Below, piece after piece: positions 1 through 64,000 of a stretch of 64,000 nt of DNA. The DNA is from Capitulum mitella. Its lineage: Eukaryota; Arthropoda; Thecostraca; Pollicipedomorpha; Pollicipedidae. Where the stretch lies: assembly GCA_030062745.1 (NCBI GenBank), contig CP099846.1, positions 19,935,621 through 19,999,620 of the forward strand, in the 5' to 3' direction. The notes under the pieces were generated by a model, which did no database searches, was not told the DNA's origin, and saw only the letters and a list, made by a program, of their open reading frames with translations. Numbering within the stretch: position 1 is the first letter of the stretch; every line of letters begins with the position of its first letter. Position numbers and translations under genes: made by a program.

Positions 1-1060
1 TTTTTCGGTTGTCTTTTTGAATTCCTTTTTCAGTCAAAAAGTTAATAAAAATAAAAAAGGATATCCGGCACCCCGTGTGCCGGTGTGCCGCTGTGCCGAT
101 CCGGTGCATGCCTTAAATCAAGCTGAAAAGTCAAAATTTGGCTGTAAATGAATATTTTCCATGCTAATCTTTTCAACGGAAAATTCGAAACACTGTAATT
201 CTGCCCAATGTTTTCTACCTCTGTTTCAAGTTTCAGGTCGGGGTAAGGAGCTAAGACGTGAAATGTCAGCGTGCTTACCCTACACGACGTATGACGGTCA
301 TAAACGGCACTTTCGAGGTATAAGGTCAATTTAAATCAGTGGAAACGTTTTCGAACACTATGAAATAAACCCAGCGTCGTTCCATATGACTGAGGTCATC
401 TGAAATCACTTGAATTTGAAAGTCTTAAGCTGACTTGATGAGCATGCGACCATGACTTTTCCCCGTTTTCATGCCCCTGACGCCGCCTATGCCAACAGTA
501 TACACAACAACGTAATGCGATATGTACTCCTGAAGTAAAGAACAACTGTTAATAGCCAATAATTATTTTGGACTTTTTGTTAATGCAGTTTTCCGAAAAA
601 TGTTCTTCCCATTTTCCAAGCCCAGTGATCAATACGCCTATCAATATTCTCAAAACTCAACATATGGGTCGAGGGAAAGTTCCATGAATTAGCTTTCGAT
701 TGATACCAGTTGCATGAAAATCCGTCAATAACCATCAGTCACAATAAGTAAAAAAAAAACACTTTTCTGGCTTTTTATCCCCACACCACCCCCACCCCGT
801 CCTTTAACCCCACCCCGCCCGTCTCTCTGGCCAGGTCATGGGGGCGGACTACCTGAAAACTAGCCGCATTACCATTCCCGTATTTTTGATGACGTCATGA
901 AATGCAGACCGTGGTCCATCGGCGTCGAGTCTCTCCATTACCGCCTCCGATCGCCATGTGAATCGCCTGCCCTACCGTTACGGCCAATACGCAATCCCAG
1001 ACACAGTGCGCGGCAACTACCGCAAATGCGCCATAGTTGCAACTAAGTAAGAAATATTCA
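1..1060. other. Non-coding flank, no gene recognised
   Basis: This stretch lies beyond the stop codon of the minus-strand gene that ends at 1383. I see no convincing exon. It holds a pyrimidine-rich patch near 778-830 and a full CRE-type palindrome TGACGTCA at 890-897. No AATAAA was found on the minus strand between 1 and 1383, so the 3' end of the neighbouring transcript is not placed. Confidence 0.5.
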
Positions 1061-1064
1061 ACGT

Positions 1065-1228
1065 CTTGATATCTCAAGAACACGTACTTTTTCTCTTTTC
1101 GCCCCAATGTCAGCAGTTACATCGCGTCTGACGCCTAACGAAACATCTTGATATCTCCGGAAGAACATGTATTTCTTCCTTTTCGCCCCAATGTGCGCAG
1201 TTACACTGCGTCTGACGAACAACGCTGA
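1065..1228. repeat. 82-bp tandem duplication, two copies
   Basis: The motif CTTGATATCTC starts at 1065 and recurs as CTTGATATCTCC at 1147. Both copies continue with the same order of blocks: a T-rich run, TTTTCGCCCCAATGT, then GCAGTTACA and GCGTCTGACG. The copies differ at several sites, including C-to-T changes in a CpG context. Nothing coding is apparent. Confidence 0.75.
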
Positions 1229-1382
1229 TCTCAGTCAGCAATGCTACGCTTCACCAAACGCCATAGAAATTTCCTCCAAAAGTGCCATAAAAATTTCTAA
1301 AAGGTCAACGAACCAATTACACAGCATTCGACATTCGCCCACCGCTGCACGCGCGAAACTCGTGCCGCGCGTCACCAGCGCC

Positions 1383-1710
1383 TCAACACTGGGGCTTGAG
1401 GAACTCCTTGGTCCGCTTGAGCGCCGGAGACTGGCTGGGAGCGCGCGGCGTCGCGCCGGCCGCCTCCTCCCTGGCCGAGCGCTGCCGCTTGGTGCCGAAC
1501 TTGCGGCCGACGGTGTCGACGACCGACGCGTAGTGGGACGCCATCTCCTTGTCGGAGACGTCGGCCTCCGGCCCGCGCTCGGCAGCGGCAGCGTCGCCAT
1601 CGGCGCCATCCTTCTCGGCCATTAGCGTCTCGATGGGCGGGTTCTGGCCGCCGTAGGAGCGGCGCGGAAAGACCAGCCGTTCCGGCTCGGCGTTGTATGT
1701 GTACTGCTGG
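1383..1710 (-). CDS. Terminal exon of the unrecognised 195-aa gene
   Basis: It begins after CCTTCCGCTTTCAG and reads QQYTYNAEPERLVFPRRSYG and onward for 108 residues to a stop. The first 29 residues look ordered (aromatic and Arg-rich). The rest is Ala/Glu-rich with SHYASVVDTVGRKFGTKRQR near the middle. Third positions are strongly G or C and CpG is dense, unlike exons 1 and 2. This explains why two other minus frames and the plus frame are also open here; those are shadows. Confidence 0.7.
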
Positions 1711-3405
1711 CTGAAAGCGGAAGGACCGGGTCCAGATCAGATGGCACGATCGCCAAATCGGACATGTAGGACCTGGCCGCAGGCTCCAACGGGACAGCTG
1801 GACGAAACAAATGTAAGCAGCTTTCTTACAGCCAGTAAATACGAAAACATTCATCTTTGGTAATCATTTTAGTACTCATGACAAAGGAAATTTCTCAGAA
1901 GATTCCAAAAGCGTTCGGTGAAGAGCACCAATGTCAGCAAAGCCCTCCAGTTTCACAAGAGACTTAGCTTATGAAGTAGGCTGTATCATGCATAAAATCA
2001 CAAAACAATGCGGATAAAACCAATCAATACGGTTTGCCATGTCTTTTGATGACACGATTTCAGCCACAACCTGGGTCGCTTGTATGACGGTTTAACCAGT
2101 CCAAGTCCTAACAAGTTTTATGGCTAGTACCAACCAATTTCCACAAAGCACGACCACACATAAACCAAGTCAATCCATCAACTGATTCACCCCTCCCCCA
2201 TATCCCGTGAAGTAATATGACAGGCGACTCAAATATTATGGGAGGCCTCTGCCTGGAGAGCACGAATGGACAACTTAAACGTACACCGGCCGCCAGTCAC
2301 GGCTACAGGGCGCTAACAGATATCACAACCGCTGGAATGTTAGACAGTCGTATATGAAATCGATCGTGGCATATGTCTGTGTTTTTTATCAATTTTATCC
2401 TGACTGGCTGCTGCGGTGATGGTAGCGATCGGCGCCCGTGGTAAGCACAGCTCGCTGCATCGATTCCGACCTCTTCGCCCGACTGAACAATTCCTGGTAA
2501 CGATTTGTCTTCTGGCAAAAGTTTCACGTGCTGCCAGGGAAGGGACACGATCGTATGGTAGTCAGCTTGACCTTTTACTGGCCAGTTGCCAGCTGGCCCG
2601 CGGGCCAAATATCCAGCGTCCAGGCCGATCAAACCCGTCTTGCCCGGACGGGGAAACCAGCGGTCTAATCAACTGAGCTTACGATCGCGGCTTCACGATC
2701 ACATTTGTCAATCCAGACATTTCAATAACACAGGAATGCATCACTTACAGTCAATCTGAAAAGGAAACGGTAATAAAGAAAAAACACAAGCAGCAAATAT
2801 CACCAACATGGCAAAAGTATGGAAAGACGAGGACGTGCAAATCACTTCGCAGCAACAGAACAACATTATCGAATTCTCACCCTGTCTCTTCTTTCACTTG
2901 TCCCGACTCAAACACCGGTGCATAGTTTTCCAGTTCTTCCTTCCGTTCTCTATCTTCCTTACTCCTTTTCATGAACTGAGGAAACAAGGACACGATGACA
3001 CAGCGATCATGCGCTTAATTTTTGCACCAAATGAAGCACAGCCAAATCTGTAAAATATGGCGCAGGTATGAAAAATCAACCAGGGTGAGGCATTTAAACA
3101 ATGACAAACAATAAGGTACTGTGCCACTGACCCATTATTGCAAGGTGATCGTATATGATGAGATAAGATCACATCACGCCATTAGGTTCAGTAACTTTCT
3201 TTCTGCAACTCTAAAAAATGTAGGAATTCAAGGAGCATACCTTAACAAGCTTTGCTGACACCTTGGTTCCACACATACTAGGACAGACAATTTTGGTGGA
3301 TGGCAGCACAGACTGTGTTACAATCACCTGCCATCTGCTCTCATTTAGCCCAATCTGCATCCCAAAACCCTTCTTTCTGGCAGCAATAACGTCCCACTCA
3401 AACAT
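1383..3405 (-). CDS. Three-exon protein-coding gene, product not recognised (about 195 aa)
   Basis: This is the only complete gene model I can build. Exon 1 (3405-3241) is 165 nt. Exon 2 (2975-2881) is 95 nt. Exon 3 (1710-1383) is 328 nt including the stop. Introns are 265 and 1170 nt, begin GTATGC and GTGAGA, and end TTTCCTCAG and GCTTTCAG. The junction phases agree: exon 1 ends in phase 0, exon 2 leaves two bases (GG), and exon 3 supplies one (C) to make Gly. The start is an ATG with A at -3, four codons after an in-frame TGA; an upstream exon spliced just before the ATG (at GATAG) cannot be excluded. The protein has a hydrophobic/basic N-terminal third with WDVIAARKKGFG, a charged helix-like exon 2 (KRSKEDRERKEELE), and an Ala/Glu/Lys-rich, probably disordered tail ending KRTKEFLKPQC. 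I see no signal peptide and no membrane span. The FGTKRQRSA stretch looks like a nuclear basic motif but is too short to name a family. Confidence 0.7.
2881..2975 (-). CDS. Exon 2 of the unrecognised 195-aa gene
   Basis: It follows a strong pyrimidine-rich acceptor (GTCCTTGTTTCCTCAG) and reads FMKRSKEDRERKEELENYAP and onward to KEETG. The donor is GTGAGA. The Lys/Glu/Arg-rich composition is typical of a short solvent-exposed helix. At 95 nt it is too short to appear as a long open frame; it was found by reading the minus strand in the phase left by exon 1. Confidence 0.65.
3241..3405 (-). CDS. Exon 1 of the unrecognised 195-aa gene
   Basis: It has 55 codons beginning MFEWDVIAARKKGFGMQIGL. 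It contains two Cys close together (IVCPSMCGTKV). It ends LVK followed directly by the donor GTATGC at 3240. No frame break occurs, and an in-frame TGA lies just upstream of the ATG. The plus-strand frame over the same bases ends in unrelated sequence and has no splice signals. Confidence 0.65.
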
Positions 3406-3779
3406 GTTTTCTATCGCTCAGCTTCGAAATGACCGGAACCGGTCGCGGGCTCACCAATATGATGTGGAATGACGCATAGGTGTAGGTGAGCCTCAGAAAG
3501 TGGGGGTGCTGAAGCCCATTTTGAAGTCGATTCCTTCCATATATGGCCATACAATTAATGTTCAGCATTCCCGGGAAGTCGGGGTGCCATAGTACCCGCG
3601 GATCACCCCATTCCCACGTCTATGGCATAAAGCCAAACCAAGCTGGGCTAGAGGAAACTAGTCATTCCTCTGTGAATGTTAACAAGAGTAAAGTGTACTG
3701 CTTACTGGGAAAACACAAAAGTTACAAATCGGGAGCCACCCAGGCATAGAAGGCATCACAGACTAAGTCATTTCATCTG

Positions 3780-6700
3780 TGTATCCATCAATGACATAGG
3801 GTGCTTTCTGATCACTGAACAAGTCATTTCCAGTTAACCATAATGCTCAACCTAAACATATTATGAAAAAGCACTTCTAGATGACAACCAGCACAATCAA
3901 TGAGCGGCACTGTTTAACCCACAGAATACAGGCAAGGATACAGTGGTATGGGGGAAAATGACAATTCTTGTTCCCATGAGGAACAAAAACCCATGTACTC
4001 CTAAACAATGTACAATAAGTGTTACTTAATGGCCTTCTTTTCAAAATGAGGCATTTCCAAAAATAAAAAAAAGGTTTCCAAAACATATAAAGGCTTAAGA
4101 AACAAAAATGGGCAACTAAGGAACCACAATAAATGGCAGATGAAAATATGGTTACTTTCAAAGACTGGTAAACAGTGATGTAGCCATGTGTACTTCCAAG
4201 GTATTGGAGATATGGTAAATAGGAATGCATTCACACCACACTGCTGAGGCTTTTGGACTTCTTATTGCGGTAGCCAAAAACCTTGTGCTCCAGATCAGGT
4301 AATAAAATAATTCTCTCAACCCTGGAATACAGTTTTGTGTTTGGCAATGAAGATCTGAAAACAGGAATGCATCTGTACTGTAGTGCCAAGATTTTCATAC
4401 TCATTGGTATTGCCCCCAAAAATTATATATTCCTGATCACGTAACAAAACCATTTTTCTAGAATACAGCTCTCCTGAAAGCAATAAAAATGGAAACACCA
4501 TGCCAGTGCACAAGACCCAAAAATACACAACAGCAGCACCAAGACATAAATGGGAAATCTCACTGAGTTATGTAAATCAAACAGTGCCAAGCTGGATCCA
4601 TTAGCAAAAGATCTCCACCTGTGGTAGATCATGGAAACACAGTGATGTCCATGAAGCATACAGAAATTCTTGGGGAGTTTCAACACAGTGCAGTCCATAC
4701 AGCAAAGGAACAACATTTGATTGATCAATCAATAACTTCTCTTTCCATGCACTTCAGAGACAATTATTCCACACTGCAAACTATTGCAAATACATGCAAT
4801 TTGCACAAATACCACAAAGTTCTGCTGCCTCTTGGTCATGTACATCATTTCCCCACAACCTTCCTGTCTTGCTTGTGTACACTAATTCCCATCTGTATGT
4901 ACATGGATAATTGCAAAAACTGCAGTGTGCATCAGAGAAGTCAGGTTATGCATTCAAGTATGCACTCACAATCATTGCCACCCAAGGGTGCTGGAGTGCA
5001 ACAAAAAGCAGGGGACCACTCATCCAGTGGATGCCAACCTACAAATGTCACACTTGGAGTGCAGTGCTGGAAACCAGATTTTTCTTCCTGGTGTCAGAGT
5101 ACAAATTCTCTTTTGGAATAGAAAATGTCATGCATTCCTGTGAGAAACATGGACTAACTAGGTGCTCTGCAAGCATATGTGGCCAGCAGGGGTGGATCCA
5201 GTGGCTCCATTCAGGGGAGGGGCAAACCAGTTTCCTGGGTCTATGTGGTAGATCAGCAGAGTCACTGACCTGGGGGATGGAAGGCAGCTGGCCATGGACT
5301 CAGAGTGCACTTCAGCGGCTGAGCATGAATTGTGAACCATCAGCCAGGAGGGAATGTTGGGCAACTTCAAACTCTAATTGAGTAGGAACACCCATGTCTT
5401 TTGGGAGAGGGCAAATGGCCATTCTGGAGTACAAAATTGTTCTTGGAGTATAAATTTCTTGGTGCTCCTTGACAACAGAAAGCAACAGTTTTTCCAACAC
5501 TACTGGGAGGCACTATCTACTTGGAATGTGACTGGTATGAATAAACTTCCACACTTACAGATTCCAAAGCACATCTTTTAATGCATTCCTATATTTAGGT
5601 GCATATAATGGTTTGCACAGGGCTGAGGATACCAAAATAATGGTCTGTACACTTGCTGCACAATACAATGGTTTGTACAGGGGCACTACATGTGAGGAGT
5701 GCCTGTTCTGTATGGGGATGCCCAACCTGCAGGGCAGAGCCCCTGAGGGGCACAAAATCTGTGAAGGGCACCTGACTTGTAAGGGGTGCCTTTCTCATGC
5801 ATGATTGGTCTGTCATGTGGGTCTGTAAGGTGCCTGGTCTACACAGGTGGGGGCACCTACTGTCTATCCTGTGTGGAGTGGCCAATATGTGAGGGCTACC
5901 TGATCTATGAAGGGGGGGACCTAACCTGTATGGGGCACCACCTCATCTGTATGTGAGGAGGAGGGCCTTGCCTGTATGGGGCAGCCAGCATGTGAGGGCT
6001 ACCTTAACTATATGGGGAGGGGCCACCTAGCCAGTACAGGGCATCAAGCATGTGAGGGTCACCTGGTCTGTATGAGGGCACCTGGTCTGTACAGGATACC
6101 AATTACATGAATGCTTCATTTGTACAGCAATACAGGGGGGTACCTGGAGCTTGATTACTGGAGCACACAAGAAGTCTCTGATCTGTACATGAGAAAGGTA
6201 TTGGAAGTCTGTTGTTGCATACAGGCCAAAAACACACTCCCAAGCAAAAAAAAAAAAAAACTACCAGGATTTCAGCTACTCTTTTAGTCATGGTTTAAGA
6301 AGTGTTTTTCAATTCTCTTTTTCCATTTTCTTCATGCCATTTTTGTGTTATGGCATAAAGAGGGCACCCACACCACAGGCTCAAAAGTGGCAGGACATGC
6401 TCCCTGTCTCTCAATCTCCCATACCTATGGTGCCACTGCTATGCTGAAACCTTAGCAGGACCTTGATGAAACTGAGGCTGGTTTTGACACAATCCCATTT
6501 TCTGATGACATTTCATTGTTGCTGCCCTGACTGCTGGCTCCTGAGGGCACAATGATGATTTCTGCCACAACACAAATGCACGCAGCAATTTGGTGTGCAC
6601 AATTAGGGGCTAGCTAAGGGGGAGGGGGGCAAGTATGCTATGCCCTTTTCTGCTGTTGAAACTTTGGTGCTTCTTTACATAACAAATATGAAAATGAATG

Positions 6701-7685
6701 CAAATTTCATAAAGTTGACAATAAATTTGCCAAAACACAATCAGTTTTCAGTTCTAAGGTTAGACTTGTCCATTCCCCTTTCTTGGTGATGTCCTGGCTA
6801 CATCCCTCATACCAGTCAATACTTTATCATATACACACTGAAAAACAGCAACAATAGCCTCATTACCATGGCAAGATTAAATTACAAGTCAAATTTCCCT
6901 CAGGAGGAAATCAGGTTTTTAAGTGGCATTTTTTCCATGGCCATACTAAAAAAAAATCTGGATTACATTCGAGATTTTTGAGTCCAAATTACTTGGGGAA
7001 ATCTTAAATCCATCTAGCATGTATGGCATTTCCCTTCAGGGCCTATAGGGATTTTTCTCCACAATATATTACCAAAGGGACTGAGCTGCTGTGAAGTGCT
7101 GGTGTTGTGTAAGATTTAAGAATGCTATTGTGCACTATTTTTTGTCAACAAGCTGCCAACGGTCAAAAATTGAGCTTGACGTTAACTCCCCCTTCGCAAG
7201 ATGCCAAAAAAACATGATGCATAATGCTCCTACATGCTTCTAATTTATGGGTTATCTGGATCACCTTGGGAAATCTTCATTGCCAACCTGGGCTCAGAAA
7301 TCAGATCTAATTTGGTAAAAGATGCATTTCCATGGCCTCCAAAATCAGGATTTGATGGGGATCCCATCCCAATTTGCTAGTGTCACAGAAGCCAGGCTAA
7401 AGCTTAGAGAAAGCAACCATCATGAGCATCACATACCATGTTGCAACCCTCACAGACTTTTGGCATGCCTTTTCCACAGACTGCAATGTAGGTTGGGGTC
7501 TTGAGCTACTATGGTTTGCATTTGTGACTTCCTCAAACCACATTACAATCATGCCACAAAAGAAAACAAATAAAGGGTAGTTGCCTGAACACAACCTGTC
7601 ATCCTGACAGGTGTTGCAATACAAAGGATGCTGGCAACATATCATGCTGAAGCATGGTTTACCTTCATGTCCAGAATATTACTGG
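3780..7685. other. CpG-free block A (3.9 kb)
   Basis: Reading every line, I find only about nine CpG dinucleotides in 3.9 kb: near 3905, 4268, 4440, 5316, 6581, 6970, and three between 7160 and 7196. TpG and CpA are plentiful. The flanking sequence, including the gene at 1.4-3.4 kb and the segment at 7.69-8.44 kb, has ordinary or high CpG. No exon was recognised inside. A run of A lies near 6246-6260. The expected cause is germline cytosine methylation followed by deamination. Confidence 0.8.
5590..6125. repeat. Degenerate internally repeated element, CpG-decayed copy
   Basis: Short units of the form CTGTAxGGGGCAxC recur throughout, for example at 5920-5939 and 5970-5982, separated by GCATGTGAGG and similar text. 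It matches the element at 56.76-57.26 kb, where the same unit keeps GGGGCGCC. The copy here contains no CpG at all. Both copies are followed within a few hundred bases by GCAAAAAAAAAAA. No coding capacity was seen. Confidence 0.65.
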
Positions 7686-8440
7686 ACAACGTTTTTTTCT
7701 GCATTGCGTTATCGAGTGGCTGTTCGCAGGCTTCAAAAACTATTTGCCTTACGAATGGAAGTTACTTTTGATTGCTATAGTTTCTCAAAACGTCAAAACG
7801 CCCCGCGTGGATGGTGCAATCGTTTATACGGGTTCGGACGCAACGGCGTGCGTGACAACGCGCGAGGACATATACTGCATCCCTCACGACTGCCTCGTGG
7901 TAATATCTCAAGATGTCCGCCCGCCAGGAGTGTTTGTCTTTTGTGCGCAGCATTTACATCCCCAAACACGCTAATAAAAAAAAAACGATGAAAAGGAATG
8001 AGCAAAATCTCTTTTAAAGCAAACAAAGAAAATAAAAATTGATGTCACATCTATTTTTCATGATACTGAGGCAAAATTTGCAATTTTTACAAAACTTGTA
8101 TTACTTGTGTATTTACACCATAGACAAGGGGAGATCGACTGCTGCCGTTAACGTCGTTAGCTGGTATTGGGCAGCGCGGTATGAGCGGTATGAGCGCCGC
8201 CATCTTTGAAGGTTGGCATGCGAGTTTGTTTACCATTACGGTCTTGGGGGAAAAACTCGTTTTTTGCGAGACGATAATTCATTGGTCATTGGAAGGGGAA
8301 TGTGCAGGTGCGTGTTACCGCGTTCATTCAACAATTTCCTGCAAGGAATCTGCTTGGCTGATATGGATCCAACCCGGTTCGGAGATAAAAGCTGGTGGCA
8401 AGTGAACAAGTACAAGCATCACCGGCACTGGCTCTTTGAA
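7686..8440. other. CpG-bearing segment between the two CpG-free blocks
   Basis: CpG returns abruptly at about 7690; the line 7801-7860 alone holds ten. A plus-strand frame of up to 106 codons (7654-7974) ends at a TAA that runs directly into AATAAAAAAAAAA. That looks like a retroposed 3' end or a chance A-run; the peptide is not recognised. The right half (from 8119) is one arm of the inverted pair described separately. It could be an unmethylated promoter island or younger inserted DNA. Confidence 0.55.
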
Positions 8441-8450
8441 CTGTTAATAC
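8119..8450 (+). repeat. Left arm of a 0.32-kb inverted repeat pair
   Basis: This arm matches the reverse complement of 11090-11408 over its whole length at roughly 75-80% by eye. Exact blocks include CGTGTTACCGCGTTCATTCA (8311-8330 against 11218-11237) and GGATCCAACCCGGTTCGGA (8365-8383 against 11165-11183). Homology starts at CATAGACA (8119) and fades near 8450. A shared frame gives similar peptides in both arms (for example SWWQVNKY and SWWQVSKY), but conservation at the DNA level explains that without coding. Confidence 0.85.
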
Positions 8451-11050
8451 AATGATGGTAGCATAACATGGTGGAAAATGGTGTTGTGGAGACAGGTCTA
8501 CCTTTTTGCTGTTTACCTAGTATTTGTTGTGTATGTATTTAACTGAAATAAAAAAATGGACTTGAAAAATGCATGTATTTTGGTCTGCCAGATTGATTGT
8601 TGTAACATGATGACTAATCCTCTTGAGTAAATAAAAATGTGTATCATTTTCAAGTATAAAGCATGGATAACATTATATCATGCAATTTGTCTGTCTCATG
8701 TGAGGAAATGGGTTTCCCAGGCTTAACAAAGTGTATTTTGTGCAGTGAACTGCTTATGGGTAGGCTCAGACCAAGTGTTAAGGAAGTATTAAATCTGTCC
8801 ATGTAGCCTAACTTACCCCCCAATGCTGATTTCTCTTCAGATTTTGGACTCTGTTTTGTCATTCTCAAAAATTTAAACATATGGGCCAAGGTTTGTTTCA
8901 AAACTAAATGCATGCAGTTTCTATCCAAGCAGGGAGCAAAAAGACATGCTGGTCCCAGATTTTGTACTGAATGATTGGCCATGGTCATGATGACCCATTG
9001 TATCTGCAAGAGGCACTGATGGTTCAATGCACCATTATGCTTGTTAAGTGTTTTTTCCATGTTCCAAGACTGTGGTGATGTTTGCAAGTATGAGTAAAAA
9101 GTTAGTAGTCTTTTTTACATGTATTGTAAATCTATTGTAAATATAAGTGGTATTTTAAGATTAATTTTTAAGTGAGAAACAGAACCCAGACCCACAAAAT
9201 ATTTATCTCAAAACTGTTCCAACAATAGTTTTATTTCATACATCCAGTTTGAATATGGTAATCCACCATCATGCCACACTAATGATGTAACAGTATGTGT
9301 TGCTTGCTATGCTGGATGCCTCAGCAAAATGAGATCACAATTCTCTGTTTGGTTTTGCATTTATAAATTGGGTTGACTGAATTGCCTCAATGTGGATGAA
9401 ACTTTGCAGGTTATTAGAAATAATGGTCAGATTCAGAAAGAATAACTGGTCTGAAATGAAGATGATACATCTCAGTTCCATACTGAAAGGCAATCTGCAG
9501 ACAGAATAAGAATGACACAATTATTTATCATTTGCAATTGGGATCTCCAGCAACAATATCTGTCTTATCTGTATGTATTATTTAGGCTTCTATTGGGAGG
9601 TGCTGCAGCCAGCATCAACAATGCCATAATCACTTCACAAACAAAAAACTATGCCTACCCTTGAGTCTTGTCTGGATTATGCACATTGCCACATGCCAAA
9701 ATCCAACACAGTGATTCCTTATGAAGTCCAGAAGTGGTTCTCCATGCATTATAGGCTAAATTGCCAGGCATTCTGTCAGGCATCAACTGTCAGCTTCATT
9801 TCATATCTTGTTCCTGCCTGGATGAGTGGTCTGGACTGCCACTCACTAGTGAACCCAGTAAATTTTTATTCTGATACTTTTTTTTGCAACTGTGGAACAT
9901 ACTGGCATTATTGTCACTGGCTAGACTTGCAGCATGTTTTCTTTATTTGGTACAGATATGAACCAATGTATGTGCAACACAAACATTCACAGGGACATGA
10001 TTTTTTGCTACTGACACTGTTCTGTACATTAAACCTTGAATGGAAACACCTGGAGAAAATGCTTTCTAAGATAAGCATTTCATTTCCCACCTGATTTCTT
10101 TATTCATAGTCCATATCATAGCTATGCTCACCATACTGGCATGTGGCTTGCTTTTGCTAAGTTTATAAAGTAAATGGGCTTTTGTTGTTGTTAACTGGTT
10201 AAACATTATACATTTCAACTGGATGAGTGTAACAGCATGCACAACAGACTTTCAGTCATTTGGAACTTAATGGAAAACATTATTTGTGCAACTGTTGTCT
10301 ACCATTGATGGCTGAAACCTGGTTCAGGGTCCTTTTGCACATAAAATTTACTTATTTCAAACATTGCTCACACATCAGAGGTACAGAAACTCCTTAATGT
10401 CTGGAAGGGGCAGAGGCTTTTTAAGCCATCTGTCTAGTCAGCTGTCACAAGGTCTGTTTAAAATTCAAAAAGCTATGGGGCAGTTCCCCCCTGGCCCAGT
10501 CCTGTTTCACTTTCCCTGTTGCATAGTGGCAAGCATTCATTGTTTTAGTACCCCAAGCTTTGGGTAAATACCCCCAAAAAACAGTAACTCAGCAACAAAT
10601 TCTTCAGATCTATTGGCCTCAGTTATCATAAAATGCATTAGTGCACATCAATGCCGGTTCATATATTTTGAAACAAACCATTACTTATTCTGCACATACC
10701 AAGCACTTGGAAAGTTACAGTTGACCAATAAGTGCACCACAATTCTGTTATATCTTGCTAAACTTTTGGAAGTCAAATTCTCCCCTCATAAATTAAAATG
10801 AATGCTACAGTTTTGCTTTAATTTTTACTTGCATATTAAAAATTCATTTTGCATTTATCAGGATGGCACCCTCTATTTGCATATACCTACTGTATACTGT
10901 TTGTACAGCATTGCTATATTTCCTATATATACCATACTCCTTCACCATACTGCAACCAAGTGGGCTATAACACAGGCCTTTTCCAAACACACTTTTTTAT
11001 TTCAGTAGAATGCATACACATCATTGGCTAGGTGAAGAGCACAAAGTGGC
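8440..11050. other. CpG-free block B (2.6 kb) inside the inverted repeat
   Basis: I find a single CpG (10655) between 8424 and 11051. GC content is near 40%, so more than 80 would be expected by chance. The block lies exactly between the two CpG-bearing inverted arms. A plus-strand frame of 147 codons at 9651-10094 and a minus frame of 145 codons at 8650-9087 are present, but neither has recognisable motifs and neither is flanked by convincing splice sites. Confidence 0.8.
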
Positions 11051-11089
11051 ACGCCAATCTCCATATGGCCATTTTTTACCAGGCAATGT

Positions 11090-11408
11090 TGCTCTGTGCG
11101 TTAATAAGTCAAGGTGTGAATGCCGGTGATAATCGTACTTGCTCACTTGCCACCAGCTTTTATTTCCGAACCGGGTTGGATCCACATGAGCCAAGCGGGT
11201 TCCTTGCAGAAAAATGCTGAATGAACGCGGTAACACGCGCCTGCGCGTTCTCATTCCAAAAGCTACTAGAACTACCACCTCGCAAAAAAACGAGTTTTCC
11301 CCATAGGACGTAATGCTAAACAAACCCACATGTGCCCAACCACAAAGACAGCGGCGCTCATACCGCGCCGGCCAATGACAGCAGCCGATCCACCCTTCTA
11401 TGTCTATG
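11090..11408 (-). repeat. Right arm of the 0.32-kb inverted repeat pair
   Basis: Read on the minus strand this is the partner of 8119-8450. It begins at TGTCTATG (11401-11408 on plus) and ends near 11090. It is CpG-bearing, with GCGCCTGCGCG near 11236-11246 and GGCGCTCATACCGCGCCGGCC near 11353-11373. The arms plus block B could be one 3.3-kb element with long inverted ends, or two insertions of the same short element in opposite orientation. No clear target-site duplication was seen at the outer ends. Confidence 0.85.
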
Positions 11409-11922
11409 ATTTACACTTCCTAAAAGACTTGAAAGTATGCATGATATTCAGGGTTGTCAATCTGTATTCTTTCGAGGGGGTCCTGGCCCACCCAATGTTA
11501 ATTTAGGCCCCTCCAATGTTGGTTTGAACCCCTCCAATATTTTCTGCCAGTTTTGAAGGGAACTGGGCAAACAACGAAAGAAACGGCCGCAAGAATTAAA
11601 AGATCGGCAGAAAGCGTAGAATAAGGCATAAAGTGATAGATCTATCTTTTCATCTTCTGTATATATAGATATATGATACATATATACCTATAAAGAAAGG
11701 ACATGCGCAGTTTTTTTTTATTTGAAAAATAGTAAAAAAAACTCAAAAATTTCCATTTATCAAAATAAAGTGGCTAAATTCCGTTGAGAAACCTACATTT
11801 GGGGGAGGTCAGGTTGTCGGGCCCGCGGCTCAGCCCATCCGATCATTTACAGAAATTGACGCCCCTGAAGATATGGCGTTTGCAAGCACTGGCGCCAATA
11901 CCGCCATTCAAGGCCAGGGGTG

Positions 11923-11975
11923 TTCCTATGGCCGATTACACTGGTCATATGGCCTAGTGTAATCGACCATAGGAA
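11923..11975. repeat. 53-bp near-perfect palindrome
   Basis: The left arm 11923-11942 (TTCCTATGGCCGATTACACT) and right arm 11956-11975 pair at 19 of 20 positions. The 13-base centre is itself nearly symmetric around CATATG. It would extrude as a cruciform or fold as a hairpin in RNA. It stands alone, without obvious terminal repeats around it. Confidence 0.85.
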
Positions 11976-12044
11976 AGCCAATTTTTGCTAGCAGCGACCC
12001 CGCAGTGACGTCACTGGGAATGAGTCCCTGGAAGGGTGGTGTAT

Positions 12045-12185
12045 CAGAAGGCTGAGGTTCAGAAGGTCAAAACTCAGAAGGTCGAGGCTCAGAAAGTCAA
12101 GGTTCAAGAAGGTCGAGGTTCAGATGTGTCGAGGTTCAGAAGGTCGAGGTTCAGAAGGTCGAAGCTCAGAGAGTCGAAGATTAAA
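12045..12185. repeat. 15-bp minisatellite, about nine copies
   Basis: The unit is close to AGGTTCAGAAGGTCG. Because 15 is a multiple of three, the plus strand reads as a five-residue periodic peptide (QKVEA-like, then RFRRS-like after a one-base slip near 12110). I regard this as a consequence of the repeat and not as a gene. Confidence 0.85.
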
Positions 12186-14744
12186 CTCCATTGTCAGATT
12201 ACCAAGCATGTCTGGGGAGGGTCGTGGTAGGGCCGGCTGAGACAAGAAGTCTTTGTTGTCCGCGTGGCCCCCGAACCTGGCCCATAGGCAGATCCAGGGG
12301 GAGCAAAATGGGCAATTTCCCTTCGCAAAAAATTGTCCGAAAAGTATGTGGCCCACGGACGTAGTAACGGGGGGGAGGGGATGTTGAGAAACTCGCTTGA
12401 GAGGGGGTGGAAGGTTAAGCTGTAGTTTCCGGTTCGTCCCCCACCCCCCTGATTCGCATAAAACAACACCCCTGCCTCATGTAACGTAGCTGCGTCTATC
12501 GTTGTTGGGAGTCGAATGGAAAAACAGACGTATTTGGATGCACCATGATGACAACTGCGGTTGGGCAAAGCTGGTCGTTTCAGTAAATATACCATTAGAT
12601 GAAGTTAAAATGTGGCCTTTACACACTTGCAAAGGCTCGAAGTATTGAGAAAAGGATTGGGGTGCGTCCCGACTGTGCCCTTCACCCACGCACCTATTTG
12701 TTCCGGGAATGTCGCGCCAGGGTGCGTTAATCAAACAGCGCGCCAGCGTTGGTCAAACACCTCGCCAGTGTCGTCCAGGTTCGGATCAGCCCCCTGTGGT
12801 GCCGGAGAAGGAGACGCAAAAACGGGCGGGATCGCCCAAGTTTTCTTCATGCTTAGAATGGTCCCGTTGACTCTTCTAGTCATGGAGCGCCCGTGCCATC
12901 CTTATGCTAAGTTAAGTTCTTTCACTTTGATATTTGATCTCACCAGGAAGATCAACGGCCGATCCAGTCTACGAAATGTTGATACTGCTGGAAAGCGTTT
13001 GTCAGTTGTAACATTCTGGATTTGACTTCGTCTGTCTAAATTGTTTTGTTCTTGATCGGCCGGGAAATATATGCTATTTTTTCATCATTTTTTCTTTGTT
13101 CATTTCACCACGTTTTCGTCTTTTTCCAAAACCATAAATTTTGATGGCCTTGGAGATCGCCATTTTTTCACATTTTTGGAAACAGGTTTCAAAATTTTCC
13201 TTAGAACGGTTAAAATGATGGAGAAACACCTTTGCTGAATATTTTCGAAACAATCTTTTTTAGTCACCCTCCCTACTGGGTACACACCAGACCACTCTGA
13301 ACGTAATTACGAAACGATGCTTGCATAGCGTAATTTGGTTTATTTAATATCAACCAAACATAGGAATAGACCGTTTGGTGAAGTCCTGCATCACGAGCGG
13401 CTAAAAAACCTAGGATGTGCGTATAAAAAATTCGACACATTTCGGTGTCAAAGCAGTCTGATTCAAAAGGCTGTCTTGGCCAACCAGGGACAGACTCGAA
13501 ACGGATATCATCCCAAAGGAAATTTAACAGCACATCGCATAACGTCCTGTGTGCGCTTGAAAAGAATGCTTATAGTGGGAAAAGAGAAAACCGGCCTTTT
13601 TCCCGTGTTTTTGCCTTTTTGTGTCGGACGTTGAGACAGTCGCCAAGAACAGACGTTCAAAGTGAAATGTAGAATGAAGTCAAGTGCATTCAGAAATTGG
13701 GTCTGTCATGTACAGGAGCGTCCAGGAAGGAGAACGTTACCGTCATTTATGACAATCCACACTCCAAAACCCAAAACAAACCAAAGATTCCAAATGTCAG
13801 ACTGCTTCAAAAGCGATACCATTGGAAACCGAGCTGTTAGTGGTGTTCATGAACCTTGCTTAACAAAGTAAGCAGGCCTAGTCTATTTGAGTAGCCTCAG
13901 TCTTTTTGTCTGTCGATAAATATTTGCTCCGGTCCAGGGCCCAAACGGCGGATCGGCACTTGTGCAACGTTCAAAAGATCTTGCGCGCAACCAGAAAATC
14001 CAACAATTTTCGTCGTAATGCGACCCGTTGTTGGCGCTTGCTCCCGCACTTCAAGGTCGATTTTCAGTCCAGAGGGATAGCACGTAAAACGGGAAACGCA
14101 AACAGCATCAAAAATCGTTTCGGTTCCGACAAGTTTTCTCAGCAACCACGGGTCAGATAAACTCGAAACGCAGCAACTTGGAATGGCAATGCACGCGGCA
14201 CGTGCAACGCGCAAGCGGTGGCAATGTGACGAAGCTGCTGCTAGGCATTTTTCAGTACGGGTAGGGTGCTAGCGATTCAGAGATCGCATCGGCTCGGAAA
14301 AAGCATCACAGTGTAGCTCCGAGTACCGTCTTTCGTGCGTACCGCTAGCCCAAAGGTTTCGGCCCTGTTTCAGGCGCCATCTCGCCTGAAAGCAGACGAT
14401 GCACCCATGCATGACCCCTTTAACGATTTCGCTTCAATATCGCATAGAGATTCTCGACTTTTTGCAATGAAAGTCACACCATAATTTAGCCCGGTCTTTT
14501 CTGTTTTATATCAGCGACAGACATTTCTTATTTTGTTGTAGTTTGTGTGTAGCAGGTCGTTTGTTAAAGTCCTGCAAGTCCCAATTGAGTAGTTGTGTAC
14601 TCAAGCATTACGAAATTCTAGGTTTTTGGCCAAGACGAGGTCGAGGCCACAATCTGTAAATGTTTTAGCGTGGGACCACAAAACGATTTACTGTATCGTA
14701 GCATGCAATACAAGAAAAATCGAGACTGGCAATTGAAAACAATT

Positions 14745-14935
14745 TATTACAGTTCTGTGTAACAGTTTTACAGTTATGTAACTATTCAGGCGATTTAGGC
14801 TTTCTGTTCTGCCAGTGATATTTTTTCGCAGTTTATTCAGGATGTTTACTGCGACCAGCGCGGCAATCATGTAAGGTTTTGGTCGTGGCGCTGTCGTCGG
14901 CAAGGAGTTCCTGAATTTCACTTTAAATAGCATCT
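14745..14935. repeat. Copy 1 of a directly duplicated 0.15-kb segment
   Basis: This segment and 15475-15632 share the order CAATTTAT, CAGGCGATT, TTCTGT, TTCAGGATG, CAGCGCGGC, GGTCGTGGC, GTCGTCAGCAAG/GTCGTCGGCAAG. On the minus strand both encode a similar short peptide around LADDSATT, broken by stops. It may be a decayed piece of a mobile element; no reverse transcriptase motif accompanies it. Confidence 0.65.
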
Positions 14936-15474
14936 TCAGCATGTAATGAATGGATCAAAAGAGCTACGTGAGCTACGCTTTCGCCATTTTTAGACTCGTG
15001 TACGTATATGTATTTGCAAATGTTGAAACACTTGCTTACTGCCCGTGGTCTCAGCTGAATTACATGAATGGCTTTGTGGGGAATGGGATTTCAGAAAGTC
15101 GCCGCCAGTCACAGCTCAGAAAAAGTAAAGATGTCTGGGGAACGACTGCCGTAATGCGGAGATTCGCTGACCGAGTCATTGGTCTACAGACATTCAATGA
15201 GTCCCTTGACTTGACATTTGACTTGATTAAACTAACCATTGACAGGCTAAATGGGGTCATGCTATCTGGGCGCTTCGCTATGGGATTTGTTACGTGACCT
15301 ATGACCACAAATGGCAGGTTGTGGTCACCGTCGACGAACGAATTTGTCAGTGACTGTCGCCATAACACGTAGAGCAACGGCGAACGATCCTCAGTCATAC
15401 ATTAAAATGACTAACTGTATGATTGTTTCACGCGACACATGCAAAAATCAAACCTGACAATAAAAACACAATTT

Positions 15475-15632
15475 ATCACAACATAGCATCAGGCGATTCA
15501 GTGTTCCTGTAATGCCGATGCCGTTTTCCTTATTGCTTGTTCAGGATGCTGGCTGTGAACAGCGCGGCGACCCTGCAAAGACTCGGTCGTGGCACTATCG
15601 TCAGCAAGAATTTCTTTAACCCGCGCCCGACT
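15475..15632. repeat. Copy 2 of the duplicated 0.15-kb segment
   Basis: This is a direct-orientation partner of 14745-14935, about 0.75 kb away and roughly 65-70% identical by eye. The intervening 15.0-15.4 kb holds open frames on both strands (115 and 112 codons) that match nothing I recognise. Confidence 0.65.
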
Positions 15633-15639
15633 GTGGGTC

Positions 15640-17420
15640 GGGGCTATGCACGCCTGACTGGGGGGAGGTGGTTGACTGCCCCCAACTCACAAACGGTTGG
15701 TCATACGGCAAAAAATAATCACATCGTTGGAAAGCTCATGACGAGTGGAACTCGAAACTGGTCTCATTTTTAGTTTTGAATAATATGTGAGCCATTTACG
15801 CCCTACATATGTTTTCTCATAGCCGCCTGCATGAGACCGAAAAACGGCCTGAATCTCAAGGGCTGTGACTAATAAAGTCTAGACAAAGGCTTAGAGTGGA
15901 TGTGGAGTGGCAGTGAACAGGTAACAGTCCGCAGATGCCGATACATGTCTAATGTCTGATTTGCTTAATATGTGCACGGAAACGTTGAGTTAAAGACACG
16001 GCGGTTTTCGCACCGCTGCTGGGCGGACGCTATAAGCGAGCGCGGTAGGAAATTAACGGGAACTGGTTTTAGCGCTGAAAGGCATATTTTCGCGAAATAT
16101 GCTTTTCCAGATGTTGTTTCTTGGTCCTAGTGGTTCTCGTGATAGTTTCTTGTGCTTAAATGCGGAAAACATTTTTTAGTGATCAGTCTACACAATTGGT
16201 AAAGCTTTATTTGCGAGAGCTAGTTTATTTCCCAAATTTGCAATTTTTCAACTTTTTGAGCTTTTTGGTATTATTCGCAATCGTCCGAGATGCGAGATGC
16301 TTAGACAATCTGCCATTATCTACCCGATGTGAGTCATTCGTCGTCGATTTTGATGGCAGCGCATTGCTGCCCATAACAGTTATTCGTGACCTGACCTAAG
16401 ATCAGTGGTCGGAGATCATTGAAACTTTGCTCACTGACGGAAACGGGATGTCTGGATCTCCCCACACTCAAATTATTATAAAAAAGAATTCCCTCAACTT
16501 TCGAAAAACGACGACTTATGCTGAAAACGGGTTTGAACTTAGGTCAATGACCCGGACATTTCCAAAAATCCGAGATAGCATATTTGTTGCATTCATCAAA
16601 ATCTCTGACCCTTGAAAATTTTATTGCGACATCATGTTTTGCGAAAAAGTTACAGGGCGCTAAACTTTTTGGACATAGGTCCACATGACCTGAGCTAGGT
16701 CAGACACCTTACTTGGCCTCAGGTCAAAATTTGGTACAAGGTGTAAAAATGATCAAGCAAAAGGTATACAAAGTTTCGTGGCGCTGCTTTTCTTCGTTTT
16801 CTCGCAATCTCGGAAAAACCTCAGAGGAGGCCGTCAACTGTCCCCCCACCCTCCCAGCCGGGGGCCAGGTTAACTGCACTTTTAGTATCAACTTCATCAT
16901 GTCATGAATGGATGAAGGGCAGGGGTGTGATTTCCTATCTCTTTGTGAGTACCCCGGCACCCACAAAGTGGAAATGGGCATCCACAATTTAAATTATGTT
17001 TAAGTGTTGAAATATAGTTGTGTTCTCGGTCCCATGACGTTAACCACCTAAAATCAGCTTTGTAAACAGTAATCAAACTTATCTACTCCATTGTCACCCA
17101 CCAGTTGTTTTTCCCACCACCCTTCAAGTCACACTGTCAATCCGGGTCCTGGAGAAAGGTCCTCCGTTGAAGGGAGTGCATCTACTCAAGTCGCGATTTT
17201 TTAACTGTGCACGTACGAATGAAGAAGCCAAATTTTATGAATCCAAGCGCAGGTACCATTCATTCTTGCCATCTTGCTCTCGTTTACTCATGTTTTACTG
17301 GGGCAGGTGAGTTCGCTGACTGTCAACCCAAGTTTGATCTATGTACCCCATTTTCTTTTAACACTAAAATCGCCGATGAATCGGTTTAGCGCATCGTTAG
17401 CCTCAACGATGTCGAAGCTT
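15640..17420. other. Non-coding stretch with AGGTCA-type half sites
   Basis: No gene is supported. Between 16389 and 16740 there are several TGACCT/AGGTCA hexamers in both orientations (near 16390, 16688, 16696 and 16722), like the clusters at 24.1-24.5 kb and 48.3-48.75 kb. The 16.8-16.87 kb part is a short C-rich patch. Confidence 0.4.
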
Positions 17421-17554
17421 ACAGAAGTTGACGAACACCAAAATGAGAGGAGAGAGAAGAGCAGACAGGCGCGTCGAGGACAGAAGCGGACGGAACAGCA
17501 TCCGGCTTCTGCAGCGAAGACTACCCTCTTCACGTCCCTCACTCTTCCTCCCCC

Positions 17555-18060
17555 TCAGCTCCCACACCGCACTTTTCAGAGCGTGTGTGGTAGCTTCCCC
17601 CTTCCCTGTCTTGTACTGCCCTTGTAAGGGCGGCACAGGGCTCCTCCTTTTCCTTCCCACCCCCCTCCTTCCTTCGACCCCCCTCCCCACCCCCCAGTCC
17701 TCACACTGCACTTTCCAGAGTGTGTGTGTGGCTGACTCCCAACCCTTCACTCCTCCTGCTTTGCCCTTGTGAGGGCAAAGCAGTGCCCTTGTGCAGGGCT
17801 GCCTCCCCGCTCACCCCAGCCTTTGTCCTTCCGGGGGATAGCACAACGCATTTGTAGTGCGTGTGTATTCCCTCCCCCCTCCTTCGGTGCTTCCACCGTA
17901 AGGGCGCCACTTTCGCTTCGGTGACTGCGGTGCCTCCCTGCCCTTGTTAGGACGTGTAACACTCCGGTGTAGAGCCTCGTGCTCTGCTCTGTCGCGTAAG
18001 CGGCGTCCCTTTTTTCTCTTTGCTGTCCTGAGCCTTTTCTTTACTAAACCTAGGCCACTG
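17555..18060 (+). promoter_or_regulatory. Hairpin-rich repeated leader of the LINE
   Basis: Three loosely repeated units each have a GTGTGTGT-type tract, a C-rich tract and a small hairpin: GCCCTTGTAAGGGC near 17619, TGCCCTTGTGAGGGCA near 17761, and a related ACCGTAAGGGCG near 17897. The units recur about every 130-140 bp. Repeated leaders with internal promoter function are known in several LINE families; here that role is inferred only from position. Confidence 0.5.
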
Positions 18061-18289
18061 GGGATACCTAACGGTGCACAGTCTCCTCACTTGGCCCTCC
18101 GGGGGTGGTGAGGAGGTTCAGCGCACCAGGTGCGCTTTCTAGCTCCTCTTCACTCCCTCTACGAGACCTACTCTGTCCCGCCTTTCCATCCTCGCAGTGG
18201 CCACATATAGTCCCACTCCACTACATGTCACACAGGAAATAGTATTTCTCACACGGACCTCACACTTAACCTATCTCAGGTTGTCGGAC

Positions 18290-19176
18290 ATGTCTTTTCG
18301 GGACCCCCGACGGGGTCCCCCGAAACCGGGTGGTGCCCCTCGGGTGGCACGCCTGTCCCCCCAGTTTCTGCCACCTCTGAATGAGGTGGTCATCTTCCTG
18401 CGACCTCTTGAGGGTCGCTTCACTAAAAACCCGTTCGCCATCAAGAGGGAGCTCGACTCTACCCTGGGTCCGGTCCGCACTGCCAAAGTGGTGCGGTCCG
18501 GATCCATCTTGATCCAGACGCAACACAAAGCCCAGACAGACAAGATCATGGGACTGGCCTCCTTCCTGGGGGTCGCTGTGTCACCGGAAGTGGCATCCTC
18601 CCTTAATGTCATTATTGGCACCTTGTATGCCCCAGACTTGACCGACTTGTCTGAGGAGAAGCTCCTGGCCGAGTGGCAGTCCCAGGGGGTCTGCCAGGTG
18701 TCTCGACCTCCTTCCCGGAGACGGAGTCCGGCCCCAACCATCAATGTAGCTTTTTGGGGTCCCCGCCTCCCCCAGCATATTTATGCTGGCTACCTCCGCC
18801 TGGCAGTCCGACCGTTTGTGCCCGCCCCCAAAAGATGCCGGCACTGCCAGCGGTACGGACACACCGACAAACCTGCCGCACAAAGACGCCCACTTGCGGC
18901 ATGTGTGCGGCTGCTCGTGATACTCGGGCCTGCCCTGAGGAAGCCTCCTGTCTGTGTGCCGTTTGCGGTGGCCCGCACCCCGTTTGGGACGCCGGCTGCC
19001 CAGGTTGGGCATACTTCTGCCGGAGGGAGGCCGAGAAAGTCGAGAGACGCCTACAACCCTCAGACCTCCCCCTCGCGGCCCCCAAGAATGGCCGACGCCT
19101 AGCGAGGCCCACGAAAGCCAGAGACCTCACCTTCCTGGCCCCTCTCAGGCAGACAGGAAGGAGCCTTGCACGATAG
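18290..19176 (+). pseudogene. Gag-like ORF1 of a non-LTR retrotransposon, one frameshift
   Basis: The first ATG (18290) opens a frame that reads through a nucleic-acid-binding gag of the type annotated as 'nucleic-acid-binding protein from mobile element jockey'. The region after residue 35 (LPPLNEVVIFLRPLEGRFTK) resembles the RNA-recognition-like fold region of that family. Then comes PTINVAFWGPRLPQHIYAGYL and a CCHC knuckle, C-x2-C-x4-H-x4, starting with the TGC at 18836. The last Cys of that knuckle lies in another frame. At about 18868-18873 the reading shifts by one base, and the second frame carries the remaining Cys/His motifs (CGMC, then CAVCGGPHPVWDAGC) and stops at 19176. Such a chain of knuckles is standard for jockey/I gag proteins. 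Total length is near 295 codons. The single indel makes this copy non-functional as it stands, unless programmed frameshifting is invoked; I see no slippery heptamer of the classic kind. Confidence 0.8.
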
Positions 19177-20317
19177 ACAGAAAATTTGTTTTTACTGGCC
19201 GCGCCAGCAACGACCGCACGTGGTCGGGGCGCGATGGCGGCAGCCTGGCCCAACGGAAATAGGCTCCGGCTGCTGCGGTGTTTGCAGCGTTTTCATGCCG
19301 TGTTTTTTGCTTCCAGCCAGGTTGTAGACATACATTTTTATACGTGGTATTCGTGATGTTGTGACATTATATACCAAACAGGATCTGTGCGTTCTTTTTT
19401 GGAGCTGTGGTGTTTTTTAACGTTTCAGTGCTACATTTTGTTTTTTACAATGACAATAAGATAACCGACAGTCCTCAGTTTTCAGAATCAAGATCCACAT
19501 CACTTTTCTGAAGGAATCCAAAACCAATAATGGTCTTTCCGCTAAGACACACGAATGTTCCTGTGAAAATGTTGCCAAAGCCAAGACATAATATGATCCT
19601 TCAGTACGAGCATAAGACTGTTGCCAAAGAATGCGAAACCAAGAACGGTCTGGCTGCTTAGAATGACAGAAGTATCTGCTGAAACTAAAACCAGAAAAAC
19701 TAACTTCAGATTTTAACCATCTTTAACAACCACTTAAATTATCCTGTCAAGGAATTCGGGAGCTTAAGCAATATTCACATGAAAGATGTGCACCTTTAGT
19801 CATAAAATCGACTTGAAAATCTTAAAACGAAGGCGGTATCATGCGTGAACCCAAGACGACTTATTTCGCTCAAAATGAAGAATAAGAAGCTCTCCCAAAG
19901 ACAAAAAAGGCATTTGAATATATTTGGTCTGATCTGAATAGAGCACACGAGAACACGAAGACTGCATAGCATCTCGCAGATGTTTTTAGTGCTGTCACGG
20001 AGAAACCGCAAAGCTACTCGAATTAGCTGAGAGTTGGAGTGACCTGATTTTGAGAGGATTGGTCTTTCTATGCCTCACGTAACAACAGCTCTCGTCCCAG
20101 AGAGTCATGCTGGTGACGGAGCTTTTGAGTGTTCTCTAAGTCTTGGCCATGACTGTGATGACGTCGGAGTGGATGTGATAATTTTGGATTTGTGATGATG
20201 CATGTAGAAATGGTTGCTGACGTTTCGGAGGACGCACTCCAAAAGTATTTACTGCGTGATGAGTGCTGCTGTCACTGTTGTCAAACCACTTCATAATATG
20301 CATATACTGTTGTTCAT

Positions 20318-20357
20318 ACATATGCATTTACATATCACTGTGTGTAAATGCATATGT
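20318..20357. repeat. Perfect 15-bp inverted repeat, 10-base loop
   Basis: ACATATGCATTTACA at 20318-20332 pairs exactly with TGTAAATGCATATGT at 20343-20357. The arms are AT-rich. A related ATATGCATAT motif lies just upstream near 20296. Confidence 0.85.
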
Positions 20358-22628
20358 CCAAGAGTGAAAGTAGTAAATATCTGAACTGTGGTTCTAATCT
20401 GTAGCCCAAGTCGTTTGGATAAAAGTAATACTACATGCATTCTGGTATTATCTACGTTTTCAAATCAATATTGTTTTGCTAGGGACTGATTTTATTTGTC
20501 CATGGAGCTGCGTTTGCGTTGTTCTTTTATTTAATTTGCGTTTCTACAGTTTTTAAGTAAATTCCAGGCTAAGCAACATTAAAATCCTTGAAACAATCGG
20601 CACAGTTCCATGGTCGCGCTGGCAAAACGGGGAAGCTTGGCTGGGGTTCTGAGATTTCTTGGAAGCGTCTGAATATACCTTGATGCGTCGAGTGCAGGCG
20701 GTGAAATCAGCCGTGTCGCCAGAAACTATGCCGATTATGCTTCAAAGCGAAAAACAGTCTGAGTTCTAGTATGCTGGAGCTCTACCGCTAGGCCGCAGCA
20801 CGAGTATTCCGCCGTTTGCTAGGTGGCGCTAGTGCTTCTACCTCTGGCGCTGCTCTTCCTGCGGCACGGCCGCCGGCCTCGCCTGGCACTGTCAGTCCGG
20901 CCGGTGGTGCGCGCGTCGGTTGACGTCGTGTTGGATGTTTTGCACGGTATAGCGGGCGTCGTCTTCTGGTCATGCGAGCCGGGCGGTCTCCCCCCGGCGG
21001 CTTGCTTTTCCCCGCCTGACAGCGTGTTCCCGTCTCGAGCCAGCAGCACGTGTCCTCTGGGAGGAAACGCAAACACGCGTTATCCGGCTGATGCTTTGTG
21101 ATACGGCCCAGAACAGCCATGGCCGTTTGGTAAGGTTAACAGTGGCGTCAATGGCCGCATGGTAGTACGGTGGACGGCAATGTGGTGGGGAGGAGGCCAA
21201 GATACGAAAGAATCCACGTCCTGGATTGGAGTACGCGAACAGACAGGGGCTGCTGGGGGAGGGGAATCTGTGAGGGCGGCTGCTCCAAAGTGTCGTGGAA
21301 TGTAATATAAGCGCCATGGCGTCGCATGCGAAACACAAGTTAAAAATGGCCTTTACCTCCGTAACCCTGACAACGTTCCGTCAGTTCATGGAGGTATCAC
21401 GAAGATGAATTGAAGCAGTCATGCTGGGTGGGGGCATTGTGTGGGGACTTCAGGAAAAACTTAGTCTGAAAATATGGAATGAAATAAGCTTTGCTGTGCG
21501 TCGGTTATGACCATTTTTGCTTTTTGTTAAAATCTAAAAAAACATGTTTTGCCCTGCTATCCTGCTATTCTTAATACATAACCCGTTTGTCAAGCTCGTG
21601 TCATCTCGGATTTCGCAAAAGCTCTCGGTAGTCTTATGCAGAACTCCAATGGCCATTGTCTTTTAAATCTAAAGATACTTTACGTGCCCAAAGTCTTGGA
21701 ACAAGGTGTCATGAAGCATGCAAATGCGAGTTCCAATGTCTGCAATATTCATTCATTGATTCATATGTTTTCATCAAATAAACAAAACAGACACTGAAAG
21801 CATAGGCAGAATTGGTTCAGAAGTCCTATCGGGACTTATTCGGAGCACCGTTCTGCTGACATGTTTTTGACGTACACCGGTAGGCGAGGCATTTTATTTT
21901 ATTTTCATTGCAATTGAAGTAAAATTCAGCGGCCCAGTCTTCGCTGATAAGAAGTGCACTTTTAAATTTACCTTAACTCTAAAGATCTGCGTTTGAAAAT
22001 TCGGAGTAGCCGCGCTTTCTCCTGAGGTCTGCTGAGATCCAGGCTTTTACCATATGAGAAGATTTGTATTTTTGAACCCCCAAGGAGCAATGTAAAAATC
22101 AATCCTAAAACGCTTGACATCCAGAAACAGATGAGTCTGTCCGAGGCTGGTGTAATAAGGAAAGGGCAAGATGAAACCGAATAGCTTTCCAATGGGTTTT
22201 CCGCATCCGCATGCAGGACTTAATGTCATTTTGTTTCAGAGAACATTACTCTTCTGTTTCGAAAAAAAGTGTAGCATTCAAAGCAAAACATTTATGAAAA
22301 TGTCAAGCATGAAATACAGCATTCTTTGCCTCAAAAAAGCCGGTCAGCCACGAGGTTATTCGCTGCAGAGCCCACAGTGTGCAGGACTTCGTGGAGTGGA
22401 AGGTTTTAGTTAAGCCTTTAAAATAAGCAGCCAGGATCACGACGGACGTCACTCACTTGCCATCTGTCCTTGTCGAGATTCTGGGTTAAGCGCACACAGT
22501 GGTGCTGGGCTTCCCTCAAAAAAGAAAAGGCAGAGGGGAGCGGCGTGATCCAGCGTGATGTGTTTCGAATGAATGTTCGAGTTTGATATTTAAGGTAACA
22601 ACCACATGGGCACGGAAGGCACTCCTGT

Positions 22629-22646
22629 CTACCCTTTAAAGGGTAG
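22629..22646. repeat. Perfect 18-bp palindrome with TTTAAA centre
   Basis: CTACCCTTTAAAGGGTAG is its own reverse complement. The half TTAAAGGGTAGGGACAC resembles ends of the MITE-like element at 35.88-36.64 kb, so it may be two abutting element ends around a TTAA target. Confidence 0.75.
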
Positions 22647-23370
22647 GGACACTAAAAAGCGTTCATATTGACCATTTGATTTAATCTGATCTGTTCAAGG
22701 CCACATAAGTGGAATGTTGTTTCGCTTCATGTTAATTAGTAGGATGAGAGCCATTCAATGCAGTTTTTTTCTGTTTTCCCTTATCACTTTCCATTCCCGA
22801 GGTAGTAGCGTGTTCTGAGATACCCTCAACGGGTGAAGGATGCAAACCGCTCTCCAAGCGAGGGCTGAATCCTTTGTAACTGACTCGGCGCACGTTTGCA
22901 TATTTTGTTAATAAATACACAGGTTGTCGTGCGACTGGCACCATTGCGTAGCCCCTGTTTTCTAATTTCACAGGGTTTCCCCTTGCCCTGAGTCCCAGCA
23001 TATGACTACGTTTGAGTCGAGCATAAGTACGGGCGTGCCTGATGTTCTCATTGGCAACACTGGTCTCTTCGTTACCAGACACAAGTACACATTAATGTTC
23101 ACAATTTGCAGGATTTCGTGCAATGAGAAATCTTATGCAGTAACCTTTTAGGAGTCTCCAGCTTCGAAAATAACTGTAGGTCTTTGGACTACAAGACTGC
23201 TTGGACTTTGCATTTATGGTATATTTGGGCAACCGCTCCCAGACGAGAGTTTGAGTTCTCATCGACAGCATCGTCAATAAGACTCCTTATGATGAGACCG
23301 GTTCATGTTTTGTTCCATTTCGGCCTTACCATATGATGGAAGGGAAGAATCGCGGCGTCCGACACAGGAG

Positions 23371-23690
23371 CGTGACTGAGCCACTGCAGCCTCTCAGGCA
23401 GGAGCGTGACTGAGTCACCGTCACACAGAGCGTGACTGAGTCACTACAGCTGCCCACACAGGTGCGTGAATAACTCACCACGGTGTCCCACGCAAGAGCG
23501 TGACTGAGTCACCGCGGTGTCCCACGCAGGAACGCGACTTAGTCACCGCGGTGTCCCACGCAGGAACGTGATTAAGTCACTGCGGTGTCCCGCAAAGAAG
23601 CGTGACTGAGTCACCGCAGCCGCCCACACAGCAGCGTGACTGAGTCATCGTGGCGTCCGAAACAGGAGCGTGACTGAGTCATTGCGGCTG
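23371..23690. repeat. 34-bp minisatellite carrying AP-1-like sites, ten units
   Basis: The core GCGTGACTGAGTCACCGC recurs with exact 34-base spacing: the TGAGTCA position is 23377 (TGAGCCA), 23411, then 23437, 23471, 23505, 23539, 23573, 23607, 23641 and 23675. Only the second interval differs (26 bases, an 8-base loss). Exact TGAGTCA, the AP-1/TRE consensus, is present in six units (23411, 23437, 23505, 23607, 23641, 23675); the others carry one or more changes. Confidence 0.9.
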
Positions 23691-23699
23691 CCCGCGTGT

Positions 23700-25180
23700 T
23701 TTTGTGCACGCTATTCCCGCAAAGAGCCCCTATTGAACCCTAAAACGTGAAGTGAGCTTTATGCAGTGTATGCTGCGCAATACGCACCGGTAAACTGATC
23801 TGGGCTTATCTTGCGATTCGTATGGTGAGGTATGCGGCATTAGTCGAGCAAAAAGGCGATCATGTGATGATGTGCCTTACGAAATTGAACGCCAGAAAAG
23901 AATCTTGTATATGCCATGCTGCTGTCATTATATCATGCTATGAATATGACGAGTCAAATCAAACTTTGACATCGCAATCAGACAACAACATAACATAAAT
24001 AATTTTCTCTTCGATAGAGACGGGTTCGGCCCCTCTCATGCCATTTCTCTCCGCAGCTCTGGGAAGGTATACAGCTACAGCGTGAATATTTTGGGAGTTT
24101 TATCCATTTCCGCATATTTTGAAACCTATAACGGTCTTGGGTCATGTCCGACTACGAGCATATAAGGTCATTTTCAAAAACATGTTCGGAGGCTTCATAA
24201 TTTCTTCTTGAAACTAACGTGCTTGACAAAAGGTCTAACCGTGTAAGAAAAATCTCCGATCTAAGAAGGGGTATTTTTTAAGACATCGTGGTCTTTGACG
24301 TTCCAAGGGCTCATGAGGTCAGTGATCTGATTTTATCTTTTTGGTGGCTATGAACATAATGGCTTTGGTGGCTCAGAACATCATGTTTGAGCATGGGGAG
24401 ACAATGCAAACGGTAGACACCGTCAGCAATCGTAAGGGCCAAGGAGGTCATATAAGGTCCGATCACGTCAGGTCGAAACAAAATGTGAGGCTTACTTGAC
24501 GATCTGCTACCACTCTGTTAGCCACTCGGAAGTCAATTCGAAACCGGACCTAAGATATGCTTTACTTGATCTGGGGTTATCACGGGGTTTGACACGTTTG
24601 ACATGGCATGCCGGTGTGCTAAAAGCAGGATAAAAACGCAGCGTAACATTAACATATCAATGGTAAACAGCTGTAGTCCGTTTATCTGAGCGGCGAACGA
24701 TTTCTAGTCGTGCTGGTCACACTTAGTCCATGAAGCAAAATCAATGACAAGAGCAATAAAATCATAGTGACCTTAACCGTAGAAAAGAGAGCACATGTTG
24801 TCTTCTCATCATTCACAGTTTTAGAAGCACCAGGGGCCCAATTGGTCGTCGACCCACATCAGCTTTGTTGATAAAAATGTCCCTCTGACGATGGTCAATG
24901 AGCATTTTGTTGTGATCTTATTTTATATTTACAAGCAGTTTTTCATTTTTCTTCGTCCACACTGCCATCTCTCTTATATTAAGTTCAATAATGCTACAAG
25001 AGAATCGACAAATAAGGTGCAAAAAACTTCGCAGAACATTTTATGATGACTCGTATTGCCAGAGGACATCTCCAGGTGTTTGTAACGTATGCTTTTGCCC
25101 AACTTCACCAGGCTGAGTTTCGGGGCGAAGTGAAGCCGCAATTTGAGGAAGACAAAGCCCGGGTTAATTCAGCTATCAGT
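23700..25180. other. Non-coding stretch with scattered AGGTCA half sites
   Basis: No gene is supported. AGGTCA or close variants occur near 24167, 24316, 24446 and 24467. The remainder is ordinary intergenic sequence. Confidence 0.4.
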
Positions 25181-25184
25181 CAAA

Positions 25185-25275
25185 CGTGGCGATCACGGTG
25201 GTAGCACCCTGCGAACGTGAACCCAATTTCCAACTTGTATTGCGTACAAGGGTAACATTACCAGTAATCGCCACG
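25185..25275. repeat. Imperfect inverted repeat, about 90 bp
   Basis: CGTGGCGATCAC at 25185-25196 faces GTAATCGCCACG at 25264-25275, and weaker pairing continues inward (GGTAGCACCC against GGGTAACATTACC). The whole could form one hairpin or represent a very short MITE. Confidence 0.5.
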
Positions 25276-25842
25276 CTCAGGCGTCACATCACCTGGCTGT
25301 CGGCGCTCCCTGCACCCCAGATAACCGACAAACGGGACAACACTCTGTGGAAAAATATTTTGAATCTCGCCACCCGGCATAGCACTCGCGTGCGGAGCCA
25401 TCAACAGTGGCGGCGCAGCAGTTTGTGGTGAGGTTGGCGGTCTTGCAAACAGCCAACGCAGCTGTAAAACATATGTGTGCATGCATCTGTGTTTGGTTGG
25501 ACATTGAAGCGAACCAGCATTGGGTGCAATGAGTCACTTTATTGGGCGTCATATGATCTGGAGACTGTTATAAAGCCCGCGGTGACTTCTTTGACCTGTT
25601 GTCGATTATTCGTTATCACAACTAAATCATCGCACGGCTTATATGCTCTATCAGTTCATTCACTTCTTATGCCATTTAGAATTTTCCACACATCTTTCTG
25701 CGTGCGGTTTTTCCTCCTGCTGTTCTGGCATGCATACGCACAGACATGCCAAAAATCGAATATTTCACCGTACCTGTTCTGTGGCTCACTTTGTGGATCT
25801 CGCCGTTAGAAAATGACAGGTTATTATTCGATTCACTGTGGG

Positions 25843-25965
25843 GCATCTCGGGGCTGTGATGCGATCCATCGAGGGGATCTCGGGGCCATTATGTGTTTCC
25901 CGTGGAGATCCCAGGACTGTTAAATGGCTTCCGCGGAGATCTTGGGCTTCTTGCACCAAGAATGG
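25843..25965. repeat. Tandem repeat of about 32 bp, four copies
   Basis: GGCATCTCGGGGCTGT, GGATCTCGGGGCCATT, AGATCCCAGGACTGTT and AGATCTTGGGCTTCTT start at about 25842, 25875, 25906 and 25937, each followed by a TTCC(G/C)TGGA-like end. Units differ by 10-30%. Confidence 0.7.
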
Positions 25966-27529
25966 TGGCTTACAGCTGTTTTTTCCGATGCATACTATTG
26001 AACGGCACGTTGTACGATGGCTATGTTCGCGCCACGCTGTTCGTCCACCCAGCGTCGGTTTCGGAACTACAGAAGCCGGGAGCCAGTTGGAAACCAGACC
26101 TCGACCCCAGCCACAAGGACGTCACACGTTATGATGCGTTGTTGGCGTTGGCGCCGCCGTCAAACGTCAGGTACTTCTGCGGCTGCGAAGCGAGAAAATC
26201 TTTCCATTGCACACATTCGCCGCGCGTAAGCCGGCGCTCACACGTCGACCAGGCCGTTTGGCGGCGCGGGCAGTGCCGCCGCTGTTGGCCGCCCCGGAGC
26301 CGGGCTGCTCAGGTCCGCGCGCCGCTGGGCGCCAGTGCGTCCGCCCGGCGGCCATATTGCGACCGCCGCCGCCCTCCGGGTGCTATAGATTTTCCATCGA
26401 GCATCGATCGGCCGGGCAGCGGGTACGGCCGTGGCCCGGGCGTCCATCTCGGCCGGGCCGCCGCCGGCGCCGCTCGGCCGGCCACGTGCCGCCGGCCGGG
26501 CCACGTGCTCCGCCGCCGGCCTAGGTCACTCACACCGGGCAGCGGCCGGCCGCCACCGGCTTCGCCGCTCCGATCATAGATGGCAGCACCGGTCCCGCGA
26601 CGACGGCGCGGCCGCGGAGGGCTCCGAGCAGCGGCGGCGGCGGCGGTCGGCGCGAGGTCGGCCGGAGCTGGGTGTCGGCCGGGCAGAGGCGGCGGGAAGT
26701 GCCGGCCGGGCCACAGGTAGCTACACTCAGGCCACCGGCGGCAGAGGCGCCAGACGGAACCAGTCGGCGGGAACGATAACAAGTGCCGAAACGCGGACAT
26801 TTGACAATGTGGTGTGCAAACAATGAACTGCGTGATTTTTCCCATGTCGGTGTCACTTCCTCCTGCTTGTTTGTGGAGGGAAGTCGTCGAGGTAATTAGG
26901 GCTGGCATTGAAAGATGTAGGAACTGAAGAAAAATTGAAACGATGTGCGAAAAAAATGTCAGTGAACTATTGTCGTGCAACGCTATGGGCAAGATACTGC
27001 AACGTTAAAATTCAAAAAAAAGTTGAAAGGACGCTGTCCCAGTGCCCCTGGTTCCATCATGGGCAGATCCATGATTTAAAGAGGCCATGGCCCCTCTCAA
27101 AATGACAAAGTAGACGAAGGACTCCCGTATTTTCCCTCTTAAAAAGAAATTCATTGGTATTTTTCGACCAAGACTTGTTTGATAGTGCGTATATACTAAA
27201 AAATGTGACATTTGGCATGTCCCATACCAATATCATAGACCGCCGTACTAACCCACCATATCAGTTGACCAATCCCGAGCGATTGTCTGGTTTCCTCCAA
27301 ACTGATCGGCTGGATCCGGTCCTGGGTATCTACTGCCGGGCCTTCAGTGATGCTCCATCGCCGGTATAACAAGCATAGTCTCCGTCTCACGAACTGTGGC
27401 CGCCTGCGGTGTGGAATTCTTTACCATACTTCAGTCTGGAGTGCAATGAGAGATTACAACACCCGCAGCCCTCAGGTAAACTGAACAAGTTTGCCTTATT
27501 TTACCGAAGTAAGCAACTCGCTAGGATAA

Positions 27530-27750
27530 GATTCCCTCCAGGATCTGAACATAGGTAGGAGGCAAGGCGGACGATCCCGGAGGTTGAGAAGTCGGGGTTC
27601 CCAGTATTTAGGGATTTTAACTTTAGCCCTACGGCAATGACTGGGAGGAAACTGCCTAAAATCCTGTGTGGGCACCCCCAATGATTTTCGGAAATCTACA
27701 GCCGTGGCTGGAGGACCGCTTCGTCCGACTCTGGCCCTTTTGCAAAACTG
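27530..27750 (-). repeat. Dispersed repeat, copy 1 of an inverted pair
   Basis: Read on the minus strand it matches 30965-31150 at roughly 65-70% by eye. Shared blocks in order are: CGGCTGTAGATTTCC / TGGCTGGAGACTTCC, TTGGGGGTGCCC / ATGGGGGGGTCC, AGGATTT, TTAAAATCCCT, TACTGGGA, and the CTCGGATCG end. It has no coding capacity that I recognise. Confidence 0.7.
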
Positions 27751-28366
27751 GCAGTTATCAAAAACCGATCCCTACTAATGACTGCGCATATTTTCGTCGT
27801 CGTCATCCCCGTCTCTCTTCATTCGGCGTGACATTACGATCACCACGGCCTGCGCCATAGGCATAGTCAGGATTATGCCAATATGGGGGCCTGGACAAAC
27901 CAAGCCCCATTTAATACTGAAAACGTCTTGGATTTTGGCAGCTTTGTGTTCGAGTTCCAGAATTTTTTGGCTATTTTCACGTTCGTTGTGTCAAGAAACA
28001 TTATTTTTTTAGCCTCCAAGGGGAGCGTCTTCAGTCCCCTCCCCCGCGCTGGCTACGCCCTTGGCGTGCGTTAACGCAAAATGACTGCCATCACCGTCTG
28101 CAGCTGGCGACAGAAGCGCCGCGCCTGAGCGCCAGCTGACTTCGGCGCGCGGCGGGGGTCGCGCTCCGAGGCGTGGTGCGGCCGGCGCCTGCACGGAAGC
28201 CGCCGCCCGGCGCGAGCGCCCAGCGAGCCGCCGCCGCCCTTCTCGACGCTATCGGAACGGAAGTCAATATCCGGCCTGATGACGGCACCGTTTCCGAGTA
28301 CGGTCCGTCTGAGTCAGGCGCGCTCGGCTCCGCGGCAACGGCCGTGGTCGCCTCTGCCCAGCGGCA

Positions 28367-28762
28367 GGTCTTGGTCATTCCAGCGACAGGTCTGGGTCAG
28401 TCCGGCGACAGGTCTGGGTCAGTCCGGCGACAGGTCTGGGTCAGTCCGGCGGCAGGTCTGGGTCGGTTCGGCGACAGGTCTGGGTCAGTCCGGCGACAGG
28501 GCTGGGTCAGTCCGGCGACAGGGCTGGGTCAGTCCGGCGGCAGGTCTGGGTCGGTTCGGCGGCAGGTCTGGGTCAGTCCGGCGGCAGGTCTGGGTCGATC
28601 CGGCGGCAGGTCTTGGTCAGTCCGGCGGCAGGTCTGGGTCAGTTCGGCGACAGGTCTGGGTCAGTCCGGCGGCAGGTCTGGGTCAGTTCGGCGGCAGGGC
28701 TGGGTCAGTCCGGCGGCAGGTCTGGGTCGATCCGGCGGCAGATCTGGGTCGATCCGGCGTGG
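28367..28762. repeat. 22-bp minisatellite, 18 units with no length change
   Basis: The unit is GGTCTGGGTCAGTCCGGCGG plus CA. Unit starts fall at 28367, 28389, 28411 and so on to 28741, always 22 bases apart. Variation is limited to substitutions (CAGTCC/CGGTTC/CGATCC, GCGGCA/GCGACA). Since 22 is not a multiple of three, each plus frame cycles through VWVSPAT, GLGQSGDR and SGSVRRQ; all three plus frames and at least one minus frame stay open, giving frames of up to 204 codons. Confidence 0.95.
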
Positions 28763-29904
28763 CTGAATGCCCACATCGAGGACACGCGGATCTCTATCCA
28801 CTGCGCTGGCCATGCAGATTCGTTTGGTGCAGTCGTCTTGGGTTTCGTTCTGGGAATGCAGTGTCTCGGTTTCAACGTTCGCCAGAGACTTGAAATGCAC
28901 CAGCTGCGTCTTGACGACCAGCAGGAGAGGCGGCCGTGCATAACTACAGCAGAGGAACGTGCCGTTACGGATACACCCCTGTCGCGGCCGTAAAAGAAGC
29001 CATTGCACATTCGCAATAGGTGCCGTGGGTCGGTGGTGGCCTCACCTACCACCATCCTCCTCCGCCACCTCTATCCCATCATCATCATTCATATATATCA
29101 CCATCAGTCCTGCAAGTGACCCGTCGGTCAGGACCAGCTGCGGTCCCGCCCACGTATCAGGCCGGACCAACCTGTCGCGAGGTGTTGCTGCCACGAGAGG
29201 AACCCTAACGCGCCGTTCCGTGCTGACGTGAGCTCCGCGGCGTCCTCTTGTCCGGGACCACACGTCATCGGGTCCGCCGCGGGGAGCCCCCTAGAGCCCT
29301 GCCGCAGATGCTCGGACCGGCGTCCGACCTGCCGTGGCCCGGGAGTTTGCAGGGTCGCGCGTTCTCGTCGCCGACGGGGCCTACACGGGCGGCCGCCGGC
29401 GCTGACCAGTTCGCGTCTCCGGCCGGAGGGCTGGGACGACAGGCTGCGACAGGCGGTCCGGTGCCGGTGCGAGAGGCCGGCTTCCGGCAGGCGGACACCG
29501 ATCGTGAGGTGTGGAAGCATCGGCAGCGTGGCCCGCGGTCGCTGAGCTGCGTCCCCCTCCTCCTCTCAGAAGCCAGCGCCACCGCTCCTTCGGACCGGCC
29601 GCCAGGCCCCGACTCGCCCTCGCCGTCTCCCGACAGAGGAGGCTGCCGGCTCCTGCTGTCCGCACCTCGCTTCTGTCCAGCCTCACTGCCGGCCGTAATT
29701 GTTCCCTCGGAGCAGGCGGCGGCCGCGGCGCCGGCGGCCCGCGCCGCGCGGAAATGCCTTCTCGGCCAGGTGTGGGACGGGCCGTCCGCGCCGCGCTACC
29801 GCACTGCGGCCAGCGCCGCGGCCGCCGGCCGGCCAGCCACCGCCGAGCTGCCGCCAGCCGCCGCCGAGCCGCCGCCGAGCCGGGCGGCTTGGCACTGACC
29901 GCGC

Positions 29905-30152
29905 TCCCTCCCCAGTCAGAGTCTGCCGCTGCCGCCAGCCGCCCGAGTCAGTCTGCCGCCGCCGCCGCCCGAATCAGGGTCTGCCGCCGCTGCCGCCGTC
30001 ACCCCGGTCAGAGTCTGCCACCGTCCTGCTCCGAGCGCAGCAGAGGGTGGAGCAGAGTCTGCCACCAGAGTCTGCCACCGTCCTGCTCAGAGCGCGGCAG
30101 AGGGCGGAGCAGACCGTCCTGCTCAGAGCGCAGCAGAGGGCGGAGCAGACCC
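29905..30152. repeat. GC-rich tandem repeats, 36-bp core and related units
   Basis: GTCCTGCTC(C/A)GAGCGC followed by AGCAGAGGG(C/T)GGAGCAGA begins at 30023, 30080 and 30116. Upstream, units ending GTCAGAGTCTGCCGCC recur from 29912. Frames here give CSERSRGRSRP-like repeats that I attribute to the tandem structure. Confidence 0.8.
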
Positions 30153-30692
30153 GAGCAGAACGTCTCCGGAAGGTCTGGTCGGTCGGTGCCGCAGTCTGCT
30201 GAGAGGGGCGGTCGGTAGCATCGCTCAGTTGCCGTGGGAAATTTCGTCTGATGCTTTGCTTCGTCTGTGTTGGCGGGGTAGGTCGTGCCCTGGCAAACAT
30301 CGGTCAGTGTATGACACATGTCGGTGCGACATGGCAGCGATGACAACCGAACAGCGGCCCCAGCGGTCTGTCCCAACTGCAGTGTCGCTTTCGTTCCCGC
30401 CGTGTAAGCGCTTCATTAATCCGGCGAGATCTGGAAACGGTGAAGCTCCTGGACGTGAAAGAGCGTAAAGCATGGAGCTGGCACCGCCCACCGCATCAAC
30501 CCCCGGCGAGAGAGCGTCTTTTTGACCCGACTTGGATCACGCGAGGCGAAAGGAACGGCGTCGCTTCCTGTCGGCAGCTGTCCGGAGGAGGCGTCTTCCT
30601 TCCTGCTGGTGTGGCGGCGGGTGTGTTGGAAGCGCCGGCGGCGGTTCGCCCGCGCGGTGGAACTCCCGGGCTGAGAGCCACCATCCAAACAC

Positions 30693-30719
30693 ACCGCCGC
30701 CGCCGCCGCCGCCGCCGCT
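30693..30719. repeat. (CCG)n microsatellite, nine units
   Basis: This is a short uninterrupted CCG/CGG triplet run inside a GC-rich island. No frame around it has other signs of coding. Confidence 0.9.
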
Positions 30720-30964
30720 GGCAGTCCTGCGCCCGGGAGCTGGCCGGAATGTGAGCCCGTAAAAACGCCGGCTCGTGGACGGGGCTGAGCCGGACGGCGG
30801 CTGCCGGCAGCGGTGCCGGCCGAGCTGTCGACGTCACGAGGCCCGGCCGCCGGTCGCCACGGACACCATCTGACCAGAGTCCAGCGCTTGCCCTTCCCAC
30901 ACGCTTCTCGCCGTAACCCGGCACACTCGGCCACCGCCTCTGGAGATGGGCGTTACTGCTGGCC

Positions 30965-31150
30965 TCTGCCGGATTTACGAGAGGGGCCGCCAAGGACATG
31001 GCTGGAGACTTCCCAAAATTACCGAATGGGGGGGTCCACTTAGGATTTCATACCATTTTTCCAGGTATTGCCATGGCCGTAATGTTAAAATCCCTGACTA
31101 CTGGGAGGTTCGGACCCTCCCCCCGCTCGGATCGCCAGCCATGACTAAAG
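30965..31150 (+). repeat. Dispersed repeat, copy 2 of the inverted pair
   Basis: This is the partner of 27530-27750 in opposite orientation. The two copies bracket 3.2 kb that contain the 22-bp minisatellite and the most GC-rich island. The copies differ at about one base in three, so they are not a recent duplication. Confidence 0.7.
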
Positions 31151-32510
31151 ATGATGGTATGTGTAGGAGACCAGAGCTCGCCCGTCAGGCGAGCTGGGAC
31201 GTAGCGATTCTGGATGGCGAGCATGGCAGGAAAGAGGGTCACTTCATTGAAAATGTCATCAATGTGGTTTCGCATTAGCGACAGAAACGACTCGTGCGTC
31301 ACCCTACCGCGACGGCTATGTTGCTTTATTTGATTCCCTTCCCCTCGAAAATAACGTACGCATTGCCGTTCTCCGCCGTTCAGTTCCAGACGACATTACG
31401 GGCCAGTTGTTTTACTGCCCTATGTTGATCCCCAAAGAGGCCACTGCGAACAGGCAGGCAGCTATTATCCATATTTCATGACGGCAGTAAGTCCTTTAGA
31501 TGGAAAAGACAGTGCAGGGAAACGGTGACCTAACGCGACATGCATCGGTGACGTAAACTCAGTCGCATTGAAAGCCACGAAGCCGTATGGATACGGAGGG
31601 CACGCTCGTCCACCTGGTTTGAGCACGTGCATAAGAGGTTGAACTCCAAGTGTTTCTCGCACTGCAATGCATAACGCTTTGCGGTGCGTAAATTAGTATT
31701 CCTGATTTATCTTGCATGTTGTGACGCACAATCTTCGATTTCCTATGGTTCGATCAATTCGAAACGGGTTTCTTCATGGGTAATGCGACAATGGAATATA
31801 CTTCATGTTTTATGCCGATATTCAAGGCGAGCTTCATAATCGGTGGGCCAAAAGCGGATTTCCATTTTCTTCCCCAGTTTTTGGCCCTTACAGCCTTTCG
31901 TTTTTCTGCTTTGGGCAAAATTGTAGCTAAAGCATGAGAATTGGAGGGAGGAAATTAATTGGACTTATACGGCGTATGTAGGCATCGCTGTTGGAAAAAG
32001 AAGTGTTGCTATATGTACTCACTTGACTGTTACCTTCCTTCGCCAGTTCATGTGTATCTAAAAGTTTCATTTTGGATATTCGCATTATTGAGTGTTCAAC
32101 TACTTGCGCTGGCCTAGGTGTTTTGATCACGAAAATAACTGGATGCAATTAAGCCGTTGATTCTTTGGACTCCGGTCATTCATTAACATTTTTTCGCGTT
32201 GGTCTATGGTAACAAATCCGTGGTACTCCTTGCACATTATGCTTAATTGTTATGTGCCGATGCATTCTGCCTTAGACTGATTCATGCTTCCGTTCTCAGG
32301 CATCTGAATGGATGGCACGGTGCTTTTCAATCGAAGAGCACAGTTTGAAGTGCCACGCAAGCTTGGTTCTGCGACGTATATCACGGCGAAGATATTGTTT
32401 GAACTTTGACACCTCTCACGTGTGCGGAGCAGTCACTGGTAACGGACCGGACGAGTTACATCTGAAGCGTGTAACGTCTTTCTGTGAAATACACTGAAAC
32501 GCTCCCGGGA
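31150..32510. other. Non-coding stretch
   Basis: Ordinary-composition DNA between two GC-rich islands. Minus frames of 84, 65 and 73 codons occur without motifs or splice context. No gene is supported. Confidence 0.4.
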
Positions 32511-33556
32511 ATTATCCACGGCGCGCGGTACGTGGAAACCAGCACATTCTCGCGGACAGCGCAGTACTGCAGAATGGGCCGCCGCACGGGGCAAAGGTCC
32601 GCCGGTGCCTGCCGCGCCTCTACTCGCCCTTCTCCCAGCGTCCGCTCCAGGGACGCCTGCAACGCCGAACGCGGCTGTTTCTGTTTGAATTCGGCCCATT
32701 TCGCTCAAAACGCCGGCTTTTCCGGGAAACGGGACGCGGACGCCATTCTCGCCGACCCGCCGCGCTCCACCCGTGGCCTCGCCTCGCTTTTCGCGTGCAA
32801 CGCCCGCGTTGCGCAGTTGTCGAGCCGGCCGCCAGGTGGCAGGCCGGTCGGCTGGCCGCTTGAGCGGACGTTGAACGCGTGCGCCCCGTAATTGCAGCTT
32901 TCCCAGAATCCCTACAACTCGGCTGTTACTCGGACGAGCAAAATGAGGGCCGCGCGGACGGCCGCCGGGTATCCTCCGCATACCGGCGGCTGACCGGTTG
33001 CAGGCCCCCCTCTTTCGTTCCCCCCCCCTTCCACCGGCCACGGCAGCCGTGACCGAGACCAGGTCGGCCGGGCCAGCAGCTCGTCTGTGACAGCCGCCGG
33101 CGTTGTTGACAGCATGGTGCAGCCAGTCTGGGCCTTCGTGTGTGCCGTAACGGCTGGAGGCGGGCATTTCCGGTGGTGGTCTGAAGCAGCGTGCGCCGGC
33201 CTGTGACGCCGTCCCTCCTGACGCCACCGGCGGGCCCCAGATCGGCAGCGGCCCAGTCTGGTCCGATCGGCGCCGCGCTGCAGTACCTACCCTCCGCGGC
33301 CGCAGCTGCCGGCAGCCGGTCCGGAGTGGCGCGGGCCGCGAACGTGCGCGCCGGGCGGCGGCGGCCGGCCGCGCCGCCGTCCGGCTGGTGACCCCGCGCC
33401 CGCCTGGACAACGGCCCCGGCGGAATCCCGAAAATCCGGCCGCGCCGCCTGCACCACGCACGGGGTCGCGCCGCCGACCGCGCGGCCGCGGCGCCGGCCG
33501 GACGCGGCGCCGGCGCGGCGTCAAACGGCGCCCGGTCCGGCCTGCTCGCCGCACCG

Positions 33557-33558
<2 letters not shown>

Positions 33559-33589
<31 letters not shown>
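33559..33589. repeat. (GT)n microsatellite
   Basis: About 15.5 uninterrupted GT units. It produces the HTHTHTHT and VCVCVCVC stretches seen in the long frames of this island, which argues against those frames being genes. Confidence 0.95.
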
Positions 33590-33590
<1 letters not shown>

Positions 33591-34579
33591 CTGCCCTGGG
33601 ACTGCCTCGGGTCCGGCGGTGACCCGGCCGGGCGTCGGCGCGGCGTGACAGCGCACCCACCGGTCACGCGGTGGCGGCCTTCCGAAGGCTGGCCGGCAGC
33701 GGCAGGAGCGTGGCGGGAGGCCGACTGCCGGCCGCGGTATGTGCAGGTCACCCACACCGGAAACGCCCGGCCGACGTTCGCGCGCCGCGCGGGAACCGGT
33801 TGCGGCCGTCCGGCACGCCGCCGGCCGGCCGCGTCCCTGCGGACGGCGCGAGGAACGCGGGGCGCGGAGGGAACGAGCTGAGCCGAAAGGAGGGTCCTTG
33901 ATGGGTGTGACCCGGTACCGGGGCCGGAGGGGCAGGCAGGTCAGAAGAAAGGCACTCGTGATGCGCGAGAGAGACATGGAGAGAGTGAAAGTCAGCTGCA
34001 GCGGACCAAGGGACAAATGAGGGATATACCTTGTTTTTTTTGGGGGGGGATGCCGGCATGAAGAAAAGAAGCCACCCCAAAAGAAAGTGCACACTACAAG
34101 AAAATGAAAAATTAAAAAAAAATAACGGCGAAGGAATCAAAAGAGAAAAATAAGTCTTCTGATCCTAACAAAGGGAATACTTTGTGAGAACTTTCGCCCA
34201 AAATATGCTTTGATGAAACAGAAAAAAACGGCGCGTTAAGGCGTTGTTTAACCCTGGTGTTTATTAAGACGAAAAGTGTCTTTGTTCGCTTGGGGAGTTT
34301 CAGCGATCCAGTCGTACCACTCGCGTTTTAACCGATTGTCGCCTCTGGCTGCGATTGTTTTCTGCTGAGGTCATCTCTGGGCGCCGTCCGGCTCACTGCA
34401 GTACCGATCGTCAGTCCGTTATCCGCAGGACTCGGAGGCCTGGCCGCGTGCGGTACCGTCCGTGTCCTGCGGAGTACCAAGCCGACCCGCCAGCCTCCGT
34501 CCCCGGCTTGGCTGGCACGACACGACCGGGCCATTCAAAGCGCTGGACTGAGCAGGGCGCCGCGGATCGGCAGCGGCGA

Positions 34580-34955
34580 CGACCTTGACTTGTCTGCCCG
34601 AGCTTGACCAGGTCACTTGCACTGACATTAACCGGCCACCTGGTTCGACTGACCTTGACCAGACACCCGTGCACTGACCTTGACCAGACCACCCAATGTG
34701 GCCTGGATCCGGCCACCTGACAGCCTGGCTGCCTGGCCTGACCTTGACATCACCGTCCGGGTTAGTCTGAACTTGACATGACCACCGTGCACTGACCTTG
34801 ATCTGACCGTCGTGCTCTGACCTTGACCTGGCCGCCTGACATGATCTTGACCCGGCCATCCCGCCACCTGACCGCTTGACCGCCTAGTCGCTTGACCGCC
34901 TGGCCGCCTGACCTGACGTCGATGAATCCGCCCAGCCGCGAGGCCGGACCTTGAC
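34580..34955. repeat. Repeat of about 25 bp built on TGACCTTGA
   Basis: Exact TGACCTTGA starts at 34650, 34675, 34739, 34793 and 34818. Near matches occur at 34580 (CGACCTTGA), 34768 (TGAACTTGA), 34842 (TGATCTTGA) and 34947. Neighbouring units are 24-29 bases apart and share GCACTGACCTTGA or CCACC flanks. The reverse complement TCAAGGTCA is the extended half site bound by monomeric nuclear receptors of the ERR and FTZ-F1/SF-1 type. The repeat may be only a minisatellite, but the site density is striking. Confidence 0.8.
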
Positions 34956-35883
34956 CAGGCTGCCACGTGTTGACCGGAAGGCGGCCGCGGCGACAGCGCT
35001 CGGCGTGGGCAGATTTCTCCGAATGTCATCGACTCGGCATCCTCGGCCGGCCTCCTGAGTCACCGCTCGGCGCGGACTCACGTCGTCCAGCCTCGGGCGA
35101 CCCACGAGCTGGTGACGCAGAGGCGCCGGTCCGGCGGCAGGGCGCCGAACGCGTCAGCGGACTTCCCTGGGGCGGTCCGCGTGCCGGGGGATGTCGCCGG
35201 CCGCCGCCGCCGCTGCAGGCGCGGACCGCTGTCCCTGTCGCCGATCACCGTTGGAGTTCGAATCGGGAGCGCGGCGGGATCTCCGGAGGAATCAGCTCTA
35301 ACTTAAGCTACTTTCAACACAAGTTATGGCGTTGCATGGAAATGGCTTGAACTCCGGATAGCGTACTCAGGATCTGTGACTGGTCTTCGGCTTTCGAGTA
35401 TGCATGTGTTTGCCAGCCTCCACTCCGTCACTGACGCAGTCTGCGGGACGGGAAGCCGCATGGGCAGCTGACGGGCGGGCTGGCGGCCAGCTGCGGCAGC
35501 GAAATGTGGCGGTTTGTCCAAACCTAATCGGATTGAGCCCGCGGATGGCCCGTCGCCGAACGACTGGGACCACACGCGCCTGCAGGACACTCTGTTGATT
35601 GGGAAATCGTGGCAGCGGGCGGCTGCGTTCAACTGTGGCGTCGGAGGCGCGACAAACGTCGAAAGTACGGGAAATATTTTGGATACCGCTCGTTTATCGA
35701 TAGAAATGGTAAGCTTCATCCAAAAACTAAGTGTCTTGAAGGGCACAAATCTAGCGTCGAACTTATCTGCTTGGGGTCAAGCGATGTGGTGCTGTTAACT
35801 TTTTAAAATGAAGATGAACCTGGCTGGAAAAATGAAACTGATTTTGCTACCGTTTTTTGGCATTTATTTTCACGTCATTCACC

Positions 35884-36642
35884 TTTGAAGGGGAGAGTCC
35901 AGCGAAAAACGAATTTTGATACCATGAGCTAATTATGGCGAAATAATGTTGTATCCGGATGTATAAGGAGGCGAAGATTCCGTTTTGCACCAAAAATAAA
36001 TTGTCGTAAAATTTTGAAAAACCCCAAATTTGCCCTTTTCACGCTTTTTTGGTGAATTTCGCAAAAGCCTGCCCGGCTAATATCTTTTGACAGAAAACCG
36101 TAAATTCCAGCACCCTGATTAGTGTACCTGTTATCTACACTTTGTCAACGGGTTTTGTTTTTGTTCTACCAGGTTTGGTCTTTTGACTGTGTTCGAATGC
36201 GTATGCCTATACCTATACCTAATGCCTATACCTATCGAAGGAGCACATTTTTAACAATTATGGCGAATCAAAACCAAAATAGGATAAACATTGGAAAAGC
36301 CGTTGACAGAATTTAAAGCAGATAATTTTCAACACGAATATAAAGTTTGTACTCCCTGCAAGTGTTGAGAAGCCCTGGGGTACTGTTTGGTCATATCAGC
36401 TATTTGTCTAACTGGAGAAAACGAGAAAAATAAAAAATGCCAAAAACTTTTTTAACTTCTCCCTATTTTTCGTTGTACTGAAATGGCGCACTGAAATTAA
36501 TGCAAGATATATATATATATAGAGAGAGAGACCTCTATATATAGAGAGAGAAAACATTTCAAGGTACATAAATGTCCCAAAAATGGAAACTATCCAGATG
36601 GTCCATCAATGGCAAAAAAAACTGCCTGTACTCTCCCTTTAA
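35884..36642. mobile_element. MITE-like element, about 0.76 kb
   Basis: The left end TTTGAAGGGGAGAGTCCAGC (35884-35903) and the reverse complement of the right end, TTAAAGGGAGAGTACAGGC (36624-36642), match over about 18 bases with a few differences. TTAAAGGG(A)xAxTxC ends next to TTAA targets are a common style of MITE in marine invertebrates. The interior has no coding capacity and includes an AT/AG microsatellite. The ends are degenerate, so the call is tentative. Confidence 0.4.
36507..36553. repeat. Compound (AT)n(AG)n microsatellite with inverted symmetry
   Basis: (AT)7 is followed by (AG)5, then CCTCTATATATAGAGAGAG. The CTCTATATATAGAG part is a perfect palindrome. Confidence 0.85.
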
Positions 36643-36649
36643 TCCTTCG

Positions 36650-39600
36650 TTTCACGCCAAATGAGGTTTGATTTGGCAACGAAATAGAGAATTTTGAATT
36701 TACATGGAGTTGTGGAAAGCGCACGGAACGTGCGAGATGGCGAAAAATCTGTTTAAACGAAAATTTCCAGAAAAAGGAACGTTAATGCTGCAAGAGTAGG
36801 GTCATTATTTTTAAAAGGACCCGTGACAACAGGTGGAGGTCGAACTTTGCGTAATGTAGCGGTATTTTGTCAGTAAAGTTTTAACCTCTGGAAAGCAGCC
36901 ATCAGCAGTGGATAGGTGTGCTATACATAAAACAACATGCAGCAGGGCACGTGAGGAGACGAAAGTTAATCAGATTAAACACTCGGTTGTCAGAGAGTAT
37001 CTGTGGCATCCTTCTCCATGAGCTGAAACGCACGTAAGTAGGGTGGAAACTCGACCAAATTAGTGGTGTTGACGGGGGCAATTTTAGTTCGATTCTTTCC
37101 ATACAATGTCATGAGCGTAATGTTAAATTGGAGGATTATTCGTGCTGCATTTGCGACACCAAAAGTACTAGTGGTTTCGTCCCTGCACGCGGGTTGAAGT
37201 TGTATGGCGTCACTGATCAAAGGTGTACCTCGTCGGCTTTAACCTACAGCACATGGAGGTCTAGACATCTCGTAAATCGTCCAGGTGTTAGCGAGCGGTA
37301 CAGCTGCTCCGGCTACCCAAATAGCGTGCGACACTTGATTGGGCTTTTTGGCACGGGACTCCGACAGATGGGTCACGGATAGTGTTGCCATGGCTGATTT
37401 AGTCTAGCCCGCGGCCAGTATGGTCAGTGCCCGGTGGTCCGAGCCTTGAGGTGGAGTTCATCAGAACCACTCCGCTGCCGTCATCGTTTTTCAGAGGCCC
37501 TCAGGAAAGACTGCATCCAAGATTTTCTTAAGGGGAAGAGAAAGTGGGCGAGATATGCATCGAGAACCGGTAAAAACGGCCGGGAAAGCTCGGTCATGTT
37601 CGAATCGGCTCGTTTGTGGATAATCTAAACTATCAGTGCTAAAGGAAGAGAGTCGTCTAATCCCATGAACCTCGCTCTTAATGTCGCTGGTGGCTTGCGT
37701 ATCCTGCAGAAACTATGTGGCATGCGCGTATTGACGGTAATGATTCGGCACCTAGTTGCAAGGAGCCTGGCTTCATTTTGAACAAGAACCTTGGAAATAG
37801 CTGGGACCCAAAATTTTCATTTCTCTATCTATCCTTACGCGAAATCTCACGCGGGTTTGACTTGAACTCCTCACCTGTCTCGTCCCTCGGTCATCGGTCA
37901 TCAAACATCAGAATAAAAAAAAAAACAAGGAAAATCACAAAATACAAAAATAAAACATACTGGACAGTTTTAGAAACGAAGTTCTTATCTGCTGTTGTTT
38001 TTCTGTTTAAATAGGCTGACCTCGAGCATTTTTTTCTGACTGCGTCAATTTTAGAAGAGCTTTCGAGTGATTTGTCCTAACAACTGATCAACCTTGTCCA
38101 GCATTTGTCTTACATTTACCCCAAACGTACGTAAAGTAACTGTGAATTTTGCAAATACATAAAAGAACGTTAAATTTTACGGTGTGACATTTAAAAATGA
38201 ATATCAAGATAGTAACTTAACAGATATTAATCATTCTTTAATTATTTTTTTATAGTCATGGTATTTTGAGACTCTGGAGCGCAGGGCCATCTGGTGGCTG
38301 GAGTTTTGCTTGAACGCCGCATTAAAAATAGCTAAGGCACCCGGTATTCAAGTACCCAGCCTGAGAGATGTAGACAACAAAAACAACAGCAAAACACTAA
38401 TGGATATGATTTAAACCGATCTGAGTCAACACAAAATGGGATCCTCTATTTATTTGACCACCCATGATTAAGCAAATACGCTACATGTGTGTGTATAAAA
38501 TTTGGGGATGTGGATGAAATACGACAGTTTTATTCCAGTGTCTTTATATCAGTGTGATTGTACACAGTAAGGCCAATAACGGGTAATAAAACAATCAGTC
38601 ATTTTAAGTCCGATTCAGTCTATATTTCAACAGGACTATCTGAAAACTTTATCTTCAACGATGATGTCATGACTGGCATTCATTCATAATTTGTTGGATG
38701 CAGCATGCACGGCCCCTTCCGCGAGGCCTCGCCAGTTCTGTAAATGAGGACAGGAGTCTATAGGGGAGGGTGGGTATGGTTCGGACGGCAGGATAGTTCG
38801 GGCAAACATGATTTCTCGAAAACGCCGGAAGTTGGCGATACCACCGGCTGTGTGTTTTTGCGCGCCAAGGCCATGGTCAGTTGACGCCAAATTGTTTGGA
38901 AGAAGGTTGGCTTCTTTTGTGACTGTCACTAATTTTCCGTTTTTCACCGATCGCGTTGTAGTTTTTGACTTCCACATTGAAGCATGCCCTAGCTTTTTAA
39001 TTACGCTGTTTGGATTCATGATGCATTAGTGCTTTTAGTGGAGTGTCCTGGGCTTACAGTGCCATTAGTAACCTTGCTCAAACAGGCCATCTTGACAACC
39101 AGCATTTCGTCTACGGAAGGCGTGTGTGGGGAAACTTCGGGCACTGAAGAGAGGGGATTGTTCGGGCTGACCGAACTATCCCCATTAACTCAACCTGCAC
39201 AGAGTTCGTAGTCTGAGGAAGGTACTCATGTGTAAAATGACATATTTCGTGAAATTTATCACGTCCCATTCAAATCCTTGCTTCTGTTTCCTTCATTTAC
39301 GTCCTTAAAATGTAGCGTGCCTTGTCTGGTCGATTTCCCAAATTATTTTTTTTAAGGTCAATCAGACTCCCCAGAGGTCCCCGATTCAGCCTCGGCGTCT
39401 AAAAACCAGATAGTTGGTGTGCTGCCAAAGCCGCAGCAACAGTCAAGCGCCGTGCGGGGTACTTCAGGTTCCCAATAAGCTTCTCTGGCCTCAACAGCGT
39501 TGAAGCAACGCCTGGAACATTCCAGTTGTGGCGAAAACGAACATGGATCTCAAAGAGTGATTTCAGCTTGCTAATGTCAGGTGAAGTGTTCATTCGTGAT

Positions 39601-42600
39601 TTTTTTCCTGTGATTCGTGTTGGATGACAAAGTGCATCAGGTAAAGTGCATTCCTGACTTCACTTGTGATTTTTTAAATAAAAATAAATGACTGTTTTAT
39701 CAGTTTGTTTCCTTTCTTTAATGAACCAATTCAATTGGTTCAAAGTGTTACTTTGTGGGAGTCAAATTCATGTTTAACATTAAAAACACAAACAACAAAG
39801 AAAGCAGCGAGAGGGAAGGAGACAGGATACGGCCTTTCCGGCATCTAAAACGCATTGGCTTCGATTCTTCGTTTAGAACTCGTCCCAGGCTTATTAATAA
39901 ACAGTCCTTAAATAGAAGCAGAAGGCAAACGCGAAATCAGGATAAGTGTGGCGTAAAAGTCACATGTCAGTCAATCTGTGGCCCCCAACTTACCCCACCT
40001 TGCCCGATCTCACCCCACGGGTGGGGTAGGTTCGGACAGTACATTGGGTGACTCTTGGACTCCACTGCCATCAAATTTCGATGTAGCTCTAATTTTTATG
40101 CTGTAGCATGTGCAGCACAGACCAGTTTATTTTCCACCACATGGGAACTTCTAAAACCTAACAGTTTTTTTTTTTTATCTTTAATTTTAAAAATTTTTTT
40201 TACCCCACCCCCCCTCTCCCTAAATCCCTCGAGTTAGTGACCTTGAATGTTTCTTAGCATTTGATTTTGTCAGAGCATCCGTACTGTGCCGTGACCCACG
40301 ACAGAAAGCCTCTTTTAAACATAACATGATTTTTAAGTCATACTTAAAGGCTGGCTCAATGCTGTCTCCGACGGTTACGTACAATGCAATTTTACCCTTA
40401 AATTCATGCGCTTCCCACACTATCCTCGTATATCAAATCATATTATCTGAAAATGCGTCCCACTATGATAGTCAAAAAGCCATCTTTTTTCCTGTTAACT
40501 GTGGAGGAAATAACACGAACTACATCAACTGCATTTCAAAACGTTGCCAGACAATGGTGTCAGCTCAGTAAACCTGTTTTTTAAGCAAAACTTTGCTTGA
40601 ATTGGCGAATGGCGACAACGCCTATTGGATAAAAACCTGAAGTCGAAATATGGTAAGTGATTCACCGTCACAGAGAGAGAAAAACTGTACAAGTGAAGGG
40701 TACAAAACGTATCGTCAGAGGTGTTAAGTTGCCTGATGTCCGTTCTGCTGCTCGTGTACCCACGAGTCACAGGCGGTCTGCCGACAGTTCCATCCTGAGC
40801 CGATGTCGTCACGAATCGAGCAGAGTTACCATTTATCCGCTAATTGGATGTGCTTGACTATTGAGAGCTCCAGTAACTGCAGCTAAAATTGTGCAGGGGC
40901 ACGGAAGCATCATTGACGAGAGGTCGGGCGGGGATCATTATTGGTTATCTACAGTAGCGTAGTCAGGATTTTCTTAAAGGGTGGATGATGGGGTCAAGGA
41001 AGTGACGCAAGTGACGATGTCATTGTCTTTTTGATACTATTTTTACGTCTTCACATGTGCCTCATATTTTTATTCTGAAAATAAGAGTCCGTTGTTTTTA
41101 TTTTGAGCTTATTATTTCCTGGCAAACAAATAATGTGTGATAAAAACGAATTTTTGGAAACCTATGACCACAAGAGCAGTCAGCTGGCCCTTCTGACCTT
41201 CGCTCTCGCCCGCTCACCCGGGCCGTGCTGCCGGTCATTACAGCCATCCTCCGTGGTGTTGGCTGATAAGGAGGCCTTTGAGCCCTCAACAGCATACGCT
41301 TGCAAGGAAACACGCAGAGAAGTTTGTTTTCTCGCGGCTGGCACTCGGGGCTTCGCGGACCGTGAATCTAGCGGCTCGGAAATTGCAGTCTGTCGCGCTG
41401 CCTCAGCGGTCAGAAGGCTGAAACGTAACTCTGCCGTCTGCCACACAACGAAAGCGACCATCCGAGCTGCTGGGGACTTTCCGCCCAAAATGCATTCTAC
41501 TAAAATGTTGAAAGTTGACGCGGATGCCGCTACCACTTTTGGGGTCCTGTGAGGCGCGCTATTCGGTCTGACTGGTGCTCCGTTAAACACTTGGGATCCG
41601 CCATGTTGGGAATGTGCGTTTGGTGCGTTCAGGATGTGAAATTGAAGCCTGAACACCGCACAGCCTCAGTTTGTCTAATCTCACTTCACTCATATATGTG
41701 CTCTATCGAGGCATCACTAAGTGGTATGACTCTTCCGATAAACGATGATTGTCGGGTCTGTTTTTTTCAGGACTGGATTTCTGCAGATGCTGACCGGGAC
41801 ACGCCGTTTCGAACTCTGGGGCCCGCCACCAGGGCCTGGCTTTGTTCAGACCAGACCACCGGCGTCCTCGCATCAGCAGGAGAGGAGATGTCACGGCGGC
41901 AGCGACGGGCACCGATATCGCCGGGTGGAGTCACAGTCGGCAGGCGTCCGTCGTCTGCTGGTCTGTGCCCTCCGACGCGCACTTTGGCCTCGTTCAGCGG
42001 TGTCGGAACTGGCCTTCCCAGTCTTTTGGAGGTGGTTCCTGTTCTTTACGAAACCATTTCAAGCTAGTAAAACAGCTCAGTGGACTAAAGTGAGATGGCA
42101 GTGGGCTGAAAAGCAATTGTAACTTGTGGTTGTACCGCCATTGTCTTCCATAAATGCGTCTTCCATTGAGTCTATAATGAACGCTTTTCAGAATCTGATC
42201 ATTTCACTCCTCTGAAAGGGCATAATGTGCGAAAGCTGAGACAACAGACGACGTAACAGTAAATAGCACCGGAGTTTTTCGTTTCCGGTATCGGTAGTGA
42301 CATTTCTCAGTGAATGTTTTGGGCTGCCGCGACATGTGCCGAGATCAGAATGCGGTCTAACTTGGTAAAATATTTCCCTGAAATGTTAACTGGAAATACC
42401 TGGGGCCAAAGTTTTCTCAGACGTTCCTCGGCTTCGTAGAAAACATCGCCGACGGTTCGACGACTGGGGTAATCGAAACCGCGGCGCCCGACGGTCGGAG
42501 GCCGGACGCTCAACGGCCGCACGCGGCGGCAGCCGCGACCAGGCCAGACCGATCGGGTCGGCCGAGGAATTCCTGCCGACAAGACTCGCCGGGCCGCCCG

Positions 42601-43040
42601 ATCGCTCGTTAGCGGCCTCAGCGCCGTGACGGCCGGTTTAGGAGATCGCAGTATCGCGCTCGGATCCGGGACGCACACCGCAAATGTCGACGGACTCTGC
42701 CCGCTGGAGCGGGGCGCTACTCAGGCTGACTCACGGCCTCCACGTGCCGGCAGCGTGGGAAAACGGGGGTACGCAGGGCTCGCCTGAAGTCAGTCACCAT
42801 CGTGCCAGTGACGGTTAGTTCTGCGGAGCGATGTAAGGTAGTTGCAGTCGGCGTCGTCACCGCTATTCTGTTAGCCACTGTGGGAACAAGGCAACACGTC
42901 ATGGAGTCATTGACTCGGTCGTCGCGTTCATTCACCTACGATCGAATGTTTTTGGCGTGGGGCTTAAAAAAGAATGTATGACCTTTTTCCACAAAAATGG
43001 AGCTAACACTTGAATCCAGCATCACGGACCAGCTGAAGTT
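36650..43040. other. Non-coding stretch, 6.4 kb
   Basis: No gene is supported. A good plus-strand splice acceptor (GTCTGTTTTTTTCAG before 41771) is followed by three open frames to about 42.1 kb, but none gives a recognisable peptide and I found no matching donor. The text GGTTCGGAC/TTCGGGC recurs near 38779, 38796, 39138 and 40029, perhaps decayed copies of one repeat. AGCGTAGTCAGGATTTTCTT at 40965-40984 is typical transposon-derived text. A GC-rich patch lies at about 42.43-42.72 kb. Confidence 0.4.
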
Positions 43041-43079
43041 TTGAAACAGTTTGCTGGAACTTTTGTGGGTGCTATTACT

Positions 43080-43440
43080 GATCAAGGAGCTGGAGCTGCT
43101 GCTGTTAGAGGAGCTGGATCTGCTGTAGCTATAGGAGCTCGAGCTGCTGCTGCTGTTATAGGAGCAGGAACTGCTGCTGTTGTGTGGCCTGCAGCTACTG
43201 CTGTTGTAGGAACTGCAGCTGCTGCCGTTGTAGAAGTTGGAGCTGCTGCTGTTGTAGGAATTAGAACTGCTCCTGCAGCTCCTAACGTGGTTATAGGAGC
43301 TGCTTCAGTTGCAGAACAGGTTTTAGGAGATCCCATTGTTGCGGCTGTAAGAGCTGTTGTTGTAGCTTTTGGACACACTGCTTTTAATGCAGTTGCTGCT
43401 GTAGAAGTTACTGGGCTCCCGTTACAGCTGCTTTGTGCTT
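43080..43440. repeat. Imperfect GCTGCTG/TTGTAGGA repeat
   Basis: Units such as GGAGCTGCTGCTGTTGTAGGA, about 21 bases with many variants, fill 360 bp. Plus and minus frames are both open (138 and 122 codons) and read as Ala/Val- or Thr/Ala-rich periodic peptides. Openness on both strands and the periodicity point to a minisatellite and not to a gene. Confidence 0.75.
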
Positions 43441-43459
43441 CTTCAGGCATCTGTTAGGT

Positions 43460-46020
43460 TTCGGGAGTGGTTGCATCCTGCAACACTTCCAGCGATAAAA
43501 TGGACTGTGGTTGAAGGATTATGCATTTTTCGGATATTCTTTTTTGGGTTTTTTTGGCACGTTATTCTTTTTTTGAGGATTGCAAACTGTAGAAGATTCG
43601 TAATGTTTCCATTAGTTGAGGGCTGTATTTCAGGAAATCAGTAATTCATGCAAAAACAATCCAGACTGTAACATTTTTCATCATACCGAAACTCGTTGTC
43701 AGTGATGCTTTATTCATCGAATCGCACCTTCCAATACTGGCTGACACTGGTATGCGATTGGCACAATTTGCAGAATATGAGGTACTCTGAAGGGTTCCGT
43801 TTGAGCTGGTCCTATCCGTCCCTCTGCCGGACCCGCCCCTACCGTCTGTTGGATCCGATCGATCCTACGCCGTCTGGCGTCTGCCAGATGCGACACCCCT
43901 CAGGCCATGGTCACTCCCGGTGCACTATCGAAATGCAGCCCGGTTGCTGGCGTGACGGCGGCAATGCTCTGTGATAAGGATAAGACAAGGATTATAGACC
44001 GTGATCACGTATAGTGTATATTGTAGATATATTGTACCTTGTTTGTTATGTCTTGCGTGAGCTTGTTATGACTGTCATGGTGCTGTTGATGGAGGCAGCA
44101 CTCAGGTAGCCGTTTGCAGCGATATCATTATACTCGTCTGTGTCGTCGACTACGCTCCAGGGTGAATGCCGCAGTAGAAATCTAGCAATGAATTTGAAAT
44201 ACTGTTGCGTGGTTTACCGCTGACAACGTGCGTTTTGTGGTCACCACCCAGTGTATGCTTAACAGGTCAAAATATATTGCTAGACAATGTTATGACAGCA
44301 TGGTTGGAACAACGCGTACCACCACAATACACCATCTTCAGTATGGTGCGAGACAAAGGCATCTGGTCATCACAACATGAGGGCAATTTTACAAACTCAC
44401 AAACAGCGATTTCGCATGCAATGCCATGCAGTCACCTTGAAAACTGCCCCTTGCTTGTCTATACCTTTCTTCCAGATATTCAAATGAAACAGGCGTTTTT
44501 GCACAATCGCAATGTTTTTAATACACTTGCATCAACTCTCAACCTTTGCTGTTTAACACTGCGTAAACTTTACACACTTTCCACATGCAAAATATTGGCC
44601 TTGCACGGCAATATTTGTCCGCTGACGTAGGCCAAAAACACAGAATTTCGGAATATAACGCAGAATATGAATGTAATCTAGACAATCTAGTGCAGTTGAT
44701 TTCTACTCGTAACTTTCAGCAGCTTCACCAATCGTGGTGCATTTCGCCATTTCTTAAAACGAGGATACAAAGTCATCTTAGGAGTTGAACTTGTGCAGAT
44801 GTCACCAGGGGGAGCAGTTGCCCCCCCCCCCCTCTCCCCGCAACATAAACACATCACTTTAATCTCGGGAGTTTTTTAATTCTGGAAAAAATAGTAGAAA
44901 TTGAGATGCAAATTGCTCCTTGCCCTCCACATCCTCTTTGGGCTGGTGACACCAGTGCATACATGCCCCAAATGCAACAATGGAATATTAGCACAAGCAA
45001 AGGAATGTAGCCATAAATGACAAATGTATAGACAGAAACTGAAAAAGAAATACTTGCCAGACTGACGGGTACTCTGAAGCAACAAATATCCACCCCAGCA
45101 ATGGCAAGTGTCTATTCAGGTGGAGGTGAACGGAGGGAAGAACCCTGAGGGCACTCCCATAGCAATAGAGGGTAAAATTATCATGTGGTTTCTGTCTTTG
45201 TGATCATGTGATATCTATCTTGTTTGTTATCCCAACCTGGTCACACGTAACAAATTAACAACCTGGTCACATGAAGGATGATTTTTTAATTAATTTGCGA
45301 AATAGTCCACCGCTCCCTCCCCTGTTGACCTTCCTGTTCAGTGGGGCGTTGAGCTAGAGAAGCATCCAGAGTAATGAATGGATGTTCCTACATACGAGAG
45401 AGGGATTTTTATTATTTGGATATAAAGCAACGTCCAAGTCACCGGCAGAGCCAAAGTGACAAGAGCCCGCAAGTCCCCCCCCCCCTCGCCTTAGGCTCGC
45501 ATTGTTTGCGAAAACCACTGCATATCGCCTTCCCAGCAGGCGGTTTTCGTGTGGTTTCAGTTCACACTGAGCCCTCCCCCCCTTTGAAAATCCTGGCTGC
45601 GCCCTTGGTCCAAATCAATTAAATATTACAATAATTGTTCGTGAGACCTGGTGCGACGACCAAATTAACGCGCTGGTTGTCGTGCAATGCGAAATATAAA
45701 TACCGACAATAACAACTCTTGTTAACCCTTGTGGTGTCACTGCCGCGCCACCTTAGCAACGAGGATGAGGTGATGGCACAGAGCTGCCTGATACCAGAAA
45801 CTGGGAACAAGTACCAAAAGAGTAAGAACCAGAACACATATGTCACTAAAGACACCTTTTCCGCATTATCGCCTGCTATTTCGTGTCAAAAACCACTGCA
45901 AGCCGCCTTTCAGCATCAAATGCGTTCATAAAACGGCAGTGACGTCACTTTGCCCAGTGGCGACGGAAAAAAAGATCAGATGGCTCGAGATCTCATTTGC
46001 TTCTTTCTGTGAAAATGTGA
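43460..46020. other. Non-coding stretch with transposon-like fragments
   Basis: A 141-codon plus frame at 44205-44630 has no known motif. A small CpG-free patch lies at about 44.85-45.06 kb. C-runs at 44821-44832 and 45475-45485, and GAAAATCCTGGCTGCGCCCTTGG near 45584, look like dispersed repeat ends. A full CRE palindrome lies at 45940-45947. Confidence 0.4.
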
Positions 46021-46094
46021 CGCATCAGCAACGACGACGACGCGAGCCGTGGCCGCAACCTGCGTGACGGACCAATCTTCCCACTATTACTGCT

Positions 46095-46575
46095 GGCCTG
46101 ACACCCGGACCTTCGTCCCCTGTCCCGACCGGCCTGACACCCCGACATTCCCCTGACACGGGACCTGTCGCGGTCCACCGCCCGGCGCCGCCGGCCCCTC
46201 CTTCCGGCCCCAGCTGAGCCGCAGGCGGCGGACCCGGCGACCCGGCGCCGCGGGGTCACCGACCTGCCGGCCGGGGTCGACGACCTTCCGGCGCCGCCTT
46301 TGAACGCTGCCGCTGACGGTCGAACGGCGGGCGGCATTAGCGGGCCGCCGGCGATCAGGGCTGCCGGCGGCGTCCGGACCCGGGCCGGGGCAGCGGAGGA
46401 AGGTCGGGTGTCAGGCCAGCCAAGGCAGGAGAGGAAGATGGGGTGTGAGGCCAGCCCGACACAGGGGAGGAAGGTCGAGGGTCAGGCCAGCCAAGGCAGG
46501 GACGAAGGTCGGGTGTCAGGCCAGACCGGACAGGGAGGAAGGCCGGGGGTCAGGGTAGGAAGGCCGGGTGTGTAA
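46095..46575. repeat. GC-rich island with 33-bp minisatellite and an inverted outlier
   Basis: From about 46395 the unit GAGGAAGGTCGGGTGTCAGG plus CCAGCCAAGGCAG is repeated about five times with lengths of 33-36. Near 46096 the reverse-complement text GGCCTGACACCCGGACCTT appears, and variants of it follow to 46155. The two parts could pair as a hairpin with a loop of roughly 0.25-0.3 kb. Confidence 0.75.
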
Positions 46576-47329
46576 GCTTGTGCAAGATTTGTGTATGCTG
46601 TTTAGCACCCACCGTTTAGTTTTTTTGTCGAGGTCATTATGAAGATAAATTTTTAGTAAACATTTAAAACATAGAGGCCTTCTTCTCTCGAGATTGTGGA
46701 GGCATTTAATCCGATTCCTACAGGTGTGATAACAACAATGTCAAACATATTTTATCAGCATTGTTGGCATCTGACAGATTAAAGAGAAATAAATGGAAGC
46801 ACAGAAACTCAAAACAGAATGAAACCAATTCAGTCGTCGTTTATGGACGTTTAGGAGACATGAGATAGCCACAATATCTAGGTTCAAAACTGCATCACCG
46901 CAAAAAAATGATGTGGAATGATTTTTTCTCGTAAAACCGTCTTTGGCTGTCAATGTTCGGTAACAGTAACATTAAATGCTGTAACTGCTCAGTAACGGTG
47001 TTGATGATGGCGCTATCACTTCCTGTCTATTGATAACCATTAATCGCGTTGTCAACCTTGTTATCCTGTTACCTTATCAAATGTTACCTTGCTACGAGTG
47101 CTGCCATAAACCTAAGGAAACTTACTGGGTTTCTTTTCAAATTTGGGAACGTTTTAAAGCATTGTTTGGTGTCTTTGTTTTCCGTTGATGCTTTGGGATA
47201 CAAACGGATATTCATCGATCTAATTCATCTGCGTCCCAAGATCCCATGGTTACATGTCGTGTGCACCCGTTATGTTATTACCATTGCTGAGTGGTTGAAA
47301 AATACGTATTGAAAATTGAATGCTACGCA

Positions 47330-47625
47330 CGTCCCTGGAGTTATTCGTTGCCATTACCGAGCAGTTCAAAATTGCCTGTAGAAAAAGGTATAAGAACGAA
47401 AAGCCACTCTAATAGTCATGAGAACAGAAACAGCTTGCAGGCTAACGCACTGCGGCTGAAAATGCACAGAATTTAAAAATGGGCTATGTTCGTGTGAATA
47501 TTTCATGATTTGGTATACAGTGGTTGTGAAGTAGCCTGCAGAAAGCGCCGGAGCCGGGCCGCGCTGGGCGATTCAATTTGATTTTTTTTCTGCTGGTCGA
47601 AGCATGACTCACTCGACGTACGGTC
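47330..47625 (+). repeat. Dispersed repeat, copy 1 (partner at 63.02-63.34 kb)
   Basis: The blocks GAGCAGTTCAAAA, ACTCT, GCACTGCG, GTGAATATTTC, CAGTGGTTGTGA, CCTGCAGAAAGC, GCCGGGCCG, TTTGATT and GACGTACG occur in the same order as in the second copy. Identity is about 65-70% by eye. Function is unknown and no frame is shared. Confidence 0.7.
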
Positions 47626-47629
47626 TTGC

Positions 47630-49060
47630 TAGTAATAAGCAGTCATTGTCGTCACAATCAGCCATGCCAGTCAACTCGCAAAGCGAATCATGGAATTTTA
47701 ATAATAAAATCATCCCTTCATCTGACCTTACTTTCGGCTCAGGCTGGGCGCACTCCAGCACATTTGCATGACACGATTGTTTGCCATACTTGTCTCAGGC
47801 TCCGTCCGCCTTCTCTGAGAAGTCCGGTTCTCGATGGCATGGAACCATGTAGAACAAAGTGCTGAATCTCTGCCCTTTTGTTTGGGAAGGGATCGACAGG
47901 ACCCCTTCCTTATACGCCAAAATGTGGCGAACGAAAGAGACCGAACGGATGCATCCATTCAGTTTATTTGCGTTCCGTGCAATCGCTTCACGTGTCTTGG
48001 TCTGTAGATCACCGCCATCGCGGCGTCCCGTCCCGACTGACGCTTCTGTTGCGCACTCGCAATCTGAGACCATCGAAATAAGACTACTCACTGCCGCGCG
48101 GCGTCACGTCGCGGCGACCGAGGGCATAGTCCGCCACCGGCCCGCGAAACGACGCCGAGACATCCGAGGTGACACTGAAAGGACCGCACGCTGCCTGGCC
48201 AACAGCGAGCAGTTAACTTTAACCCTCGCCTGTACAGAACCTTCTGCATAACGCATACGTAAAGAGGGCCACACCGTGCGCCCTAGAGCGTCACGGAAAA
48301 AGCCAGCATGTTGCGCGTGATGGGACCTCGCGACTGGCATCTCTTTTTAAGGTCTCAGGTCAGCCGGGTGACCTTCAAGGTCGGGTCAAATATCAAAAAT
48401 TAACGGCAAAAGTTACTTTTTCGATTTTAATCGCAAATGAACTCCAAAGAATAAATGATGATAAAACGAAACGGGATATCATAGTGTTCGCCAGTCAGTT
48501 ATGATTCTATCTGTACATTACATGATCGTATTTTGCCCATGGAATCCGATCCAGAGCATGCCATGTTGCCAGGTCATGCTAGGTCATTCTTTGTCAGGCG
48601 GGATCGTGCGTTCTCGGAGCTGCAGAAACATTTTTGTGGACAGTAATATGTGTTGAAGTCAAATTTGGCATCTCAGTTAACAAACACTATTGTCGAATAA
48701 TATACAAAGGTCATCTTAGGTCATCCAAGGTTATCTAAGCCACTTAAATGCCTTAAAAGCGTTTTTCAAGTTCATAATCGACACGGAACCTAATTATAAA
48801 CACGTCGTGGTATTGTAGACCCATTGCTCCGCCCCGACGCCGTTCCGCCCATCGGAGCAAAAGTCAGGCGTTCGCTGCATTGCGCTCTCTTTGGATAAAA
48901 TACAAGATACAATGCAATGTATTTGCAAATAGCCGGCTACATCCACTGAAAAGAGTTATTCTGTGGCCTCTGTCAATAGTACAAACAAGCAATAGTACGC
49001 CGATAAAAAGAATGAAAGAGATGTAAAATGTGGCAACCTGAGTACCACACTACTCGCAAG
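47630..49060. other. Non-coding stretch with AGGTCA cluster
   Basis: Frames of 130 codons (plus, 47859-48251) and 98 codons (minus, 47795-48091) overlap and are unassigned. Between 48355 and 48725 AGGTCA occurs near 48355, 48570, 48580, 48706 and 48716, with TGACCTTCAAGGTCGGGTCAA near 48370. Confidence 0.4.
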
Positions 49061-51160
49061 TCGAAATGAGAAGACACAATTAAAAACAAATCAGTCAAGA
49101 GGCATGTCGTAAGTTGTGACGAACGACATGGGTGTTATACTCGGCACAAGCTCGGTATATAAAAGTGCACTGGCCGAAGGTGCTGATAGCACGGGGCACA
49201 TGCAATATGTTTGACTATCTGGTGATACGACAGACGTGGTCCTTATTGTAAGACAAACTCTTAGGCAGATACGCAGGCTGCTGCGATCTTAAAATGGTGA
49301 GCAGGATGTTGACGTCAGCAACATTGGCTAGGTCTTTGGCAGTTAGCCACTTGAGTGACCATATCACATCAGATATATGCTGGAACTTGCGTCGGCCTGA
49401 AATCACGCGAGCGGCGAAATTCAAAGCATTTTGAATTTTGGCTAACTAGGATACAGATGCGTTTCCATAGACTGGTAAGCAATATCTGATGTGAGACAGC
49501 ACCAGAGTGTCGATGAGACAAGGTAGGAGGTGTGGTGGGAGAACGCTCCTGGCGTGCGGTAGACCAGTGAGTATGCCGTTACACTCTGAAACAACGCTGT
49601 TGACATGCGGTTCCCACGTAAGACACGAGTCCATGATCACGCCTAGGTTTTTAGCCTTTGTTGAGGGGACAAGACGCTGCTGTATGAAGGACACTGCACC
49701 TGGATCTGTGATCATGTTGAGGTTGCGGCTGGTACCTAACAACATGAGCTCGATTTTCTAGCGTTTACTTTCACGCCGTGTGGAAGGAACCAAGTGTACA
49801 CAGTGTCCAACACATTCTCCTATCGTCTCTCATTGCGGGCAGCTTAAGCCGTGGGCCAGTGATCATCAGCTGGGTATCATCGGCGTATCGAACAAAGCAT
49901 ATGCGGAAGCCATTGATCCCACTGAGAATGTGAGAAGCTAGGTCGCTGCTGATGATGTTAAAGAGCAGCGGCCCAAGACACGATCTTTGGAACGTGCGAA
50001 TCTGCAGCACTCTCGGTTCTGGAAGTCTGTCGCCGTCTTTTACACGTTGCGTGTGGCCTTCCAGGTAGCTGCAAAACCATCTCGGGGATATCTGCAGCCA
50101 CTGAAACTTCTCCAGGATCGCGTCATGAGCCACTACATCGAAACACTTGCTAAGGTCGAGCAGTGCCAGCAGCGATACCTCTGACCGGTCCATACCCTGC
50201 AGAATATGGTCTGTGACAGCTAAAAGAGCTGTACGCGCTGAGTGGTGGGATATAAAACCGTGCTGATCGTCACTGAATAATTTTCTCCGCTGCATGTGGT
50301 AGGTGACTTGGCGATGCACAATTTTGTCGACAATTTTGCAGATCAGTGGAACGTTTGTAATGGGCCGGAAATTCGACGCATTCAAAAGATCACCTGACTT
50401 ATGCAGCGGAATGACTATGGCACACTTCTAAAAAGACGGCACAATCTACGTAACAATGCTGCAGTTTAACATGCGTAATAATGCACGCCCGATAATGCTG
50501 AAGCACAGTTTCAGGACACTCGGGAGGATGCCATTTTCTATGCACGAGTTTTTAATCGGCATACTCACTAAGGCATGCTGAAGCTGGGCGAGTGTGATAG
50601 GTGTCAGCGTCAGAGCGCTGCTGTTCACACGCGGGCGCACGTCAGGCGGCTGGCGATCTGACTGCTGAAACTCCGCAATAACGCTGGCACACATGCGGAC
50701 CCCGATGGAGGTGAAGTAGCTGTTCGGCTCGTCTGGAGAGATGTTTTCGGGCTGGGTCGACTTCTCCGACTTTGTTACGATGATGTGACGAAGCTGACGG
50801 TACAACCTCGACGCAGACGTCTCTTGCAGCCGGCGCTCGATGTCGCCACGACAGCCTCGTCGTATCGTGCGTTTCACTTGAACGTCTAGCTCGGCGTAAG
50901 CTCCAATCTTTGCAGCGGGAGCTGTACGCCGCTGGTCGATAAGCTCCAGGGTCGCGTCAGAGACAGAGGGTGGTGTGGGATTGTGGGCGTGGAAGCGACA
51001 CCCTGGAGCGTGAGTGTTCAGCAGTGTTAAACAAGGTCGAAAACGACTCCTACCGCCTCTCGCACGAGTCGCCGAGCCACACCACCGACAGCCAGTCCAC
51101 GGCGACGATGTCAGCGATTGCACCGAATTTGTGTCATTCGATTTCTTACACCCCAATCAA
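49060..51160 (-). mobile_element. 5'-truncated LINE (non-LTR retrotransposon), ORF2 remnant
   Basis: Read leftward, the segment holds the linker that follows the endonuclease in LINE ORF2 (LLNTHAPG...PTPPSVSDATLELIDQRR), the reverse transcriptase, and the C-terminal tail typical of the CR1/L2/jockey assemblage (NFAARVISGRRKFQHISD, then LHVPRA and FIYRA near 49.1-49.2 kb). No endonuclease lies upstream of 51.16 kb, so the copy is 5' truncated. No poly-A or microsatellite tail was identified at the left end. The clade is not resolved by eye. Confidence 0.85.
49215..51156 (-). pseudogene. Reverse transcriptase ORF2, degenerate
   Basis: One frame runs from 51156 to 49771 and is interrupted by two TAG codons at 50446-50448 and 50428-50430. 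Reverse transcriptase hallmarks are in order: FRPITNVPLICKIVDKIV, DDQHGFISHHSARTALL, LLALLDLSKCFDVVAHD with the first catalytic Asp, SCLGPLLFNII (a changed form of the usual GSVLGPLLF), and FVRYADDTQ at about 49869-49898 with the catalytic Asp pair. A frameshift at about 49750-49800 moves the thumb region (KAKNLGVIMDSCLTWEPHVN) into another frame, which has a further stop at 49446 and continues to 49215. At least three stops and one frameshift make this copy inactive. Confidence 0.85.
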
Positions 51161-51328
51161 TCCGCATATATAGGTTGTTTTGCAATACCTGTTACCTATC
51201 GTACTACCAAAGACAAAAAATGACGTGTTTCCCGCCGTAGCCCATTTTACACACTCGGTAATACTGGCAGTGAGCATAAGCCTATTAAACCTATGTACAT
51301 TCTTATCCAACATGCCATTTGGAGTCCA

Positions 51329-51331
<3 letters not shown>

Positions 51332-51373
<42 letters not shown>
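51332..51373. repeat. (AT)21 microsatellite
   Basis: 42 bases of uninterrupted alternating A and T lie just beyond the 5' end of the truncated LINE. Confidence 0.95.
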
Positions 51374-51376
<3 letters not shown>

Positions 51377-51379
51377 ATT

Positions 51380-53800
51380 TGTGCATTCGAATCGTCTTAC
51401 AGTGAGACAAAACTGAGAACGTTGTAAACTGGCCTCGTCGGCGCGCAGAAACGGCTGACATGGGTCCCGTTATGACGTCATAGCTCGTTACCATGGCAGC
51501 ATAGAAGAAAATTTTTTTTTCACAAGATGCGGAAAGGATGTGCTAGAAGGTACATAACGTTTCAGATGGAGCAAATAAGCCATTTGGAAGTTATCCTCGG
51601 AAAACCTCAGGGGATTGCATTAGTCCCCCCCCCCCCTCCTTGTACGTAGAAGGATAAACTCCGTTACAGGATATTACTCCATTCGGCTGCACTCAAATCA
51701 CTGACATTCAGCAGCCTACTTCCCATCCCCCCCAAAAAAATCAAAGGCCCCAGGTCTGGATCTCCCTTAGGGGTCGCCTCATGGAGGGTAGGTAGGGGAA
51801 AAGGAGGGAGAATTTGCCCCGCTGTCAACCTTGTAGCGACGTCATTGATAGCTTCCTTTATTTGTGATTAATGTTTACACGAAGCCGTAATGATCTGGAA
51901 GTAAAACAGTAAAGTGGTAGTGATGGTGATGCATGCATGCTCAAAGCTTAAATGAGGATTGGTGTAGCACCTGATGAATTTCATTTTTCTGTTAGTATTT
52001 GTTCCAAATCGTGTGTTTTGGCACAGAACCGAAGCGTGAATATTGTGTTACTAACTCTTCAGTTAATGAGAACATTTTCTACACTAACCTTCTCATGCAT
52101 TATATAAGCCTGGAAAACAAAGCCGAATGGTGGTAGGTGAGGTAAATGTGGGAAGAAACCACTGATTTATACTCGTCAAATAAATAATTGTTGTGTTCGA
52201 AACCACAGAGCCCTGACGTATGCCTTATGGACATACATAGCAACACTGTCTTACTGAATGGAAAACGAGGCAGACTCTTGTCATTTATTTAGGTGTCTTT
52301 TTCTAGATACATCTCAGTCCCGTTGTCGGGCCTGTCTAATCAATTTTATTGGCCGTTGTTCTTTACAAATTGCGCGTGCTGTAGTAAAATTATCAGTACA
52401 CCAATTATGAAATGGACCTTCGGTAATGGTTGCAAGGGCAGTTGTTACTCAAAATAATGGTCTTCCCCGCCATTGGGAGGATTGATGTGCGTTAGCCATG
52501 TGATGTCGCATGAATCAAGACTTTTGTGACGTAGGAGAATGTATCATTCTTTTGTTAACCAGCGGCACGGAAATGGGTTGCTTTTCTCTGCTTGGCGAAG
52601 AAAATCGTGAGGGAAGCCCTACAAGCCTAACTATTGTTAGTCCTTATCTGTTTTTAATTGGGATTTGTTCCCCCTGTTATGCATGGATTTCCTCGAGGTT
52701 TTTACGAAGCGTCTTTGGTAACGAGGTATTTTTCGAACTGGCCATTTTACCGTGGAGTGTTCCCAATAGTCAAGCCTGGCCAGCCAGTTAAAATGTAATT
52801 TCTGGCGTTTACGTTAGTCTTATCTCCTATTAAGTGTTTTCGCTTCGTTTCGTTTTTCTGCAAAGGTCTAGTGTATTCCATCCTACCCTATCCTAATTAG
52901 CGTAAACTTATCAATTTATTTCCATGTTACTTGCATTGCAAATTTCATCACGTCAAGCAATGCTGGAGAGTCTGAATCATCATTGTACCAGAACACGCAG
53001 CGATGTGAAAATTATGGCAAGCTTGTATGAATAAAACCAGTGAAAAGTTGTCTCACAACTTACGGTTCGTGCTTTTAACAGCAATATAATGCTTTTAACA
53101 GGAATTCATTACGTACCCTCTATTGTATTCCAGTGATAGTCGGCTGACATTCCGTTACTTGCCCTTTAGGCTCCGCGGCCCTGTGACTTTTGAGGCCCGG
53201 TCCAGAAAACAACAGAGTACGTTCTCCGTCTTCCCACATCGAAAGACGAGATTCCAGCCTAAATGTGGGCATACCGTATAAGTATACTGGTCTCGATGAT
53301 TTTCATTTTCAATAGATCTGCCATTTCCGCCCATCTGTCGACGCTGGATGGTCGGAGGCATCTTCGGCGTTTCGTGACTTGCACTGGAGCGCATCAGTTT
53401 GAAGCTGTGACAGATCACTACACTACCCACGGACGAAACTTCCATGTTCGGATGTGTGTGCGTCGCAGACGCTGAACGACCGGGCCCCGGCCGGGCCGGC
53501 GGGCGTTCCAGCCGGCCCTCCCACTGCCACATCACCTGGCTGACGCAACGCCGCTGACGCAATCGCGCCGCCCTTCCGCCGCTCGCCGGCCGTCAGACGT
53601 ATCTGGCGCAGACGGTCCTGCCCGCCTCCCGTCCACTGGCATCTCCACAGAAACTGCCCACCGCAAGTACAGTGACAGACGTGGATCCAAACGACCCTGC
53701 TTCGAGCGTGTGCCGCAACGCGTAACGCTGTTGTGCGACGTTCTGAGCTTCCCTACTCGTTGCTGTAAAAGAGCCAACATCAAAAGGGCCACGAAGTATA
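51380..53800. other. Non-coding stretch
   Basis: A full CRE palindrome lies at 51473-51480 and a run of 12 C at 51625-51636. A GC-rich patch lies at about 53.47-53.66 kb. The 135-codon minus frame at 53155-53562 has no motif. No gene is supported. Confidence 0.4.
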
Positions 53801-53806
53801 GTTGAA

Positions 53807-54025
53807 ACTGTTGATATAGACCGTTTTCGTCTCGCGTTTTCTTACTCCATATTGACCATCGCATTAATTCGGCAATGATGTTGGCTCTTCTTCTACGTAA
53901 TCCATCCACGTGAAAGAATCTGTTGACATGGACCTTTTTTTCTTACGTTTTCATATTCAATGCTGACCATCGCAATAATCTGGCAGTGGTGTTTACTCTT
54001 CATCCACTTGTGTGGATTGTTTCCG
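53807..54025. repeat. 110-bp tandem duplication, two copies
   Basis: GACCATCGCA occurs at 53854 and 53964, with matching text on both sides (GTTGA-AT-GACC, CGTTTTC-TA, ATTC-TGGCA-TG-TGTT-CTCTTC). The second copy is diverged by about 25%. Confidence 0.75.
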
Positions 54026-54139
54026 TCCCATTGTACCATCCCGTGAACTGCAGTCGGGAAATATGTGCTGTCGGGTGCGTCACTAATGTATTCTTCGAGT
54101 TCTCCATGTGGTGGTGTGTGCCACGACTTCCGTCTCTTG

Positions 54140-54790
54140 ATCAGCAGAACTATGTTCATCTTCATCTGTTAGTACCATGATGTCCTGATTCTCCACTCAT
54201 GTTCACCGTGTCTTGTGATAATCGGCACTACATTTAAAAAAAGAACACTAGTTATTAGTACTGGTGTTGTTAGTACTAAAACTAATTAGTTTGTACTGGT
54301 TTAAGAAGCTGGGGTTCTGTGCCACTGAAATCCCAAGATGAGTCCTGTGTTCATCTTCATCTGTTCATGTCATGATGTTTTGATTCTTCCTTTGTCTTCA
54401 TTATGTCTTCTGCTGATGATCGGCAATACGTTTGGAATAAGGGGACTAATCAGTAGTACTAGCACTACTAGCAAGTGTATACTACCAGTTTACTAGTTTA
54501 CTAGTACTAGTAGTACTAGTATTTGTGCCATTAAGTTTGTAACATGTTGAAGAAACTGGAGTTCTACGTCTCTAAAACCCCAAGATGAGCACTGTGTTGA
54601 TTTTTATCTCTTCGTGACATGATGTACGGATTATTTATTCGTGTTCATCATGTCTTTTGCTGATCATCGACAGTCAGACAGACAGACTTTGAAATCAGGC
54701 ACTCGTTACTAGTACTGGTAACATTAGTACTAATTAGTCTGTCGTAGTTCGAGAACTTGGAGTTCCGTGCCGCCGCCACCCTGCGATGAA
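54140..54790. repeat. Long tandem repeat (about 195-247 bp), three units, with ACTAGT expansions
   Basis: GTTCATCTTCATCTGTT starts at 54154 and 54349, and its variant GTTGATTTTTATCTCTT at 54596. Each unit continues with CATGATGT, GATT, CATCATGTCTT-like text, TGATxATCGxC, then TTAGTACT/ACTAGT-rich text and an 'AGAAxCTxGxGTTCxxxG' end. The second unit is longer because the ACTAGT/AGTACT stretch at about 54453-54522 is expanded. Confidence 0.8.
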
Positions 54791-54863
54791 CAAAAGACTC
54801 TGTGGGTTTTTCTGCGTGGAGTTCGGTAGTGCGCTGCTGTAAAACATAACTAATTTGTACGCA

Positions 54864-54950
54864 ATGCCTCTGGCGAAGTTGTCTCCGCTGGACTTCAAGC
54901 AGCGCGGCGTCTTTAAGACACCAGCGGGGTTATGTCGTCATCGAAACAAG
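54864..54950 (+). CDS. Possible first coding exon (29 codons), weak
   Basis: An ATG with A at -3 context (GCAATGC) opens a 29-codon frame, MPLAKLSPLDFKQRGVFKTP and onward to HRNK, ending at AAG|GTGGGT, a plausible donor. A strong acceptor (TTGTTTTTTTTTTGCCATTCCGTAG) ends at 55011, but splicing to it gives a stop after two codons (GCC TCG TAA). Either the true acceptor is elsewhere or this is a short 31-residue product or chance. I do not recognise the peptide. Confidence 0.2.
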
Positions 54951-55189
54951 GTGGGTGCCAGACGGGTTTCAGTTTGACGGATGCCCTTGTTTTTTTTTTG
55001 CCATTCCGTAGGCCTCGTAAAGAGCGCGATGCTAGCAGACACAACGTTCGTCATCGCCTCTCGTCTCCTCTGCTCTGGTCTGTTTTGTCCCTTTCACTCT
55101 CTTTCTCTCCCTTTCCTGTTGTTCTGGTTGCGTATTCATGGGCGTCATATGAGCACGTGGTCGGGACGCCCTTCATCCCCAGAAATCCA

Positions 55190-55650
55190 TCCCGCAACTG
55201 TCCCGTCTTCTCTCCGCTGCTCTCCCTTCCGCTCGCCGGCCGTCTGCGGTACGGTGTGGAGCGCCGGGCCGTAGCCGGGCGTGGCGCCGCTGCCGTGTCG
55301 GGGCGTGCCGTACAGCGGCCGGAGCAGCGGGGGGGGGGCCAAGAATAGCCGCTCACGGGGCCGAGGGCCGCCGACAGGACGCCGACCTTCCCTCCGGGCC
55401 TAGGGCACGGCTCACCGGCCTGGTGCCGACCGATCGGTCCCGACCGACCGCCAGTCACTTGTCGGACAACGGACGGTCTGGTCCGGGCTGACTGTCAGAT
55501 GTCGGACAACGGACGGTCTGGTCCGGGCGGGCTGTCAGATGTCGGACAACAGACGGTCTGGTCCGGGCGGGCTGTCAGATGGCGGATAACGGACGGTCTG
55601 GTCCTGACTGACTGCCAGATGTTAGACTACGGAAGGTCTGTCCAGGGACC
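55190..55650. repeat. GC-rich island followed by a 40-bp minisatellite
   Basis: A GC-rich patch runs from about 55.19 kb. Within its right part, GTCGGACAACGGACGGTCTG plus GTCCGGGCGGGCTGTCAGAT repeats with exact 40-base period from 55461: starts at 55461, 55501, 55541, 55581 (GGCGGATAAC) and 55621 (GTTAGACTAC, decayed). The text GGTCTGGTCC is close to the core of the 22-bp minisatellite at 28.4 kb. Confidence 0.9.
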
Positions 55651-55659
55651 GGTCCGGAG

Positions 55660-56750
55660 TCAGACCACATCCAATTTGTGCTGGCTCCGTGAAGCTGTTC
55701 AGTCTTGACACGGCGGAAGGGGGAACTTGAGCCACGAAGTTTTAGAAGGTTTAGAGAAGTTTTAGAAAGGTTTTAGAGAATCCTGAGAAGAAGTGTTCAT
55801 TGAAGAAATCCCGCTGAATGGCCTATTTATGATGGCGTGAGTAGGATCCAAGATCAGGCGTGACCGAATTGCTCATTTGATTCCATTCGTGATCACCCAC
55901 GGTTAGTAGCTCAAGGTAGCTTTAAAATGGTAGGTTTGAAAGCCGTTACGAAACAGTTCTGGTTAGCCAGATGTCATTGATTTCCTAGATTATCTCGAAA
56001 TGATATGAAAATCGTGTTTCGTGTGCTATGGGTGGTAAACCAAGTTTGATGATAATCTCTTCAAATTGGTAAAACGAAATATGTTCCTTCTCACACTGTA
56101 CTCAATTCGTCACGTCTTAAATCACGATCAGCATGGCATTATACATTGGGCAGAAAAATGATATAATGTTTTGCTGGCTCGCTACAGCCAGAGATGTAGA
56201 AACGCGGCGAAAAACGTGGTCTCATTTGCCCAGGAGGGGCGCCAGCCTCCAAGGGGGAGCGCCGATCTCAAGCAGAATTGCCATCTGCCTAGAATGAAAC
56301 CAGTAATTTATTTACATATTTGCGGATATAAAGGCACAATGCATCATATCAATGCATTTTTACCCTTAGATACATGTACGTGGACATGAGTGGTGGCGAG
56401 AAACCAGATAAAATGCGACACTTTTTTGCTTATGCCGCGTTGACAATGTGACATTCGATTTCAAAATTTTGACGCCATTTTTCTGCTACTTTGATTCGTA
56501 ACAACTACGTCACGTCTGATTTTACTCAGATCAGAAAGTCAACTTCATCTGACCATCAGTGCTAAAAACGGTTATCCAGGGTGAAAGGTTATTAGTTGCG
56601 TAAGTATCCTTAAAATTGTGACGATGAAGATAGCCGTCATTCGAGCTTTTTAGCTTAGATTGTCAGCTATGGGGACCACCAATACCTTACTTCTCTGGGT
56701 AAAAAACTCTATTCTGTCCCAGCCAAGACTTAGCCTGATGAAGTGTAAGA
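55660..56750. other. Non-coding stretch
   Basis: Ordinary-composition sequence without supported exons or clear repeats, apart from a few GAAGTTTTAGA repeats near 55736-55780. Confidence 0.4.
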
Positions 56751-56759
56751 GACGATGTA

Positions 56760-57260
56760 TGAACGCATAAAATGGCAATAATGTAATGTAAGTAATGTAA
56801 GAACGCATAAAATGGCGATAAGCACGCACACAACCAGTTTGGCCTGTACCAGGCGCCTACATTGCCAGACGTGAATGTATGGGATGCACCAAGTCCCGTA
56901 TGGGCGCCTGGTCAGTCGAGGTGGCGCCAAATGCATGAGACGTTCCTGATCTGTACGGGCGTCTCATTCGCCAAAGGCGCCGAGCCCCCGAGGGGAGCTT
57001 GATTTATACGGGGGGCGCCTAACCTGTAAGGGGCGCCTGCATCGTAGACGTGTCTAGTCTGTGAGGGGAACCAAATTCTTTAGAGGCGTTTCATCTGTAC
57101 AGGAAGAGGGGCCGCTGGCCTGTATGGGGCGCCGAGCATGTGACGTTTACCTGACCTGTACGAGAGCGCTTACCTGTAGGGGGCACTGTGTCCATGAGGA
57201 ATGGTTGACCAATACATGGAAAGGTGGCGCCTGGAGGCTGATGGTCAAAAAGGAGATCAA
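56760..57260. repeat. Degenerate internally repeated element, CpG-bearing copy
   Basis: It starts with two near copies of GAACGCATAAAATGGC (56761 and about 56802). It continues with many CTGTAxGGGGCGCC-like units, for example CCTAACCTGTAAGGGGCGCC at 57018-57037 and GCCTGTATGGGGCGCC at 57118-57133. It is followed by a CAAGCAAAAAAAAAAAA run near 57281. The relative at 5590-6125 has the same units with CA or TG in place of CG. Confidence 0.65.
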
Positions 57261-57269
57261 GGAGGTCAA

Positions 57270-59690
57270 AAAGCCCTCCTCAAGCAAAAAAAAAAAACAC
57301 ACAGAAAAGGAGACAAACAGATTTCGATGTCTCTTTGCTTTCAGGTTTAGGAGATGTCTTCATTTTCTTTAAAAGCCTATTTTTTGCTGTTGCGTGATGG
57401 GACGCCGGAACCATGGGCAAAAAGTGGGGGGACGTGTCCTCGCCCACCCTGCCCCCCCCCCGTAATTACACCCAATGACCACAGCTGCTTGCCATTGTCT
57501 TATTTCCAGCGCTTTCTCCATTCTACCGGTGGCAGGGTGCTTACGACAGTTTTGCTTGCGGCCTTCCTTGATTTTAAAAGCTTGGTCAGGGTGCACGAGC
57601 AAGTAAAATCGGTTGTAAAAGTAGGGTAATGAAATGCGTGGAAGAAGGAATTAAATTTCCGTAACCTCGTGAAATTTGGGTCATTATGCTACCTGCAGCC
57701 TCATCGTTAAGGTTGTGCAAGAATTTTCCCACGAGTATTGCAAGCTGAAGGTGTACGATATTTATCTTGAAGTGCTTATCATGCAGACAGTTGTGAGCTC
57801 TTCGGATGAAGGATAGTTACATAAAGGTGGTGTTTTTACCTGTCTACGTCACGCGTGTTTATCTCAAAACTCTCATCCGACATATGATGCACTTTCGATG
57901 TTCCTCAGTTAAAACCGCCAGACGCGCTGATAGTGGTCCAATTAAAGTTCAACAAGCCTAAAAATCGGTGCAGCTGTTGGTATGGTTCGCGTGACAGTGC
58001 CAGTCAGGCGGCGCTTGGTGGTCCAGGGAAATCTTTGTCACGTCGGCAAGAACGTTACCAAGTTCTGCTCCCCCTGTTTGGCTGAATGATCGGTCTGCAT
58101 TCTCTCAGCCACCTTTGTCGAGTAAATTTTCCCATAAGATGACGCTGGATGCGTGAGAATATCGGGATTCTGGTGCAATGTATGTACCGACGACAGCACA
58201 TTTCGCTTATTTGTGGCACTTGCAAGCTGGCCCCAGTGTCTCTGTTCCCTTGTTCGCAGATGACAAATTTTCCAACTTGACGCATGTTTCATCCATTTTA
58301 TGAACTGTGTCCCCTTAAGGTTTCCCCGCTGCGTCATCGTTTTTTGGCAGGGGCTAAAAATATTCCTGCTGTCGGTACACCCTACCCACCACCCCCCAAA
58401 AAAATTGCTTCTCCACATTCGCCTCGAAAAATCACAAGGCGCCGAATCACCCTCTCCACTTGCATGAAAATTAAGTTGTGGGACGTCAAGCATTTTCCCA
58501 CAGCTTCCAGTGTGCGCTGCGTACGGCTGTGACGCTAAAGTGATCAAGTTTAAACAATTTCCCGCGATTTTCAGCATTCACCGTCAACAACTGCTGCGCT
58601 TTTGGCAGGACTAACAAATGACTTAATGCACTAAGCAAAGATGATTCAACACTGACGGGATCGTGAGAGACTGATATTGAAATTGGGGTTCTGTACGGCT
58701 TTCGCCGCGTGACCATGTTAGCCTGGATGCTCTGACTCTTCCTGAATATTTCATGCTCTTTGCACTGCTCAAGGATCATATGTTGCGTCCATTAGGTCGC
58801 GAATACTGACGCCATTCTCTTTGACGTATTTTCGTTACTAAAGCCATTTACCTGATATACATATGATATAAATGGTTTCGTTTAAATTTCCTTATTTATT
58901 GTGAAAAATGTGTGCTTAAAACGTAAGGAATGGTAGCTGCCAGTCAAACTATGGTGTTTATGAAGGTCCGAAATTGAAATGAATTCTCATTAAAGGAAAT
59001 TAGATATTGTGCTGCACAAACAGCATCTTCTACCCAACAGATGCTTTTTAGATGACGGTCACGTTGCATCTTGTAGCATCAGAAGTATATTTATTATTTA
59101 CGTTGTATCCTGTAAGTCTGTTGACGGTGTTTCAAAGGGATTATTTCCCTCCAATTTCCTCTCCTATTCCGCATTGTCCTATTTTCGGCTGCTACGTGAC
59201 ATCCCGAACGGCCACAGCTCCATTAACGTTTGCAGAGTTGTGCTATGTCATAGCAGATAACTACGGAATATAGATTTAGACTAAAAGCGTTTTCGATGTT
59301 TCTGGAGATTTCTCATGAAAAGGGATGGAAATGCGATCAACAGCACTATGGCAAACGGAAAAATAAATGTGTGCGACATCAAGGAAGTGAACTTGCTCTT
59401 AAAAGAGCGCAAAATTGGCATGCTGTTGCTGTACGTTGGTCGTGTATCCCGTAAGCCATATTTGGAAATCATTTCACCATAAATCGTGTTTCTATCCTGT
59501 TCGTAAGTTTCCACTTACTGTAAGTTTGGTTGTGATTAGTTTCTTCGACCAATGCTGATCATTCCGGAGCTATGGGATGAAGAAAAAAGGTTTGAGTAGC
59601 ACTTAAGTTGTGCCGGGAAGACGGGGCTCTGAGAATAATCGGGGTTTAAGATGATAGGACGGATGACTGCATTTTGTAGACAGGCAATGT
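57270..59690. other. Non-coding stretch
   Basis: The longest frame is 179 codons on the minus strand (58038-58577); it shows no domain, signal peptide or splice context that I can defend. C-runs near 57452-57461 resemble other repeat ends in the window. No gene is supported. Confidence 0.4.
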
Positions 59691-59699
59691 CTGGATCTC

Positions 59700-61030
59700 A
59701 AGCCGCATGCCCTGATTTGTCTGCGCAATTGGCGCCGGGTTCCGGCCGGTCTTGCGCCCCTGTTTATTCAGCCTCCCCGGTCTACCAGTTCCGCCATCAG
59801 CTATCCTATCGCTGTACGGACGTTCCGGGGCGATTGTGTACTCTCCCCTCTCCCCCTCTACAGGCCGGACGACAGCTGCGGCCACGCCGTCCGCCGCCGC
59901 GCAGCTGCCCCCCCCCCCCGCCCGTCCCCCCGGCCGACTGCGCTTGTGCGTGGCGTCGGGCCGGCGTCAGGCGGCGACCTTTCAAGGCCGCGCGGCGTCC
60001 GCCTGCCTCGGGTCACGTGATCTCGGCACGGCCCGCCGCAGGGCGTCGGTGGACAGGTCGCTCAGGGGGCCGCGGCCGGTGGTCGCCTGGGGGCGTTGGC
60101 TGGACACGGAGCTGTCCGACCGTGCACGCGCTCGCTGTGATCCGATTTGGATGATGGGCGGGGACAGGTTTTCACGAGGGAATGGACGGATTACAATAAG
60201 CCCTGCACGGGTCCGGGATCATGGCGTCCGACACAGCCTTAAATGAAGTTGTAACACGCTCTGTAGAATGGAGGGCTAGGCAAGCAGAGGCGTCGCCGGG
60301 TTACAATGAAATGTGTCAATACCATTAGTTTATTCGGGTAATTACAAGTCGCAAAGCTGGAGCCGGCCCTCAGAATTATCGTGACCTTCCCAGGATACGG
60401 TGGCTCCGGACGATCTGCCGCCTTACAAGGCCGTGATTGGCTACGTCCCTGAAAACGACAGCGACAGCAAGGCGTCCCAGCAGCAGCGCTGCTGTTCTTC
60501 GAATCTCTGAATCGTCCTCGACGGCAGGCGGCTGGAAGCCGAGCTGTCTGCTGTCTCCTGTCTGTCGTCGGCCGGCGCCCCTGCGCTCTGCGGCTGGCGC
60601 GGGCGGCGGCCGCGGAGCCGGGGCGCGCCGGGCCTGCGTATCGACCGGCGGCGCCGAACGCACTGCACGCATCCCGCCGCCGGACAGAGGGCGAGAATGC
60701 CGCGAGAGAGGGGAACGGCGAAGGAGGGAGAGCGGCGAGAGCGAGGGGAGACGCGGCGCGTAAACAGGCCTCCGGCGCGGTCGGCCATGACGTTCGGCCC
60801 CGCCTGGCCGTGCGTGTGCGTACTACCGCGGCGCGAGTGTACGTCTGCCGGGTCAACGACCGGACGGCCGCCGGCGGCCAGGGGCGCCGCAGCCCAGCCC
60901 TCAATGGGAGGCCGCGAGCGGCGCTGGGGACGCTGCGGGCGGCAGGCTGGCCTCCCCAGCCTGCGCCTGTCACGCTGCCGAACGGTCGCCGCTCGTGTTT
61001 GCTGTCGTGTGAGCGCTCTGGTGTGAACTT
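59700..61030. other. GC- and CpG-rich island
   Basis: Dense CpG with long open frames on both strands (244 codons minus at 60239-60973, 167 and 164 plus at 59.65-60.25 kb). Translations are Arg/Pro/Ala/Ser-rich and mutually overlapping, as expected from composition. It could be a promoter; no first exon is supported. Confidence 0.5.
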
Positions 61031-63020
61031 GCCCGCTGTCCCGTCCTGTAGTTTTCCATCAGTGATCGCATGAACGCCCTGACCCTGGGGCTGTTGTTCT
61101 GAATTAGTGGTTTGCTCTAGAGCTTTCAGGAAGCCAGTGTGGACCAGTGCCGCCCTTGTGACCTGACATCACAGTCGTTGATTACCGTTGGTAGCGCAAT
61201 GCGTGGCAAGCAATTTAAATTTCAGCTCTCCTGACCGGGCTACATGATGTTAGTTGCTCTGGGTTCGTGGAAGTTTCTGTCGTTTGAAATTCTTCGTCCT
61301 ATGCATTTAGTCATGACAGTCTCATTCGTTTATGACAATCCTCTGCAGCTGATGGGCCAATAAAATCCGTCGATGACGCCATTTTCATTTTTACTGCGAA
61401 CGTGCACCGTACGACTTGCCACTTGTTTAGCTTAATCACCTGAAATCAATGCAGTTTGAGGGTTCACTACGTATGCGAAATTTTCTTATATATTTTGGGA
61501 ATTTGCGTTAGAGCATTAGAGCATTATTGTTTGTTTGTATATTAGGGCTTTCATCTCGCTTCCTTTCAACTATAACATTTCCCTTGTCTTCTGTAGTAAC
61601 GAACCTGTTGATGGTCTCCGCCAAAGCGTTCGCGACAGTTTTGATGGGATAGCGCTTTCTACGCGGTGCACGGGCACTCGCAGAGAGGGCAATATTACAA
61701 ATTTTGTTCGTTTAGAAGGAAGAAAAATGACTGACACGGTATGTGTGCACCAGTAACCAATTTGAAGAGGGTGGCGTGTTCGTGGTCTTTAGACAATACG
61801 TCACCACTCTCTCAGTTTTCTGGAACTACTGATGGACGCCTAGTCTTTACGAGGTCTCGTCCCAAATTTGAGATGGATGATGTTGTGGTTCCTTAGATCA
61901 GTCATCTCCCTCTCGGATGCTGAGAGATGCCAGGACATTGCGACAGAACGCTTTTGAAGGGAGGGCGTCCTGTATGCACTAGTGCAACGTTACCTACCCG
62001 AAATCCTTATTGTGAGCGACGCCGTGGGCTGAGGAATCTTACTGCTTACACCAGCGAGACGCCTCGTGGGGACGCATGAAGACGACTTCTTGATGTCCCC
62101 CAAATTTGGAATCATATCTCTTATTCCAGGACTGCTCGGACTTCATTGAGGAAAAGTTTTTTTAAAAGCAAAATATTTCGACATATACTGGTGGGTTTTG
62201 GTCGCTGGTTTTAAACGCCCAATGTAGGTCTTGGCCGTTTTGTAATGCTTTGGTTCTTCAGCTTGTTTTTATAGGCATTCATGAAATTGTATAAATGGAA
62301 TTTTCCGCTGTGGCACGTGTATTGAACGAAGTCATCCAAGCTGGAGCTTCCAGTTTTAGATGTTAGTCTTAAATGTACATTGGTCTCGAAACTCTACTCT
62401 CACGTAGGTTCAAGGCAACTTCCCACGGTCTTCCCGAGTGCCCTCTTACGTCGCGTCCTGTTTAGGGTTTCTGCATGACGTCACGCCGCAACGTCAAGCG
62501 GGCGCCGGACAACGAACGCTTGCGTGTATTGGCCGATACAGGCCCATGTTGCGTCACATCTGCACTTGACTACAACAGTTTTTAATGAGCTACATTTTCT
62601 GGAGCTTCGGGACATTTTTCAGGAAAAATGGAAATGTTGTTAACGATGTTTTTCATGCTAGCCAAGTCCATTTATGTAAAGCTGACCAAGACTGAGCACC
62701 CTGCCACCCAGATACTCGTGACAATATTCGCGCCCATTTTCGAGCAATTTGACTGGCATTAACAAATGACCAAGACCACAGGGCCAAATGCCTGTCCTTT
62801 GCAAATTTTTTACCAAAAGACATTGGTGAATTCTTCGAATAACTATGAATCCCTCAGGAGAAAGCCAACAGCTAAGACAGCGCTATATATCTTTTAAACA
62901 TTGTTTGACGCATTACTTTCATCCTGTGCATTGGCAGCCCAAAGGGATGCTTATCTGTGCTGGTATTTTGAATATGGGGAATTGCATTTCAAACGTCACG
63001 ATCACCCATATGATTGTTCG
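61030..63020. other. Non-coding stretch
   Basis: No gene is supported. A full CRE palindrome lies at 62476-62483. The remainder shows no repeats that I can define. Confidence 0.4.
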
Positions 63021-63345
63021 CTGCCATAACTGCCAGTACTAAGCAGTTCAAAAACACAACTAAAAAAGACTTAACAGCGAAGACATTACTCTCGGAGTAG
63101 TTATGTGAACGAAAGAACTCGCAAGCCAAGCACTGCGAATGCAACCACATATAATTTCGAGAAATGAACTATCTTCCAGTGAAAATTTCGCGATTCGGTG
63201 ATCAGTGGCTACGAAATTATCAGCCTCCAGAAAGCAGAACGGCTGGCCGGGCCGGGTCGGCTGCTCCATTTGATTCCACCTGTAGTGAAGTAAGACGTAC
63301 GTGGCCTACGGCCTGGTGCGTAACTAGCAAAATAAAGACAAAAAA
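63020..63345 (+). repeat. Dispersed repeat, copy 2 (partner at 47.33-47.63 kb)
   Basis: Direct-orientation relative of copy 1. Corresponding blocks are AAGCAGTTCAAAA, ACTCTCGGAGTAG, GCACTGCGAA, GTGAAAATTTC, CAGTGGCTACGA, CCTCCAGAAAGC, GCCGGGCCG, TTTGATTCC and GACGTACGTGG. This copy carries a few extra bases near its right end. Confidence 0.7.
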
Positions 63346-63349
63346 CCAA

Positions 63350-64000
63350 ACTGAGCAGCCGGCCTGTCTCAACAGTTACGCATGCTTTACTGTAGTTAAT
63401 GTTGCAGCGACTCTGTACTAGGTCATGAAACTGTGCCAAAAGGTAGCCCAATTTTTTAAATTTTATGAAGCAGTTTTTGCATCCGCGTTGACATGCAGCC
63501 ATTTCCGTTATAAACAGCGATTCCGAGAACATTGTTTTCGCACTTCGTAACGTTTATCCTTTTTTTCTCGGGGTGTTTTCGGACCGTTCAGTAATGGCAG
63601 CGAACAATATCGCAGGGGCGCTTAGCGTTCAAGCTTATTGTTCCTCGTGTGTGAAAAACTGGAACGAATCAACAAACATCACTTTGTATTGCAAAATGCG
63701 CAAAGAGTAGATGAATGCGTTAAACACCGTTTTAACTGACGCTTCCTAATATGAAGAAAAACGCAGTTGCCCACCCTGGTTGTACCTCGTAGAAGAGGTG
63801 TCTATCTGGTTTACTTTCCATCGGATTTCGGCGGTATAGCGGTAAAGTACGCCACAATTTCCCTCAACAGTTCGAGGACCGTCCCATCCTATTGAAATGC
63901 TGAGGGGGGGGGGGGGGGGTCCGCGTCGCCTCCTCCGTGCGGCGCCCGTGCGTCAGCCCTTGGCTGGCTGGCGGGTGAGAATACGAGTCAGCCGGACAGG
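63350..64000. other. Non-coding end of window with a 16-G run
   Basis: No gene is supported. A run of 16 G lies at 63904-63919, followed by CpG-rich sequence to the window edge, so a GC-rich island may begin here and continue outside. Confidence 0.5.

Follow-up and report, generated by a model that had tools for sequence, protein, structure and literature searches.

In Ciona, gene bodies including their introns are methylated, promoters are likely to shape the 5' edge of the methylated domain, and methylation normally drops at the 3' end of the transcription unit (excerpts of PMC3827831). For arthropods, methylation was reported to be enriched in exons in most of the species studied and to concern a shared set of genes with even expression, its extent along the gene being variable (excerpts of PMC7343188). 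Strong methylation of transposons is described as scarce in invertebrates (PMC7343188, PMC11292947, both in part), which counts against the explanation preferred in this study. P elements produce target-site duplications of 8 bp, and internally deleted, non-autonomous copies of them occur (PMC1562414, PMC7776569, both in part).

In the present study a window of 64,000 nucleotides from Capitulum mitella, i.e., the whole stretch of DNA under analysis, was investigated with regard to two blocks almost devoid of CpG. Judged by their sequence, these deserts are probably scars of long-standing CpG methylation in the germline, one in the first intron of MPHOSPH6 and the other in the interior of a transposon, within DNA otherwise at CpG parity. 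MPHOSPH6 is an RNA-exosome cofactor gene. The pattern of CpG loss is of a known kind, and the locus is of interest for the following reasons: First, the start (inside coding exon 1) and the reach (most of one intron) of a presumed germline methylation imprint can be resolved to the base; second, one repeat family with a copy within a desert and a copy outside provides a built-in control; third, the transposon interior raises the testable question whether its desert arrived together with the element.

CpG content, edges and TG/CA balance of the two blocks

A two-state HMM segmentation of CpG assigned 3618-7689 and 8424-11051 to the deserts; as its CpG rates were preset from both blocks and the remaining sequence, it refines the edges and is no independent test. 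The original prediction of two nearly CpG-free blocks, the first of which should hold over a hundred CpG by chance, was borne out. Block 1 (3780-7662) contains nine CpG as against a mean of 178 and a minimum of 146 in 1000 single-base shuffles, and block 2 (8448-11050) contains a single one as against a mean of 89 and a minimum of 63 in as many shuffles. The corresponding observed/expected ratios (o/e) are 0.05 and 0.01 vs 1.00 for 11409-64000, and 1.25 was obtained for the segment between the deserts (7690-8430), in agreement with the ordinary or high CpG anticipated around and between the blocks. The longest CpG-free gaps of the window (2232, 1265 and 876 bp) all lie within the two blocks, and the longest one beyond 3-11 kb measures 200 bp; windows of 400 bp with o/e below 0.25 occur outside the deserts only near 43.0 and 44.8 kb. 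At a GC content of 0.43 in block 1 and 0.37 in block 2, GpC reached o/e values of 1.09 and 1.26, respectively, and was thus without depletion. Sharpness of the edges, which had been assumed throughout, was found to the right of block 1 and on both sides of block 2 (near 7.69, 8.43 and 11.05 kb), but block 1 tails off gradually to the left (2976-3617, o/e 0.57).

Loss of CpG with a matching gain of TG and CA on both strands, an accounting expected of the deamination of 5-methylcytosine, was found in the deserts. The o/e of TG/CA amounted to 1.53 in block 1 and 1.56 in block 2 vs 1.10 elsewhere, and the counts of TG and CA were similar in each (351/401 and 243/234, respectively). In a counting model, in which missing CpG were restored from TG and CA until CpG reached an o/e of 0.97, reversion of the excess lowered TG/CA to 1.06 in block 1 and 1.16 in block 2, close to the 1.10 of the remaining sequence. 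The excess accounts for the missing CpG and therefore fits decay of methylated CpG. Indirectly in favour of the long-term germline methylation put forward originally are thus the CpG loss, the TG/CA gain and a CpG-keeping relative of a repeat in block 1 (see below); from these we infer methylation as the cause, which would be the likeliest one.

The MPHOSPH6 gene and block 1

A Pfam search in six frames of 1-13500 (E up to 0.05) yielded MPP6 as the sole family, encoded on the minus strand. The spliced model of MPHOSPH6 (M-phase phosphoprotein 6), predicted from sequence only, comprises 154 aa in three coding exons on the minus strand, with GT donors, AG acceptors, agreeing phases and a stop at 1383-1385. 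Its product aligned by residues 4-123 to the whole profile of Pfam MPP6 (PF10175; 1-133 of 133) with an E-value of 8.3e-21 and 75.2 bits at a cut-off of 29.4. Residues 3-153 matched the solved M-phase phosphoprotein 6 chain 6d6q_L (E 2.9e-13), and the solved chain 6h25_K was matched as well (E about 3e-13), both chains being human. In the whole profile and in these two chains the product corresponds to MPHOSPH6/MPP6, and nothing notable differs.

Coding exon 1 (7663..7704, minus strand, 14 codons) aligns with 6d6q_L and is followed by the donor GTAAAC from 7662. Intron 1 (2976..7662, minus strand) has a length of 4687 bp, and exon 2 (2881..2975) and exon 3 with the stop codon (1383..1710) follow on the same strand. 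The 5' flank (7705..8110), which displays 25 CpG and an o/e of 1.44, is the presumed promoter. The edge of the desert is the CpG at 7690, within coding exon 1 and 27 bases ahead of the splice donor; of intron 1, the desert takes up 4045 bases (3618-7662, o/e 0.05), passes into the graded tail and ends short of exon 2. The original prediction had seen no exon inside the blocks and had left unclear which gene body, if any, was concerned; both statements are superseded by the finding of MPHOSPH6, since the sharp edge of block 1 sits in a coding exon and the block makes up most of intron 1.

Intron 1 would accordingly be read as having been methylated in the germline over a long time, methylation probably starting just inside coding exon 1, beside the CpG-rich 5' flank, and fading ahead of exon 2, in a pattern as of transcription-linked gene-body methylation laid behind an unmethylated start site. 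Depletion within a gene, a sharp 5' edge, an adjoining CpG-rich 5' end and the inclusion of introns are shared with invertebrate gene-body methylation (excerpts of PMC3827831). However, depletion in MPHOSPH6 is confined to intron 1, whereas methylation in arthropods is mostly exon-enriched (excerpts of PMC7343188), and the desert stops earlier in the gene than methylation does in Ciona. Exon 2 (o/e 0.89, from three CpG), intron 2 (0.93) and exon 3 (1.22) are without CpG depletion, which counts against the preferred explanation, and the coverage of coding exons typical of arthropod gene-body methylation was not found in MPHOSPH6. Block 1 would work like gene-body methylation, and full membership in this class is not claimed because exons 2 and 3 are not depleted. 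In a limited literature search on MPHOSPH6 methylation the gene was not named among the matches listed, from which its absence from the literature does not follow.

Block 1 harbors a degenerate repeat array (5541-6180, bounds set by eye) with 0 CpG, and a relative of this array outside the deserts (56881-57230, bounds likewise by eye) contains 24 CpG at an o/e of 0.83. The comparison was based on the three best alignments, two of which reuse part of the 57-kb copy, so that the cells depend partly on one another; one more alignment, weaker and leading to 52.4 kb, was left uncounted. None of the 12 aligned CpG cells of the outside copy (8 distinct sites) was kept in block 1, where six appear as CA or TG and the other six as neither, the latter counting against a reading as decay. 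Of the GpC cells in the same alignments, 9/17 were kept in block 1 (Fisher 0.003 vs CpG, the cells being partly dependent). GGCGCC was present six times outside and was missing inside, and GGCACC and GGTGCC together were missing outside and present six times inside. On this small count, the repeat of block 1 shows the same CpG loss relative to the outside copy.

The transposon enclosing block 2

The two blocks had been treated together. They are not of one kind, as block 1 is mostly MPHOSPH6 intron 1, whereas a DNA transposon flanked by a target-site duplication has block 2 as its interior. The element (8119..11408, 3290 bp) begins with CATAGAC and ends with GTCTATG, and, as expected of cut-and-paste transposition, these inverted ends are flanked by ATTTACAC twice (8 bp each; left copy 8111..8118, right copy 11409..11416). 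Both copies agree in 8/8 positions, and for random pairs of sites at equal distance the rate of a common 8-mer is 4e-5. The left outer arm (8119..8423, 305 bp) carries 19 CpG at an o/e of 1.06, the right one (11052..11408, 357 bp) 22 CpG at 1.02, and the interior desert between them (8424..11051) a single CpG in 2628 bp. By the bounds of gene and transposon, the CpG-rich segment separating the deserts consists of the 5' flank of MPHOSPH6 and the left arm. The inverted arms of ~0.4 kb are 84% identical in an ungapped stretch of 159 bases and 77% identical along roughly 400 bases (E 1e-75), and they form the sole strong inverted repeat in 1-16000, the other pairs listed there having 25-30 nt and at most 73% complementarity. 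In the aligned arms, 12 CpG are common to both and 18 occur in one arm only (8 opposite TG/CA, 4 opposite gaps). An AATAAA-like signal common to both arms is located near the inner end of each (8540-8560 and 10985-11005) and possibly marks the end of a short inward transcript.

A Pfam search in six frames of 8119-11408 (E up to 10) detected no domain and no THAP-type transposase, because of which the transposon is considered non-autonomous or decayed. Duplications of 8 bp are also made by hAT transposons, so that this length is indecisive for the P superfamily; the duplication fits both. The terminal CATAG fits CANRG, which we take to be the P consensus; CANRG was not found as such in a limited literature search. 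For termini of the P superfamily YARNG was given (PMC2820524, in part), which CATAG does not fit. An 8-bp target duplication and inverted ends are features common to P, hAT and the present element, but its inverted arms measure ~0.4 kb vs 13-31 bp for the ends given in excerpts of PMC1562414 and PMC7776569. It further differs in having no transposase or THAP match, although a non-autonomous copy would lack transposase anyway.

With both settings at hand, an origin of the deserts as foreign or misjoined DNA, e.g., by vertebrate contamination, or as a CpG-avoiding viral insertion appears extremely improbable: sharp edges and the lower GC (0.43 and 0.37) would agree with it, but the splice sites of MPHOSPH6 span block 1, transposon and duplication embed block 2, the repeat of block 1 has its relative at 57 kb within the same window, and Pfam matched nothing inside the blocks.

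According to the preferred explanation, a cut-and-paste transposon, non-autonomous or decayed, would have inserted in front of MPHOSPH6, about 0.4 kb from the coding start; the interior of the element would have been methylated, and either arm would have remained unmethylated over its outer 0.3-0.36 kb. A lesser but by no means negligible chance is given to block 2 having been CpG-poor already when it landed, be it that the family was methylated elsewhere or that methylated host DNA was captured between CpG-rich arms, with block 1 explained as before. This alternative shares methylation as the cause with the preferred explanation and differs in timing, and the odds of the two overlap. In spite of an intact duplication and an arm identity of 77-84%, a single CpG survives, about 106 having been lost according to the counting model, and by a rough estimate CpG would have had to decay more than 20 times faster than other change if the entire loss had followed insertion; moreover, the desert begins at much the same depth in either arm (305 and 357 bp). 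However, the duplication was discovered through being intact and its 16 bases are a poor clock, and the arms may have been dissimilar originally or may have undergone gene conversion. As the intact duplication and the moderately diverged arms fit poorly with a near-total later loss, part of the CpG loss of block 2 may predate the insertion, having occurred at previous locations of the element or in captured, depleted host DNA. It seems rather unlikely that the transposon family as such carries a methylation scar, i.e., unmethylated CpG-rich arms around an interior that underwent germline methylation at previous locations, with the CpG loss inherited through transposition. If true, such an element could bring unmethylated edges and a methylated core to a new promoter, in this case that of MPHOSPH6, with 0.4 kb between the element and the coding start.

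The CpG-rich arms, the AATAAA common to both near the inner end and the sharp edges within them, which look like promoter edges, could also be those of a second transcription unit that would be very short or non-coding, would be driven inward by one arm or both as promoters and would have block 2 as its methylated body. GCCGCCATCTTTG in the left arm, altered in the right one, is YY1-like and was counted in favour of such a unit. Transposition is nevertheless indicated by the 8-bp duplication and the matching CATAGAC termini, the six-frame Pfam search was without a domain, and the best-matched part of the arms (159 nt) displayed 14-19 nonsynonymous vs 3-4 synonymous codon differences in the three inward frames. 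Folds of the arms were no better than those of shuffles (57/100 and 97/100 as good or better), and altogether we consider a second unit improbable compared to the methylated transposon interior.

Open frames and further features of the window

From stop to stop, the two longest open frames measured 181 aa and 156 aa in block 1 and 154 aa each in block 2. Frames as long as the longest arose in 3.3% (block 1) and 1% (block 2) of 300 dinucleotide shuffles, and frames as long as the second-longest in 0/300 for either block. Stop triplets are scarce on both strands (344 vs a mean of 402.5 and 277 vs 310.6; 0/200 shuffles as low), because of which the long frames were read as base composition and, with no Pfam domain found, dropped as coding; a coding exon without a known domain inside a desert is possible. 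The arms were rejected as a coding exon by the codon differences in the inward frames, and as structured RNA by folds no better than shuffles and no Rfam match at gathering score. Rfam gave 0 matches at this score in the whole window and, in 7600-11500, a single match below its cut-off (E 1.3). A 42-base pattern of the arms had 0 exact matches in viral contigs, and a tRNA search with bacterial settings found none.

Six-frame Pfam searches covered 1-13500, 13501-23500 and 36001-46000, complemented by ten chosen frames elsewhere. A fragment of a reverse transcriptase was recognized at 49774-50385 on the minus strand (Pfam RVT_1, E 3.9e-20). The two 500-bp windows over it have ordinary CpG (o/e 0.86 and 0.97), and hence not every mobile element in the window is CpG-depleted. 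A smaller CpG-poor stretch at 44751-45300, with 400-bp windows of o/e below 0.25 and a gap of 200 bp, is possibly another short methylated patch. At 43085-43259 a 24-bp tandem repeat rich in GCTGCT, whose 500-bp window has a CpG o/e of 0.27, overlaps the CpG-poor 400-bp windows near 43.0 kb and may account for them. A G+C-rich minisatellite of 22 bp in 18 copies (28361-28759) is surrounded by a zone (26-36 kb) with many 500-bp windows at 60-77% GC. Furthermore, a short array of 15-bp units with AGGTC-like motifs was observed at 12044-12170, and a dispersed pair of repeats with 68% identity at 47349-47583 and 63031-63275.
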